From: Eubacterium sp.
GTDB taxonomy: Bacteria; Bacillota; Clostridia; Lachnospirales; Lachnospiraceae
Reading direction: 5' to 3'
DNA: 54,934 nt
Assembly (NCBI GenBank): GCA_017477505.1
Contig: JAFUVQ010000055.1
Location: 1 to 54,934, forward strand
Positions 1-54,934 of the stretch are shown piece after piece. How positions within the stretch are numbered: position 1 is the first letter of the stretch; every line of letters begins with the position of its first letter. Under the pieces are notes generated by a model, which did no database searches, was not told the DNA's origin, and was given only the letters and a program-made list of their open reading frames with translations. The translations under genes and the position numbers were made by a program.

Positions 1-10
1 AATAATATTG

Positions 11-19
11 TGCTATAAT
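11..19 (+). promoter_or_regulatory. Extended -10 promoter element
   Basis: TGCTATAAT is a perfect extended -10 hexamer, 48 bases before the first start codon. The -35 region would lie at or beyond the window edge, so only half of the promoter is visible. It would drive the RHH-Fic pair that follows. Confidence 0.45.
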
Positions 20-39
20 AACATCAAAGAACTATATCC

Positions 40-60
40 TTTTTCAGAGAATAGGAAGGT
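40..60 (+). promoter_or_regulatory. TTTTTCAG pre-gene motif, copy 1
   Basis: TTTTTCAGAGAATAGGAAGG runs directly into the ribosome binding site of the first gene. It is one of at least eight intergenic copies of the pattern T-tract-CAGAnnnTnAAAGG in this element. Its function is unknown. Confidence 0.5.
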
Positions 61-66
61 GATATT

Positions 67-249
67 ATGGCAAGACAGAAGAAAGATGGGGAGTTCAGGA
101 CTTTCAAACTCTCTAAAGATATAATTATAGAACTCGATAACTATTCGGATCAGGCATCAATGTCGAAGACGGCTGTAGTGGAGAATGCACTTAAACTGTA
201 TTTTGATAAACTTTCGGAAATGTCCCGAGATAAGAAGGTGAGTGTATGA
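67..249 (+). CDS. Ribbon-helix-helix (CopG-like) small protein, putative antitoxin/regulator
   Basis: This 60-residue protein has the ribbon-helix-helix pattern: a polar N-terminal strand (FRTFKLSKDI, residues 11-20) followed by two helices around a turn (SMSKTAVVENALKLYF). Such proteins bind DNA as dimers and are often antitoxins or autoregulators. The start has a GGAAGGTG ribosome binding site 7 bases upstream. Its stop overlaps the ATG of the Fic gene by four bases (ATGA-type), so the two are translationally coupled and probably form an operon. By position it could repress the Fic gene or act as an antitoxin; this is inference, because classical Fic antitoxins are not ribbon-helix-helix proteins. 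Confidence 0.7.
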   Translation: MARQKKDGEFRTFKLSKDIIIELDNYSDQASMSKTAVVENALKLYFDKLSEMSRDKKVSV

Positions 250-1094
250 ACGATTCATCTTATGAAATATCCAAAACAGAATATGCCGTAAGAAAAACTT
301 GGGAGGCTGCTATAGGACTCCAAAAGGTAGACGGACTTACACCTTCCAAATACCTTTACGAACTAGCTGACGAGAATATAAATGGAAAGCTGACATTTAA
401 CGAAGTAGAGCAACTATTATATGACAGATACAGAGAAGTCAGTAATCTACAGGAACAAGAAGCTGACATTGTTTCTACGAGGATTGCAGATCTTTTATCA
501 TCAGATGCTTTTACGTTAAGTCCGTCTGAACTGGTATCCATCCATAGATATCTGTTTAAGGATATATATAGTAAAGCCGGAGTTATAAGAACAGAGAATA
601 TCACCAAAAAAGAACCAATCCTCAATGGCCATTCAGTCAAGTATGGTGATCACCGTTCCATAAAGGACAATTTAAAAGACTGTTTTTCGGAAGAAGAAAC
701 AAATACCGAAGTATATGATTCGATGGATAAAGCCGGTATTATAGCAGATATTACCGGATTTACACGAAAGATATGGCAGATACATCCGTTTTATGAAGGT
801 AACACAAGAACAACAGCAGTTTTTATTGAGAAGTATCTGAACAGTATAGGGTTTGTAGTTGATAATACTTTATTTGCAGAAAAGTCATTATATTTCAGAA
901 ATGCCCTTGTAAGAGCAAATTACAGAGATTACAGGAATGGTATTCAAGTGACTGGTGTATATCTTATGAAGTTCTTTGAAAACCTTCTGTATGAGGGACA
1001 TCATGAACTTACTAATAAAGAACTTATACTGTTTGATAACTTCCCGTCAAGGGGTAAAGAGGTAATTACGGAGTATGGGAGAAATACAAGATGA
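246..1094 (+). CDS. Fic-domain protein with N-terminal VbhA-like antitoxin segment
   Basis: Fic proteins transfer AMP or related groups from nucleotides to Ser/Thr/Tyr of target proteins. The catalytic motif HPFYEGNTRT is at residues 180-189, with the catalytic His180 present. Residues 15-65 (AVRKTW..A.., VDGLTPSKYL, NGKLTFNEVEQLL) resemble the small VbhA antitoxin normally encoded separately, so toxin and antitoxin appear fused. The inhibitory motif [S/T]xxxE[G/N] is degenerate: Asp29-Gly30 stands where Glu-Gly is expected. The gene overlaps the upstream RHH gene by four bases. The Fic call is firm; the VbhA-like assignment rests on pattern only. The target is unknown. Confidence 0.88.
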   Translation: MNDSSYEISKTEYAVRKTWEAAIGLQKVDGLTPSKYLYELADENINGKLTFNEVEQLLYDRYREVSNLQEQEADIVSTRIADLLSSDAFTLSPSELVSIHRYLFKDIYSKAGVIRTENITKKEPILNGHSVKYGDHRSIKDNLKDCFSEEETNTEVYDSMDKAGIIADITGFTRKIWQIHPFYEGNTRTTAVFIEKYLNSIGFVVDNTLFAEKSLYFRNALVRANYRDYRNGIQVTGVYLMKFFENLLYEGHHELTNKELILFDNFPSRGKEVITEYGRNTR

Positions 1095-1150
1095 ACCTTG
1101 GTATATAGATAGATAAGAGGTTGAAAAGTTAATGAAAGGAGAAATCTGTT

Positions 1151-1960
1151 ATGAGTAAGAAGACAAAGATAATCATAGGCATAGCAATCGGATTACTTGT
1201 AATGACTTGTGCTGCATATGGGATCACCGTATATATGAGCCATACAGTAAGAACAAAGCCGACAGTTCCTATGGCTGAACCTAGCACGGTGACGGATGCA
1301 GAGGAAGTCACCGAAGAGACCGTAGCAGATAAAGATGCTACGGAACAGAAGAAGACCGATAAGCCAGATGCCAAGGATAAAGTCGATAAGGACGAAAAGA
1401 CTACTGAGGCAGCAAAGGATAAGGAAACAAAAAAAGAGGATACGACTGAGGCTAAGAAAGATACCGGCGAAAAAGAAGAGAGTACCACGGAAGCTAAGAA
1501 AACCGATAATAATAAGAAGAAGGAAACCACCACAGAATCCCCGAAGGGAAATGATGGCGGGAATAAACAGACTACTACCGAGGCACCTAAGAAGGAAACT
1601 ACTACAGAGGCTCCTAAAAAAGAGACAAGTACAGAGGCACCGAAACAGGAGGCATCATGTAACCATACCTGGGTGTGGAAAACACATACTGAAACAGTAC
1701 ATCATACAGAAAAATATCTTATTGGAGAAGCATATGACGAACCGGTGTACGTTAATGATGTGATATGTAACTGCGGAGCAGTTTTTCCAAATGATGCAGC
1801 GTTAGTAGCAGCTGGACATGCAGAATGTGGCGGATGCGGTACTCATCAGAGCATTTCGGGGTATATACATCATGATGCTGAGTACGGAGTAGACGAATGG
1901 GACACATATGAAGAAGTAAACGACTATCAGTACTGTAGCAAATGCGGTGTGAGGAAATAG
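1151..1960 (+). CDS. Membrane-anchored protein with Thr/Glu/Lys-rich stalk and C-terminal Cys/His domain
   Basis: This 269-residue protein has a short cytoplasmic start and a single membrane segment at about residues 5-25. A long Lys/Glu/Thr-rich stalk follows, with imperfect TTTEAPKKE repeats at about 130-165. The C-terminal domain of about 100 residues has conserved-looking metal-ligand motifs: CNHTW, CNCG, HAECGGCG and YCSKCG. The layout suggests an anchored, outward-facing zinc-binding head on a flexible stalk. AAAGGAG precedes the ATG at good spacing. I do not recognise the head family. The N-terminal zinc-ribbon protein near 33.7 kb has a related stalk with the domain order reversed. 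Confidence 0.7.
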   Translation: MSKKTKIIIGIAIGLLVMTCAAYGITVYMSHTVRTKPTVPMAEPSTVTDAEEVTEETVADKDATEQKKTDKPDAKDKVDKDEKTTEAAKDKETKKEDTTEAKKDTGEKEESTTEAKKTDNNKKKETTTESPKGNDGGNKQTTTEAPKKETTTEAPKKETSTEAPKQEASCNHTWVWKTHTETVHHTEKYLIGEAYDEPVYVNDVICNCGAVFPNDAALVAAGHAECGGCGTHQSISGYIHHDAEYGVDEWDTYEEVNDYQYCSKCGVRK

Positions 1961-1992
1961 GTAACGTGCTGAAAATAGTTTTTTATCTGTTT

Positions 1993-2009
1993 ATTTCAGA
2001 GAGTAAAGG
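1993..2009 (+). promoter_or_regulatory. TTTTTCAG pre-gene motif, copy 2
   Basis: ATTTCAGAGAGTAAAGG ends in the ribosome binding site of the second Fic gene. An upstream CTGAAAATA at about 1969-1977 can pair with TATTTCAG, so this copy may be the right arm of a weak hairpin. Confidence 0.45.
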
Positions 2010-2017
2010 TAATGTAG

Positions 2018-2734
2018 ATGATAGCCGATAGATTCAACATGACAATAGAAGATAATATATTCACTGCAAAAAGGCTTTTGGTGGATTCGGTCTATCAGCA
2101 AGCTAATCTTGAAGGAATTGCAGTTACATATGCGCAGACTCAGGATATACTTAATAACGTGAATGTAAGCAATCTGTCTCCCAAGGATATAAGCAAGGTG
2201 TGCTGCTTAAGAGACGGATGGAAATACTTCTTTGATAACCTGAATGAGCCACTTGACTTAATCTACCTTAAGGAACTTCATGAGATAGTGGCAAGGTTTG
2301 ATGTAGACTACCGGTATCTCGGAAAGATAAGGACTAATCAGGTTCTTATAAGCGGAACAACATGGAAACCGGGATTGCCTGACGAGGATAAGTTGTTTCA
2401 TTATCTTGACAGCATTGAATATATTGATGGATGTATCACTAACACGGCACTTAAAACCGGACTTAAGATAATGCGTATGCAGCCGTTTCAAGATGGCAAT
2501 AAGAGAATTGGTAGCTTTGTCATAAACAAAATTCTTGTATCACATGGCAGAGGGATATTTAATGTTCCAGTCGAGTTAGATGGTACATTTAAGGAGAAAC
2601 TTGTAAGATACTACGAAAGTGATGATCCGACAGAATTTACCAAGTGGATCAGGGAAACCTGTTTGTTCGGTACGAACGAGATAATAACTGATAAGCCGGC
2701 AGCTGACCGGTTCAGTCCGGATATAGTGAGATAG
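2018..2734 (+). CDS. Fic/DOC family protein with Gln in place of the catalytic His
   Basis: This 238-residue protein has an unmistakable Fic core, QPFQDGNKR at residues 155-163, but the first position, normally the catalytic His that acts as general base, is Gln155 (codon CAG). The anion-binding GNKR part is intact. An N-terminal helix with LEGI (residues 31-34) matches the auto-inhibitory segment of class II Fic proteins, although the Ser/Thr four residues before the Glu is Gln28. The protein may have lost canonical AMPylation, use another chemistry, or act as a binding protein. My recollection is that Gln-type Fic motifs recur in Firmicutes; I could not verify this. It lies in the same orientation as the first Fic gene, with a repeated terminator hairpin downstream. 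Confidence 0.85.
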   Translation: MIADRFNMTIEDNIFTAKRLLVDSVYQQANLEGIAVTYAQTQDILNNVNVSNLSPKDISKVCCLRDGWKYFFDNLNEPLDLIYLKELHEIVARFDVDYRYLGKIRTNQVLISGTTWKPGLPDEDKLFHYLDSIEYIDGCITNTALKTGLKIMRMQPFQDGNKRIGSFVINKILVSHGRGIFNVPVELDGTFKEKLVRYYESDDPTEFTKWIRETCLFGTNEIITDKPAADRFSPDIVR

Positions 2735-2753
2735 CAGTAAAACTGAATATTTG

Positions 2754-2772
2754 TTTTTTTCAGTGAGTAAAG
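2754..2772 (+). promoter_or_regulatory. TTTTTCAG pre-gene motif, copy 3
   Basis: TTTTTTTCAGTGAGTAAAG lies between the second Fic stop and a terminator hairpin. ACTGAA at 2742-2747 can pair with TTCAGT. Confidence 0.45.
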
Positions 2773-2808
2773 AGCAGTTATGAGAGAAATCTTATAGCTG
2801 CTTTTTTT
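2773..2808 (+). terminator. Repeated intrinsic terminator hairpin, copy 1
   Basis: GCAGTTATGAG and CTTATAGCTGC form an 11-pair stem (with G-U pairs) around AGAAAT, followed by seven T. It sits only 15 bases before the next ATG, so it could attenuate as well as terminate. Near-identical copies occur at 3468, 9837, 13198 and 20453. Confidence 0.8.
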
Positions 2809-2822
2809 GATGGAGAAAGAGT

Positions 2823-3440
2823 ATGGAGAAAAGGTTTGATTCCAACTATATACCATATATAATACTACTCATAACCTATACGTTTTTACAAATTTTGAAT
2901 TATAAGGAGAGTGATGGGATGTTGAGTACTATTGGTAGTTGGGCAGGGGTTATAGTTTCTGTTCTTACTGTAATTGTTCTTGTGGTAAACCTCTTCAAGG
3001 ATAATAAGAAAATAATAAGTGATATAGGACGAGGTGATTCAGAAACACTGACTAGTCAGCATAAGAAAATAATGGTTGATATGACTAAACAAAATGACGG
3101 TGTTAAGAATTTAATCAGGACAGAAAGCACCGGAATTAATACCAAAATTGAAACTATAATTTCAAGATATGCAGAAGAAGATGATAGGTTTAGGGCTTTT
3201 ACTCAGGGTCAATATGATCTTAAGATTACTATGGAAGGATTTTTGGAAGATTATGCACGTACAATAAGATATAATCAGGAATTATTAGCAAGGCTCAGTG
3301 AATGCCGGGATGATATTAAAAGAAAGGACGAGGAACTGGAACAGGTAAAGGAACAGATAAATATATTGAAAGAGACTAATAAAGAATTAGAATACCAACT
3401 CCGGAAATATAGCAGTACGGATACAGGTATTGACAGATAA
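2823..3440 (+). CDS. Membrane protein with long coiled coil, unknown function
   Basis: This 205-residue protein has two hydrophobic segments, at about residues 9-24 (YIILLITYTFLQILNY) and 36-59 (SWAGVIVSVLTVIVLVVNLF). A long charged helical region with heptad-like spacing follows, strongest at about 150-195 (LARLSECRDDIKRKDEELEQ onward). This indicates a membrane-anchored cytoplasmic coiled coil. No enzymatic motif is visible. It ends in GIDR, as does the ATPase near 35.4 kb. GGAGAAAG precedes the start. It lies between two copies of the repeated terminator, so it may form its own transcription unit. I do not recognise a family. Confidence 0.65.
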   Translation: MEKRFDSNYIPYIILLITYTFLQILNYKESDGMLSTIGSWAGVIVSVLTVIVLVVNLFKDNKKIISDIGRGDSETLTSQHKKIMVDMTKQNDGVKNLIRTESTGINTKIETIISRYAEEDDRFRAFTQGQYDLKITMEGFLEDYARTIRYNQELLARLSECRDDIKRKDEELEQVKEQINILKETNKELEYQLRKYSSTDTGIDR

Positions 3441-3450
3441 ATGAATAATA

Positions 3451-3468
3451 TTTTCAGATAGTAATAAG
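3451..3468 (+). promoter_or_regulatory. TTTTTCAG pre-gene motif, copy 4
   Basis: TTTTCAGATAGTAATAAG lies directly before the second repeated terminator hairpin. Confidence 0.45.
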
Positions 3469-3499
3469 CAGTTGTAAGGAAACTTATAGCTGCTTTTTT
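3468..3499 (+). terminator. Repeated intrinsic terminator hairpin, copy 2
   Basis: GCAGTTGTAAG, a GAAA tetraloop, CTTATAGCTGC, then six T. It is 21 bases upstream of the ATG of the 29-codon ORF. Confidence 0.82.
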
Positions 3500-3520
3500 G
3501 ATGTAGAAAGGGGTGGTTGT

Positions 3521-3610
3521 ATGGATGTATTTGTGGGTGGTCCGGGACCGCCCGATATGAATGAGGAACTTATTAACTTAGCATATAAAAGCAAAGGAGA
3601 GAAGAAATGA
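3521..3610 (+). CDS. 29-residue small ORF coupled to the surface protein gene
   Basis: ATG at 3521 follows GAAAGGGGTGG at ideal spacing, and the frame stays open for 29 codons. The peptide begins MDVFVGGPGPPDMNEEL and ends GEKK. Its TGA overlaps the ATG of the 1688-codon surface protein gene (ATGA at 3607-3610), which is the signature of translational coupling. The product could be a leader peptide that gates translation of the large protein, or a functional microprotein with a Gly/Pro-rich start. The AAAGGAGAG that serves the surface gene lies inside this ORF. I recognise no family. Confidence 0.6.
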   Translation: MDVFVGGPGPPDMNEELINLAYKSKGEKK

Positions 3611-6600
3611 AGAAGTTTAAAAAGCTTATTTCCGGGCTTCTTGTTGTTTCTATGGTACTCTCTGTTGCAGCTGTCAGCTCCTACGCTGATGAACAGGCTG
3701 CTACGGATGAATCACCGGGTATAGAAGCAGAAGTCACGGAAGTAACAGACGAATCTCCGGTAGAACCGGAAATCAACGCTGATCTTGTTTCAGGTGGTGA
3801 AGAAACAGATCAGGTGGATGTATCAGAAGATGCAGACACAGATGTAGAAACTCCTGAGGTAGTAGAAGAGGTTCCGACAGAAGAAACTGAGGAACCGGAG
3901 GAAGCACCTTACAAGGTGGTAGCTACTATTTACAGGACCGGAAGTGGTCTTTACGGAACTGAACAGGGCAGATATGATGCATATGTATCATCCGCTTATG
4001 GTTTTGAAGACAAAGCTGAGTTCGACAGTAAGACGATTATTTCCAATGCAGAACTTGATAAGCTGATCTATACAGCTTATGCCGACATGGACAACAAGAC
4101 AGAATATGCAAAGTCCATGGCAGCAGCAGGCAGTTATCTTGACAGCTACTATAACGGAATTGCTTCAAACATATCAATTCCCGAAATAGAAGTACCTAGC
4201 GGAATGAAGGTATACCTTCTTGATGATTCAAGGACACCTCAGAGATATGATGGTATGTATTATGACTGTGGCGGTTCCGTAAAGGATGCTAAAGAAGCGG
4301 TAAAGGCCGCTGAAGAAGACAACGAAGGTGAAGCTAATACGGATACAGATGCTCAGGTGGCAGATGATTCTGAGGATGATGGTTCTGATGATGACGGAGA
4401 AGCTGACCAACAGGACGGTGAAGACGGTCTTGTAGATGGAGAGAGTCAGATACTTCTTCTCCCTGAAGATCCATTTGATGCTCTTGGAGCAGCTTCAACA
4501 ACAAACTGGGTAACATACAAGAACTGGCGAAAAAATCATGATAACTATGAGTGGATTAATAGTATTCAGTATCTTTATATGAGTTCACTTACAGGAAATG
4601 CGGCTATATGTATTAATAATAATGCCAATGGTGCTAATCCTAGTGGTATGCTTGTAACTGAAGGCTCAGATGCAACACCGGCAGCTTACGATGTTACAGC
4701 AAGTGAAGTAAACGACGTAAAGTATAAGAGATTATTCTATTATGCTTATAAGAATAATTATTTTTATAATACAACACCGGGAACAGCCAATACAGTTACT
4801 GGCAATACTGAATTAGAGACGAGAGCAAGAAAAGAGACTAATCTTCATATAGCTATTTGTCTTCTGAATGGAAGTCTTGATACTTCAGATCCTCTATATT
4901 CAGGTCTTTCTGATGCTAACAAGGCGGATGTTCAGAAACTTATGAATGTGTATAACGGAGTAGGTGAATACAGCACACTTTCTACTAATATCACAGTGTA
5001 TCTGCTTACACCTTCCAATAATTCTAACAATTATCAGTCTCTCATGACTTTCGTTCCTGGCAAGAATTATGTGGCAGTACAGAAGCAAGATTCCATTTCA
5101 GGCCAGACAGTAAATGGAGCAGTAGCCGATATATATGGTTCTAATACTGCTGCAACAAGCGGCGGTACAAAGATAGGTACACTTAACCTTAATCCTACCG
5201 GCGTACTTGAAGTAACTGACTATGTGGATACATATAAGTATTTCTATGCAGTTGAGACTAAGGCTCCTGCAAATTATGTACTTAATGATACACCGGTAGC
5301 ACTTACAGTAACTGATAATGATTCTCCGGCAGCTAATGAAATAGCTATCATTAAGGATTCACGTATCACAAGGCTTACAATAAAAAAGAAGTCAGCTGAT
5401 ACAAGCTGTTCAGATGGAAACCCTAATTACTCTCTTGATGGAACAGTCTTTGGAATGTACAAAGGAGATACACTTCTTCACAGATTCTATATAAATGCCG
5501 ATGGAAATGTGTACAAGGTTGATAATACAGAGACATCAAGCGTAGAAGTACAGAGTGCGCTTGATAAGAATCCAAATAGCGGCAATTATGTCGACACAAG
5601 AGTAACTTTCAAAGAGCTGTCAGTAGGTAAGGGCTTTAAGAAGGCTCCTGATAAGACGTACACTATAAAGGCAAATACAACAGAACTTCAGGTAGTAGAT
5701 ATTGAAAATACACCTGAAAAGGACCCATTTAAAATTAAGGTTGTAAAAAAAGGAATAGACGGTGCACTTGCAAACGCAACATTCGGAATAAAGTACTATA
5801 AGGTAGATACAAGCATAGATTATTCATGCGATGACCTTTCAAAGATGACACCGGATGAAACAGCGGAAATAACAACAAGTCTTCAGGGTGATGGCAAAAT
5901 ATGGGCTGATTTAGATAAGTATTATCCATACGGTTACATCACGGTTGAAGAGACTAAGGCTCCTACAGGATTCAGCGATGTTCCGGTTTCCGTAACAATG
6001 AATGGTAAATCAGTAGATTATCCTATAGTAGTAAAGCTAGTTAGCAAAGGTAACGCTACTGACGGTTATACATTTGGTGGACAGGAAGTTCTGCTTCTGG
6101 ATGGAACATGGTCACATATCACAGAAATGACTACTCTCACCCTTGATGTAGATGATACACCGAAGCGTGGCGATCTTAGTTTTGAAAAAGTAGATGAGAA
6201 CGGAGATCCGCTTGCAGGAGTGAAGTTTACTATCTATAACAGGATTACAGGTGAAGAAGTAACTGTAGTAACCGATGAAGATGGTAAGTTCAGCACAGAG
6301 AATTCATATGCTGCACATTCCAAGAATACAAACGCAGGTACAGCCAAGTGCGGTACATGGTTCAAGATGCTCCGCCAGGGTAAAACCGAGGAAACACCTA
6401 ATGATAAAGCAGGTGCGCTTCCGGTAGGTAAGTACACGGTTACTGAAGTAGATGCAAACGGAAAACAGCTGGCAGAACCGGAAACCAAGGAAGTTGTCGA
6501 AGGACAGACCACTGTATTCTTCGATTCAGGACGTACAGACGGCGAGCAGAAGTTTACAAATATGCCTGCACCGATACTCGGTACAGAAGCCTTCTTAGAG

Positions 6601-8673
6601 ACACAGAAGGGTAAGATAAAGACACTTCCTGCAAAGCCGGGACAGACAGTTACAGATATCTGTGATGTAAAGTACCTCAAAGTCGGTGAGACTTACACAC
6701 TTATAGGAAAGCTCATGCTTATCGGCAAAGACGGTTCATTAACAGAGTTTGCAACCGGAAGAGAAGTATTCACGATTCCGGATGGTTATAAGAAGTCCCT
6801 TTACGAAGGTGAAAAGAAGGTTAAGGTGCAGTTCAAAGATCTTGACCTCACTAACTTCAAGGGATGTAACTTTGTAGCATATGAGAGACTGTATCTTGGC
6901 GATGTTACAGAGGATGATGTAAAGAATAATAATTTTGCCAAGAATTATGGCAATAATAACACAGTAGTTGAGTTCCCGCTTATCCATGAAGACAAGGATG
7001 ACGATAAGCAGACAGTAAAAGTACCTGATGGTGGTACCACGGCAACTGATGAGGATGGTACAAAGACAGTCGCATCAGTCGGCATTGTTACCATAGTAGA
7101 TACAATCAAGTATGAAGGACTGGAAGTAGGCAAGACATACGAAGTAGAAGGATGTCTCTATGTTAAGCCGAAGGATGCAAAGAAGAGTTACACAGAACAG
7201 GAACTTGAAGCACTCAAGCTTCTCGGCCCGGATAACAAGCCTGTTACAAGCAAGAAGAGCTTTACAGCAACGAGCGAGAAAGGTTCAGTTCAGATCACGT
7301 TCACATTTGATGCATCCGCACTTAAGAAAGAGTCACGTAAGATAGTAGCTTTTGAATGGTTCAGAGAAGAGGAGTCAGGCGTTGAAGTATTCACTCATGC
7401 TGATATCAACGATCTGCCTCAGACAACATTTGAGCCTATCATCTGGACAACAGCAAAAGGTACAAACGGCAGATCAGAACTTCTTTATAAAGAAGGAAAG
7501 TTCATAGATACAGTTAATTATGAAAACCTTGCTCCCGGTACTTATACCATCAACGGATGGGTAATGGATAAGGATACAGGCAAGGAACTTATCCTCAACG
7601 GTAAGAAAGTTACAGGTACAGCTACCGTTACCGTAACAGGAACAGAACCTAAGGACGGCAGCGTAGACGTAACATTTACTATTTCTGAAGACATGCAGAA
7701 AGAGCTCGAAGGTAAGAATATCGTTGTTTACGAAGAACTTATCAATTCAAAGGGCAAGGTAAAGGCAGAGCATAAGGAAATCAATGATAAGGGACAGCAG
7801 CTTACAGTTCCTCATCTCCGTACAAAGCTCCTTGATAAGATAACTAAGACACACGTTGTATATCCGGACGAGATAGTAACCCTCGTAGATACCTGTTCAT
7901 ACACCAATCTTATTCCCGGTAAGGAATACGTTATGAGCGGTACACTGATGAACAGAAATACAGGCAACAAGCTTCTTGATCAGAATGGTAAAGAGATCAC
8001 AGCAAGCAAACCGTTTACAGCATCAGCAACAGGTGCAGGTATCGTAGAGCTTGAATTTACATTCAACGCAAAGATACTCAAGCTTCAGGGTACAAGAATA
8101 GTAGCATTTGAGAGAGTCATTCCTTCAGACGGCGATATCCCGGTAGCTGTACACGAAGAGATTGATGATGATGAGCAGACCGTTGACGTACCTGAAGTAT
8201 TTACCAAGGTAGGCAAAGCTAAATGGTCAAGCAAAGAAGTGATCAAGCTTACAGATACAGTTTCCTTTACCAACTTAAGACCTAGATATACATATGTATT
8301 CAAGGGATGGATAGTTGACAAGAATGGTAACCCTATCAAAGTTGACGGAAAAGAGATACGTATTGAGAAAGAATTCGTACCTACAACCGCTGACGGTACA
8401 GTAGATATGGTATTCCCAGACTTCAGTGCAAAAGACCTTAAGGGTGAGTACGTTGTATTTGAAGAGGTATATGTACAGGTAAACGGAGCGCAGAAGATTG
8501 TTGGTGAGCATAAGAAGCTTGATGACAGCAATCAGACTTTTACTGTAACACCTGAAACACCTCCGGGACCACCTACAGGAGATACAACAAACATATTACT
8601 TGCTGCAATACTTATGCTCATGGCAGCATCCGGAGCAGCTTTCGTCATCTTTAAGAAGAGACAGAGAGCATAG
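3607..8673 (+). CDS. Cell-wall-anchored VaFE/SpaA repeat surface protein
   Basis: This 1688-residue exported adhesin-like protein starts with a signal peptide (residues 1-27) and an acidic Thr/Glu-rich stretch. A second highly acidic segment lies at about 235-275. About 310-480 resembles a thioester-type adhesion domain: Cys335 in AICIN, KRLFYYAY, and LHIAICLL near 413-420, where the expected TQxA Gln is replaced (LHIAI). Four SpaA/Cna-B-like domains follow at about 485-985, then five VaFE repeats at about 988-1650 (FVAYERL, IVAFEWF, IVVYEEL, IVAFERV, YVVFEEV). These domains commonly form intramolecular isopeptide bonds. A sortase signal variant PPTGD (1655-1659), a hydrophobic helix and KKRQRA end the protein. 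A role in mating-cell or host contact is inference. Confidence 0.93.
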   Translation: MKKFKKLISGLLVVSMVLSVAAVSSYADEQAATDESPGIEAEVTEVTDESPVEPEINADLVSGGEETDQVDVSEDADTDVETPEVVEEVPTEETEEPEEAPYKVVATIYRTGSGLYGTEQGRYDAYVSSAYGFEDKAEFDSKTIISNAELDKLIYTAYADMDNKTEYAKSMAAAGSYLDSYYNGIASNISIPEIEVPSGMKVYLLDDSRTPQRYDGMYYDCGGSVKDAKEAVKAAEEDNEGEANTDTDAQVADDSEDDGSDDDGEADQQDGEDGLVDGESQILLLPEDPFDALGAASTTNWVTYKNWRKNHDNYEWINSIQYLYMSSLTGNAAICINNNANGANPSGMLVTEGSDATPAAYDVTASEVNDVKYKRLFYYAYKNNYFYNTTPGTANTVTGNTELETRARKETNLHIAICLLNGSLDTSDPLYSGLSDANKADVQKLMNVYNGVGEYSTLSTNITVYLLTPSNNSNNYQSLMTFVPGKNYVAVQKQDSISGQTVNGAVADIYGSNTAATSGGTKIGTLNLNPTGVLEVTDYVDTYKYFYAVETKAPANYVLNDTPVALTVTDNDSPAANEIAIIKDSRITRLTIKKKSADTSCSDGNPNYSLDGTVFGMYKGDTLLHRFYINADGNVYKVDNTETSSVEVQSALDKNPNSGNYVDTRVTFKELSVGKGFKKAPDKTYTIKANTTELQVVDIENTPEKDPFKIKVVKKGIDGALANATFGIKYYKVDTSIDYSCDDLSKMTPDETAEITTSLQGDGKIWADLDKYYPYGYITVEETKAPTGFSDVPVSVTMNGKSVDYPIVVKLVSKGNATDGYTFGGQEVLLLDGTWSHITEMTTLTLDVDDTPKRGDLSFEKVDENGDPLAGVKFTIYNRITGEEVTVVTDEDGKFSTENSYAAHSKNTNAGTAKCGTWFKMLRQGKTEETPNDKAGALPVGKYTVTEVDANGKQLAEPETKEVVEGQTTVFFDSGRTDGEQKFTNMPAPILGTEAFLETQKGKIKTLPAKPGQTVTDICDVKYLKVGETYTLIGKLMLIGKDGSLTEFATGREVFTIPDGYKKSLYEGEKKVKVQFKDLDLTNFKGCNFVAYERLYLGDVTEDDVKNNNFAKNYGNNNTVVEFPLIHEDKDDDKQTVKVPDGGTTATDEDGTKTVASVGIVTIVDTIKYEGLEVGKTYEVEGCLYVKPKDAKKSYTEQELEALKLLGPDNKPVTSKKSFTATSEKGSVQITFTFDASALKKESRKIVAFEWFREEESGVEVFTHADINDLPQTTFEPIIWTTAKGTNGRSELLYKEGKFIDTVNYENLAPGTYTINGWVMDKDTGKELILNGKKVTGTATVTVTGTEPKDGSVDVTFTISEDMQKELEGKNIVVYEELINSKGKVKAEHKEINDKGQQLTVPHLRTKLLDKITKTHVVYPDEIVTLVDTCSYTNLIPGKEYVMSGTLMNRNTGNKLLDQNGKEITASKPFTASATGAGIVELEFTFNAKILKLQGTRIVAFERVIPSDGDIPVAVHEEIDDDEQTVDVPEVFTKVGKAKWSSKEVIKLTDTVSFTNLRPRYTYVFKGWIVDKNGNPIKVDGKEIRIEKEFVPTTADGTVDMVFPDFSAKDLKGEYVVFEEVYVQVNGAQKIVGEHKKLDDSNQTFTVTPETPPGPPTGDTTNILLAAILMLMAASGAAFVIFKKRQRA

Positions 8674-8692
8674 CAGCATAGAACAGAAGATT

Positions 8693-8735
8693 AAAGGGCT
8701 TGCCGGGACTTTCCCGGTAGGCTCTTGATTCTTTT
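8693..8735 (+). terminator. Terminator of the surface protein gene
   Basis: AGGGCTTGCCGGGA pairs with TCCCGGTAGGCTCT around CTT, followed by TGATTCTTTT. It is the strongest GC-rich hairpin in the left part of the window, as expected after a long highly expressed gene. A TTTTCAGAAGGTGAAG copy of the pre-gene motif follows at 8731-8746 without a gene directly after it. Confidence 0.8.
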
Positions 8736-8763
8736 CAGAAGGTGAAGAAGGGGATATAGATAA

Positions 8764-8801
8764 TAAAAAAGCTGATATACCGGTAATATATCAGCTTTTA
8801 A
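8764..8801. terminator. Bidirectional terminator between convergent genes
   Basis: AAAAAAGCTGATATA and TATATCAGCTTTTA are near-perfect inverted arms around a short CCGGTAA loop, with A-tract on one side and T-tract on the other. It can serve both the surface gene (+) and the small gene at 8805-8999 (-). Confidence 0.8.
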
Positions 8802-8804
8802 CGG

Positions 8805-8999
8805 TTAGTGTATCTTGTTTGAGTTCTGACAGAAGTAGTCATATGCATTATTGAAATACTCTATATACTTGTCGAGCATTTCATTATCATACTCTTTAGT
8901 ACCCCAAGATCCAGTCTTATAGGTGCTAACTGTCTGAGCTGGAATACACTTGGCTGCATAAGCAGCAGCTAAAATCATGCATTTTTCCATACTAGCCAT
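8805..8999 (-). CDS. Small hypothetical protein on the minus strand
   Basis: This 64-residue ORF is the only minus-strand gene I accept in the ICE part. It has a good AAAGGGG ribosome binding site (spacing about 10), begins MASMEKCMILAAAYAAKCI, and is aromatic-rich at its C terminus (IEYFNNAYDYFCQNSN). Its stop abuts the bidirectional terminator. Four Cys/Met-rich positions and the amphipathic start could suit a small regulatory or membrane-associated peptide, but I recognise no family. It is divergent from the 111-residue gene at 9080, with about 80 bases of shared promoter region. Confidence 0.5.
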   Translation of the reverse strand: MASMEKCMILAAAYAAKCIPAQTVSTYKTGSWGTKEYDNEMLDKYIEYFNNAYDYFCQNSNKIH

Positions 9000-9027
9000 A
9001 ACGTCTATTCCCCTTTCTTTTATACTT

Positions 9028-9047
9028 GTTCTGACAATATAGAACTG
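9028..9047. promoter_or_regulatory. Putative operator between divergent genes
   Basis: GTTCTGACAATATAGAAC is an inverted repeat (GTTCT/AGAAC) in the 80-base divergent region between the 64-residue gene (-) and the 111-residue gene (+). The nearby XRE protein (9456) is the obvious candidate regulator. This is inference from position. Confidence 0.3.
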
Positions 9048-9079
9048 TAGAGGGATTATACCATAGAAGGGAGAATACT

Positions 9080-9415
9080 ATGGAGAACAAGTCATATGAT
9101 AGATTATTAGGATTGGATTTATATGAACCTAAAAAAATCAAAAGATTAACTGACAAGATTATTGAAATTGTATTGAATGAAAACTTAAATGTCGGTGAGT
9201 TGATTTCGCTTATGGAGTCGGTTAGACATCACATTGGTCCATATATTGCAAATGCTGAAATAAAACGTGACATCAACCAGCGTACTGAAGAAGATAGATA
9301 CTCGGTGCTTGCAGAGAACGCTTTGCAGAAAGAAACTGAGGACGGTGAACACATAAGCAAAATGGCTTATGCAAAGAAAAAAATTAGATTAAATAGGAAA
9401 ACGACAGATTATTAG
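9080..9415 (+). CDS. Hypothetical 111-residue protein
   Basis: A small charged helical protein with no signal peptide, membrane segment or recognisable motif. GAAGGGAG precedes the ATG at normal spacing. It is 40 bases upstream of the XRE regulator in the same direction, so the two are probably co-transcribed. The C-terminal 30 residues are strongly basic (KMAYAKKKIRLNRKTTDY), which would be compatible with nucleic-acid binding. I do not recognise a family. Confidence 0.6.
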   Translation: MENKSYDRLLGLDLYEPKKIKRLTDKIIEIVLNENLNVGELISLMESVRHHIGPYIANAEIKRDINQRTEEDRYSVLAENALQKETEDGEHISKMAYAKKKIRLNRKTTDY

Positions 9416-9455
9416 GATATTGAGGATCTAGAAATAGAACTCTAGGAGTGAAATT

Positions 9456-9797
9456 ATGAAGTCACATGATGAAGTGATAGACCGGATTAATTATTACATG
9501 AAAAAGCAGCAGCTTATGAAAATAGAACTGGCTGAAAGAAGTAAGCTGCCTCAGACAACCATTTCCAATGTGTTTACAAGAGGTTCTATACCAAATGTAG
9601 AGAACTTACAGAAAATCATCTATGACGGATTTGGTATAACAATGGGGGAGTTCTTTGAGGAAGTACCGGAGACAATAAATATAAGCCGTGATCCGGATGC
9701 AGAGTTAGTATTCTGCCGATATAAGCAGTTAAGTAAAAATCAAAAGTTGCTTATCCGTAAGATGATGGATGAAATGCTGCAAGGGAAAGATATATAG
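9456..9797 (+). CDS. XRE-family helix-turn-helix regulator
   Basis: This 113-residue protein has an N-terminal helix-turn-helix (residues about 5-60: INYYMKKQQLMKIELAERSK, then TTISNVFTRGSIPNVENLQKI), typical of Cro/CI-like repressors. A short C-terminal helical part (YKQLSKNQKLLIRKMMDEML) probably mediates dimerisation. CTAGGAGTG precedes the start. It sits immediately before the restriction-modification-like pair and after a divergent promoter region, so it may control the left or right operon of the element. The target is unknown. Confidence 0.85.
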   Translation: MKSHDEVIDRINYYMKKQQLMKIELAERSKLPQTTISNVFTRGSIPNVENLQKIIYDGFGITMGEFFEEVPETINISRDPDAELVFCRYKQLSKNQKLLIRKMMDEMLQGKDI

Positions 9798-9836
9798 ATT
9801 TAAAAGACAGAAAAAAATAAATAACCTATCTACGAA

Positions 9837-9867
9837 ACAGTTATAAGCCGCTTATAGCTGTTTTTTT
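9837..9867 (+). terminator. Repeated intrinsic terminator hairpin, copy 3
   Basis: ACAGTTATAAG, CCG loop, CTTATAGCTGT and seven T form a perfect 11-pair stem. It separates the XRE gene from the methylase gene and runs directly into a TTTTCAG motif. Confidence 0.85.
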
Positions 9868-9868
9868 G

Positions 9869-9888
9869 TTTTCAGAGTGTAAAAGGGG
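9869..9888 (+). promoter_or_regulatory. TTTTTCAG pre-gene motif, copy 5
   Basis: TTTTCAGAGTGTAAAAGGGG ends in the ribosome binding site of the methylase gene, immediately after a terminator T-tract. Confidence 0.5.
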
Positions 9889-9895
9889 TGAAAGA

Positions 9896-10858
9896 ATGGC
9901 TGGTAATAGTGCCTTGAACAAGGCTGGAATAAAGAAGGAAGATGAGTTTTATACTCAATTGTCTGATATAGAAAAAGAATTAAAGCATTACAGAGAGCAG
10001 TTCAGAGACAGGATTATATTCTGCAACTGTGATGATCCGGCTGAATCTAATTTTTTCAGGTACTTTCAGCTAAATTTTTATTCCTTGGGAATAAAAAAAC
10101 TTATATGTACGCATTTTGACCGTGAAAAACCGACTTATAAATTAGAGATTATTTCTGATGGTGGTAGTTCCGATGGAAATAATATACCTGAATACATCAG
10201 GACGGAATTACAAGGTAACGGTGATTTCCGTTCTCCTGAATGTTTAAAAATCCTTGAAGAAGCGGATATAGTAGTGACTAATCCGCCTTTTTCTCTCTTT
10301 CACGAATTTCTCAGCGTGCTATTAGAACATGATAAAAAGTTCTTGATTATAGGAAGTCAGAACAATATCACATATAAAGATATTTTTCCTCTTCTCAGGG
10401 ATGGTAAAGTGTGGCTTGGCTATTATGCCGGAGATATGGCATTTATGGTTCCGGATTATTATGAGCCACGAGCTACAAGATTTTGGATTGATGAAACCGG
10501 ACAGAAATGGAGAAGTTTTGGTAATATGTGTTGGTTTACGAATCTTGATATAAACAAACGTCACGAGGATCTTATACTATACCGTAAATATCAGAAGGAT
10601 GACTACCGGTTTTTTGATAATTATGATGCTATTTTCATTGAAAAGGTAGCAGATATTCCGATGGATTATGAGGGTGTGATGGGTGTTCCTATCACATTTC
10701 TTTATAAGCACAATCCTGATCAGTTTGAGATTATCGGCCTACTTGCCGGAAATATAAAAGGATTAGCCGGGATTCCCTCAAAAATTGGTAAAGACGGACC
10801 GTATTTAGACGGAAAGCTTAAATATGGTCGTATTCTGATAAGGAGAAAAGTCAAATGA
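9896..10858 (+). CDS. EcoRI-type adenine-specific DNA methyltransferase
   Basis: This 320-residue protein is an N6-adenine methyltransferase related to M.EcoRI. The catalytic motif NPPF (in VVTNPPFSLF) is at residues 129-132. The surrounding order (IIFCNCDDPAESNFFRYFQ near the N terminus, then GYYAGDMAFMVP and WFTNLD) fits this family. I chose ATG 9896, 6 bases after AAGGGGTG, rather than an upstream in-frame ATG at 9866 that lies on the terminator T-tract. Its stop overlaps the start of the DUF262-HNH gene (ATGA), so methylase and nuclease are one unit. It could protect the element or form a restriction-modification-like pair. The target sequence cannot be read from here. Confidence 0.87.
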   Translation: MAGNSALNKAGIKKEDEFYTQLSDIEKELKHYREQFRDRIIFCNCDDPAESNFFRYFQLNFYSLGIKKLICTHFDREKPTYKLEIISDGGSSDGNNIPEYIRTELQGNGDFRSPECLKILEEADIVVTNPPFSLFHEFLSVLLEHDKKFLIIGSQNNITYKDIFPLLRDGKVWLGYYAGDMAFMVPDYYEPRATRFWIDETGQKWRSFGNMCWFTNLDINKRHEDLILYRKYQKDDYRFFDNYDAIFIEKVADIPMDYEGVMGVPITFLYKHNPDQFEIIGLLAGNIKGLAGIPSKIGKDGPYLDGKLKYGRILIRRKVK

Positions 10859-11952
10859 ATATCGTAATGCATGAGATTCCCATAAGGGATGTATATAAAG
10901 GCTATGCTGACAGTAATGAGGAAGGTGTTGTTGCTTATGGTGGCAGATTGAATGTCCGGCCGGCATTTCAGCGTGAGTTTGTATATAAGGACAGACAGAG
11001 GGATGAAGTTATAAGGACTGTCCGTAAGGGTTTTCCTCTAAACGTAATGTACTGGTCAAAGACCGGCGAGGATGGTTTTGAAATGTTGGACGGACAGCAG
11101 CGTACACTTTCTATCTGTCAATATCTTCATGGTGATTATTCCATTGATTACCGATATTTTCATAATCTAGAAGATGATGAAAAGGAACAGATACTTGATT
11201 ACAAGCTTATGATTTATATATGCGAAGGCAGCGATAAGGAGAAACTTGACTGGTTCAAGGTTATTAATATTGCGGGAGTACAGCTTACGGATCAGGAGCT
11301 GAGAAATGCCGTATATACCGGTCCTTGGCTTACAGAAGCAAAGAGATACTTTTCCAAATCAGGCTGCCCGGCAGCCTCTATAGCTGCTGATTATATGAAC
11401 GGTTCTCCAATAAGACAGGATTACCTTGCATCGGCTCTGTCATGGATCTCTGAGGCACAGGGTATTGAAATTGAGGAATATATGGCACAACACCAGCTTG
11501 ATACTAACTGTAACGAACTATGGCTATATTTCAATTCTGTCATTACATGGGTAAAAGCTACATTTACTGTATACCGGAAAGAAATGAAAGGACTTCCTTG
11601 GGGGATTTTTTATAATCACCATAAGAACGATGCCCTAGATCCGGGAACACTTGAAAAAGAAATGCAGCAACTTATTGATGACGAAGAGGTTGAAGCAAAG
11701 ACAAAGGCTTATTACATATATCTTCTTGAAAGGGATCCTAAATACCTTTCACTCAGAGTATTTAATGACAAGATGAAAAGAAGAAAGTTTCGTGAGCAGC
11801 AAGGTATATGTGCAAACTGCGGTAGACAATTCGGATATGATGAAATGGAAGGGGATCATATCAGACCTTGGACCGAGGGCGGAAGAACGATATATGAAAA
11901 CCTTCAAATGCTGTGTAAACATTGTAATGCTTCAAAACAGAACAGATGGTGA
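10855..11952 (+). CDS. DUF262 (ParB/Srx-like) protein with C-terminal HNH nuclease
   Basis: This 365-residue protein starts with a DUF262 domain (about residues 25-200). It carries the signature DGQQR (79-83), the core of the nucleotide-hydrolysing ParB-like fold also found in GmrS. The C terminus is an HNH nuclease with zinc knuckle: CANCG from Cys319, then GDHIRPWTEGG and CKHCNASKQNRW. DUF262 with an HNH or GmrD-like nuclease is characteristic of defence systems that cut modified DNA. Here it overlaps an EcoRI-type methylase by four bases, suggesting methylation-dependent or methylation-blocked cleavage. The enzymatic call is firm; the role in element defence or competition is inference. 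Confidence 0.87.
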   Translation: MNIVMHEIPIRDVYKGYADSNEEGVVAYGGRLNVRPAFQREFVYKDRQRDEVIRTVRKGFPLNVMYWSKTGEDGFEMLDGQQRTLSICQYLHGDYSIDYRYFHNLEDDEKEQILDYKLMIYICEGSDKEKLDWFKVINIAGVQLTDQELRNAVYTGPWLTEAKRYFSKSGCPAASIAADYMNGSPIRQDYLASALSWISEAQGIEIEEYMAQHQLDTNCNELWLYFNSVITWVKATFTVYRKEMKGLPWGIFYNHHKNDALDPGTLEKEMQQLIDDEEVEAKTKAYYIYLLERDPKYLSLRVFNDKMKRRKFREQQGICANCGRQFGYDEMEGDHIRPWTEGGRTIYENLQMLCKHCNASKQNRW

Positions 11953-11963
11953 TTAATATAATG

Positions 11964-11988
11964 TTTTTTTTCAGAACGATGAAAGGGG
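11964..11988 (+). promoter_or_regulatory. TTTTTCAG pre-gene motif, copy 6
   Basis: TTTTTTTTCAGAACGATGAAAGGGG leads into the ribosome binding site of the small acidic gene. No hairpin arm is visible upstream in this copy. Confidence 0.5.
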
Positions 11989-11996
11989 TGGAAAAG

Positions 11997-12143
11997 ATGG
12001 AGAGCAGAAATGATATGGCAGAAAAGGAGATAAGAACACTAGAGGATCTTGATGAACTTGCTGATTTTATAGACGAGAATCTTGAAGACGGTCCTGTAAA
12101 TATTATATTTACATCCGAAGAAAAGGAGGATGCCGATGTCTGA
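11997..12143 (+). CDS. Small very acidic protein (48 residues)
   Basis: The start is set by AAAGGGGTGG 8 bases before ATG 11997; a longer upstream reading would place the ribosome binding site inside the gene. The 48-residue product is about 40 percent Asp/Glu (LEDLDELADFIDENLEDG). Small acidic proteins encoded next to restriction systems can act as DNA mimics or inhibitors, but no family is recognised, so this is only a possibility. The 3' end contains the AGGAGG that serves the following RadC-like gene, and the two overlap by 8 bases. Confidence 0.6.
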   Translation: MESRNDMAEKEIRTLEDLDELADFIDENLEDGPVNIIFTSEEKEDADV

Positions 12144-13197
12144 ACATAAATTTCAACAGATTGATATACGATTCACTAAAGAGCATTTTAAGAAAACTCA
12201 GTTCCGGGAGATTGACGGTCCTGAAAGTGCAGCAAAACTTATCCAGTCAGTATATCATGGTAGGGATGATATTTATGCCATAATAGGTGTAAATTCGGCT
12301 CATTATCCTCAGTACATGACATATTATACAAGAGAACAGCTGATGGAAGAACTTGTATCACCTGACAGATTGATCAAAAATGCGTTGTTACATAATACAC
12401 CTCAGACGTTGGCTGTTCATGTACAGAGTCATGATATCATGGAAATAAAGCAGAATGGGATTGATAAGTACATAAGAGATAACGAAGAAAACCTGTTTCT
12501 CAAGATATCAGGTGCTTTCAAAACTGTCGGCATAGAGTTTATGGATATAGTTAATACTCCGGCAACCGGAAGATATGTTGATTATAACAGCCTGATCACA
12601 AGCTGCCCGGAACTCAGAAACAGATTTGATTATCCGGCTCAAGTGGTAAGAAGGATTGTGAATGCCCCTTCCAAAACAGTAGGGGATATAGATATAGAAT
12701 TATATGGAGTAAAGACGGTCAGAGAGAATATAAATACACCAGAGGATGCCATTGTGTACCTCGGAAATGCTCTTTCAAATGATACAAGAGAGTCATCTTG
12801 GGTGATATATCTTGACAGAAATTACAAGCCTATAAACTATATGAATATAGGCGTAGGTGGTATAAATACTGCGCCGGTGGATCTGAGGATTGTTTCTCAG
12901 GCCGGTATCCTGTCAGGAGCAAAAGGGATGATATTTCTTCATAATCATCCTAGTGGAATTACCAGTTCATCTGAACATGATTTGGTAACAACAATGCAGA
13001 TACACAGAATGGGAAACATATTAGATATGCCCTTATGTGACAGTATAATAATACCGGCCGGATTCAAGGATAATAAAAAGTTCAAAAGCCTGAACGAAGC
13101 CGGTGAAAGTTATTTTTCAGAAGATTATACTCCAAATTATAAAAGGTCCGAAAAGTATAATATTTCAGAAGGTTTATATTCAGTAGCAGAAAGATAA
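12136..13197 (+). CDS. RadC/JAB1-type metalloprotein, long ICE form
   Basis: The C-terminal domain (about residues 195-330) has the JAB/MPN zinc signature HNHPSG at 269-274, followed by an SEHD acidic position, as in RadC proteins of mobile elements. The first ~190 residues are an extra domain without recognisable motif. I chose ATG 12136, because AGGAGG (12124-12129) directly abuts the alternative ATG at 12130. RadC-like proteins are common in conjugative elements and are thought to act in DNA processing or anti-restriction; the exact activity is unknown. A repeated terminator hairpin begins at its stop codon. Confidence 0.85.
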   Translation: MSEHKFQQIDIRFTKEHFKKTQFREIDGPESAAKLIQSVYHGRDDIYAIIGVNSAHYPQYMTYYTREQLMEELVSPDRLIKNALLHNTPQTLAVHVQSHDIMEIKQNGIDKYIRDNEENLFLKISGAFKTVGIEFMDIVNTPATGRYVDYNSLITSCPELRNRFDYPAQVVRRIVNAPSKTVGDIDIELYGVKTVRENINTPEDAIVYLGNALSNDTRESSWVIYLDRNYKPINYMNIGVGGINTAPVDLRIVSQAGILSGAKGMIFLHNHPSGITSSSEHDLVTTMQIHRMGNILDMPLCDSIIIPAGFKDNKKFKSLNEAGESYFSEDYTPNYKRSEKYNISEGLYSVAER

Positions 13198-13231
13198 GCA
13201 GTTATGGGACAGGTCTTATAGCTGCTTTTTT
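13198..13231 (+). terminator. Repeated intrinsic terminator hairpin, copy 4
   Basis: GCAGTTATGGGA, CAGG loop, TCTTATAGCTGC, six T. It begins directly after the RadC-like stop codon and ends 21 bases before the next start. Confidence 0.82.
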
Positions 13232-13251
13232 GATTGAAAGGGGATCAGGAT

Positions 13252-13500
13252 ATGTACGCTTTTAACAAGGTAATGATAACTGACAGCAGTAATGACCATT
13301 TTAGGAATCTCATAAACACAGAAGCAACCGGCAGCATAGCTATAGATGAATATACCGGTGATGTCGATTTCAGCTTTGAGGATGATGTTCTGTCGTTAAG
13401 GAACGTATCAATGTTTTCTTTGGATGGCAAGTTCATAACTGTTCATTCAGGAAATGAATATACGACATTTATGATCTTATCAGATGAACTCAGGGGGTAA
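13252..13500 (+). CDS. Hypothetical 82-residue protein
   Basis: ATG 13252 has GAAAGGGG at good spacing. An upstream in-frame ATG at 13234 would overlap that site and is rejected. The product is a small acidic, beta-rich protein (IAIDEYTGDVDFSFEDDVL, then LRNVSMFSLDGKFITV) with no recognised motif. It lies 5 bases before the large polyvalent gene, so the two are surely co-transcribed. It could be an accessory of that protein. Confidence 0.6.
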   Translation: MYAFNKVMITDSSNDHFRNLINTEATGSIAIDEYTGDVDFSFEDDVLSLRNVSMFSLDGKFITVHSGNEYTTFMILSDELRG

Positions 13501-13505
13501 TTCAC

Positions 13506-16500
13506 ATGGCAAATAAGATGGAAGTAGGGGATTTTGGAGAGAAGATAGGCGGTGCAAGGAAGGATCTTGCCGGATTCCGCAAACTGGGGGGCTTCAATAT
13601 TAACGACATAACAGACTGGACTGACGTTGAAAGGGGCAAGAACATAGTAAAGAAGGAAGTTTTTGTAAAGCCTGATTATCAGAAGCTTTATGACAGCGGA
13701 GAATATACCAAAGAGGCTGTATATTTTATAAGCCGTATGTATAAGGCTCTTCCGGCAAGACCGGAAAGCAGATACTTTGTGAATCAGGCAATCCGGGATG
13801 GCAAGACAGAAGCAGATGGAGTGCGTGAAGCACAGGACGCATATATCCGTCTGATGAATTACTTCCGTGATAATCTTTTAAAAGTGCATAACGAAAATGA
13901 TATCTATTCATTTTCAGCCGTTAATGGAGCTTTCAGAGAAGAGTTCAGAAAAGATTCTGATCTCTATGCTGCATCAGTCTTTCGTGGCAGCAAGATTCAA
14001 AGTGAATATGTCAGTTCCCCATTTATAATGGTGTACCTGAAACGAAATATGACAAAAGAAAGGTTTCTCCTTTCGGATGACGAGATAAAGCTTTCATATG
14101 CAGAAATATACAGATATGACGGTAAGAATATTGTCAGAAGCTATATGACAGAAACTACTCTTAAAGGTGTAGTAAGGAATCTCGAAGAAAATGAGAATGT
14201 GTATGAAACACATGAAGGACTCAGGTACTTTATAGACCGGGAGTTCACAGCATCAGAAAATGATGGTGAAGCGTTCTTCAAAGGTACGCTTCGATATACT
14301 ATGAAAGCAAAGACCTATGAGGATGCAGTAAGTCAGGCGGAAGAGGCAATACAGGGACACCTGACTAATGGTATGTACACATGGCTTAAAGATGCAGAGA
14401 TCATAGGCACCAGATTAAGTGAAGGTAAAGACACACCGATCACTTTAGAAACTGAAAACAAGACAGTTTATTATTACAACATAACCGGTGATAAAGGTGA
14501 TCTTACGAAGTATGAAGAGGGTAAATTTTTTGCCTTAGTAAAGTCCGGTTCAGGTTCAGGAATAAGACCAGACATCATAGGATTTAATTTTGAAACTGAG
14601 GAAGAAGCAAAAGCTGCGGTCATAGAATATATGACAGAAAAGATGGATAGTTTTGCAAAAACAAAGAAGCCTAAGAAGGAAAAGCTACTCCCACCACAGC
14701 TTGAACATATAAGAAGGACCGGCACCGACTGGCTGAGTGGCGGATCCGTAGAAGTGCAGAAACATGGAGAAGGGGAAAATGTTACATTCTCCTGTCCTTT
14801 ATTTCAGGATAGTGGCCTGTCATTCAGAGGGGTTGAGTTTGGGAACTGGGAGAATCAGAATGACAGGATGACAAATATAAACATGGCTTATGATGCATTT
14901 ATGGATATGACTCATGTACTCGGCATATCTCCAAAAGATGCATCATTAGGTGGTAATCTTGCTCTGGCTTTCGGTGCAAGAGGACATGGCAGCGCACTAG
15001 CACATTTTGAACCGGCAAAAAATGTTATCAACCTTACAAAAATGAGAGGTGCCGGTTCCTTGGGGCATGAGTGGGCGCACGCACTTGATTATGCTATAGC
15101 ACGTAATGAATCCCGGGCTGTTAACGGAAGAGGCGGTATCTATGAAACTGATAAAGCATACAGAGTTGAAAGCCCGCTTCATAAAGTGATGAATGCGATA
15201 AAAAGAAAAGAGGACGGGGGTTATACGGATTTCTACAGGGATGCTATTGCGATTGATAATATGTATGCCAAGACCGATAAAGGGTACTGGCAGTCTGATG
15301 TGGAACTATTTGCAAGGGCATTTCATACATACCTTCTCGATAAGCTGAGAGCAGAAGGTATGAGAAATGATTATCTCTGCGGTCATGCGGAACAGTCAGC
15401 AGTAACCGGTTCCGATGGCAATAACCATTACACATATCCGAGAGGTGAAGACCGTGAAAGAATTAATATAGCCTTTGATGGACTTATAGAAGCACTCAAG
15501 GAAAATGGTATGTTTACCGGAATAGAAGATGCTGTTACATCACAGATGGTATCATCTGTTGACGGAGTGGCTGCTGCCAAAGAGATAACCGAAGAAACAA
15601 TTGCAGTATCACAGGAAACGGTACCTGAAAACACTGTTTCGGAAGTAGATAAGACAGAAAAGCTTGGAAACGATACTGTGTCTGTTCCTGAATCATCCGA
15701 AGATGTTGCAAAACCGGTGGAAGAAACGGAAAATCAACCGGCAGCAGAGGTAAAGGAAGTCATGGAGACACCGGTTACAGAGAATGCAACAGAAACAGTA
15801 AAGAATGATACATCTGAAACTGCACCGAAAACTGAGGTAAAAAAAGTAGCACCGGAAACATCGATAGAGCAACCGACAGCAGAGAAAGGGAAAGAGGAAA
15901 GGAAGGGAAATATGACGGACAGAGGTAAGCATGAGCCTAGATCCACACAGAGAGATAAGACTGACGAACTGTTCAAGAGGATGGATGCCGGGATTCAGGA
16001 GTTCTTTACATCCGATAAATTCAAGGAATATCTCAATGTAATGTCAAAATTCCATAACTATTCTTTATCTAACTGTACTCTAATTGCGATACAGAGACCG
16101 GATGCTACGCTTGTAGCCGGATACAATGACTGGCAGAAGAAGTTCAGCCGGCACGTAATGAGGGGCGAAAAGGGTATTCAGATACTCGCACCTATGCAGA
16201 AGATTATGGATATTGAGACCGGTGAAACGGATGCTGACGGAAATGCCATAATCGAAAAGGTATCACGTACTTATTTTAGACCGGTATATGTATTTGATGT
16301 GTCACAGACCGAAGGTAAGGAACTGCCGAAGATTGTTGACGAACTTACAGGAGCCGTAGACAGATATGAGGATCTGATAGAGGCCCTTAAGAAATGCACA
16401 ACAGCTGCTGTATCATTTCATGAGATAGACGGCTCTGCAAAGGGCTATTTCAATCGAGAAGATAACACTATCCATATTCAGACCGGTATGTCTGAAATGA

Positions 16501-17849
16501 TGACTATAAAGACTCTTATTCATGAGATCGCTCATTCAAGGCTGCATAACAAACTGGCACTTGAAGACAGGAAGAACGATCCTACAAGAGGTGAGAAGGA
16601 ATTAGAAGCAGAAGCAACGGCCTATGTAGTCTGTGAGCATATAGGGATAGATACATCTGATTATAGCTTTGCGTACATAGGCACTTGGATTGAAGGTAAA
16701 TCCTTGGATGAAATGAAGGATAGCTGCAAGGCTATCAAGTCCGAGAGTAAGGCTATGATAGAAGAATTGGAGAGGTATATGGTAAATGAACAGAGTTCAA
16801 ATCTGACTAAAAAGAAAGCGGAGGCAGCTGAAATAACGGACATCGTAAAAGATAAGCTTCAAGGAGCTGGTATCGAAGCAGATGACGTGAAGACTGTCGT
16901 TTACAACGAGACAGTAACTCCGGAAAGGTTACATACATACGTATATAACGCAGATCAGACCTATCAGGCTGATTTCATATTACAGGGTGACAGAGACAAA
17001 ATAAGTCAGTTGCTTACAGATATGACGGCAGTTATAGATGTTCCTCTTGATGAATACCTGAGACAGAACGATATAAGCTGTGATGTAACAGCTGCAACAC
17101 CGGGAACATATTATGATATGGCATATAACTACATGACTAGACAGCTTGATGTATATACAGAGAAGAGGAACGGCGGTCAGATAAGTGCGGTTGTATCTGT
17201 TAAGCCGTCAATAACGGATCAGGTAAATGAGGAAAGCCTTTATAATATGTTATATGGCAGTTTTCTCCATGATAAGAACCTGAATCTGAATCCTGTAATA
17301 GATTCCGGTGAGACTTATGTTTCAGATAAGTATATTGAAAGGCTGGATAGATACATAACGGAAGGCTATGACACTTCATGGCCGATGGTAAGCATAGTAT
17401 ATTCCAACTATGACAAAGCACCGGCTACGGAGAAGAATATATATGAACTCATAGAGGCATTTCAGAAGATACCGGAAGAAATGCGGAAGGACAGAAGATA
17501 CTATATCAAAGCGAATATCAAGTATGTATATAATGACTACGCATGGGAGCTTATGCAAGACGTTGACCTGATTGACTGTCCTGAAAACTTTATAGACTCA
17601 CTTTCCGTACCTGAAAATGTGAAGTCACATTTGAAATCACATTACGCGCTGCTTGAACTGTCGGACAAGGTTAAGAACCTTGCACCGGGCATGAAGTATT
17701 CCCGGGCTTATGCAGATGAAGTGGAAGAGTGGGCTGATTACTGTCGTGTAGAACTGAATCATAACAGCGATAAGCCTATTATTCCTAGACCACCTGAGAT
17801 AGCACCGGAATATATAGAAAACCTTAAAGATTGGAGGATGGATAGATGA
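13506..17849 (+). CDS. Large polyvalent protein with LPD-type and ArdC-like zincin domains
   Basis: This 1447-residue multidomain protein has two metallopeptidase-like sites. The first, HEWAH at residues 521-525 within SLGHEWAHALDYAIA, fits the large polyvalent protein-associated domain type (LPD1-like). A Pro/Thr/Glu-rich linker (about 675-800) follows. Then comes an ArdC-type N-terminal ssDNA-binding domain (about 820-945: KFHNYSLSNCTLIAIQRPDA, then GEKGIQILAPM) and a zincin with HEIAH at 1006-1010. The C-terminal ~350 residues are unassigned. ArdC-type proteins block restriction of incoming DNA, and the pSa version is reported to travel with the transferred strand. The protein ends in Asp-Arg, as does the relaxase. 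Fusion of two zincin modules is notable. Confidence 0.88.
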   Translation: MANKMEVGDFGEKIGGARKDLAGFRKLGGFNINDITDWTDVERGKNIVKKEVFVKPDYQKLYDSGEYTKEAVYFISRMYKALPARPESRYFVNQAIRDGKTEADGVREAQDAYIRLMNYFRDNLLKVHNENDIYSFSAVNGAFREEFRKDSDLYAASVFRGSKIQSEYVSSPFIMVYLKRNMTKERFLLSDDEIKLSYAEIYRYDGKNIVRSYMTETTLKGVVRNLEENENVYETHEGLRYFIDREFTASENDGEAFFKGTLRYTMKAKTYEDAVSQAEEAIQGHLTNGMYTWLKDAEIIGTRLSEGKDTPITLETENKTVYYYNITGDKGDLTKYEEGKFFALVKSGSGSGIRPDIIGFNFETEEEAKAAVIEYMTEKMDSFAKTKKPKKEKLLPPQLEHIRRTGTDWLSGGSVEVQKHGEGENVTFSCPLFQDSGLSFRGVEFGNWENQNDRMTNINMAYDAFMDMTHVLGISPKDASLGGNLALAFGARGHGSALAHFEPAKNVINLTKMRGAGSLGHEWAHALDYAIARNESRAVNGRGGIYETDKAYRVESPLHKVMNAIKRKEDGGYTDFYRDAIAIDNMYAKTDKGYWQSDVELFARAFHTYLLDKLRAEGMRNDYLCGHAEQSAVTGSDGNNHYTYPRGEDRERINIAFDGLIEALKENGMFTGIEDAVTSQMVSSVDGVAAAKEITEETIAVSQETVPENTVSEVDKTEKLGNDTVSVPESSEDVAKPVEETENQPAAEVKEVMETPVTENATETVKNDTSETAPKTEVKKVAPETSIEQPTAEKGKEERKGNMTDRGKHEPRSTQRDKTDELFKRMDAGIQEFFTSDKFKEYLNVMSKFHNYSLSNCTLIAIQRPDATLVAGYNDWQKKFSRHVMRGEKGIQILAPMQKIMDIETGETDADGNAIIEKVSRTYFRPVYVFDVSQTEGKELPKIVDELTGAVDRYEDLIEALKKCTTAAVSFHEIDGSAKGYFNREDNTIHIQTGMSEMMTIKTLIHEIAHSRLHNKLALEDRKNDPTRGEKELEAEATAYVVCEHIGIDTSDYSFAYIGTWIEGKSLDEMKDSCKAIKSESKAMIEELERYMVNEQSSNLTKKKAEAAEITDIVKDKLQGAGIEADDVKTVVYNETVTPERLHTYVYNADQTYQADFILQGDRDKISQLLTDMTAVIDVPLDEYLRQNDISCDVTAATPGTYYDMAYNYMTRQLDVYTEKRNGGQISAVVSVKPSITDQVNEESLYNMLYGSFLHDKNLNLNPVIDSGETYVSDKYIERLDRYITEGYDTSWPMVSIVYSNYDKAPATEKNIYELIEAFQKIPEEMRKDRRYYIKANIKYVYNDYAWELMQDVDLIDCPENFIDSLSVPENVKSHLKSHYALLELSDKVKNLAPGMKYSRAYADEVEEWADYCRVELNHNSDKPIIPRPPEIAPEYIENLKDWRMDR

Positions 17850-18067
17850 TGGAATTTACTGTAGAAGAAATAAGTCTCATTGAGTCCATGATAAGTGAAT
17901 ATAAGCTGACGAGGATCACGCTGATAAAGCAGATAATGAGAAGCTTATCAAGCTGCAAGGATGAACCGGAAATATATGATGTAATGGTATCGGCAGCAGA
18001 AAAGCTTGGCAACATGACTGACGAAGAGTATGAGAACTATGAGTTCAGCGTACAGGAAGTATTATAA
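17846..18067 (+). CDS. Transposon-transfer assisting (TTRAP-like) small protein
   Basis: This 73-residue protein matches the short TTRAP pattern seen in clostridial conjugative elements: FTVEEISLIESMISEYKLTR at the start, then AAEKLGNMTDEEYENYEF near the end. Its ATG overlaps the stop of the large polyvalent gene (ATGATG), so translation is coupled. The molecular role is not established; the family is found next to ArdC-like and primase-like genes, as here. Confidence 0.7.
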   Translation: MMEFTVEEISLIESMISEYKLTRITLIKQIMRSLSSCKDEPEIYDVMVSAAEKLGNMTDEEYENYEFSVQEVL

Positions 18068-18093
18068 TAGCTGAAAAAGGAAGGTGAAGGACT

Positions 18094-19101
18094 GTGGACG
18101 AGATTAAAAAGTTTAAATCCGGCAAGGTCTGGATACCGCCGGAAAAAGTTGAACAGGCAAAAAGTGTAGGGCTGCTTGATTATTTCAAGGCAACAAGGCC
18201 CGGTGAATTAGTAAGAAAAGGAAAGGACTATTGTCTTAAGGACCATAGTTCTTTTTCTTTATCTGAAAACGGACGTTGGAACTGGTTCAGTCAGGGTATA
18301 GGTGGCAGAAATGCCATTGATTATCTGACAAAGATTGAAGGACTTTCATTTCAGGATGCGGTGCTTGCAGTACTGAATGAAGCTCCTGTAGCAGCTGCAT
18401 ACGGCTCTACTATGTCAGAGAATAAAGGATCGGCTGCAGCAAAAGCCGAAAAGAAACTTCTTCTTCCGGACAGGGATAGTAATAACGATAAAGTCATAGA
18501 ATATCTTCATGGCAGAGGTCTTAATGATGATGTTATAGGATTTTTTATAGAAAAAGGAATGATATATCAGACCAAAGGTTATAGATCAGTCTGCTTTGTA
18601 GGCTATGACAGTAATAATATACCGAGGCTTGCCAATATAAGGGCAACAGTAGGGGATTTTAAAGGTACTGCAACCGGTTCTGACCGGTCTTATGGATTTG
18701 GTATCTTGGATGCAGCAGCAACCGGTGATTTCACCAAAGGAATACATCTGTTTGAGGCTCCTATGGATCTTCTTTCATATGCGACTCTTATTTCAGAAAA
18801 TGGATATGATTTCCGGAAATTCAATATGATGTCTCTCTCAGGTATCTATGCTGCTGCAAAGAATGTTCAGGATTCCAAGGTTCCGGTCTGCCTTGCCCGG
18901 GTACTCGGTGAGTATCCGGAACTGACGAAGCTTTATGTGCATTTTGATAATGATATGACCGGAATGAGCGCAGCAAGTGCTTTAAAGGTCATTCTTCCTG
19001 AAAAAGAAGTACATTTACAACCTCCGCCAAAGGGTTTCAAGGATGTAAATGATTATCTATGCAACATTGATAAGACAGTTAGAAGAGGGTTTGAGAGATG
19101 A
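18094..19101 (+). CDS. DUF3991/Toprim primase-like protein
   Basis: This 335-residue protein has a CHC2-like N-terminal part (about residues 35-105: DYCLKDHSSFSLSENGRWNW, GGRNAIDYL), a DUF3991 domain (VIEYLHGRGLNDDVIGFFI, about 135-170) and a Toprim core ending FDNDMTG (285-291). Such proteins are mobile-element primases or primase accessories that prepare transferred single-stranded DNA. The start is GTG 18094, with GAAGGTGAAGG upstream. It closes the ArdC-like, TTRAP and primase operon; an AT-rich gap with a new promoter follows. Confidence 0.85.
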   Translation: MDEIKKFKSGKVWIPPEKVEQAKSVGLLDYFKATRPGELVRKGKDYCLKDHSSFSLSENGRWNWFSQGIGGRNAIDYLTKIEGLSFQDAVLAVLNEAPVAAAYGSTMSENKGSAAAKAEKKLLLPDRDSNNDKVIEYLHGRGLNDDVIGFFIEKGMIYQTKGYRSVCFVGYDSNNIPRLANIRATVGDFKGTATGSDRSYGFGILDAAATGDFTKGIHLFEAPMDLLSYATLISENGYDFRKFNMMSLSGIYAAAKNVQDSKVPVCLARVLGEYPELTKLYVHFDNDMTGMSAASALKVILPEKEVHLQPPPKGFKDVNDYLCNIDKTVRRGFER

Positions 19102-19130
19102 TCTTTTTCAGCCTGTATACTTAAAATCTA

Positions 19131-19165
19131 TTGTCGGCGTATATACAAAGGTGATATATTATAAT
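19131..19165 (+). promoter_or_regulatory. Putative promoter before the HipA-like operon
   Basis: TTGTCG (19131) and TATATT (19155) are 18 bases apart; a better -10, TATAAT (19160), lacks a well-spaced -35. A TTTTTCAG motif copy lies just upstream at 19104-19111. Confidence 0.4.
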
Positions 19166-19223
19166 ACATAGTATATATTTATATGGAGTGTGGATATCTT
19201 TATGTATTCTGAGGTGACGGATT

Positions 19224-19466
19224 ATGGCATATGAAACAGATATTAAATGCTATGTTGACTATAATAAGAAGCTTCCTGAAGGTCTGCCGACTTTTATTCA
19301 AGAGTATGCAAAACAACTGGAAGAGTATGACAGTGAAGAGTACTACTTTGAATATGTAACTCTGGCCGATGAATTATATATCACAACAAAGGACCTTTAT
19401 GCAAAAGGCAGAATCAGCCTTAAGGACTGGGAAGATATAAAGTGGAGGTATGGAATCGATGGTTGA
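19224..19466 (+). CDS. Small protein paired with HipA-like kinase
   Basis: An 80-residue acidic protein (YAKQLEEYDSEEYYFEYVTL) with GAGGTGA before its ATG. Its last codons overlap the start of the kinase gene by 8 bases, so the pair is translationally coupled. The layout (small acidic partner first, HipA-like kinase second) resembles toxin-antitoxin operons, but the small protein lacks an HTH and matches no antitoxin I recognise. It could be a substrate or inhibitor of the kinase. Confidence 0.6.
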   Translation: MAYETDIKCYVDYNKKLPEGLPTFIQEYAKQLEEYDSEEYYFEYVTLADELYITTKDLYAKGRISLKDWEDIKWRYGIDG

Positions 19467-20430
19467 GATTTATGATTTTAACGGTTGTCCGGAATCATAT
19501 AAATACTATGGGGGAAATGCCGGGCACAAGCTGGGTATACAGTTTGATGGAAATGACTGGTTTCTAAAGTTTCCAAAATCAACTTCAGAGTTTCGGCCGC
19601 CTGTTGCGAGTTATACTACATCTCCATTGTCAGAGTATATAGGCTCTCATATATATGAAATGTTGGGAGTTGATGTTCATAAGACATTACTGGGTGTAAG
19701 AGATAATAAGATAGTATGTGCCTGTCAAGACTTTCTGAAGGATACTGAGAAGCTGTATGAATTTAGTAAGATAAAGAATAATTATTCAGGTTCGATAGAT
19801 AATTACTCCGGGTCAACTGACAATCCAAGATCTGAAGATTTAGGCGATGTTATAAAGGCTATTAAAGAAAACACTGCTTTGAATAGGATAGAAAATACCG
19901 AGGAACGGTTTTGGCAGATGTTCATCATTGACGCCTTGATTGATAATAACGACAGGAATAACGGAAATTGGGGAGTGATCAGAAACGAAAAGGGAGAATT
20001 AAGACTAGCTCCTGTGTTTGATAATGGAAACTGCTTTAATAATTATATGGCAGATTTGCAGATGCTGAAGATATCACAAAATCAGGATAAGTGGCAGCAG
20101 AGTTTCGTTGACAGTAAAAAGTGTTATTTCAGTGAAAATGGAAAACAGATTAATCCTCTTCAGTTTATACTATCACATAAGAACCGTGAATTCATTAAGG
20201 TGTTCTGTGATTTGTATAAAAAGATGGACATAGAGAAAATTCTTGGTATATTTGATGAGATATATATGTTTCATGACGACATAGAGGTTATAAGCGATGA
20301 AAGGCGTGACTTTTATAAAAAGGGAATCAAGTATCGTTATGAGAATGTTTTTGTTCCTGTATATAATCGTATAGTGTCAGACTTGCAAGCAAACAAAAGA
20401 CAAGAAAGAACTGGTTTTCTTGATTTATGA
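19459..20430 (+). CDS. HipA/CtkA-like kinase
   Basis: This 323-residue protein has a HipA-fold kinase pattern: WFLKFP near the N terminus for the nucleotide-binding Lys, SEYIGSHIYEMLGV, and the catalytic loop NNDRNNGNWGV (Asp at residue 165), followed by APVFDNGNCF for metal binding. In the usual DRHxGN loop the His is Asn here. ATG 19459 is chosen because GTGGAGG is 9 bases away; the ATG at 19450 is too close. HipA-type kinases phosphorylate proteins and can arrest growth. It ends at a repeated terminator. Two longer HipA-like kinases near 38-41 kb carry a special tail that this one lacks. Confidence 0.82.
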   Translation: MVEIYDFNGCPESYKYYGGNAGHKLGIQFDGNDWFLKFPKSTSEFRPPVASYTTSPLSEYIGSHIYEMLGVDVHKTLLGVRDNKIVCACQDFLKDTEKLYEFSKIKNNYSGSIDNYSGSTDNPRSEDLGDVIKAIKENTALNRIENTEERFWQMFIIDALIDNNDRNNGNWGVIRNEKGELRLAPVFDNGNCFNNYMADLQMLKISQNQDKWQQSFVDSKKCYFSENGKQINPLQFILSHKNREFIKVFCDLYKKMDIEKILGIFDEIYMFHDDIEVISDERRDFYKKGIKYRYENVFVPVYNRIVSDLQANKRQERTGFLDL

Positions 20431-20452
20431 ATGATACCGGTAGTTAATTGTA

Positions 20453-20486
20453 GCAGTTATAAGAGAAATCTTATAGCTGCTTTTTT
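20453..20486 (+). terminator. Repeated intrinsic terminator hairpin, copy 5
   Basis: GCAGTTATAAG, AGAAAT loop, CTTATAGCTGC, six T. It stands 24 bases before the GTG start of the mobilisation operon, so it could keep transfer genes quiet unless read through. Confidence 0.85.
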
Positions 20487-20509
20487 AATGAAAGAAAGGA
20501 GTGATAAAG

Positions 20510-21073
20510 GTGTTCAGAGCTGATTTTACCGGACCAAAGAATGTCGCAGAACGTTTCAACTGTTCCGAATTAGAAGCTGCTCTGCTTAAGACAAAGGCAG
20601 AAGCGGCAAATCTGACCAAGAGTGAATATATAAGGGAACTGATATGTTCCTCGTTGCCGACCGAGGCACCGCCTAAGGAGTTCTATCTTGCAGTAAATGA
20701 TATCAATAAGATAGGTATCAATCTGAATCAGATAGCTAAAATGGCAAATACTAACCAGTATATCTCACAAGAGGATATAGAAGAGGTTAAGGCTTATGCC
20801 AAGATGGTTATTGATATGCTTGCTGATATAAAGATGACAGTTAATCAGCCTCGTCATTATTCAGCAACGATCATGGACGATTATGCTTATGCCAAGAAAG
20901 AAGCCAAGAAGAGGCATGAACCTATACCTGAGTTTGGTGACGATATATCAATGTATATAGACAAGCCTCAGTATAAGGATTATAAGGACTTTCCTGAAAG
21001 ACTCTACAAGCAGCGTGAAGATGAAATGATGTATGCTGAAGAAAATATAGGTGATGACGATGGCAGTTACTAA
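20510..21073 (+). CDS. mobC: MobC-type relaxosome accessory protein
   Basis: This 187-residue protein matches MobC: a ribbon-helix-helix-like N terminus (KAEAANLTKSEYIRELICSS) and the signature helix INKIGINLNQIAKMAN. MobC binds near oriT and helps the relaxase open the strands. I chose GTG 20510, 8 bases after AAAGGAG; an upstream GTG at 20501 lies inside that site. It overlaps the relaxase gene by 14 bases. oriT is expected close by, but I could not assign it. Confidence 0.85.
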   Translation: MFRADFTGPKNVAERFNCSELEAALLKTKAEAANLTKSEYIRELICSSLPTEAPPKEFYLAVNDINKIGINLNQIAKMANTNQYISQEDIEEVKAYAKMVIDMLADIKMTVNQPRHYSATIMDDYAYAKKEAKKRHEPIPEFGDDISMYIDKPQYKDYKDFPERLYKQREDEMMYAEENIGDDDGSY

Positions 21074-22637
21074 ACTGTGGCCGATAAAAGGCAGCATAAG
21101 CGGTGGTACGGCTTCGGTCAGAAAAGCAGTCGCATCTGTTACCGATTATGCGGAGAATCCTGAAAAGACACTTGCCAAGGGCTCCGGATCGGTTCAGAAT
21201 GCCGGCTCCACATATACGCTTTACATGAATAATGAATCTGGAGTGGATGCAACGATAGATAATGTCCTGTCCTACGTAGAAAGGGATAGCGCAACATACG
21301 ATAAGAAGTATGTTACAACGATAAACTGTACAGAGGAACATTCCATAGAAGAAATGATGGGGACGAAGCAGCGTTATAACGAACGTGGCAACCGGATATT
21401 ATGGCATGGATATCAGAGTTTCAAGCCCGGAGAGACTACTGCGGATCAGGCCCACAGAATAGGTGTGGATATGGCTAATAAACTGTGGGGTGAACAGTAT
21501 GAAGTGGTAGTGACTACGCACCTTGATAAAGAACATATTCACAACCATATAGTCATTAATTCTGTTTCTTTTTCAGATGGTAAGAAGTTTGACTGGGACA
21601 CGGAATATCCGAGAATGCAGAAAATGTCTGATAAGCTGTGTAAAGAGGCCGGGCTTTCATCAATAAAAAAGGATGAACTGTCAGGGCATTATCACAGAGG
21701 GGCTGTACGTGCGAAAGAGGAAGGAAGATATACGCTTGCCGAGATAACAAGAGAAGATATTGACTGCTGCATTTTCTGTTCATCTACCTATGAAGAGTTC
21801 CTTGGTATGATGAATGATAAGGGATACAGGATAAATACAGAGGGCAAATATGTAAAGGTATATCCACCGGGACATGACAAGCCTATCCGTATAGACAGAA
21901 GATGGGGAGATGACTACACAATGGATGCCATTAAAGACAGAATTGAGTTTTCGAGTGAACAAGAAACTCCGGCAGCAGAGATAAAACCGGCTGTACCTGA
22001 GGGGAAGATAAGTTATGACCATGATGATGACAGGCTGCTGCGTGCCATCACGAAGGATGTAATGTCAGGTGCAGACCTCTTCATAATGAAGATTCCATAT
22101 GCAACGCTTGAATACCTTCTCCGTGATACCGGGATATACATACCGGGAAAGTATATAGGCCGTGAGATATCAGGGCTTATGGTCGGTTTTGTAAAGTATC
22201 ATCTTGCAGCTGGTTTCTTTCGTAAGACACCGGGACAGATAGCACGGACACATTACCTTCTCAGAGAGGATCTGACGAAGCTTGATATGTATGTTGCAGA
22301 AACAAGGCTCCTGATCGAGAACGATATTACTACCGAGGATGTTCTTAACACATTTACAGCAGCAGAAGAAACAAAGCTGAAAAAAATGTATGATGAAAGA
22401 TCCCGGTTGCAGAACGTGATAAGAAGAGCAAAGGAAGAAGATAAACCGGACCTAAAAACAAAACTGAAACAGATGAATAAGGAAGTAGCAAAACAGAAAA
22501 AGAAGGTTGGGTACTGTAATGATATAAAAAAACGGTTGATAGATATACCTAGAAGAATCAGCGAAGCCGTGAAGCTACAGGAAAGACGTAAGGATGAAAG
22601 AACCAATTATTATTATAAATGGCAGTCAGACCGCTAA
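21060..22637 (+). CDS. MOB-family relaxase
   Basis: This 525-residue relaxase nicks oriT and pilots the transferred strand. It starts MAVTKLWPIKG, typical of clostridial ICE relaxases. It has a His-rich metal site at residues 154-163 (H154, H159, H161, H163 in HLDKEHIHNHIVINS). The C-terminal third is basic and coiled (IRRAKEEDKPDLKTKLKQMN). ATG 21060 is preferred over GTG 21051 and ATG 21054 on similarity of the start and spacing to AGGTGAT. It ends WQSDR; an Asp-Arg end is shared with four other proteins of this element. MobC lies upstream and PcfB downstream. Confidence 0.9.
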   Translation: MAVTKLWPIKGSISGGTASVRKAVASVTDYAENPEKTLAKGSGSVQNAGSTYTLYMNNESGVDATIDNVLSYVERDSATYDKKYVTTINCTEEHSIEEMMGTKQRYNERGNRILWHGYQSFKPGETTADQAHRIGVDMANKLWGEQYEVVVTTHLDKEHIHNHIVINSVSFSDGKKFDWDTEYPRMQKMSDKLCKEAGLSSIKKDELSGHYHRGAVRAKEEGRYTLAEITREDIDCCIFCSSTYEEFLGMMNDKGYRINTEGKYVKVYPPGHDKPIRIDRRWGDDYTMDAIKDRIEFSSEQETPAAEIKPAVPEGKISYDHDDDRLLRAITKDVMSGADLFIMKIPYATLEYLLRDTGIYIPGKYIGREISGLMVGFVKYHLAAGFFRKTPGQIARTHYLLREDLTKLDMYVAETRLLIENDITTEDVLNTFTAAEETKLKKMYDERSRLQNVIRRAKEEDKPDLKTKLKQMNKEVAKQKKKVGYCNDIKKRLIDIPRRISEAVKLQERRKDERTNYYYKWQSDR

Positions 22638-22654
22638 ATGAAAGGAGTGAGAAG

Positions 22655-23506
22655 ATGGATTCAGGTGTAAGAGAAGCTGAACAGATGCAGCAGACGGTAG
22701 TAAGGGCTGCAATCGGTGGTGCCGTCATGCTGATACGTGTCAGCGGACCGGCTTATAAATTCATTCAGGCTGCTGTTAACGGGCAGCTCGGACCGAGTGG
22801 AGAAATGAGTCTTAAGGCTATGCTGCAATCAGGTGAAGAACTGAGGGTTATACCTATGGTCGGAACTGATAACTTCAAGAGATTTATTGCAGCGTCAAAA
22901 GACTATGGTATTAAATATGCCGTAATGAGACGGACGGACAAAGAAACTCAGTTAGAACAGTATGAACTGATGGTATTTGCAAGGGATGCCTCAAAGATAA
23001 ACAGAATTATTGAAAAGTATGATATAGCAGCCGGAGGTCAGCTTCAAGGCTCTGGAAAAGTCATTAATGAAGAAGAACTGAGCAAGGACGAGATTATCAA
23101 GGATCTGACGGCCAACCGGGAAATAATGTCAAAGATGATGCAGCCAAGGGATAAGAGTGCGATTGTAAACCCCTCGATAGCTCCGGAAGAAAAAGACGAG
23201 AATCTCTCCGGAGCAAGATTGAGAAGTATTCATGATGTTGAAGAAGAACTCGCTTCTATCCATCGTCAGAAGAATATGCCGCCAAAGAAAAGGTTTTCTG
23301 TTCAGAAAGAAATTGAACTGTTACAGGAGAAGCAGAGTATGACAGCCTCAGATGAAAAGAGTCTTGCAAATGCCATGATAAATCCTAGTGATGCATCATC
23401 CATAGATAAGTATGCAGCTGAAGTGATCAGCCGGGCGGTTAAATCTGTTTATTCAGACCTTGAAAAAGCAAGCAGAGAGGAAGGAAATGCAATAAATGGA
23501 ACCTGA
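22655..23506 (+). CDS. pcfB: PcfB-family (DUF3801) relaxosome protein
   Basis: This 283-residue protein has the DUF3801 pattern: LKAMLQSGEELRVIPMVGTD, then FKRFIAASKDYGIKYAVMRR and VFARDASKINRIIEKY (about residues 48-120). PcfB-type proteins bind the relaxase and the coupling protein in Gram-positive conjugation. AAAGGAGTGAG precedes ATG 22655; an earlier in-frame ATG inside the relaxase gene is rejected. It overlaps the next gene by 11 bases. Confidence 0.87.
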   Translation: MDSGVREAEQMQQTVVRAAIGGAVMLIRVSGPAYKFIQAAVNGQLGPSGEMSLKAMLQSGEELRVIPMVGTDNFKRFIAASKDYGIKYAVMRRTDKETQLEQYELMVFARDASKINRIIEKYDIAAGGQLQGSGKVINEEELSKDEIIKDLTANREIMSKMMQPRDKSAIVNPSIAPEEKDENLSGARLRSIHDVEEELASIHRQKNMPPKKRFSVQKEIELLQEKQSMTASDEKSLANAMINPSDASSIDKYAAEVISRAVKSVYSDLEKASREEGNAINGT

Positions 23507-24455
23507 GATTATGAATATGCTCGCTTATGCTGATTCCATAGCCTCTTGGGTATCTTCTGACATAGAGGTATTCATTGATTTCATGGAATGGGCTGTTAAT
23601 TATGACAATAATTACGACTTTAACGGACTGCTTACTATTTACGGATATGGGCGCAGCTATGGAATAACAAGGCCATATGTCAAGACAGAAGAAAAATGGA
23701 TTGCGGCCGGAACCCGTATGGCAAGAAAAAAACATCCGTTTTATATCGTAAAGCGGAATATGGACGTAAATGGTAAAGTAAGCAGCTACAGTTTGGAAAT
23801 ATTGTATGACATATCCGATACAACAGCAGAGTATTACATTGACCGTGCCGTATATCCTAAGGATATCGGACTTAAATGTGATGCGCTTATGCTCGGTGCG
23901 CCTAGAAAGATTGTTTACAGTGAAAGGGCCAGTTCATCACTTGCTATGTACAGTATGAAATATGATGTATTCTACGTCAGAAACGGACATGGAGAGTTCA
24001 GCGACATCTTCATAAAAATATGCCATGAATACATCATATATGCAATACATAGGCAGCTTACGAACAAGGAAATACTGAAAAGAGAGGGGTTAAGGCCGCC
24101 TAAACCTCCTGAAAAGAGGGAAAAAGGTGGAAAGGATAACTTTATCAATCGTGGATATTTTACAATGCTTTCATGGTGGGCAAATCTAGCTATCTGTGAC
24201 CGAGTAGAGATACCTTATGTGATAAATGATGACAGAGAGGGTATTTATGCTGAATTGAGAAGACTGAGGGATGCCGGAGAAGACGAAAGACCTCAGATAG
24301 AAATACCAGAAGATTATATCCTTCCAGACAGATGGAAAGAATATTCAATAGAACAGATTAAGACCGACATAGGACTTTGTGTTTATGGTGGCAGAGCAGC
24401 ATTTGAACTGTTCATGCACGGAGTTGCAAAGCTCAGGAAGGTCATGTCAGTATGA
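23496..24455 (+). CDS. ArdC-N/LtrC-like conjugation-operon protein (tentative)
   Basis: I do not recognise this 319-residue protein as a named family, but residues about 35-105 follow the order of ArdC/LtrC N-terminal domains: NGLLTIYGYGRSYG, a W-IAAGTRMARKKHPFYIVKR segment, and ILYDISDT where ArdC/LtrC proteins have a YVFDVSDT-like strand. That would make it a single-strand DNA-binding module. The rest is alpha/beta, with a helix HEYIIYAIHRQLTNKEILKR near 190. It lies inside the transfer operon, overlapping pcfB (11 bases) and the following Rpn remnant (ATGA). The ArdC relation is my pattern-level inference. Confidence 0.55.
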   Translation: MEPEIMNMLAYADSIASWVSSDIEVFIDFMEWAVNYDNNYDFNGLLTIYGYGRSYGITRPYVKTEEKWIAAGTRMARKKHPFYIVKRNMDVNGKVSSYSLEILYDISDTTAEYYIDRAVYPKDIGLKCDALMLGAPRKIVYSERASSSLAMYSMKYDVFYVRNGHGEFSDIFIKICHEYIIYAIHRQLTNKEILKREGLRPPKPPEKREKGGKDNFINRGYFTMLSWWANLAICDRVEIPYVINDDREGIYAELRRLRDAGEDERPQIEIPEDYILPDRWKEYSIEQIKTDIGLCVYGGRAAFELFMHGVAKLRKVMSV

Positions 24456-24943
24456 AGAATATTCTGTTATTTCATTTTCAGATATGTTATATTGATCATG
24501 GTGAAGTATCGGACGATTACACTAAGGCACTTGAAGAAGAAGTCTCTGAGAGTAAGAATAATACGGAATGGAGGCGAGATTATATGACATTATCACTAAA
24601 AATTAAAGAAGAAAGGAAAGAGGCACGCCTTGAAGGCCTTGAGGAAGGAAAGACGATAGGGCTTGAGGAAGGAAAATCGATAGGCCTTGAGGAAGGAAAG
24701 ACGATAGGGAGATCAGAGGGGGCAAATGCGTTCCGTGAGGAAATGATTGAGCGTTTCTTTGAGGATAACCTGCTTACTGATGAACAGATAGGCAGCTATG
24801 TTTTCCTTGATGCTTCAGAAGTAAAAAAACTTAGAGAAGAATACAATAAGACGAAGCTCCAAACTGCTGGTGATAATATGCGTAATGAGATTAAGAAGGT
24901 CAACAGGAGAGGCTTCGATTTTAATGATCTTTTAGACTTATAG
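24452..24943 (+). pseudogene. 5'-truncated Rpn/PD-(D/E)XK transposase-family gene
   Basis: The 163-residue frame corresponds only to the C-terminal part of recombination-promoting nuclease (Rpn) family proteins, usually about 300 residues: DDYTKALEEEVSESKNN, then EWRRDYMTLSLKIKEE, then LEGLEEGK repeats and a helical tail. The PD-(D/E)XK nuclease core is absent. Its ATG overlaps the stop of the preceding gene in the usual ATGA way, so the tail may still be translated. This looks like decay after insertion into the transfer operon, or a domesticated tail protein. An intrinsic terminator follows. Confidence 0.72.
24638..24709 (+). repeat. Three 24-base tandem repeats (LEEGKTIG)
   Basis: Three 24-base units starting CTTGAGGAAGGAAA encode LEEGKTIG, LEEGKSIG and LEEGKTIG. 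Such in-frame EG-rich repeats are typical in Rpn tails and expand by slippage. Confidence 0.85.
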
Positions 24944-24969
24944 AAAAGACATAATAATATAATGATTTG

Positions 24970-25003
24970 AAGGACACGATTATTCATGATTGTGTCCTTT
25001 TTG
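24970..25003 (+). terminator. Intrinsic terminator before virD4
   Basis: AAGGACACGAT pairs with ATTGTGTCCTT, followed by TTTTT. An ATG at 24986 in the virD4 frame lies in the loop, which argues that the real virD4 start is downstream. The hairpin separates relaxosome genes from the secretion-channel genes. Confidence 0.8.
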
Positions 25004-25027
25004 CTTGCAAGAAAGAGGGTGATTTTA

Positions 25028-27013
25028 TTGCTTGCTGCAAGAAAAAAATCCATGTGGTTAGTATGTTTTATTCTTTATCCATTTATCATGCTGACTGTGA
25101 TAAGGTTTGTTCCCCACATGGGTAACGGTCTGAATGAACTTATAGAGAATATGAACTATGAAATGACTACAAGACCATTTGCTTTTTCAATCTGTGACCG
25201 GACCATACCTGCTGTCCTGTTCACATCCTTGTTATATTTCATAGGTTTTTATATCTATATATCTTCCATGAAGAATACAAGACCGGGAGAGGAATACGGT
25301 TCTGCTAAATGGGTTGAGCCGAGAAAAATCACAAGAAGGTTTTCTGCAAAGGGGATAAAGGACAATATTAGCTTTTCTCAGAAAGTATTTATGCTGCTGA
25401 AATACGATTTTGATGTGTTCAAGAAGAAATCTAACGTGTTTTTCAGTGTCGGAAATGGCAAAACCGTAGCTAAAGAGGATTTGGAAAGGTATAAAGACCG
25501 GGAAATATACCGGATAGACAATACCATAGGTATTCCAAAGTGGCGGTATAACATGATCCTTTCTGAAAATGTGAGGATAAGCCTTAAAACAAAGCAGTCT
25601 AATATCAATACTCTGATACTTGGTGGCTCCGGTCGTGGTAAATCAAGAGGATATATAGTCCCTAACATAATGCAGCTTAACAGTTCTATGGTAATAACTG
25701 ATCCAAAAGGAGAAATATGCAGAATGGTTGGAAGGCTGCTTAAGAAATTCGGATATGATGTAAGGGTACTGGATCTGAGACACCATGAGAAGTCGCATGG
25801 TTACAATCCATTTGTATATTTCCGAGAAGATAATGATGTACTTCTTTTCGTTAATAATATGTGGGCTGCTATGGAAGACAAGACGGCTTCATCTCAGGAT
25901 CCGTTCTGGCCTGAGATAGCAAAGACAATGCTCATGAGTTTCATACTGTATCTATTTCATTTTGCTCCGGAAGAGGAACAGAACTTTGATAATGTCCTCA
26001 GACTGATGCATCTGATAGACATTGAAGAAGAAGGGCAGCAGAAAGAAGCAGCTCCCGGCATACTGGATCTGATATTCAATGAGATACCGCATGATGATAC
26101 GGCTTATGGGTATTATAAGGAGTGGAGTTCGGCTAAAGGACGTACATTAGCATCCGTATATGTAACGCTTTCGGCAAAGATGGCTGTATTCAACCTCGAA
26201 AGCATGAGAAAGCTTACTTTTAAGGATGAAATGAATATACTGGACCTTGCTACGAAGCCTGTAGCTATATTTATGATACTTCCTGATGATAATGCAGTAT
26301 ATAACTTCCTTGCCGGAACACTTTACACGCAGATATTTCAGCAGCTTTATGATTATGCAGATAATGTGGCTGATGGTCCTCTACCTCGTCACGTGAGATT
26401 TTATATGGACGAGTTTGCGAACATAGCACTTCCGAACGATTATCAGAAGATTCTTTCTACGGCACGTTCAAGAAATATGAGCTTCGTAATAGTTCTACAG
26501 GACAAGCAGCAGATTGAGGCTATATTTGAGAAGTATTACAAGACTCTATATGGCAATTGCAGCTTTTATCTGTTTCTTGGCTCTCGTGAGTATGATACGT
26601 GCGAATATTACAGCAAGCTGCTCGGAAAGGAAACGATAGTAGTAGAGAACTTCACTAAGAATTATGGCAGAGGCGGAGGAATGAGCAAGGCTGAAACGAG
26701 AGTAGGCCGTGAACTCATGACACCGAATGAACTTATGGAAATGGGTGAGAATAAGTGTATTATCTATGCAAATGATCAATCGGGTTGTCAGGATATTAAG
26801 ACGGATATGACTACCCATCGGTATTACCGATATATTTCAGATGGTGCTAGAAAAGCTGAAAATGCTTACGACTGGGGAGAGGATAATATATCAGAGGGTT
26901 CAGTACAGATACTAGATGATGATTATCTCGGAAATATCGTTTCCATGATGGCAGACGAGGATAATGACTGGGAGATACTTGATCCTGAATATGTTGAATC
27001 ACTCATAGCATAA
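25028..27013 (+). CDS. virD4: VirD4/TraG-type coupling protein
   Basis: The type IV coupling protein is a membrane ATPase that hands the relaxase-DNA complex to the channel. Two N-terminal membrane segments (WLVCFILYPFIMLTVIRF; VLFTSLLYFIGFYIYI) are followed by the Walker A motif GGSGRGKS (residues 199-206), STDPKG-like TDPKGEI, and the Walker B region FYMDEFANI. I chose TTG 25028, with AGAGGGTG upstream; ATG 25052 is the alternative, and ATG 24986 lies in a terminator. The 661-residue length is normal for the family. It is followed by the channel genes in canonical order. Confidence 0.93.
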   Translation: MLAARKKSMWLVCFILYPFIMLTVIRFVPHMGNGLNELIENMNYEMTTRPFAFSICDRTIPAVLFTSLLYFIGFYIYISSMKNTRPGEEYGSAKWVEPRKITRRFSAKGIKDNISFSQKVFMLLKYDFDVFKKKSNVFFSVGNGKTVAKEDLERYKDREIYRIDNTIGIPKWRYNMILSENVRISLKTKQSNINTLILGGSGRGKSRGYIVPNIMQLNSSMVITDPKGEICRMVGRLLKKFGYDVRVLDLRHHEKSHGYNPFVYFREDNDVLLFVNNMWAAMEDKTASSQDPFWPEIAKTMLMSFILYLFHFAPEEEQNFDNVLRLMHLIDIEEEGQQKEAAPGILDLIFNEIPHDDTAYGYYKEWSSAKGRTLASVYVTLSAKMAVFNLESMRKLTFKDEMNILDLATKPVAIFMILPDDNAVYNFLAGTLYTQIFQQLYDYADNVADGPLPRHVRFYMDEFANIALPNDYQKILSTARSRNMSFVIVLQDKQQIEAIFEKYYKTLYGNCSFYLFLGSREYDTCEYYSKLLGKETIVVENFTKNYGRGGGMSKAETRVGRELMTPNELMEMGENKCIIYANDQSGCQDIKTDMTTHRYYRYISDGARKAENAYDWGEDNISEGSVQILDDDYLGNIVSMMADEDNDWEILDPEYVESLIA

Positions 27014-27107
27014 TAGGCTGAAAATGAAATATGAATCTATAAATATGGCCTTGCATCAACTTGGATGTATGGCTGAATGTTAAAAAATACAAAGGAGAAA
27101 TAAAAAA

Positions 27108-27551
27108 ATGAAAAGTTTTAAGAGTATGATTGATGGTGGAGTTAATAAGTTAAGGATATTAATCTTTATGACATGCATGATAGCCGGTATCCTGATGCCG
27201 GTTTCAATGCCGGTAATATCAGAATTTGCCAACTGTTATGGGACGGCACCAGCTATTGATACAGCTTCTTCTAACATAATTATTGGTAGTGTTTATGCTG
27301 ATGAAGATGATGGCAGTAGTGGTGTTACAGAACTTGATGAAGCAAAGAAAAGAACAAATGATCTTGTAAAGTGGGTTTGTGCGTGGGTAGGTGGTCTCAT
27401 AGCCCTTGTATCTCTAATCATAGCCCTAGTAATGGCTGCATCACATCAACAGGAACAGCGTAATCAGGCTCTCGCAGGTGTTGCTCTTGGGCTTATGATT
27501 GCATTTGCACCACAGATTATAGATTATCTGCTTCATGGTTCATCAAAGTAA
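27108..27551 (+). CDS. VirB2/TrbC-like small membrane protein
   Basis: This 147-residue protein has a signal-like first helix (LRILIFMTCMIAGILMPV), a polar loop, and two C-terminal membrane helices (WVCAWVGGLIALVSLIIALVMA; ALAGVALGLMIAFAPQIIDYLL) joined by a short QQEQRNQ turn. This is the fold and position of VirB2/TrbC-type pilin-like subunits in Gram-positive transfer systems. AAAGGAG precedes the ATG. It sits between virD4 and the VirB6-like gene. The 94-base gap upstream has a weak hairpin (about 27045-27072). Confidence 0.75.
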   Translation: MKSFKSMIDGGVNKLRILIFMTCMIAGILMPVSMPVISEFANCYGTAPAIDTASSNIIIGSVYADEDDGSSGVTELDEAKKRTNDLVKWVCAWVGGLIALVSLIIALVMAASHQQEQRNQALAGVALGLMIAFAPQIIDYLLHGSSK

Positions 27552-27572
27552 TATGAAAGGTCAGGTGATCAG

Positions 27573-28562
27573 ATGGGTGTAATAGGTGGTATTAGTGCTG
27601 CTCTTGGGGTTTGGGAGAACATAAAAGACGTAGCAAATCCGATTAATATTTTAGCTGCCGCTTTAGCCTTTTTCTGTGAGAAAATGGATACTTTTCTCGT
27701 AATGCTTACTACTGATCTGACTACTTATGGGGATGGTAGGATATGGGATAAGGTGGTTATAGTATCGGATTCACTTGTTGTAGTAGGATTAACTCTTGCA
27801 AATATATTTGTTTGGGTAGAATTGATAGAATCAACTACAAAATGGGCTGAAATGAGAAAAGCCTCGATACTTCTTACGTTCATAGTCGAGATAGTAATAG
27901 TAAATGCGGTTATATATAAAAGCAGAGATATCCTTATTACGGTTTATTCAATTGTTCAGGGGATAACGAGAGGTGTCATGAAAAATACCGGGATGATGTT
28001 AGAAGACGGACATACTATTTTTAACATACAGATTTCGGAAGAGTTTAAGGATGCCGTTGGAGGAATGTCACTTCAGCAAGGTATATGGTTGTATATTGTT
28101 ATAGCAATTATAGCAGCGTGGGTGTGTATATCAACTATAGCTGTTCTCCTTACAGTATTTGTACGAATCTTTAATCTATATATTCTTATTGCCCTATCAC
28201 CATTAGCATTTGCCTGTGCTATGAGTAAAAAAACAAGATTTGTATTTGAAAACTTCCTTCGTACTTTTGCCGCTGTTGCTGTTGAAGCTATTGTACTTGT
28301 TGTTGTACTATACCTATTCTCTGAATTTTTCCATAGTGGTATTAATATCAATATGGCAGGTACTGATGGCCTTTCGACTGATCCAGTAGGTGTTCTATCT
28401 ACAATACTGACAGGCACATATATCACAGATTTGATTAATAATAACAAACTGAATGTAACTGCAGTTATGGAATATCTGATTACTATGGCTTTTATGTTTT
28501 CGGTTCTGCTCGGAATGGTAAAAGGTTCTGAAAACCTTGTTAAGAAAGTCTTTGGATTGTAG
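27573..28562 (+). CDS. VirB6/TrbL-like polytopic membrane protein
   Basis: A 329-residue protein with about six membrane segments, for example VVIVSDSLVVVGLTLANIFV, ASILLTFIVEIVIVNAVI, GIWLYIVIAIIAAWVCISTI, and a conserved-looking IALSPLAFACAMS typical of TrbL/VirB6 channel proteins. The terminal helix precedes GMVKGSENLVKK. It is the inner-membrane channel component of the transfer machine. It lies 21 bases after the VirB2-like gene and just before PrgI. Confidence 0.85.
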   Translation: MGVIGGISAALGVWENIKDVANPINILAAALAFFCEKMDTFLVMLTTDLTTYGDGRIWDKVVIVSDSLVVVGLTLANIFVWVELIESTTKWAEMRKASILLTFIVEIVIVNAVIYKSRDILITVYSIVQGITRGVMKNTGMMLEDGHTIFNIQISEEFKDAVGGMSLQQGIWLYIVIAIIAAWVCISTIAVLLTVFVRIFNLYILIALSPLAFACAMSKKTRFVFENFLRTFAAVAVEAIVLVVVLYLFSEFFHSGININMAGTDGLSTDPVGVLSTILTGTYITDLINNNKLNVTAVMEYLITMAFMFSVLLGMVKGSENLVKKVFGL

Positions 28563-28577
28563 ATAGCATGATATTTG

Positions 28578-28598
28578 TTTTTCAGATAGTGAAAGGAG
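28578..28598 (+). promoter_or_regulatory. TTTTTCAG pre-gene motif, copy 7
   Basis: TTTTTCAGATAGTGAAAGGAG is a full-consensus copy between the VirB6-like gene and prgI and provides the prgI ribosome binding site. Confidence 0.5.
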
Positions 28599-28603
28599 TA
28601 AAT

Positions 28604-28924
28604 ATGAAATCGGTAGAAATGAATCAGAGCTTAATGAGCGTAACAGAGAAATTCTATGGTTTTGAGATGCGACAGATAGTGGATGCGATACTTGCCGGAG
28701 GCGCATCCCTTGCTGTAAATTTCATGCTGCCACCGGAACTGGGTATGTTCAGGGGGATAGTTGCATCATTTGTGGCTGTTCCCTTTATCGTCATAGCTAT
28801 AAAGGATTTTTATGGCATGAAAGGACTTCGGTTAGGTGTAGCAATAATAAAATCAGTCATGAACTCAAAACCATTAGTATTTAAATCTGAATATATAGAT
28901 GAAAGTGTGGTGAAGAAAAGGTGA
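28604..28924 (+). CDS. prgI: PrgI/VirB3-like membrane protein
   Basis: This 106-residue protein has two close membrane helices (QIVDAILAGGASLAVNFM; GIVASFVAVPFIVIAIKDF), preceded by the MSVTEKFYGFEMRQ segment typical of the PrgI family, the Gram-positive VirB3 equivalent. ATG 28604 follows AAAGGAG by 5 bases; an ORF start at 28568 lies before the pre-gene motif and is rejected. It overlaps the virB4 GTG start by four bases, the usual PrgI-VirB4 coupling. Confidence 0.87.
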   Translation: MKSVEMNQSLMSVTEKFYGFEMRQIVDAILAGGASLAVNFMLPPELGMFRGIVASFVAVPFIVIAIKDFYGMKGLRLGVAIIKSVMNSKPLVFKSEYIDESVVKKR

Positions 28925-31248
28925 TACTTGCGGGTAAAAGAGGATATATAAAGGATAAATTCAGAGTTAATACGATACAACAGGCAATCCCTACATTCAA
29001 GACTTACACTTCCGGTATGTTTGAGTTCAGCGGAGGCCTGTTTTCTAATACATATGTGCTTAAGGATACGGATTTTGCATCAGAATCCGAAGCTGAACAG
29101 GAGAATTTCTTCAAGAGATATTCAGAGATACTTAATTCATTGGATCCCAAAAGTACATATAAGATAACGATATTCAATAGGAATATCAATTATAGGAAAA
29201 CTTCATACATAGAACTGCCTACTAATCTTAACGATTCCTACGACCATATAAGGTCTGAATACAATGCCATGAGACGAAAGAATAGGGAAATGTCACATGG
29301 CAAGATACAGGAGAAGTATCTTACAGTTACGACTCCATCCAAGAAACCGGAGTTTGCAGAACAGTATTTTGACCGAGTGGAAAAAGATTTTAACAAGCGT
29401 TTCAACGACATAGGTTCAGGTATTACATCTATGGGAATAAATGAAAGGCTTGAGATATTCTATGATTTCTACAGATGCGGTCAGGAACAGTATTATGATT
29501 ATGACGATACGGCTGCAAAGAAGAGAAGAAGCGGATATAAGGATTATATATGCCCTACTTATCTTGATTTCAAAAATCTTGATTTTGATATAGGAAAGAA
29601 GTTTGGAAGAGTATTCTTCATGAGTGACTGGGGGCATAGACTTAAGCCGGAAGTGCTTACTTTGCTTATGGAACTTAATGCAAACATGATGCTCTCTGTG
29701 GATCTTATACCATTTTCATCAGAAGAGATCCGAAGGATACTTGAAGATACGGAAATGTCTGCTGAATCTAACGTAGATAGATGGTCACAGAGACCGGGGG
29801 CAGAAAAGAGAAGGTATTCCGTACTTCCTATGTCAATGAGAAAGGACAGAGATATCGTAGATACATGGAATCATGATGTATACAAGCGCAATCAGAAGAT
29901 ATTCTATGCAGCAGTCACAATAGTTGTTCTTGCTGACAGCATGGCTCAGTTGGATGACTATTCAGAAAGTATCATAGAAACAGGAAATGACTGCGGATGT
30001 CATATTGACGTAATGGGATTCCGTCAGAAAGAAGGCCTCAATACTTTACTCCCATATGGACCGAGATTTACAGTCAATTACCGTGATGTGACAACTGAAA
30101 TGCTTGCTACTGTCATGCCTTTCAATTCGGTTTCAATCAACCACCTTACCGGTATTCCATACGGAATTCAGGAAGAGACTAAACAGGAAATGCTCATAGA
30201 CAGAAGGCTTCTCAATAATGGTAATGAGTGGGTAGTAGGAGTGTCTGGTTGTGGTAAATCATTTAGGGTAAAGCTGACTGCTCTTATGGAGGCTCTTATC
30301 ACTAATGGAGATATTCTGTTCGTGGATCCACACGGAGAGTTTACAGGGCTTACTAAAGCGTTGGGTGGAACGGTAGTACACCTTGGCGGTGCCTCTGAGG
30401 ATATAATTAACGCTATGGATATGTGTAAAGGCTATAGTGACGGTTCTAATGATGTAAATACCAAGTTAGGGCAGCTCACATCACTTTTTCATGCGATACT
30501 TGACAGAGAATACACGAAACCGATGGATAGTATCATGATACGTTGTGCGAAATATCTTCTTGAAAACTATGCTCATAATGATTACATGGGCCTTCCACCG
30601 ACATTACTTGACCTATATAACTGCATTAAGTATCAGGAAGAAACAGAAGCTCAGAGACTTGCGCTGCTGATTGAGCCTTACATTTTCTCACTCAAATGCT
30701 TCTGTGGGCAGACAAATATAGACATATATAATCGTATAGTGTGCTATGATCTTACAGGCCTTGATGAAAACCTTTGGGATGCCGGTATGTCAGTGGTCAT
30801 GGATAGCATAAAGAACAGGCTCATAATCAATCGTGGCGCACAGATACCTACATATATCAAAATAGACGAGGTAGGACGTTTTCTTGATAATCCGTTCCTT
30901 ACACAGACATTTGAATCATTTTATGCTGAATGCAGAAAGTATGGCGGTTATATCACAGGAATAGTACAGAATGCCTCTAAGCTTCTCAGGAACGAAAGAG
31001 CAAGGAATATGCTTTCTAACGCAGAGATTGTTGTCATGCTCAGACAGTCATCTATGGATGCTATGGAGCTTAAGAATATATACAGCCTGTCGAAGACACA
31101 GGTTGAACGACTGACAAGGGCAGAAGAAGGCTGCGGTATATTCAAATCAGCTAATCAGTTTATCAACTTTGATGGACGTATTGAAAAAGGTTACATCTAT
31201 GATCTGGCAAATACAAAACCGGATCACAGTAAGGCTATCCTCTCATAG
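28921..31248 (+). CDS. virB4: VirB4/TraE-type conjugation ATPase
   Basis: This 775-residue ATPase energises the transfer channel. Walker A is GVSGCGKS at residues 440-447 and Walker B is in YIKIDEVGRFL; the segment YGGYITGIVQNASKLL is characteristic of VirB4. Translation starts at GTG 28921, overlapping the prgI stop. The gene is intact and of typical length. The N-terminal half is the assembly domain. Confidence 0.93.
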   Translation: MILAGKRGYIKDKFRVNTIQQAIPTFKTYTSGMFEFSGGLFSNTYVLKDTDFASESEAEQENFFKRYSEILNSLDPKSTYKITIFNRNINYRKTSYIELPTNLNDSYDHIRSEYNAMRRKNREMSHGKIQEKYLTVTTPSKKPEFAEQYFDRVEKDFNKRFNDIGSGITSMGINERLEIFYDFYRCGQEQYYDYDDTAAKKRRSGYKDYICPTYLDFKNLDFDIGKKFGRVFFMSDWGHRLKPEVLTLLMELNANMMLSVDLIPFSSEEIRRILEDTEMSAESNVDRWSQRPGAEKRRYSVLPMSMRKDRDIVDTWNHDVYKRNQKIFYAAVTIVVLADSMAQLDDYSESIIETGNDCGCHIDVMGFRQKEGLNTLLPYGPRFTVNYRDVTTEMLATVMPFNSVSINHLTGIPYGIQEETKQEMLIDRRLLNNGNEWVVGVSGCGKSFRVKLTALMEALITNGDILFVDPHGEFTGLTKALGGTVVHLGGASEDIINAMDMCKGYSDGSNDVNTKLGQLTSLFHAILDREYTKPMDSIMIRCAKYLLENYAHNDYMGLPPTLLDLYNCIKYQEETEAQRLALLIEPYIFSLKCFCGQTNIDIYNRIVCYDLTGLDENLWDAGMSVVMDSIKNRLIINRGAQIPTYIKIDEVGRFLDNPFLTQTFESFYAECRKYGGYITGIVQNASKLLRNERARNMLSNAEIVVMLRQSSMDAMELKNIYSLSKTQVERLTRAEEGCGIFKSANQFINFDGRIEKGYIYDLANTKPDHSKAILS

Positions 31249-31266
31249 ACAAGGGGGTGCTGCTGA

Positions 31267-32973
31267 ATGGATGATATAAAGACAAGTGATTATATAGGTG
31301 AATATGAGTTTAAACGGTCTGACGAAATAAAACACAATGAAACTGACCTGAAAAACAATGATGGATATATAAAGCATTATACCGATGCTGAAAAGCCGGA
31401 AGAAGCTATATATCACGGAACATCTGATATCAAGTATTCCGATAATTCCAAGGGGACGGAAACATTTCAGAAGGGAAGGGATGAAGCTTTTTCCGGAAGA
31501 TCCGACAGCACAAAAAAAACTGACCGTAGTGATTCTAAGGGCAGCATACCTATAATAAATGGCTCGGCAGCATCTTCTATGGCAGTAAATAAGGATGGGA
31601 AAGACCATACAAACAAATCATACACAGAAATGCTGTATGATTTCATGAATAAGGAAGACGATATTCCTGAAAAAAAGACTAAAGGTAAGAATGCTGATAA
31701 GAATAAGGGTGTATCATTTGCAAAAATAGCCGGATATGTTAAGGATAAAGCTTCAAAAGCTGCTTCAGATATGCAGCCGGATACGGACTATTCAAAAAAG
31801 AGCAAGGGAGATATACAGGGCGGCATAGATAAGGAAGTAAAGGGTTTTAAGGCTTCATTTGTATTGATGCTGCCGCTTGTCCTCGGTATAGCCGGTGCTA
31901 TCTTCGGAATAATAGTTCTTTTTGCCGGTATAATACCGGCTGTTATTATTTCAAATGTATCAAACACTAATCTACATGGCGGTGAACAGGCTATATGGCA
32001 GTATCTTTCTAGTGAAGGCTTTTCTGATTATGCCATAGCTGGTGTTCTCGGATGCTACGGAAGTGAGTCAGGACATTCTGCTGATACTGTAGAAGGTGAA
32101 TATGTTGGCGGCTTTCCGCCAAGGAATGCTATTATGGCAGATCTGAATGGATACTGTGTAAATTATCTGTTTCCAACTTATGCTAGACAAGGGCTTGCTA
32201 TAGCACATTCAGGATATCAGTATAATGGTCTGTATTATCCGGGATTAGGTCTTGCACAATGGACCGGTCCAAGAGCATATTATCTGCTGCATTATGATCC
32301 CAGTACACGTACTGTTTCAGATGATTATTATAATAATCAATGGAATGATTTATATGTTCAGCTTGATTTTATGGTACACTATGAAAAGGGAGAGGCGTTT
32401 TGGAGTAATTATAAGAATATACAGCCGACAGCCGGAGAGTCTGACGAAGATTGTGTCAGAAGAGCTACAGAAATGTTTTTCAGTTCGTATGAGCTACCCG
32501 GAAATCATTCTCAGAAATTCCTTGGACCTCGTCAGAAACACGCAGTAGAAGTTTTTAATCAGGCTAAGACATTTGGTGGTGACGGTGCTTTCATATGGCC
32601 GTGTCCGGCAAGCCACAATGTAACATCAGGCTTTGGTGGGAGAGCATCACCGGGCGGTATAGGTTCTACTAATCATAAAGGTATAGATATCGGAGCTGTT
32701 ACCGGAACAGAGGCTGTAGCAGCTGCAAACGGAACTGTCGTTTATACCGGATATAACGATGCCAGAGGAAATTATGTAAAGATAGATCATGGAGGTGGAT
32801 ATGCAACTATATATCAGCACCTTTCAGGCTTTAATTGCAGCGAAGGTGATATAGTCAATGCCGGGGATGTAATAGGCTTTGTAGGCAGTACAGGACACTC
32901 TACAGGACCGCATCTTCACTTTGAGATAATAGTGGATGGTACACCGGTTGATCCTATGCAGTTCTTTAATTAA
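31267..32973 (+). CDS. Type IV secretion cell-wall hydrolase: lysozyme-like plus M23 peptidase
   Basis: A 568-residue VirB1-like protein. A charged, disordered cytoplasmic N terminus (1-195) is followed by one membrane segment (about 197-230), then a phage-tail-lysozyme-like domain (about 235-400: AIAGVLGCYGSESGH, GLGLAQWTGPR) and a LytM/M23 endopeptidase with HKGID (His470, Asp474) and HLHFE (His549, His551). Both strands of the peptidoglycan mesh, glycan and peptide, can be cut to make room for the channel. AGGGGGTG precedes the ATG. The unusually long cytoplasmic tail could dock on VirB4/VirD4. It is the last gene of the transfer operon. Confidence 0.9.
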   Translation: MDDIKTSDYIGEYEFKRSDEIKHNETDLKNNDGYIKHYTDAEKPEEAIYHGTSDIKYSDNSKGTETFQKGRDEAFSGRSDSTKKTDRSDSKGSIPIINGSAASSMAVNKDGKDHTNKSYTEMLYDFMNKEDDIPEKKTKGKNADKNKGVSFAKIAGYVKDKASKAASDMQPDTDYSKKSKGDIQGGIDKEVKGFKASFVLMLPLVLGIAGAIFGIIVLFAGIIPAVIISNVSNTNLHGGEQAIWQYLSSEGFSDYAIAGVLGCYGSESGHSADTVEGEYVGGFPPRNAIMADLNGYCVNYLFPTYARQGLAIAHSGYQYNGLYYPGLGLAQWTGPRAYYLLHYDPSTRTVSDDYYNNQWNDLYVQLDFMVHYEKGEAFWSNYKNIQPTAGESDEDCVRRATEMFFSSYELPGNHSQKFLGPRQKHAVEVFNQAKTFGGDGAFIWPCPASHNVTSGFGGRASPGGIGSTNHKGIDIGAVTGTEAVAAANGTVVYTGYNDARGNYVKIDHGGGYATIYQHLSGFNCSEGDIVNAGDVIGFVGSTGHSTGPHLHFEIIVDGTPVDPMQFFN

Positions 32974-33025
32974 TCGTTGACATGCAGCCAAATTAGTGAT
33001 AACCTTCATCAGGGGGATAAAGAAA

Positions 33026-33226
33026 ATGACTATCAGAGAAATACGTAAACTATCAGGGCTTTCACAGAATAAATTTGCTGATTATTATGAGATTCCACGT
33101 AGGACATTACAAAACTGGGAATCACTCAGCCCGACTAGTCATCATAGTTGCCCTGAATACCTACTTAAGCTGCTTGAAAGAGCAGTTAAAGAAGACTTCG
33201 GAAAGGGTAACGGTGAAGAAAAGTGA
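33026..33226 (+). CDS. Small helix-turn-helix protein, first of tandem pair
   Basis: This 66-residue protein is little more than an XRE-like HTH: MTIREIRKLSGLSQNKFADY, then IPRRTLQNWES, then CPEYLLKLLERAV. ATG 33026 follows AGGGGGAT; an upstream in-frame ATG at 32996 lies before that site. About two-thirds of its residues match the next gene, so they are a tandem duplication with diverging recognition helices (RRTLQNW versus LSTLAKW). Such mini-HTH genes are common in Lachnospiraceae elements; their targets are unknown. Confidence 0.8.
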   Translation: MTIREIRKLSGLSQNKFADYYEIPRRTLQNWESLSPTSHHSCPEYLLKLLERAVKEDFGKGNGEEK

Positions 33227-33414
33227 CAATCAAAGAAATCAGGAACCTTACAGGACTGTCACAGGCTAAGTTCTGTGATTACTATGGCATTCCGCTTAGC
33301 ACATTAGCAAAATGGGAGAGTGGTACTAATGCTGCTCGCCATAGTGAATGTCCGGTTTACTTACTAAAACTGTTAGAAAGAGCAGTCAGAATTGATTTTA
33401 AAATAGAAGATTAA
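33223..33414 (+). CDS. Small helix-turn-helix protein, second of tandem pair
   Basis: A 63-residue paralogue of the preceding gene, starting at GTG 33223 and overlapping its stop by four bases. The motif order is the same: MTIKEIRNLTGLSQAKFCDY, IPLSTLAKWES, CPVYLLKLLERAV. The recognition helix and the following loop have diverged, so the pair could bind two operator halves or act as a heterodimer. The untranslated region after it is rich in hairpins. Confidence 0.8.
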   Translation: MTIKEIRNLTGLSQAKFCDYYGIPLSTLAKWESGTNAARHSECPVYLLKLLERAVRIDFKIED

Positions 33415-33433
33415 GTTCTTCTGTTTTAAATAT

Positions 33434-33472
33434 CAGGCGGAGTCACAAAACGCGCGAATGTGGCTCTGCCTG
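33434..33472 (+). promoter_or_regulatory. Strong hairpin without T-tract
   Basis: CAGGCGGAGTCACA and TGTGGCTCTGCCTG form a 14-pair stem (two G-U) with the loop AAACGCGCGAA. No T-run follows, so it is not a plain terminator. It opens a 312-base non-coding stretch (33415-33726) that also holds a terminator and a second hairpin; a 63-codon frame there is not convincing. Confidence 0.6.
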
Positions 33473-33531
33473 TTCATATAAGGAGTGAAGTTCACCAGTT
33501 CACTTCTTAAAAAAAAGACGTTCAGCCAACC

Positions 33532-33554
33532 AAGGGGATACTATACCCTTTTTT
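33532..33554 (+). terminator. Intrinsic terminator, nested in a longer stem
   Basis: AAGGGGATACTATACCCTT then TTTT. Outer arms GACGTT (about 33518) and AACGTC (about 33561) could enclose it in a larger structure. It ends the transfer operon plus the HTH pair. Confidence 0.65.
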
Positions 33555-33626
33555 CAGAAACGTCAGAATCAGGGGTTGTTTTGCGGTGGAGCTTTCCCCT
33601 CCCCACACCCCACCCCTTTAGTTATA

Positions 33627-33659
33627 ACTATCTGAAAAGAATATCTTTTTCAGATAGTA
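33627..33659 (+). promoter_or_regulatory. Hairpin containing the TTTTTCAG motif, copy 8
   Basis: ACTATCTGAAAAGA (33627) pairs with TCTTTTTCAGATAGT (33645-33659). Here the repeated pre-gene motif is clearly the right arm of a hairpin, about 70 bases before the next gene. Confidence 0.6.
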
Positions 33660-33726
33660 ATACAGATAGGTTATAACCGTCTGATAGGTATAGAGCAGCT
33701 GGTTGAGAGCTGCGGAAAGGAGCAAC

Positions 33727-34572
33727 ATGAAGTGTTTAAAATGCGGCTATGACCGGAACCTTCCCGGAGACAAGAAATGCCGCCATTGTGGAGCAAGACT
33801 GGATGATAAGAAGGCTCAGATCTATGACGAAAGAGCAGAGTTCATCCATAAGAACGATCAGGACCGCCAAGCTTTTTATGGCCGGGATTTGAGAGTTCCA
33901 AAGGGGAATTACAAAGATTTTATACCGATTATCGTTGTTGTTGGGATTGCCGTAGTGTTTATGGCAATCTTTTTTTCAGCCAAGTTTTCAAGAGAAAGGG
34001 CTGCTGAGAATCCAGATCCGGCAGATACAACTGAATCTACATCTGAGGCTACAACTGAAGCCACGACAGTAACGACAGAGGCTACTACGATTACAACAGA
34101 GATCACAACCGCAGTAACCACCGAAGTCACTACAGAAGCAGTAACCGAAGAAAAGGCATCAGAAACAGATGCTTTAGACCGTAAGCAGCATGATATAACT
34201 GCCGGTGTACATATATACAACCTTCTGTCTAACTTCCAGTTCATGGATCCGACAATTTTTGACGGATATGAGGGTACATATGCCATAATATCCGGAGAAA
34301 TAGATCTGTCGGATACTGGTAGAGAGGAAAAGCCTATGGATGAAGAGAAGAATAAGAGGATGGTTAATTTAACAGAGGTCCTTGATTTAGATATCCAGTA
34401 TTCTGAGGAATTAGATGCCAAAGGCTATACAGTCCTCATAGACAAGGATGGAGTAATAAAAGTGTATATCCATACATCCAAAGATCCTTTGGCCTATGAG
34501 ATAGCTCCTGAGTGCTGTCCTGACTACGAAATGCCTTATGAGAGGGATGAAGACGGTAACAGAACAAATTGA
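33727..34572 (+). CDS. Zinc-ribbon membrane protein with Thr/Glu-rich stalk
   Basis: This 281-residue protein starts with a zinc ribbon (CLKCG at residues 3-7, CRHCG at 19-23). It then has one membrane segment (about 66-86, FIPIIVVVGIAVVFMAIFF), a TTEATT-type low-complexity stalk (about 100-150) and a C-terminal domain of about 130 residues (YNLLSNFQFMDPTIFDGYEG). The ribbon would be cytoplasmic and the domain external. AAAGGAG sets ATG 33727. The stalk recalls the membrane protein at 1151. The external domain is not recognised. Confidence 0.7.
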   Translation: MKCLKCGYDRNLPGDKKCRHCGARLDDKKAQIYDERAEFIHKNDQDRQAFYGRDLRVPKGNYKDFIPIIVVVGIAVVFMAIFFSAKFSRERAAENPDPADTTESTSEATTEATTVTTEATTITTEITTAVTTEVTTEAVTEEKASETDALDRKQHDITAGVHIYNLLSNFQFMDPTIFDGYEGTYAIISGEIDLSDTGREEKPMDEEKNKRMVNLTEVLDLDIQYSEELDAKGYTVLIDKDGVIKVYIHTSKDPLAYEIAPECCPDYEMPYERDEDGNRTN

Positions 34573-34589
34573 AAGAGGGGATATGATAT

Positions 34590-34886
34590 ATGAATGGATA
34601 TAAACTTATGGCTGATAGTTACAGAAAAGCAGCTGAAGAAAAGAAAATAACTCAGGAGCAAGCTGATAAGGAGTGCAGGATCTTCGACTTCCTTGCGACT
34701 TGTGATGAGGATGATATTTGCAAGCTGTTTGATTCGTCTGCATTCAATGAGATTGCTAATTCTTATATTAGGATAACAGTAAGAGAGCTTGTATCTGAAG
34801 ATACGATAACTGAGGAGCAAGCTAAGGCTATAAGAAACAGATTTAGGCTTCTGCTTGATGAAAAGAGGGCAGAAGATGTAATGTAG
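34590..34886 (+). CDS. Hypothetical helical protein with internal repeat
   Basis: A 98-residue protein with two similar halves: EEKKITQEQADKECRIFDFL (about 16-35) and EDTITEEQAKAIRNRFRLLL (about 70-89), suggesting a duplicated helix-turn-helix-like or helical hairpin unit. GAGGGG precedes the ATG. It is 17 bases after the zinc-ribbon gene, hence the same operon. No family recognised. Confidence 0.6.
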   Translation: MNGYKLMADSYRKAAEEKKITQEQADKECRIFDFLATCDEDDICKLFDSSAFNEIANSYIRITVRELVSEDTITEEQAKAIRNRFRLLLDEKRAEDVM

Positions 34887-34896
34887 CATAATTAAG

Positions 34897-34925
34897 CCAC
34901 TCGTCTTTGCTCGCAAAGCGAGTGG
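34897..34925 (+). promoter_or_regulatory. Stable hairpin before the AT-hook gene
   Basis: CCACTCG-T-CTTTGC-TC-GCAAAG-CGAGTGG gives 13 pairs with one bulge and no T-tract. Located 22 bases before ATG 34947, close to its ribosome binding site, it may control translation of that gene or stabilise its message. Confidence 0.55.
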
Positions 34926-34946
34926 AATCCGGAGAGGGTGAGCAAA

Positions 34947-35114
34947 ATGGGGAACATTAAAATAATAAAAAGAAGGGGAAGACCCAAGAAAAAGTCAGCC
35001 CCTTCCGGGGATATAGCTGGTCAGATGACGATATTTGATTACATAGATCCTGAGACCGAATTACAGACTAAGGAGAAAGAGAATGTCACATACAGACGAG
35101 ATACTTTTATTTGA
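34947..35114 (+). CDS. 55-residue AT-hook protein with clamp-binding-like motif
   Basis: ATG 34947 follows GGAGAGGGTG at 7 bases, and the frame is open for 55 codons. It overlaps the next gene by 32 bases in another frame. The N terminus contains KRRGRPKKK (residues 8-16), a textbook AT-hook core (GRP flanked by basic residues) that binds the AT-rich minor groove. Residues 26-32, QMTIFDY, resemble the QLxLF-type motif with which proteins dock on the DNA sliding clamp. The tail is acidic. A small DNA-tethering factor is suggested; both motif readings are inference from short matches. Confidence 0.55.
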   Translation: MGNIKIIKRRGRPKKKSAPSGDIAGQMTIFDYIDPETELQTKEKENVTYRRDTFI

Positions 35115-35322
35115 CAGTACAGTTCCCTCTAAATGGCAGTGTCCTCACTGTAATATAATAAATAATACAGGAACATATGCTGATGACATACTGATTGAGA
35201 TTTTTAAATATCTTGAGCATTGTGAAAACTGTGGATATGTTCATATATGGACTCTTACACTTACAGAGGGATTTAAGAGAAAAGTAGTAGAGCAGCTACT
35301 CAGAAAGATTGACTTTAAGTAA
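35083..35322 (+). CDS. Small zinc-ribbon protein
   Basis: A 79-residue protein with two Cys pairs, CPHC (residues 20-23) and CENC (about 46-49), spaced as in zinc ribbons, and a basic C-terminal helix (FKRKVVEQLLRKIDF). GGAGAAAGAG precedes the ATG. It overlaps the AT-hook ORF by 32 bases. A nucleic-acid-binding or protein-docking role is possible. No named family recognised. Confidence 0.6.
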   Translation: MSHTDEILLFDSTVPSKWQCPHCNIINNTGTYADDILIEIFKYLEHCENCGYVHIWTLTLTEGFKRKVVEQLLRKIDFK

Positions 35323-35336
35323 TTGTAACTTAAGAA

Positions 35337-35379
35337 GTTGACATGGATTAGAGAATAAAACTATAATCAAGTCAACGAT
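35337..35379 (+). promoter_or_regulatory. Consensus promoter inside an inverted-repeat operator
   Basis: TTGACA (35338-35343) and TATAAT (35362-35367), both perfect, are 18 bases apart. The whole promoter is framed by inverted repeats GTTGACATGGATTA and TAATCAAGTCAAC, so a repressor dimer or pair of dimers would cover it. It would drive the ATPase gene at 35427 from its own strong, repressible promoter. Confidence 0.75.
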
Positions 35380-35426
35380 AGTTGGAGATAGAAAGTTGGA
35401 TCAAATACGGAAAGTGGGTGTAAAAT

Positions 35427-37040
35427 ATGGAGGTTTATGTAGGCAAAGCCTTGCTAGATCATTTGTCAGAACGAAGCATTGATAACTATAAGAACAGGTT
35501 TGCCTATGAAAACCTGCTCAAATATGCTAGGGATTCTTCAAATCCAAGAGTCTATTGTCTCTATGGACTTAGAAGAACTGGTAAAACTACAATGCTTTCT
35601 AAGGCTATTCTTGATCTTAATGATATTAAGAACTGTATTTATGTGACATGCGAAAAAGGCGATAAGATGTCGGATCTTAAAGAAGTTCTTAATGAGCATA
35701 ATAAAAAGTATATTTTTATTGACGAGGCCACAAGACTATCGAACTTTATTGATACATGCAGTGTACTTGCGGATAAATATGCATATTCCGGAAGAAGGGT
35801 TTTTATGACCGGAACAGATTCACTGGGTTTTCTTATTGCCAAAAATGATGAATTGTTCGATCGTGTTATCATGCACCATACAACATATATATCTTTTATG
35901 GAGTTTCACTATCTGCTGGATAAGAATATTGAAGAATATATCAGATATGGTGGTACTCTCAGTCTTGAGGGTAATATGTATAATGATCCGGCCAAGGAAC
36001 CTTTTGAGGAGTATTTGGATGGGGCTATCGTAAGGAATATTCTTCATACATTAAAATACTGGGACTATGAAAGACATTTAGGTGTTCTGCAGAAGCTTTA
36101 CGACGATGATGATTTAGAGAGTGCTATCAGAAAAGTGGTTGAACGTGAAAACAGAGATTTTCTTGCAGCTACGATCAACAAGAACTTTAAGGGAGAAATA
36201 AGAGGTTCTTTGATCGATCTGCTTAACAAGAGTACAGATGTTCAGACAGATGCACTTGAAAATAAGGAACTAAATGACAGAACTAGGATAATGCTTGGCA
36301 TTCATGAACCTTTATTCAATACTGTTTCTCAGAGTGAAACGGATCAGATCATCAGGTATCTATTAGATATGGACGTAATGATAAAGGGATATGACGAAGG
36401 AGAATATATCTTTACGCAACCCGGATTACGGTTCTATCATGCGAAAATTTTAAGTGATTCACTGGAAAGAGATGATAAGTTCAATTTATTGTCGGATGCT
36501 GATAAGGCAGTAATAAAGACAAAGCTGTTTGAAAGTATCAAAGGGCAGCTTCTGGAAGATATAGTGTATACAGATCTTATTAAAAAGTATAAAGGTATGT
36601 TTAATGTGATCAAATACAAATATCCGTCCGGAGGTGAGTTTGACGCTGCAGTCTGTGATCTTAAGAACCAAAAAAGTATTATATTTGAAGTGAAATACTC
36701 AAAAATTAAAGATTCTCATCAGGTTAGTCATCTAAGGAATCAGGAAATTTGCGATGCATTTGAGAAAAAGACGGGAACAGGAATAGTCTCCAAAGTAGTT
36801 ATATATAATGGTGTGTCTGATGCTGCTGATGAAATCAAATACATAAATGCAGAAGACTTTTTGATTCATACAGATTCGTATGTAAATAAGCTGTTATCCG
36901 GTGATTTTTTCCTAGGGAAAAGGAAAAGCGTTATTTCCCATATTGAAGAGCTTAAGAAAGAAAGCGTGTCGGAGAAAGCTTATCAGGAAAGCAATATTTC
37001 AACCAATATTCATAAACCGACAGATGGTATTGATAGATAG
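35427..37040 (+). CDS. AAA_14/DUF4143-like ATPase with nuclease-like C terminus and shared tail
   Basis: A 537-residue ATPase. Walker A GLRRTGKTT is at residues 47-55, Walker B IFIDE at 96-100, and the sensor segment FMTGTDS follows. The C-terminal part has GGEFDAAVCDLKNQ then IFEVKYSK, the acidic and Lys positions of PD-(D/E)XK-like folds in DUF4143 proteins. Residues about 497-537 form an extra tail with KRKSVISHIEELK, matching the tails of the two kinases at 38271 and 40199, and ending GIDR. The gene has its own consensus promoter. The cellular role is unknown; defence, anti-defence or effector roles are all possible. Confidence 0.82.
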   Translation: MEVYVGKALLDHLSERSIDNYKNRFAYENLLKYARDSSNPRVYCLYGLRRTGKTTMLSKAILDLNDIKNCIYVTCEKGDKMSDLKEVLNEHNKKYIFIDEATRLSNFIDTCSVLADKYAYSGRRVFMTGTDSLGFLIAKNDELFDRVIMHHTTYISFMEFHYLLDKNIEEYIRYGGTLSLEGNMYNDPAKEPFEEYLDGAIVRNILHTLKYWDYERHLGVLQKLYDDDDLESAIRKVVERENRDFLAATINKNFKGEIRGSLIDLLNKSTDVQTDALENKELNDRTRIMLGIHEPLFNTVSQSETDQIIRYLLDMDVMIKGYDEGEYIFTQPGLRFYHAKILSDSLERDDKFNLLSDADKAVIKTKLFESIKGQLLEDIVYTDLIKKYKGMFNVIKYKYPSGGEFDAAVCDLKNQKSIIFEVKYSKIKDSHQVSHLRNQEICDAFEKKTGTGIVSKVVIYNGVSDAADEIKYINAEDFLIHTDSYVNKLLSGDFFLGKRKSVISHIEELKKESVSEKAYQESNISTNIHKPTDGIDR

Positions 37041-37048
37041 TAGTAATT

Positions 37049-37080
37049 AAGAGCGTAGCTGTATCAGTTATGCTCTTTTT
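37049..37080 (+). terminator. Terminator of the ATPase gene
   Basis: AAGAGCGTAGCTG, TAT loop, CAGTTATGCTCTT (13 pairs with G-U), then TTTTT continuing into CAG, so the T-tract again forms TTTTTCAG. Confidence 0.85.
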
Positions 37081-37121
37081 CAGTTATATAAATGCAGTAT
37101 CTTTGTCAAAAGTGTTAAGTT

Positions 37122-37150
37122 TTGACTATGTTATAAAAATGTAGTAAAAT
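37122..37150 (+). promoter_or_regulatory. Promoter of the recombinase operon
   Basis: TTGACT (37122) and TAAAAT (37145) with a 17-base spacer, 51 bases before the 65-residue gene. Confidence 0.65.
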
Positions 37151-37201
37151 AGCGTTATCAAGCATGGTCATAACATATATTCATAAATAAAGGAGGCTTT
37201 T

Positions 37202-37399
37202 ATGAAAATAGAACGTAAATATACTGATGAAGAAGGTAATGAAATTATCGAAACAAAAGATGGATATGTTTTTGTAAATGGGATCTGCGTAGTAGAACCT
37301 GGAACTGATGCAGATTTTGATCGACATGCGGTTGAAGTACAAAATGGAGACGGATATTATAATTCATCTGGAAAATTCGTGAGGTATCTTAATGAGTAG
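37202..37399 (+). CDS. Hypothetical 65-residue protein
   Basis: A small acidic beta-rich protein (ETKDGYVFVNGICVVEPGTD) with AAAGGAGG before its ATG. It overlaps the recombinase gene by 8 bases, so the two are co-translated. It may be a partner or regulator of the recombinase. No family recognised. Confidence 0.6.
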   Translation: MKIERKYTDEEGNEIIETKDGYVFVNGICVVEPGTDADFDRHAVEVQNGDGYYNSSGKFVRYLNE

Positions 37400-38063
37400 A
37401 CAACTTACTTTTGAAGAAATTGAAGAGTACAAACGATTAACGAGAAATACCGAACAGATTCAGTTAAAAATGGATGAACTGATGAATCAGCCGATTGTAT
37501 ATGGATATGCAAGAGTAAGTACCAGAGGTCAGGCCAGAGATGGAAATAGTCTGGAATATCAGGAAGAACAGCTTAGAGCCGCAGGTGCTGAAAAGATATA
37601 TATAGATACTTATACCGGAAAGGTATCAGATCGTCCTGAACTCGATAAGCTGAAGAAGAAGTTACAGAGTGGTGATACACTTGTTGTTACAAAGCTAGAT
37701 AGGGTAGCAAGGAGCGTAACAGCCGGATCTGAGCTTATAGATGAGCTTAATAATAGAGGTGTAAAGGTCAATATTCTTAATATGGGTATTATAGATGATA
37801 CTCCGACAGGTAAGCTTCTAAGAAATGTGATGCTTTCCTTTGCAGAGTTTGAGCGAGATCTTATTGTACAGCGCACTCAGGAAGGCAAGGAGATAGCAAA
37901 GAGAAAGCCTGGATATAGAGAGGGCAGACCTAGAAAGTACTCTAAAAAGCAGCTAGAACACGCTATGGAGCTGCTTAATGATTATTCCTATAAACAAGTA
38001 TCTGAACTTACCGGAATAAGCGTATCAACGCTTGCTAGGACAAAGAGAGTTTCCGTAAACTGA
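37392..38063 (+). CDS. Small serine recombinase (resolvase/invertase) with N-terminal extension
   Basis: This 223-residue protein has the complete resolvase catalytic domain: YARVSTRGQ with nucleophile Ser43, TKLDRVARS, and LLRNVMLSFAEFERDLIVQR. A C-terminal HTH follows (YKQVSELTGISVSTLARTKR). The Ser normally sits near residue 10, so about 33 extra residues (EIEEYKRLTRNTEQIQLKMD) precede the domain as a probable coiled coil. It could resolve multimers or invert a segment; no invertible repeats were recognised nearby. It is too short to be a large serine integrase of the ICE. Confidence 0.92.
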   Translation: MSRQLTFEEIEEYKRLTRNTEQIQLKMDELMNQPIVYGYARVSTRGQARDGNSLEYQEEQLRAAGAEKIYIDTYTGKVSDRPELDKLKKKLQSGDTLVVTKLDRVARSVTAGSELIDELNNRGVKVNILNMGIIDDTPTGKLLRNVMLSFAEFERDLIVQRTQEGKEIAKRKPGYREGRPRKYSKKQLEHAMELLNDYSYKQVSELTGISVSTLARTKRVSVN

Positions 38064-38077
38064 AAGGAGAGTATGTT

Positions 38078-38203
38078 ATATACAAGAAGTTAGAAGTGGA
38101 TTTTGAAATAGATGAACAGATAGAGATTCTTCGGAATTATTATGTCAGAAGAAGCCTCAGAGAACAGATAGCAGAAGGAAGGAATAAATATAATTACTAT
38201 TAA
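38078..38203 (+). other. Possible small ORF with non-canonical start or frameshift
   Basis: After AAAGGAGAG (38064-38071) a 41-codon frame (IYKKLEVDFEIDEQIEI onward, ending NKYNYY) looks coding but starts at ATA. An ATG at 38073 is in another frame and stops after six codons. Either a one-base frameshift broke the gene, or it uses a rare start. Confidence 0.3.
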
Positions 38204-38270
38204 GAAATGAGTCAGGAGATTTGTCTATTAAATAATCAAATGATTAGATTACAGGAGAGAGGGGATTAGT

Positions 38271-39890
38271 ATGTATTACCTAATGAATAAAGATAGTAAA
38301 GTGCTTTCATTTCAGGTGGATACGAGTAGTGAACTATCTGAGGATGTGTCATTTAAGTCTGTTAACATAGAGGGTAATTTACCATATGGGTTTCATAGCA
38401 TTACTTCTTGGATAGAAAGCAGAAAAGCTTCAAAACATAATGCTCATTTAAAGTCAGTCATGGAGCAACTTGGGTGTAATGATAATGAGGGGTTTATAAG
38501 GCTTACTCACGCTGTAGGAATAAATGATACGTTTTGGATTAAAAGTGATGAGGACGAGATAAGTTGGAATGATGTTTCTTTATATAAGAATCAGTTTTCT
38601 GATGTAATTTCACAATTGGCATTTGAGGGAACAGGTCTGTATGGGGAAAGGTTTTCTTCTACATCTCCGGAACTCTCTTGTGAAGGATCTTTCCGAAAGT
38701 GCTTTAGGAAAGAGAGTGTAAAAGGGGAATTTGGAAGCAATATTTTTTTATATAAACGTGGTGGTGATTTGGGAGAGGGGTTAGAACCATATTGCGAAGC
38801 ACTTGCCTCTGAAATAGCAGAGATTGTATCGCCTGCACTCTCATCGGTAAAGTATGATTTATGCTTCTTACATGGAAAGTTGGCTTCAAAATGTAATGTT
38901 TTTACTAATGAAAATTTTGGATACGCTTCATTTTCAAAACTACACGACTCAAAAACGTATTCTTTTGAAGATGTAAGAGATTTTTACATTAATATCGGAT
39001 GTGAACAGAGTTTCCGGGAAATGCTTGTAATTGATTCGTTGTGCTTTAACTTAGATAGGCATAGTGGGAATTATGGGGTGATTTTTGATAATGATTCATT
39101 GGAAATTAAGGGGATGTCTCCGGTTTTTGATTTCAATCTTTCAATGCTACCATATGTAAGCATGACTGAGTTTAAAAATATAGGAGACAAGCTGATAGAT
39201 TATTCACCTAAACTTGGGAATGATTTTACTCGTATGGGACAGATTGCTACGAATGACATAATCCGTGACAGATTGAAGGATATTGTTGATATAAAGTTCC
39301 GATTCAGAGGAGATGACATCTTTACAGAGGAGAGGGTAGTCCAATTAGAAAATATCATTCAAAAACAGGCTGCTGCAATCCTGTCTAACAATAAATTACA
39401 GACGAAAGATGTGTTTTTTTCTCAAAAAAAGTTTAATAGTGAAAGAATAAAAAAAGAGGCATCGGTAGCTTCTGAACTGATGAAAGAGTTTGATGAATGT
39501 ATTGATCCTGCTGAGTTGAATGATGCTACTTTTTCAAGCGTATGTGACACAAGTGAAACGGTTCAATTATACTATGAAAATGATTCATATCTACTTACGA
39601 TAGATTTTCTTAATAAAAAAATCTGCTTGCAACAAAATGCGCTAAAAATATCTTTGAATGAACTAAAAGAAAAAACTCCTGATTTCTTTAATGATGTTAT
39701 TTTTATTACAAAAAAACTCCAAACGTTCTTACAAGATAAGGGTGAGATTTTTGTTAATGTTCAGGAGGCAAGAAGTAAAAAACGCAAAAGTATAGTTAAA
39801 CATATAGCTGAGTTGAAGGAACAACAACATAGTTCTTTTTCTGGTCATGAGAACAGTCCTGTGTGGGATACGGATTACAGAAGTTTCTGA
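38271..39890 (+). CDS. HipA/CtkA-like kinase with shared C-terminal tail
   Basis: A 539-residue protein with the HipA-type catalytic loop NLDRHSGNYGV (Asp262), metal motif PVFDFNLSM, and upstream GSNIFLYKRG for the nucleotide Lys. The N-terminal ~150 residues (LPYGFHSITSWIESRK, NDTFWIKSDEDEISWNDVSL) match the other kinase at 40199, so these two are paralogues. About 170 residues follow the kinase core, then the tail KKRKSIVKHIAELKEQ (from 503), shared with the ATPase at 35427. AGAGGGG precedes ATG. Growth control or effector activity is inferred from the HipA relation. Confidence 0.82.
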   Translation: MYYLMNKDSKVLSFQVDTSSELSEDVSFKSVNIEGNLPYGFHSITSWIESRKASKHNAHLKSVMEQLGCNDNEGFIRLTHAVGINDTFWIKSDEDEISWNDVSLYKNQFSDVISQLAFEGTGLYGERFSSTSPELSCEGSFRKCFRKESVKGEFGSNIFLYKRGGDLGEGLEPYCEALASEIAEIVSPALSSVKYDLCFLHGKLASKCNVFTNENFGYASFSKLHDSKTYSFEDVRDFYINIGCEQSFREMLVIDSLCFNLDRHSGNYGVIFDNDSLEIKGMSPVFDFNLSMLPYVSMTEFKNIGDKLIDYSPKLGNDFTRMGQIATNDIIRDRLKDIVDIKFRFRGDDIFTEERVVQLENIIQKQAAAILSNNKLQTKDVFFSQKKFNSERIKKEASVASELMKEFDECIDPAELNDATFSSVCDTSETVQLYYENDSYLLTIDFLNKKICLQQNALKISLNELKEKTPDFFNDVIFITKKLQTFLQDKGEIFVNVQEARSKKRKSIVKHIAELKEQQHSSFSGHENSPVWDTDYRSF

Positions 39891-40198
39891 GTTTGTTAAT
39901 GATTGATGCTGTGTGTGGAAGTATTCCTTATTTCTTCAGACAGTTGGAACGGGGGATTGGGGAACTCCCCAACAAGCTGGAAATTTACAAAATGCGATTC
40001 GTCAGAAATCGCATTTTGTGAAGGTTTCCGTTGCTTGCAAAATCTCGGACACCACTACGGACACCTTAGCATCTTGTACTGTCATAGCTTCAAAGACGGT
40101 GGAGTACAAACTGAAAAAAATCTGATGGTGGAGTTCCCGGGCCTCCGTGTACAAAATGGAATGGTTTTAGATGGTTAGATTGATGGGGGGATATAAGC
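39891..40198 (+). other. Structured intergenic region between the two kinases
   Basis: This 308-base stretch holds TTGGGG-AACT-CCCCAA (39957-39972) and a perfect 13-pair hairpin ACAAAATGCGATT/AATCGCATTTTGT (39987-40019) with a 7-base loop and no T-tract. GGAAA/TTTCC outer arms enclose the second hairpin. Two short overlapping frames here are not protein-like. It may be a structured leader or small RNA of the downstream kinase gene. Confidence 0.4.
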
Positions 40199-41395
40199 AT
40201 GAAACTGGATACAAATATAATCAGAATCAACGGTTATAAAAGTTCATCAAGATATACTCTGATGCATAAGGATATTTCTCTGATCGACATAGATGAGGAT
40301 AAGGGAGTATTTGATGTACATGATAATAATAAGGATCTGTTACCATATGCATTAAGGAGATCCAATTTAAACTATAATCACTTTTACAACTGGGCTTCGC
40401 TCCGCAGTCTGTTACTTGATCGAAAAAATTCAAAGCTGCTATTAAACACTTGTAATTTGCCTCAGGATGATAAATTTGAAATATCAAAAGCCTGTAAATT
40501 GATTTCGATAGAAGATTGTTTCTGGATCAGGGAAGGTGATGAAGAGTGGGAAAATGTAAATCTGCGAGAGAACTCTTTATCTAAAGCAATATCTCAGATT
40601 GCACTCAACGGGGAGAGCATAACTATCACTGGTGATATTTCTACACCTGAATTCACTACTCAGGGATATTCACCAAAAGCATGGGTCCGAGAAGAAGATG
40701 GCCTATATCTTTATAAAAAGAGTACGGACCGGTATGAGAGTGAAAAGGAAGTCCTTGCTAATGATATATTAGAAGCTTTAGGAATACCTCACATAGTTTA
40801 TGGCATGCAAGCAGATAAAATTTGCAAATGTAAATGCATGACTAATGAGAAGTATAGTAGGCTTACGTTCCGGGAGTACGCTACCTATGCAAAAAACAAT
40901 GGTATGAATCCGCTGACGTTGATCAACGAAAAATTCAGTCTGTATTTCTTTCGGATGGCTGCAATAGACTATGTATTAGCTAACACGGACCGGCATCCGG
41001 GAAACTGGGGATTCTATGTCAGTAATGATACAGGACAGATTATTGCTCCGCATCCTTTGTTTGATCATAACCTTGCTTTTGATGAAATATCCTTCAATCC
41101 TGAGAGCAGATATATTCCGGCTCCAGCATTTACATATGTGGACCTTGCTAGGGCTGCTATAAATGAATATGGGCTTGACCTGAGCAGATTCTATAGTATT
41201 CCTGAGTCACGGTTTGAAGAGATTAGTATTTCTTATAAGATGATAGATAGACGGATCCGGGAAATACAACCGGTTTATAGTAATAAAAGACCGAGTATCG
41301 TGCAGCATATAAAAGAGTTAGAAGCTGCAAGACAAAGAAACCTTTCAGACAGTACATCAAAGTCTGTTTCTAATGATATTTTCAGAGATAGGTGA
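40199..41395 (+). CDS. HipA/CtkA-like kinase paralogue with shared C-terminal tail
   Basis: A 398-residue paralogue of the preceding kinase, lacking its ~170-residue insert before the tail. The catalytic loop is NTDRHPGNWGF (Asp264) with PLFDHNLAF; upstream are DCFWIREGDEEWENVNL and GLYLYKKS. The tail NKRPSIVQHIKELEAA starts at residue 362, about 37 residues before the end, the same distance as in the other kinase. It ends FRDR. The ATG is close behind GGGGGGAT. The gene ends shortly before a strong terminator, and is the last gene of the ICE-like cargo. Confidence 0.83.
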   Translation: MKLDTNIIRINGYKSSSRYTLMHKDISLIDIDEDKGVFDVHDNNKDLLPYALRRSNLNYNHFYNWASLRSLLLDRKNSKLLLNTCNLPQDDKFEISKACKLISIEDCFWIREGDEEWENVNLRENSLSKAISQIALNGESITITGDISTPEFTTQGYSPKAWVREEDGLYLYKKSTDRYESEKEVLANDILEALGIPHIVYGMQADKICKCKCMTNEKYSRLTFREYATYAKNNGMNPLTLINEKFSLYFFRMAAIDYVLANTDRHPGNWGFYVSNDTGQIIAPHPLFDHNLAFDEISFNPESRYIPAPAFTYVDLARAAINEYGLDLSRFYSIPESRFEEISISYKMIDRRIREIQPVYSNKRPSIVQHIKELEAARQRNLSDSTSKSVSNDIFRDR

Positions 41396-41421
41396 AATGG
41401 TTTTCTTTTTCAGTCAATAAA

Positions 41422-41468
41422 AAATGTGCCTTTTTCGTTTTTTTCGAGAAAGGCACATTTGATTTTTC
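41422..41468 (+). terminator. Strong terminator at the right end of the cargo region
   Basis: AAATGTGCCTTTTTCG pairs with CGAGAAAGGCACATTT (one mismatch), followed by GATTTTT. A TTTTTCAGTCAATAAA motif precedes it at 41406. It coincides with the left flank of the IS element. Confidence 0.87.
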
Positions 41469-41529
41469 CTGCTATCGTGGCTATAATCATTAGTGAATTA
41501 TATATATATTACCTATGGGTTCTAATGAC

Positions 41530-42090
41530 TTGTGGGTGATATTTATATAATTGAACCTTGAAAACTAAATATCACGAACATAGCAACGATAGCTTATTAA
41601 GTTCTTGTTAAGCACTTGGAGTGCTTATATATTTTATAAAGCATTCCATAGAAAAATGCAATTACTTTTTTTCTAGCAACAAAGTGCTACTGACTTAAGA
41701 AGGGTACTGAGAGAAAACCTTCTGCTTCTTTTGCCAGTCAGTTGAGTGAGACTTACGTGATGATATCACGGATCACGGATCATAAGTTCAGTAAGTAGCC
41801 CGACTATTTGATATCTATATCCGATGCAGATTACAATGAACAGGATATAAGTCGGTAGAACGGCACGTACCTACCCGACAACATTATTGTGGACCTAGAC
41901 TATGGGAAAGATGGTCGCAAAGGGTGTGCAGCCAAGAATGTCTGCGATTATGCTGTAGGGGCCGGCTCGGCAGCCGGGGTTAAACTAGAAGAGATTGAGA
42001 AGTTTGCCGGAGGACGATAGGCAGATAAGTCCATGCTATGCAGAGTAGTGAATCTTTTTAATAGATCCTTTTCCTTTACGCAGTTCTGGA
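41530..42090 (+). ncRNA. Long structured leader of the ISLre2 transposase
   Basis: About 600 bases without a gene precede the transposase. They contain TAAGCACT-tgg-AGTGCTTA (41609-41627), GAAGG/CCTTC within ACTGACT/AGTCAGT (about 41690-41740), CGTGATgatATCACG (41756-41770), GTCGGTAG/CTACCCGAC (about 41849-41880) and CCGGCT-cggc-AGCCGG (41962-41977). The middle is less AT-rich than the flanks, like a folded RNA. No named RNA class recognised. Confidence 0.4.
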
Positions 42091-42103
42091 AGGGGGTTTA
42101 AGT

Positions 42104-43465
42104 ATGAATTTTCAGGAACTTGAAAATAAAGTATATGAAATGGCACGGAAGATTGCGTGTGAGATAACAGCATCTATTTTAGAAAAGATGGATGAAGAGT
42201 TAATGAAAGCCCGGGATAAAAAAAGATACCGTCATAATCAGATTTTAAAGACTACAGTTAAAACCGTATATGGTGATGTTGAATACTCAAGGCGGTATTA
42301 TCAGGATAAAGTCACCGGTGAAATGGTATTCCTGTTGGATCAGGAATTACAGATTGAGAATAATACCGGATTGTTTTCAGCCGGTGTTAAAAAGATGGTT
42401 GCAGATGCATGTATTAATATGTCGTATGGTACTGCTGCATCAATGCTGTCAGACTATCTCGGAAGATATATCAGTAAGACATCATGTTGGAACATAGTTC
42501 AGGATTTAGGATCAAGAACTACTGTTGAAATTAACAGCTTGGAAGAAGCTGACAAAGAACATACGAAAGTATTGTTCACGGAAACGGACGGAGTATATCT
42601 GAAACATCAACGTCCGGATAAGACTAAAGGAAAGAAGCTAGAAGTAAAGCTTATAACAGTATATGAGGGATGGCAGAAAGAGCATCCTTCAAGACTAGCA
42701 AAAAAGGCTGTCTATGGTGGCATTTATAATGCACCTAAATTTAGGAAGAATGCTGAGTCCTTTATTGAGGGACTTTATGATATAGATGATATTGAGTTAA
42801 AGATAATGAACGGTGATGGTGCCGGATGGATAGATGATATGTCATTGGATCAGGTATATCAGCTTGACCGGTTTCATGTTAAGAAAGCAATAACTACCGG
42901 TATTAAGGATAAAGAGATACGAAATAATATACTTGCAGCTCTGGACGATAAGAATGTGAATCAGATGCTGCATATAATAGAACTGTACATTAATTCAATT
43001 GAGGGACAAGAAAAGAAGAAAGTAAAGGATGCAAAAGAATGTTTTAAGTACCTGAATAACCATAAAGAGCATATACTGAGGTATAATGAGAGGGAGTCGG
43101 TCAAAGTGCCGGTTCCTGTTTCGTCTGATATCATTTATAAAAATATGGGAGTACAGGAAGGCCAGAATTACCTTCTCGTGGCTAGTCGTATGAAGCATCG
43201 AAGAATGCGGTGGAGCAGATCAGGTGCAAATAACCTAGTGAGTTTAATCTGTGCTAAAGAGAATAACATTCTTAATAAAGTAATTAAAAGTTCTGCCGGT
43301 TCTTGTTTTCAGCCGGTTATAGATACTGATGATATCACCGTCCGGATACAGAAGGTAGTAGGGAAGAATAAATACTACGATTACTTCAATGTATCACTCC
43401 CAGCTATGACTTCCTCCGATAGTTCACTTGTAGCAGCACTCAGAGGTTTAAGCGGCAGTTTGTGA
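42104..43465 (+). CDS. ISLre2-family transposase
   Basis: This 453-residue protein has the order of ISLre2 transposases: KRYRHNQILKTTVKTVYGDVEYSRRYY, then TGLFSAGVKKMVADACINMSY, then the acidic site LFTETDGVYLK (Asp near 164), NGDGAGWI, YQLDRFHVKKAI, and the Arg/Ser-rich end RMKHRRMRWSRSGANN. A DDE-type metal site is expected. The frame is intact and of usual length. GGAAGGGGG precedes the ATG. The element may still be active. Confidence 0.9.
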   Translation: MNFQELENKVYEMARKIACEITASILEKMDEELMKARDKKRYRHNQILKTTVKTVYGDVEYSRRYYQDKVTGEMVFLLDQELQIENNTGLFSAGVKKMVADACINMSYGTAASMLSDYLGRYISKTSCWNIVQDLGSRTTVEINSLEEADKEHTKVLFTETDGVYLKHQRPDKTKGKKLEVKLITVYEGWQKEHPSRLAKKAVYGGIYNAPKFRKNAESFIEGLYDIDDIELKIMNGDGAGWIDDMSLDQVYQLDRFHVKKAITTGIKDKEIRNNILAALDDKNVNQMLHIIELYINSIEGQEKKKVKDAKECFKYLNNHKEHILRYNERESVKVPVPVSSDIIYKNMGVQEGQNYLLVASRMKHRRMRWSRSGANNLVSLICAKENNILNKVIKSSAGSCFQPVIDTDDITVRIQKVVGKNKYYDYFNVSLPAMTSSDSSLVAALRGLSGSL

Positions 43466-43473
43466 AACTTTTT

Positions 43474-43665
43474 TTAGGTATTGATTTTTCCAATAAATAA
43501 CTGTAATATGAACTCATAAGTTCTTGTTACAATCTGAAATAAATCTAATGGATTCTTTTCTCCGGCTTTTCTGCCAAAGATTCCTGAACACACACGATTA
43601 AAGCCATTTTCTTTATTAATATTTAAACATGTGGTAAAATTTACTGCGAGAGTTCCGTAACACAC
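43474..43665 (-). pseudogene. Possible gene remnant beside the IS
   Basis: A minus-strand frame without ATG or ribosome binding site reads FGRKAGEKNPLDLFQIVTRT near its end, with codon use like real genes here. It may be the 3' end of a gene cut by rearrangement or IS insertion. I do not recognise the family. Otherwise the 285 bases 43466-43750 hold only a small GCGCC/GGCGG hairpin near 43675. Confidence 0.25.
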
Positions 43666-43750
43666 TTATTTTTTGCGCCTTACAGGCGGAAAAACGGAAG
43701 TTTCATTATAGTAATATCGGTGATTGCTCAATGGATTTACGGAGTAACAT

Positions 43751-46399
43751 ATGAAGAGTTTGAGAACCAAATTAACAATAACGATAGTTCTGGTGGTATT
43801 GGCGAGTTCTGTGCTGCTTTCTTTCATCAGTTATCAGAGAGCGAAGACCAGTCTGATCACGCAGCTGCAGGATAACTATGGGGTTGCGGCCCAGAAATAC
43901 GCGCTTGAACTTACATCATGGATGAGTACTAATGCGACCATTATAGATACACTTGCTGCGGAACTTGCTGTTAACGGAATAACCTATAAAGGCTATGACG
44001 AGTTCCACAAGTACATGAAGGAAAGTAACGATCTTCTGAATAAAAACGGTTATGTCTATGATGTGTACTTTACATATCCGGATAATTCAATGGTCTGTGC
44101 TTCTGACTTTCTGCCGGACGGAACAGTGGATTTTGTGCATGAGAGAGAATGGTATACAACCTCGGCACTGACGGGTGAACTTTTTTTCTCTACACCTTAT
44201 CTTGATTCAGTTACAAAGAGAAATGTTGTTACTATCTCAAAGGCTGTATATAAGGATGATGAGCTGCTGGGGGTTCTGGCAGCGGATATCTTTGTGGACG
44301 TACTGGTAGATATGGTAAATGAAGCTGATGTGGAGGAAAACAGCTATGCATTCCTCATCGACCAGAATATGAGAATGATAGTCCATCCAAATCAGGCATA
44401 TGATTATACTGACAAGCCGCTTAAGGTCATGGATGTTCCGAATGCTCCATATGGAGACCTGATGGATGCTATATCCCAGGGGACTGATGACATGGTATTT
44501 ATCAAGGACTATGACGGAGTCACCAGAGGAGTGGTCTGGGCCAGGATGCCGAATACAGGCTGGTACGTCTGTACGGCAACCAGCAAGAAAGTAATGGAGA
44601 GAAGCGTTGCGCAGCTTATGCGAGGCTTCGTTATCGCCGCAGTTGTGGCAATACTTCTGGGAGTTGTAATAGCCATACTCCTGGCCAGGGCTCTTGATGA
44701 AATGACCAAACAGGAGCAGGAATACAAAGAACAGATGCTGAAGCTGGAGAAGCAGGCGGCTGATGAGGCAAATGAAGCGAAGAGCCGTTTCCTTGCCGAC
44801 ATGTCCCACGAGATACGAACTCCTATAAATGCCATAATCGGCATGAATGAGATGATACTCCGTGAATCCGATAACAGTGATATAAGAGGTTATTCAAGGA
44901 ATATCAAGCAGTCAGGACACAATCTGCTTGAACTTATAAACGGAATCCTTGACTTCTCAAAGATTGAAGACGGAAAGATGGAGATAGTTCCGGTCAGCTA
45001 TGATACAAGTGCGCAGATTACATATCTCTATAACTCAATAGCGGAAAGAGCCAGAAATAAGGGCCTTAAACTCAAATTTGATATAGATGACAGGATCCCT
45101 TCCGAAATGTATGGCGACGATACGCGTATCAATCAGATAATCATGAATCTTCTCACAAATGCAGTTAAGTATACTGAGAAGGGTTCTGTTACTTTTATAG
45201 TTAAGGAAATGGATAGAAATGAAGCGAAGAAAGAAATCAGGCTTTATTTTGAAGTGACTGATACTGGAATCGGAATAAAGAAGGGTGAGACTGATAAGCT
45301 GTTTGAATCATTTGAAAGACTTGATATAGTCCGCAACAGAAACATCGAGGGAACAGGTCTGGGCATGACGATAACAAGCCAGCTTCTGGCTCTTATGGGA
45401 AGCAAGCTTAAGGTTGAGAGTGAGTATGGCTACGGCAGTACATTTTCATTTGAACTGACTCAGAAAATTGAAAATGATCATCCTTTAGGTGATTATACTA
45501 AGGCTGTTCAGACCGAAAATGAAGTGTATAAGGAATCTTTCCGTGCGCCGGATGCTCATATTCTTGTAGTTGATGATACGGAAATGAATATTCTCGTTAT
45601 AGAGAACCTTCTGAAGAAGACAGGAATCAGGATAGATACAGCACTTAGCGGACCTGAGTCTATAAAGCTTGCCGAAGAGAATTCTTATGACCTCATCCTG
45701 ATGGATCAGCGAATGCCGGGTATGGATGGTTCGGAAGCTATGCGGGAGATAAGGAATATCCTTCGTTCCGAAAAAATACCGATCATATGTCTTACGGCCG
45801 ATGTTATTATGGGCGCAAGAGAAAGATATCTCAGAGCCGGTTTCGATGATTATCTTACCAAGCCGGTCAATGGAGCAGAACTTGAAAAGATGCTGAGAGA
45901 TTACCTGCCGGCGGATAAGATAGAGATACATAGAGAAGTTGAAGAGGCAGAGAACATCGGAGCGGCAGAGAAAACCGAGCCTTCTGCTGACGCTGAAGGT
46001 ATCTTCGCATCGCTTCAAAAGGCAGGACTGGATATAAAGAGTGCTTTGCTTTATACCGGAAATGATGAGGGAATGTACAGAACCCTACTGGGTTCATTTG
46101 TATCTGAAAAAAAGGCCCGGACGGAGAGTATTGAGAAATACTACGCTGAGAAAGACTGGGAGAACTATGGAGTATATGTACACTCACTTAAGAGCAGTTC
46201 CAAAACTCTTGGAGCAAAGACACTTTCCGAAAGGGCAGCGGAGCTGGAAGGCGCCGCAAAGCAGAGGAATATCGCAGTGATAGAAAAGAATCATGCTGAG
46301 GTAATGAAGATGTATGATGAACTTGTAAGAGTGATCAGCGAAAACCTTGCCTTGGATGTTGAAGAAGAGGATGAAGTTCTGGAGTTTTTCCCGGAATGA
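43751..46399 (+). CDS. Hybrid sensor histidine kinase (Cache, HisKA, HATPase, REC, Hpt)
   Basis: An 882-residue phosphorelay sensor. Two membrane segments (about 9-25 and 290-315) flank an extracellular Cache-type sensor (DVYFTYPDNSMVCASDF, YLDSVTKRNVVTISKAVY). Then come HisKA with His353 in MSHEIRTPINAIIG, HATPase with N, G1 and G2 boxes (NQIIMNLLTNAVKY; DTGIGIKKG; GTGLGM), a receiver with Asp652 in LILMDQRMPGMDG, and a C-terminal Hpt with His811 in YVHSLKSSSKTLG. All transfer residues are present, so the relay can end in a separate response regulator, not seen here. It probably senses a small molecule. Looks chromosomal rather than ICE cargo. Confidence 0.93.
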   Translation: MKSLRTKLTITIVLVVLASSVLLSFISYQRAKTSLITQLQDNYGVAAQKYALELTSWMSTNATIIDTLAAELAVNGITYKGYDEFHKYMKESNDLLNKNGYVYDVYFTYPDNSMVCASDFLPDGTVDFVHEREWYTTSALTGELFFSTPYLDSVTKRNVVTISKAVYKDDELLGVLAADIFVDVLVDMVNEADVEENSYAFLIDQNMRMIVHPNQAYDYTDKPLKVMDVPNAPYGDLMDAISQGTDDMVFIKDYDGVTRGVVWARMPNTGWYVCTATSKKVMERSVAQLMRGFVIAAVVAILLGVVIAILLARALDEMTKQEQEYKEQMLKLEKQAADEANEAKSRFLADMSHEIRTPINAIIGMNEMILRESDNSDIRGYSRNIKQSGHNLLELINGILDFSKIEDGKMEIVPVSYDTSAQITYLYNSIAERARNKGLKLKFDIDDRIPSEMYGDDTRINQIIMNLLTNAVKYTEKGSVTFIVKEMDRNEAKKEIRLYFEVTDTGIGIKKGETDKLFESFERLDIVRNRNIEGTGLGMTITSQLLALMGSKLKVESEYGYGSTFSFELTQKIENDHPLGDYTKAVQTENEVYKESFRAPDAHILVVDDTEMNILVIENLLKKTGIRIDTALSGPESIKLAEENSYDLILMDQRMPGMDGSEAMREIRNILRSEKIPIICLTADVIMGARERYLRAGFDDYLTKPVNGAELEKMLRDYLPADKIEIHREVEEAENIGAAEKTEPSADAEGIFASLQKAGLDIKSALLYTGNDEGMYRTLLGSFVSEKKARTESIEKYYAEKDWENYGVYVHSLKSSSKTLGAKTLSERAAELEGAAKQRNIAVIEKNHAEVMKMYDELVRVISENLALDVEEEDEVLEFFPE

Positions 46400-46494
46400 T
46401 TTCACTGAATAACTTGTTACGCTTTTGTTGCTCTTTATAGTTTATAATGTGATTGGTTTTTGGAATTCTGATTTTTCATATAAGGAGAAAAAAT

Positions 46495-49400
46495 ATGAAA
46501 GAAAATGAAAATATCAATGGAGTCGAAGACATCAGCTTAGTTAATTCAGATCTTCCGGGTATGGAAGAAAATGGACCGATCCTATCTATAGAGATATATG
46601 ACAGAAGTAAGCATGTATCGGATGGTGAGAAAACATATACGTATGATGAATTTATGGCAAAGACAGCGTCCGCCAGGGCTGCAGGTATAGATGAAGATAC
46701 TATACGTTCTGTATATAATCTGTATCAGCCGGGTATGGAAGCTTATATATCTACGCTTTTTTCAGAAGATGTAAACATGGATTCGGCGAAGGAAGCAGTG
46801 AACGGAATCCTTCAGAATGCATGGCCTGCTGAAAATGAAGTTATCGAGGACTCTATTACAAAGCTCAGAAGCTTTGCAGGGCCTGAACCTGAAGTTAATA
46901 TTGGCGATATAGAGATTGGAGAAAAACTTCAAGTTGCAGAGGAAGTTCTCGGTAAAGAAGTAATGAATGAAGAAGAACTTCTTTTTGGTGAGGGCGCAAG
47001 ACAGAATGAAGAACAGATGCAGGAACCTGAAAAGAAGGAGGGACCTTTAGAAGAGGATATTCTTTTCCATGGCGCGGAAATTAAGGAAGAGGCTCCGCAG
47101 GAAGATGCATTGAACAATCCGTTTGAAGGTGGAGTAGCATTTAATCCATTTGAAAATCAGGAAAATCAGGGTTATGAGAACGTCCAGGATATAAAAATAG
47201 AAGAAGAGAAGGCACCGGAAGAGAAGGCACCGGAAGAAAACGCTCCGGAAGAAAACGCAGCGAAAGAAGAACCTCAGCAGAAGAGCTTTGAGGAAATGCA
47301 GGCAGCAATGTATGCATTTGAGAAAGCACGTCAGGAGAAGGAGCTTGCAGATGAGCTTAAAGCCAGGGAGGCTGAAGTAAAGGCGCAGCCTCAGGGTGAA
47401 GAAAAAGAGGCAAAGGGAAAAGAAGCTCCAAAGGCACCTCAACCGGGTGAAGTAGAACTTGTCAGGGAGATGGATCCTCAGGAACGCCAGCTTCACGATA
47501 TGATGGTAGATATCAATGCTGCCGGAAAAGTGATCGATCGTAAAATCGAGAACCTTGAGAGAGAGAAGGAAAATCAGGTACTCGATCAGATGCTGCAGGA
47601 TCTGGAAAATAATGATCTTCAGAATCTTGATGTAGATGATGCCCAGTTCCCGGGAATGGAAGAGATAGGGGATGTTCAGGCTCAGAATATCGTAAACCCG
47701 TTTGACGGGCTTAATTATAATGACCAGATGATACAGCCTGAAGTACAGCAGGAAGAAGTACAGCCTGAAGTAAAGCAGGAAGAAGCTAATATTGATGTAA
47801 ATGCCATTATTTTTGATGAAGATAAGGATACGTATAGTCCGGCTGAATTAAAGGCTATTGAAAAAGATCTTGGTGTTATGGAAACTACCAAGGCCAACCA
47901 GGTGAAATCTAAAGAGTATTTCGCTAAGATGAAAGATAATCTGCCGGCTGAAAGACAGGAAAAATTCCTTCAGTCTCTTCATGATATAGGTACTTCTACG
48001 ACAAGAACGGGAACCATTACCAGTATGTTCCTTATCTGGGCAATGGGAAAGAAAGGTTACTCAGTCAAGGATGCAATAGGTCTTTTGGATAGCCCTAAGT
48101 TTGATACTGAGCATGAAGATTTTCAGAAGTTCTGTGAAGAAAATCCGATAACCAGGCTTCAGAATGATCCGGATAAGTATAAAGAGGCCATGAAGAACTG
48201 GGCCGAGCTGGGTTACAATGCCACTCAAAAGATGAAGGAATACCGTTTCCCGGAAATTGACTATGACAGCAAAGAAGAATTTAAGAAGGTTTCATTTGAA
48301 ATGCAGCTTGTCTCATCTATTGGTGTAGATTTCAACCAGGAGATAACACAGGGTATATTTGAGACTAAAAATAATGAGCATATCGGATATGATATCATAA
48401 AAGATACAATAGGCGAAGATGCATTCAATGATATGACTTCTTTCTGGATTGTAAATCAGGAGCTGTTTAGTGAATTCTCAAATGCATACAGAAATATCAA
48501 CAAGATAGGTTTCTGGAATGCAGGTGATACTGAGAGAAATAAAAATATCATCGTCGAATTCGCTGAAAATGATTATATCATGAGGGAGAAGTTTAAATCC
48601 TTCAAGGGTAAGCCATTTGGTGAAGTTTATGATAAAAATACCGTAGAGAGCTGGGTCAAGAGCTTTGCTATGCGTGATTTCACAAAGTATTCTGAAGATT
48701 ATCTGAATGTACCTTTTGAACAGGTAGTTGATTATCTTCATGGTAAGAATATTGAAAAGTTCGGTGCGAGTTTAATGAAGGAATTCAAACCGTATGTTGA
48801 AAAGACTGCCCAATCTTTTGAGACGATTATTAAGGATGGATACGGCAATCTACTGACAAATGGATCAAAAAATGCCGACTTGAAGGATGCATTTATTTCA
48901 ATACCTGATAATGATCCTAAGGCAATGGAAGATTTTCTTAAAACCAGGACCAAGGACGGCTCAGAGACGTACAGGACATATGTAAGCAATACTGTTCAGA
49001 GTCTCTGTGGAGAGCATAACAGATTTTGTCTCAGACAGCATAATCTCCAGATAAATGATGTCATCCTTATAGATGGTAAGTCTGCAAATGAGTTATGGGG
49101 TCAGAAGTATGCGCATGTTCAGAATGAAACCGACAGGAACATACTTATTCGAGCTGAAGTCGTAAAGGCGATGTACAAGGGTGATCACACAATTAGTGCG
49201 AAAACCTTCAAAGTTAATAAAGATTATACAACGAAGATCGGTGAGGACACTGAGATATATCCAAGCAGGGAAAAGGCTCAGAAACTTGCAGATGCAACAG
49301 CTGTTTTTAATGCAAACATAAATGATATTCATGCTACACTGGAGAACTACAAGAAGAGACTTGTAGCTACCATGAAAAATCCGGGTACCATAGGTGCAGA

Positions 49401-50703
49401 GCAGAAAGAAGGGTCAAAGCTTTTCAGGCAGATGACTAAAGCACTTACCGAATGCCTTAAGGATTATGAAAAGTTTAATAATCCTGATGAAGGCGTCGGG
49501 ATCAAGGAATTCAGGGAGAGCCTTGGGAGATTCCATAAGGCAGCACTTGAGTACTATAAAGAGAGAAGTACTGCTGATAATGACAGGACAGCGACGGCAT
49601 TTGACGCATTAAACAATATACCTGCAATGGCGAAGGTTTATGATCAGTGCAGGGCTGACATTGTTGGTAACAAGTGGCTGGATGCTGAAACCAACATGAG
49701 TAATCCGTCTCTCAAGGAAATCAATAAATACACTAAAAAAGTCAGCGAGTCTTTTGAGAAGTATAACCCTCTTAAACAGAAGAGTAAGGAAGCTGCCGCA
49801 GCAGAACAGAAACAGAGGAAGGACTTATATGTTGAGCAGAGAATGTATACCAGAAAGCTTATAAAGGCATCAGGAAGACTTGCTGATAAGAATAAGCATA
49901 TGAGCTCCGAAGAAGTGTCAAGGAATGTCATTTTTGATAAGTATCTTGAGTTTGCTTATAAAAAGGGCATTACAGCTGAAGAATTAAAAACTGCCCGGGA
50001 AAGTCTGACAAGTGACAATCTTAAGCGTGAGGCAAAAGAGCTTTATAATAACAGTGTTTTCAGGGGAGTTGCCAGAAAGCATCAGGGTAACGCCTGGGAG
50101 GAGTGGAAGAAGGTTGAGGCAAAAGCTACCACCCTTCAGTTTAAGTACAAAGAAGATTTAAGAAAACTTGCAACCAGAGAAGGTGCAGAATATATACTCC
50201 ATAATGGCAATGATCCTACAAAGACTGAAAAAGCTGACAATCTGCATGAAGAAATGAATGCCCTGAACCAGCCGCGAAGAGTGCAGTCTGCAGTTCAGCC
50301 AAATGTAGAGATGAGAAAAGAAGCGCTTATATCCGAACCTATAAAAGCTCCTGATGAAATTGTGGTTTCCAATTTCGATAGTTATTCAAGACTGGGCAAA
50401 GTGGTTGCTACTCAGATACTGTCGGCACCCCGGAGCAGGCAGATTTTACAGGGGGTTGCTTCAGGACAGATAAAAGAATCAGAAATCATCAATGCCTGTG
50501 CTTCTCACTTCAGAAAGCAGAAATATCTTGAAAAGAATATATCTATGGAAAAGCTTATGAATGATATTTCCTCAGGTAAGCTTGCCCAGACGACAGTCAA
50601 CAAGATAGTTGAACCGCTCAAGAAAGCATCTGAAGCAAAGGTAAAGAAAAATATCGAAAACGAAAGAAAACAGCAGAAAAATGCAGGCAGAATGACTATG
50701 TAG
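46495..50703 (+). CDS. Very large acidic, probably cytoplasmic protein of unknown function
   Basis: I do not recognise this 1402-residue protein. ATG 46495 follows AAGGAG. There is no signal peptide or membrane segment. Residues ~130-450 are disordered and Glu/Pro/Ala-rich with short repeats (EEKAPEEKAPEENAPEE; QQEEVQPEVKQEE). From ~460 it is helical and mixed-charge (GIGTSTTR..., ITRLQNDPDKYKEAMKNW, LCGEHNRFCLRQHN), with coiled-coil stretches to the end (KNIENERKQQKNAGRM). It could be a scaffold or structural protein. It is convergent with the next gene, the stops being only 6 bases apart and no terminator visible between them. Confidence 0.8.
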   Translation: MKENENINGVEDISLVNSDLPGMEENGPILSIEIYDRSKHVSDGEKTYTYDEFMAKTASARAAGIDEDTIRSVYNLYQPGMEAYISTLFSEDVNMDSAKEAVNGILQNAWPAENEVIEDSITKLRSFAGPEPEVNIGDIEIGEKLQVAEEVLGKEVMNEEELLFGEGARQNEEQMQEPEKKEGPLEEDILFHGAEIKEEAPQEDALNNPFEGGVAFNPFENQENQGYENVQDIKIEEEKAPEEKAPEENAPEENAAKEEPQQKSFEEMQAAMYAFEKARQEKELADELKAREAEVKAQPQGEEKEAKGKEAPKAPQPGEVELVREMDPQERQLHDMMVDINAAGKVIDRKIENLEREKENQVLDQMLQDLENNDLQNLDVDDAQFPGMEEIGDVQAQNIVNPFDGLNYNDQMIQPEVQQEEVQPEVKQEEANIDVNAIIFDEDKDTYSPAELKAIEKDLGVMETTKANQVKSKEYFAKMKDNLPAERQEKFLQSLHDIGTSTTRTGTITSMFLIWAMGKKGYSVKDAIGLLDSPKFDTEHEDFQKFCEENPITRLQNDPDKYKEAMKNWAELGYNATQKMKEYRFPEIDYDSKEEFKKVSFEMQLVSSIGVDFNQEITQGIFETKNNEHIGYDIIKDTIGEDAFNDMTSFWIVNQELFSEFSNAYRNINKIGFWNAGDTERNKNIIVEFAENDYIMREKFKSFKGKPFGEVYDKNTVESWVKSFAMRDFTKYSEDYLNVPFEQVVDYLHGKNIEKFGASLMKEFKPYVEKTAQSFETIIKDGYGNLLTNGSKNADLKDAFISIPDNDPKAMEDFLKTRTKDGSETYRTYVSNTVQSLCGEHNRFCLRQHNLQINDVILIDGKSANELWGQKYAHVQNETDRNILIRAEVVKAMYKGDHTISAKTFKVNKDYTTKIGEDTEIYPSREKAQKLADATAVFNANINDIHATLENYKKRLVATMKNPGTIGAEQKEGSKLFRQMTKALTECLKDYEKFNNPDEGVGIKEFRESLGRFHKAALEYYKERSTADNDRTATAFDALNNIPAMAKVYDQCRADIVGNKWLDAETNMSNPSLKEINKYTKKVSESFEKYNPLKQKSKEAAAAEQKQRKDLYVEQRMYTRKLIKASGRLADKNKHMSSEEVSRNVIFDKYLEFAYKKGITAEELKTARESLTSDNLKREAKELYNNSVFRGVARKHQGNAWEEWKKVEAKATTLQFKYKEDLRKLATREGAEYILHNGNDPTKTEKADNLHEEMNALNQPRRVQSAVQPNVEMRKEALISEPIKAPDEIVVSNFDSYSRLGKVVATQILSAPRSRQILQGVASGQIKESEIINACASHFRKQKYLEKNISMEKLMNDISSGKLAQTTVNKIVEPLKKASEAKVKKNIENERKQQKNAGRMTM

Positions 50704-50709
50704 AAGCAT

Positions 50710-53700
50710 TTACCCTACGTTTTCTATTTCGTAATTAATAGTACAGATATCACCTTCAATCTCTTTCCATTTAGAGATTATCCTATCGGCGACGTCACTT
50801 TCGACGTCGCCGGTAATTTTTGTGAGGAGTACAAAGAAGGATGAGGAGTAGATGCTCACAACATCGTTCTTTTTAAGATTCACTATAAGTTGCTCTTCAA
50901 ACTTATCTTTGATCTCGTCTGAGACATTATCCCCGTTCTTATCCTTGAGTATAAAACGTATAATGCCTGAACGGGATTCATTTACCTTATCACTTCTGTT
51001 AATGTACTTGTAGAGTACCTGGAACCGGTCAAAGTTTACAGAGTATGCTCCTTTGCCCTCATTTCTTTCACCGATTATCTTCTTGATCTTGGAAAGGTTA
51101 TTGTTATCCTTTCCTTCTGCATCCAGATCTTTTCCTTCAGCCCGTTTCTGATAGAAGGCATAGCCATGCTTTCCGTTCTGTTTTACGATGTACAGGGCCT
51201 TGTCGGCAAGACGGAAGAGCTGGTCAAAATCATTTCCCTCTGTAGGTACACGTACCGCACCGATACTTGTTCCGAGAGGGATATTCATATCCTCGCCCAT
51301 ATATTCTTTCGCGGATTTCACTATCTCTTTATTCATGAATTTTGTGAATTCATCAATTTCCGCTTCATCCATAGTATTCTTCAGAAATCCTATGAATTCG
51401 TCACCACCCATACGACCGACGATGTCGCCTTCCTTGGATGCCTCGTTTAAGAGCTCAGCAAAACGGATGAGAATGCGGTCGCCCATGTCGTGTCCGTAGA
51501 GGTCATTGACCAGCTTGAAGCTGTCCAGGTCGATCATAAGCAGACAGCCGGTCTCTTCTTTACATGCGGCTTTAAGAGCTCTGGTTGAACCGGCCTTGTT
51601 GAGGATTCCTGTCATAGGGTCGGTATAGATTTCCTTTCTCATACCTCTGATGTTAGAGGTTCTTCTGTTAAATGAAACGAATAGCCATATGATATAAAAA
51701 ACAGCGCAGAAGAGTACGAAGAAAAGATATATGATGAAGTATGGCTTTTCATACATCATAGCTTCCTTCTCTATACGTTCAACAGCTTCCTTCATGATCT
51801 TGCCGGTGTTCTCATCTATTACCTGTATGTGAAGCTTGTATTCACCGTATGGAAGATCCGTGAAGGTAAGGGGCGTTATATCGCTCTGATAGCAGTGTAT
51901 ACCATCATCGTAGAAGTTTCCGCCGCCTTCAAGGTAATAGTAAACAAGCGGATTTGAAAGTGAATAATTGTTTATGGCAATGTTGAACATGATACGTCCC
52001 GAGTACGGAGGGATGTGCCATATTCCATCGCTGTTTCTCTCTGCGGGGTAACCGCCTATTTCTATATTCTTAAGCTGGAGGTAATAGTCCTTTCCCGATA
52101 CATCATAGCTGCTTGTGGAGATTCTTCTTACACCGTCAATGCAGCAGAGGTAGAGATACTCATCATCTGAGGAGTTCCAGGAGTTGGCTGTAAATGTAGT
52201 GTTGAGACCCCAGTTCTTGTTGAGTATCTTATATGTATCAATCTTATCATTTACCAATGCGTCTTCACTGACGACGAAAAGACCTGCACTTGAGGTTACC
52301 CAGCAGGTATCGTCATCCATGATCTGAATGTCATAATTATTGGAATACGGGAAGCTGCTTATCATATTGATCCTGTTGCCGTCATCGAGATAGACAGCAT
52401 TACTTGTGATATACAGGTAACCCTTTTTACATTTGACAATGCGGAGAACAACTGCAGAATCAAGTCCTTCATCCGCACCTATATGACCGACAACCGTATC
52501 ATCTCTGATGATGTAGATCCCGTCGCCGTCGGATGCGGCCAGGATAGAGCCGTCATCACGTTCCATAACGGAGAGGATGTACTGATTGTTCATACCGTTT
52601 TCATTATTGATCTTCGCATCGAAACGATTGTTTTTCAGAAATGTAAGGCCGTCGTTGCCGGCTATAAGCATTCTTCCATCCGAGAGTTCAGTAGCAGACC
52701 TTACTCTTGTGCCTACTTTGGTCAGTACGTCGGAATCAAGGCGTACCAGCTGCTTGGCTGTGTTGATATAGCATATGCCGTCACCGCCGTAGCTGCTTAT
52801 CCAGATATTTCCCTTGCTGTCCTTGGAAATCTGTCTGATACGGACATTTTTAAATTCCTGGATAAAGTCATAATTAAGTCTGGTTCCGGTGCTCACATCA
52901 ATGACGTCCAGGGAGTTGTCGCGTCCCACATAGAGAGTGTTATTGTCCAGAAAAACAGCATTGACTATACTGTTTCCGGTATTTGCGCGTCCAGTGATAT
53001 TTTCAAATGGAGTGATGCTGTATTTCATGATCCCGTGTTTGGAGGAAGCAAACCAGATATTACCCTGATTATCTATATAGGCATCGCTTACCGCACCGTC
53101 GAAGCCGCCTACTGACATATCAGTAGCTCTGAAGGTTGTATGGTTCAGAGCAGCGAGACCGTTCTCACAGCAGATATAATAGGACTTATTCTCTCTGCTG
53201 TATTTAATGGCATTGAAAAATGAGAATTTGCCCGTCTTATGGAGTCCTTCCGAAATGAATCTGTTTTCATCCACGTTGAAGTTTTCTATGTAGTTAGAGT
53301 TGGTTCCTACCAGGAGTTCTGTTCCTGAGTATTCAACGCATCTGTAGATAGTTCCATTTTCTTTATCAAATTCTTTTACACCAAGAATCTCATCATTCTT
53401 TGCCATAAAGAGCTTTCCTGAATTTGTAACTCCGGCTATCCTTCCGCCGCCTATATTTGTAAAGCTCTGGGCATAGGAAATGCCTTCCCAGTTGTTGTAT
53501 GTCTTTACGCTGCCGGAAGGTGTGATCTTGGAAACTGAGAGAACCGTACCAACGTAGATATTGCCGATAGAATCCTCACCTATGGCTCTTATGGAATTTG
53601 CATCGAGACCGTTTGAAGTATCATATGACTTAAGTGAATGTGTATGAGTATCATAGCAGAAAATACCGCTGTCATTGGTACCTATCCAGAGATTGCCGAA

Positions 53701-54603
53701 GGAATCCACCTTAAGCACCATAACCGTTTTGATATTGTCTGCGATATCCGCAAGGGCAAACTTGACTCCGTCATAGATATAGAGTCCGGAATAGGTTCCC
53801 ACCCAGATGAATCCGTCAGTGGTCTGAGTTACTGCATTTATCTCTGAAGCGAGAATGCCCGATGAACTGTCATAGAAAACTGTATCATACTCATGGTCAC
53901 CCAGCTCATAAGTAGAGTCAGCGGCACGGCTTACATTTCCCGGAAGAGCTAAGGAAAGTCCGGAGAGAAGGAGAAAGACAGTCATACGGCTTGTGATATT
54001 CGACCATTTCTGTCTTTTCTTCTTAAGATAGATAGTCTGCTCCGCATCAACAAGAAGAATTACGATGAAGCTGGAAACTACTTTGTCAGGGATATCTATG
54101 AAGGCTTCAGCGAGGAAACTGCAGGTGAGCCGGTTTGAAATATAATTTGAGAGGTACATATAGAGAGCATTTCCCCAGTTGTTTATCATGCCTGCGCCGA
54201 GGTAGAAATTAACTGCACAGTTGACAACTGAAGTGAGAATTCCCGTAAGAATAGCGAGAGAAACCACGAAAAGAGCGTCGTCCCTTCTTTCCTTCGGGAA
54301 GAAGACGCCGATGATAAATGAAATGATGACTACGGAAAGGAGTGACAGAAATGTCAGTGGTGTATAGAGCATAAGCAGAAGCGTGGAAACTGTTCCCACT
54401 ATAAGGCCTGCGAGCGGACCGAACTGCACGGATACCACCATGGTGCCTATACTGTCGAGCCAGTACGGCAGATGGAGACCTATAGCAAGAAGGTAGCCTG
54501 TCATATTCAGAATGACACATACTACCATGGTGACGATACTGTATTTAGTAAGTTTAAAAGCAAGCGTGGATATAAGCTGCTGCCTTAACCCCCTCTTGTC
54601 CAT
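50710..54603 (-). CDS. Membrane propeller-sensor diguanylate cyclase with degenerate second GGDEF
   Basis: A 1297-residue protein. Residues 1-200 are about six membrane helices resembling an ECF-type S component (DSIGTMVVSVQFGPLAGLIVG). A signal-like helix follows, then two-component-type beta-propeller repeats (~240-750; GFIWVGTYSGLYIYD, GNLWIGTNDSGIF), a Y_Y_Y domain (~850-930; TFTDLPYGEYKLHIQV), a membrane helix (~945-965) and an intact cyclase motif GRMGGDEF (GGDEF at 1066-1070). The last ~130 residues resemble a second GGDEF domain in which the motif is YSSSFFVLL (from 1252), so catalytically dead. It likely makes c-di-GMP in response to an external ligand. GGAGGGG precedes the ATG. Confidence 0.92.
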   Translation of the reverse strand: MDKRGLRQQLISTLAFKLTKYSIVTMVVCVILNMTGYLLAIGLHLPYWLDSIGTMVVSVQFGPLAGLIVGTVSTLLLMLYTPLTFLSLLSVVIISFIIGVFFPKERRDDALFVVSLAILTGILTSVVNCAVNFYLGAGMINNWGNALYMYLSNYISNRLTCSFLAEAFIDIPDKVVSSFIVILLVDAEQTIYLKKKRQKWSNITSRMTVFLLLSGLSLALPGNVSRAADSTYELGDHEYDTVFYDSSSGILASEINAVTQTTDGFIWVGTYSGLYIYDGVKFALADIADNIKTVMVLKVDSFGNLWIGTNDSGIFCYDTHTHSLKSYDTSNGLDANSIRAIGEDSIGNIYVGTVLSVSKITPSGSVKTYNNWEGISYAQSFTNIGGGRIAGVTNSGKLFMAKNDEILGVKEFDKENGTIYRCVEYSGTELLVGTNSNYIENFNVDENRFISEGLHKTGKFSFFNAIKYSRENKSYYICCENGLAALNHTTFRATDMSVGGFDGAVSDAYIDNQGNIWFASSKHGIMKYSITPFENITGRANTGNSIVNAVFLDNNTLYVGRDNSLDVIDVSTGTRLNYDFIQEFKNVRIRQISKDSKGNIWISSYGGDGICYINTAKQLVRLDSDVLTKVGTRVRSATELSDGRMLIAGNDGLTFLKNNRFDAKINNENGMNNQYILSVMERDDGSILAASDGDGIYIIRDDTVVGHIGADEGLDSAVVLRIVKCKKGYLYITSNAVYLDDGNRINMISSFPYSNNYDIQIMDDDTCWVTSSAGLFVVSEDALVNDKIDTYKILNKNWGLNTTFTANSWNSSDDEYLYLCCIDGVRRISTSSYDVSGKDYYLQLKNIEIGGYPAERNSDGIWHIPPYSGRIMFNIAINNYSLSNPLVYYYLEGGGNFYDDGIHCYQSDITPLTFTDLPYGEYKLHIQVIDENTGKIMKEAVERIEKEAMMYEKPYFIIYLFFVLFCAVFYIIWLFVSFNRRTSNIRGMRKEIYTDPMTGILNKAGSTRALKAACKEETGCLLMIDLDSFKLVNDLYGHDMGDRILIRFAELLNEASKEGDIVGRMGGDEFIGFLKNTMDEAEIDEFTKFMNKEIVKSAKEYMGEDMNIPLGTSIGAVRVPTEGNDFDQLFRLADKALYIVKQNGKHGYAFYQKRAEGKDLDAEGKDNNNLSKIKKIIGERNEGKGAYSVNFDRFQVLYKYINRSDKVNESRSGIIRFILKDKNGDNVSDEIKDKFEEQLIVNLKKNDVVSIYSSSFFVLLTKITGDVESDVADRIISKWKEIEGDICTINYEIENVG

Positions 54604-54661
54604 CAGTTACCCCTCCAAAATGAACATACGCCTGTCGCGAGAGACATGTTTTATGGTTCAT

Positions 54662-54692
54662 ATTATAACATACTAAAATGGCGTATGAACAA
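54662..54692 (-). promoter_or_regulatory. Promoter of the propeller-GGDEF gene
   Basis: On the minus strand TATAAT (54667-54662) has TTGTTC 19 bases upstream (54692-54687), about 60 bases before the start codon. Confidence 0.5.
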
Positions 54693-54800
54693 TGGTTTTT
54701 TGCCTGTCCTGTTATATGCAGGTCATGAATCACACTTCTTGTTTTTGACTTTTTTTTAATGTATATTTAAGGGTGTAGTTTTATCATCTAAACTAGGTAA

Positions 54801-54829
54801 TTGCGAAACTCGCTGCGCGAGTTCCGCAA
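54801..54829 (+). promoter_or_regulatory. Long hairpin, first of two
   Basis: TTGCGAAACTCGC, TGC, GCGAGTTCCGCAA: 13-base arms with a single mismatch, no T-tract. It stands between the divergent GGDEF gene and the gene starting at 54905; the 301-base gap 54604-54904 otherwise holds only the GGDEF promoter. Confidence 0.6.
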
Positions 54830-54848
54830 TCATGATTAGAAACAAGGA

Positions 54849-54874
54849 AGGAATCTGACTATGGTCAGATTCCT
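54849..54874 (+). promoter_or_regulatory. Long hairpin, second of two
   Basis: AGGAATCTGAC, TATG, GTCAGATTCCT: a perfect 11-pair stem with a tetraloop and no T-tract, 30 bases before ATG 54905. With the first hairpin it may form a leader that controls the next gene. Confidence 0.6.
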
Positions 54875-54904
54875 CGGATAATAAATAACTAAAGGAACTA
54901 TTTG

Positions 54905-54934
54905 ATGAAAAAAGAGCGCAATAAAAACACCTAT
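54905..54934 (+). CDS. Start of a gene cut by the window end
   Basis: ATG 54905 follows AAAGGA by normal spacing; the ten visible codons read MKKERNKNTY. Basic N terminus only; no function can be assigned. Confidence 0.5.
   Translation, partial: MKKERNKNTY

Follow-up and report, generated by a model that had tools for sequence, protein, structure and literature searches.

A portable C-terminal helix shared by cargo enzymes and PcfB as a candidate recruitment module of clostridial conjugative elements

The C-terminal signals of the VirB/VirD4 substrates VirE2 and VirF are short and basic, and the coupling protein reads them. Little is known of the way in which conjugation machines of Gram-positive bacteria select protein substrates; the terms "translocation signal" and "PcfB" do not occur in the main text of a December 2025 review of type IV secretion systems (T4SS), and "secretion signal" occurs once (PMC12857230). 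VbhT of Bartonella is a toxin delivered during conjugation (PMC5675462). Polyvalent proteins of conjugative elements form a further class; the main text of a paper on these has 0 uses each of "conserved motif", "secretion signal", "C-terminus" and "C-terminal tail" (PMC5512222). The literature searched yielded no function for PcfB (DUF3801), and the Pcfb of PMC12909850 is, in the part available, an unrelated promoter and not the PcfB protein.

One C-terminal segment on three proteins

The window analysed here, a contig of 54,934 nucleotides from Eubacterium sp., carries a conjugative element whose transfer genes and tail-bearing cargo genes are listed in Table 1. A VirB4 profile found no relatives among viral contigs.

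Table 1. Positions of the transfer genes, cargo genes and tail segments in the window
Feature	Position	Strand	Basis or remark
Relaxase, without KRxS helix, ending ..WQSDR	21051..22637	+	sequence
PcfB family protein (DUF3801)	22619..23506	+	PF12687 E 2.6e-17
PcfB internal helix copy KKRFSVQKEIELLQEK, residues 223-238	23285..23332	+	motif; helix predicted for residues 228-254, following S227
VirD4-like coupling protein, CD1115 family; proposed receptor (inferred)	24986..27013	+	NF045973 E 2.1e-122
VirB4-like transfer ATPase, CD1110 family, T4SS marker	28921..31248	+	profile
M23-domain T4SS cell-wall protein	31267..32973	+	tail-bearing cargo downstream
AAA_14 ATPase with C-terminal nuclease-like part, tail-bearing cargo 1	35427..37040	+	Walker A GLRRTGKT and EVK motif in sequence
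ATPase C-terminal tail, residues 498-537, KRKSVISHIEELK...GIDR	36918..37037	+	reading frame, tail alignment, homologues
HipA-like kinase 1, tail-bearing cargo 2	38271..39890	+	PADLOC, paralogy with kinase 2
Kinase 1 C-terminal tail, residues 504-539, KRKSIVKHIAELK...	39780..39887	+	tail alignment, orthologues, leave-one-out search
HipA-like kinase 2, tail-bearing cargo 3	40199..41395	+	Pfam, PADLOC, paralogy with kinase 1
Kinase 2 C-terminal tail, residues 363-398, KRPSIVQHIKELE...FRDR	41285..41392	+	alignment, homologues, leave-one-out search

The original prediction was that three proteins of the window end with a common segment, and frames and positions were confirmed, with the segment starting 36-40 residues before each C terminus: KRKSVISHIEELK at residue 498 of the 537-residue ATPase (40 residues to the end), KRKSIVKHIAELK at 504 of the 539 residues of kinase 1 and KRPSIVQHIKELE at 363 of the 398 residues of kinase 2 (36 residues to the end in both). 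Seven of the 21 aligned columns are invariant. The likeness is not due to chance, since models built from two tails recovered the third, out of 1,862 proteins, as the top new match, with E values of 0.005, 0.00023 and 0.0054. Compared pairwise, 9, 7 and 9 of 14 residues are identical, with 4 differing codons in each pair; the tails have drifted in their DNA and are thus not recent copies of each other.

As had been proposed, the kinases are paralogues (BLASTP E 2e-21) and the ATPase is unrelated to them, the tail being its sole notable match to kinase 1 (best local match, E 0.009). Between the ATPase and kinase 2 no significant match was found, and the tail is not reported in that pairwise comparison. 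The ATPase matches Pfam AAA_14 (E 2.4e-17) and, in its nuclease part, DUF4143 at an E of 0.0018 that is below the Pfam cut-off, as is the match of kinase 2 to HipA_C (E 2.7e-5). Kinase 1 has no Pfam match and is called HipA-like from the PADLOC model PDC-M03A and its homology to kinase 2.

The tail is an add-on that lies outside the core of all three proteins. It is absent from 13 complete ATPase homologues, so that it is not a constant part of the core fold of that family, and likewise from 28 kinase-2 homologues and 3 kinase-1 orthologues. The homologues read for the three tail bearers stop at or near the core, in line with a role in recruitment, as are structure models that place the helix outside the folded core in both PcfB and the ATPase; the ATPase tail is predicted, at low confidence, as a free helix (502-524) following S501. 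Two properties looked for in T4SS substrates were therefore found, namely a C-terminal segment separable from the protein core and its presence on unrelated proteins within one element. A kinase-1 orthologue inside the related element G430 carries a different, motif-free extension, which counts against recruitment.

Relatives of the tail in PcfB and in other elements

A helix of the type [KR]-x-[S/D]-[VI]-x3-[IL] is also present in PcfB, which is encoded near VirD4. Of 26 PcfBs from classical clostridial elements, 24 have a KPSV-type tail at their end, 30-38 residues before the stop. The KPSVL-type ends suggested for other clostridial element proteins were confirmed. PcfB and cargo share the helix and, where the elements are classical, a whole tail of one kind; they differ in that the cargo proteins lack the PcfB core domain, the three from the window giving no PF12687 match and having only the helix in common with it. 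In long PcfBs the motif lies inside the chain and not at the end, and it is therefore better called a docking helix common with a T4SS accessory protein than a cargo-only signal. A model of 12 PcfB segments ranked the kinase 2 tail 2nd and the kinase 1 tail joint 3rd among non-PcfB sites of 582 proteins, in favour of recruitment. The ATPase tail came only about 22nd, and the 45 best included no cargo of G430 or of a further related element, G420; both results speak against recruitment, as does the absence of the motif from PcfB and 15 other proteins of pCF10. Models of the window tails had PcfB tails among their next matches, below significance (E 0.8-7).

Conjugative elements from gut and rumen carry similar tails on further proteins, among them a Fic protein and a nucleotidyltransferase. 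Bearers of the KPSV type include a MobQ relaxase, antirestriction/polyvalent proteins and others; the tail bearers of the polyvalent class are of the kinds ArdA, ArdC, LPD and YodL. A strict motif, chosen after loose matches had been seen, was present in 14 of 821 non-PcfB proteins (1.2 expected) at a distance of 26-45 residues from the end, in 1 case among reversed ends and in 0/306 chromosomal proteins (Fisher 0.011). The loose motif, chosen beforehand, gave 22/821 against 6.0 expected, but also 17 in reversed ends, and was rejected as not specific. In a test on DNA not seen before, the 20 top-scoring unread profile matches outside PcfB included 19 that lay 30-34 residues from a stop. Genes of the fetched regions were simple longest-ORF calls, and PcfB was recognised in 21/30 regions. 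That a MobA/MobL relaxase bears the tail favours recruitment; the MobQ relaxase of the conjugative plasmid pAPRE01 has a looser form, and the four MobQ relaxases read comprised one with the strict form, one with the loose form and two with neither. A match in the G175 relaxase looks like that protein's own coiled region and was not counted.

Of 45 genomes with a tail-profile match, among 150, 43 contain DUF3801, an association that is partly circular because PcfB itself matches the profile. Of the 106 matches at E <= 1e-3, 62 lie inside a DUF3801 gene or no more than 470 bp away from one, 29 share a contig with such a gene at up to 35 kb, 14 are in DUF3801 genomes but on another contig or at a greater distance, and 1 is in a genome without DUF3801. 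As to the expectation that the motif would keep to elements with conjugation genes, nearly all matches are in DUF3801 genomes, with these 14 and the single one as exceptions and with the same partial circularity. Its predicted confinement to the C termini of unrelated proteins in T4SS-bearing elements applies to the KPSV relatives and breaks down for the copies inside long PcfBs. Thirteen of 56 DUF3801 genomes gave no match to the KPSV profile (A4), a point against recruitment.

The proposed search of family genomes with a profile of the window tails (A1) brought no further carriers: apart from the three tails themselves, nothing rose above chance in genomes of the family (397) or of the genus (61), and no element but that of the window was found to have KRxSIxxHIxEL in this exact form. 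Against recruitment, A4 has no match in the window genome. A core KPSV-tail model reached no better than E 0.76 and 3.1 for the kinases of the window and did not list the ATPase, and profile-profile comparison (hhalign) linked the two forms modestly (probability 59, E 9.4e-5). Because the KPSV profile misses the window tails, the link between the forms rests on pattern, position and PcfB.

In G420 an altered version, REDIR.., occurs jointly in PcfB (NREDIRQTVENFKRE), an ATPase (SREDIRATIERFKKE) and a Fic protein (DKEDIRSTIERFKKE). The ATPase and Fic tails score 55 and 53 against their own PcfB and <=21 against 11 others, which favours recruitment, and of the 10-11 residues identical between PcfB and cargo, 6 are encoded by different codons. 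The two cargo tails are identical at 99/108 nucleotides (92%), which points to a recent copy and indicates that copying between neighbours happens. A match of each cargo tail to its own element's PcfB was clear only in G420: the G430 cargo tail ranks its own PcfB 2, and the window tails rank theirs 4, 2 and 9 of 12, never closest, which counts against recruitment together with the finding that, of the related elements read, 3 had tail-bearing cargo. Because a regex scan of these elements was too narrow to pick up the cargo tails of G420 and G430, absence of the tail elsewhere rests on reading protein ends, among the ends listed. Terminal arginine, at 9/29 in the window and 29/306 in controls, was considered as the real signal and rejected. 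It is raised in several elements, is 0 in G420 and in one of two G402 elements, and is noted as a side observation.

A candidate recruitment module

We suggest that the tail is probably a C-terminal recruitment module for clostridial conjugative T4SS of the CD1115/CD1110 type. In the module, a basic residue and an N-capping Ser or Asp would lead into a short amphipathic helix, the whole having the pattern [KR]-x-[S/D]-[VI]-x3-[IL]-x2-[L/F]-K, and roughly 20-25 flexible residues would come after it. Since PcfB, encoded near VirD4, has the same helix, we infer a single receptor in the coupling apparatus, either VirD4 or a VirD4-PcfB complex, that would read it. Cargo enzymes would gain the tail by end-swapping; in the window it would bring the ATPase-nuclease and the HipA-like kinases to the channel, and in other elements Fic, nucleotidyltransferase, ArdA/ArdC polyvalent proteins and a MobQ relaxase, most likely for delivery with the DNA. 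The idea of a translocation or docking signal is thus retained as regards an add-on with C-terminal relatives in T4SS elements, and given up as regards a signal confined to cargo, in view of the long PcfBs.

The tail might instead tether enzymes that act in the donor to a partner outside the channel, such as the relaxosome, a replication protein or a PcfB scaffold. The internal motif of long PcfBs would fit such a tether, and we know of no evidence that PcfB is transferred. Relaxases are obligate substrates, and the absence of the helix from the window relaxase and three other recognised relaxases speaks for a tether and against recruitment. The ATPase, HipA and Fic families are moreover phage-defence candidates (PADLOC PDC models) that could work in the donor. 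We nevertheless consider a donor tether unlikely, given that the tail is found on MobQ relaxases as well as on antirestriction/polyvalent proteins, polyvalent proteins being counted among those brought by invading elements, as suits use in the recipient (PMC5512222). Separate invention of the window and KPSV tails, the former as one element's private tether, would account for the confinement of A1 to the window, for the failure of A4 there and for the weak cross-model scores; it appears improbable beside the equal spacing from the C terminus, the common core pattern, the hhalign result and the presence of both kinds of context in PcfB.

That tails are functionless by-products of recombination between neighbouring genes has an example of copying in the G420 pair, 92% identical in DNA, but the window tails kept their residues while their DNA drifted, and the distance from motif to stop is fixed in unrelated families; we regard this as very improbable. 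We give equally little credence to the tail being a degron, an adaptor site or another tag for stability or proteolysis that element proteins share: a short exposed helix at constant distance from the C terminus would suit one, but neither near restriction to DUF3801 genomes nor presence in PcfB follows from it, and a host tag might occur on chromosomal proteins, where 0/306 was found, though 0.23 were expected by chance.

The recruitment reading may extend further, and we offer this extension tentatively, as rather doubtful: the tail would act as a portable address label, and a VirD4-PcfB sorting complex would recognise it. Clostridial conjugative elements would deliver a whole set of proteins along with the DNA (antirestriction proteins, kinases, Fic proteins and ATPase-nucleases), helix and receptor variants matched per element, as in the REDIR case, would form private delivery channels, and new effectors would arise through tail swaps onto other enzymes. 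A tail readable from sequence would allow direct substrate prediction and delivery tests in Tn1549-related elements, would give PcfB a testable role, and would turn the entry of polyvalent proteins into the recipient into a question for mating experiments.

Comparison with known signals

The tail resembles the VirE2 and VirF signals in being short, C-terminal and basic, and differs in sequence and in its conserved N-capped helix, which lies 30-40 residues before the C terminus. With the TSA/TSB translocation signals it would share the recruitment of substrates to VirD4; these are, in the accessible part of the source, relaxase domains and not portable tails on many proteins (PMC12624023). No BID model was among the Pfam matches, and the ATPase tail is modelled as one short helix, whereas BID is a folded domain common with relaxases; the tail, an approximately 15-residue helix plus a flexible end, is common with PcfB and occurs in Firmicutes. 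Likeness to VbhT and the Beps (FIC toxin plus BID secretion domain) lies in a toxin-type enzyme gaining a C-terminal segment by terminal reassortment, and in that segment matching one in the element's own transfer proteins, as far as the available part of that paper describes them (PMC5675462). Several tail bearers also belong to the polyvalent proteins of conjugative elements, as that class is described in the accessible part of PMC5512222.

Tails of the ATPase and the two kinases

The ATPase and the two HipA-like kinases were originally noted to end in the same segment, and this was confirmed, the segment occupying residues 498-537 of the ATPase, 504-539 of kinase 1 and 363-398 of kinase 2. 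In a set of 1,862 proteins, drawn from 26 element contigs or loci, 30 regions around PcfB (a DUF3801 protein) and 20 chromosomal stretches, a model built from any two tails returned the third as its top new match (E = 0.005, 0.00023 and 0.0054). Residues were kept among the three tails while codons had drifted. The likeness is thus neither chance nor a recent copy.

The tail is an add-on to its carrier proteins. The ATPase was present in 14 of 200 family genomes, the window's included, and the motif was absent from all 13 complete homologues outside the window (one truncated homologue was left out), which end at the core or no more than about 20 residues past it, near window residue 480. Two further homologues in the genus likewise end near the core without the motif, a third, partial one standing outside the count, and these sequences contradict the alternative that the family always carries the tail within its core fold. 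An AlphaFold model of the ATPase is confident to about residue 490, followed by a helix at 502-524, directly after S501 and of low confidence (pLDDT about 50), and then by disorder. Kinase 2 had matches in 36 genomes, including the window's; homologues were read at matches with a cut locus, and none of the 28 with a stop (29 loci cut outside the window) has the tail. Three kinase 1 orthologues (two nearly identical) stop at the core without a tail, and a fourth, in a related element (genome G430), has a longer but motif-free end.

Coordinates of features (window positions unless a genome is named)
Feature	Position	Strand	Remark
Fic protein, same element	246-1094		
Fic protein, same element	2018-2734		
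Protein noted for its C-terminal end	2823-3440		hydrophobic-[DE]-Arg
Protein noted for its C-terminal end	13506-17849		hydrophobic-[DE]-Arg
Protein noted for its C-terminal end	18094-19101		hydrophobic-[DE]-Arg
ATPase, noted for its C-terminal end	35427-37040		hydrophobic-[DE]-Arg
Third HipA-like protein, same element	19450-20430		no KRxS tail; ends ..RTGFLDL
Protein unrelated in appearance to the preceding, with a similar end	24452-24943		ends ..RRGFDFNDLLDL
QMTIFDY-motif small protein	34948-35107	+	among cargo genes
QMTIFDY-motif small protein, G404C35	34354-34614		among cargo genes
Serine recombinase	37392-38063		between ATPase and kinase 1
Short open frame (stop to stop)	38039-38203	+	directly before kinase 1; ends VRRSLREQIAEGRNKYNYY, which resembles the tail helix, 18 residues from the end
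Gene after kinase 2, presumably a transposase	42104-43465		similar-looking gene downstream of cargo in G404

PcfB and the cargo of related elements

Searches with the relaxase and VirB4 identified about a dozen related elements, with matching records in Eubacterium sp. RUI538 (G420), RUG11815 (G430), YSB2008 (G399), E. ruminantium FB3002 (G398), AC2029 (G402) and UBA2864 (G404). A second related element occurs in the window's own genome (G000:C67; L170, L148, L149), where the relaxase is 61% identical and no transfer genes were seen up to the contig end.

PcfB would link the tails to the transfer apparatus. All 12 longer-type DUF3801 proteins examined have the same kind of helix outside the core (window, KKRFSVQKEIELLQ; G398, ERKSVIKELEEN; G402, NRPSVVKELEGY; G420, NREDIRQTVENFKRE). 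In the structure predicted for PcfB, quality is good over the core (about 24-165), and beyond a disordered linker the helix begins after S227; two genes separate PcfB from VirD4 in the window. A model of the 12 PcfB segments only, applied to 582 proteins, ranked the tails among non-PcfB sites as follows: kinase 2 second, kinase 1 joint third and the ATPase about 22nd; cargo of G420 and G430 was absent from its 45 best listed sites. The window's cargo tails are not nearest their own PcfB (ranks 4, 2 and 9 of 12).

The ATPase orthologue of G420 (48% identical to that of the window) and the Fic protein encoded by the next gene have another tail in common, REDIRATIERFKKE.. and KEDIRSTIERFKKE..., and the identity of 99 of 108 nt marks these two as a recent copy. 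The unusual REDIR form of this tail is common to both cargo proteins and PcfB. The cargo tails score 55 and 53 against their own PcfB and at most 21 against 11 others, and this likeness is no recent copy, since 6 codons differ among 10-11 identical residues. The two window Fic proteins lack a KRxS tail, although the G420 Fic protein has the tail of its element. A DUF6036 nucleotidyltransferase in G430 ends NRSSIKSLIEDLKKD...FSGIEQ, resembling the ATPase end ..TDGIDR in the window. No such cargo was seen in the remaining related elements among the protein ends listed.

Occurrence of the tail in other element proteins

DUF3801 was found in 56 of 150 family genomes. PcfB was recognised at 26 of 30 cut loci, all 26 with the motif (22 distinct tails), which starts 30-38 residues before the stop in 24 (for example KPSIRKALAVFRDKAKQLNANREKVKNKERGIDR; two frames run on 102). 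Up to 40 kb was fetched around each of 30 PcfB places and the ends of other proteins were scanned with a loose motif, fixed beforehand from PcfB and the window. It matched 22 of 821 proteins against 6.0 expected, yet also 17 reversed ends, and is therefore not specific. A strict motif chosen after these matches were known, [KR][PKRTA]S[IV]x3[LI] at 26-45 residues from the end, matched 14 of 821 (1.2 expected from the remainder of the same proteins), one reversed end, and none of 306 chromosomal control proteins in 20 stretches (0.23 expected; element versus control, Fisher 0.011). The 14 motifs start 29-35 residues from the end, and with the final 45 residues trimmed off, their carriers form seven unrelated clusters: polyvalent/ArdA/ArdC proteins (7), LPD1, DUF6674 (2), a MobA/MobL relaxase and three families without a Pfam match. 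SpoVG-like and DUF5688 proteins were matched by the loose form only. Looser forms (KDSITKTI.., KESIIKKI..) occur, in that order, on one annotated PcfB out of two and on the conjugative plasmid pAPRE01's MobQ relaxase; none of 16 pCF10 proteins checked, PcfB included, has the motif.

A profile of 28 KPSV-type tails (A4), proposed wider relatives of the window tails, was used to examine the predicted confinement to conjugative elements. At E <= 0.05, 45 of 150 genomes matched, 43 of them with DUF3801, a figure partly circular as PcfB itself matches; 13 DUF3801 genomes, the window's own included, had no match. Among 106 matches at E <= 1e-3, 62 fell inside a DUF3801 gene or no more than 470 bp from one, a further 29 shared a contig with such a gene at a distance of up to 35 kb (0.5-31.7 kb), one was farther away, 13 were in DUF3801 genomes but on a different contig, and one was in a genome without DUF3801. 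The expected C-terminal position was tested on previously unread DNA with 20 of the best non-PcfB matches: 19 start 30-34 residues before a stop, and the remaining one starts 22 residues before it, in a MobQ-like frame that stops early. The 20 include many copies of a small number of proteins, and each fits the strict motif, as A4 matches should. A4 does not detect the window tails, and profile-profile comparison aligned the two at the motif with a modest match (E 9.4e-5, probability 59), so the proposal that both belong to a single kind of tail is based on pattern, spacing and PcfB.

A candidate docking helix

The simplest account would be a helix that docks at the coupling apparatus and is recognised there, given that PcfB is encoded near VirD4 and that the predicted helix is common to PcfB and to proteins that would have a use in a recipient. 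A mere scaffold is the alternative; the presence of the tail on relaxases would favour transfer. The window element's own relaxase lacks the helix. The signal may have a second part in the hydrophobic-[DE]-Arg end seen on many element proteins: this pattern, chosen after the window was known, ends 22 of 1519 element-region proteins and none of 343 chromosomal controls. Terminal Arg overall occurs in 9 of 29 window proteins versus 29 of 306 controls.

Among the literature matches listed, mostly from outside subscription journals, neither a tail of this type nor the function of PcfB was the subject of any paper seen; in an enterococcal paper, Pcfb is the name of a promoter (PMC12909850). A Bartonella Fic toxin, according to another report, became a conjugation-delivered protein by gain of a relaxase BID domain (PMC5675462). 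By analogy, the REDIR element of G420 appears to reflect a comparable event, in which the module gained was far smaller.
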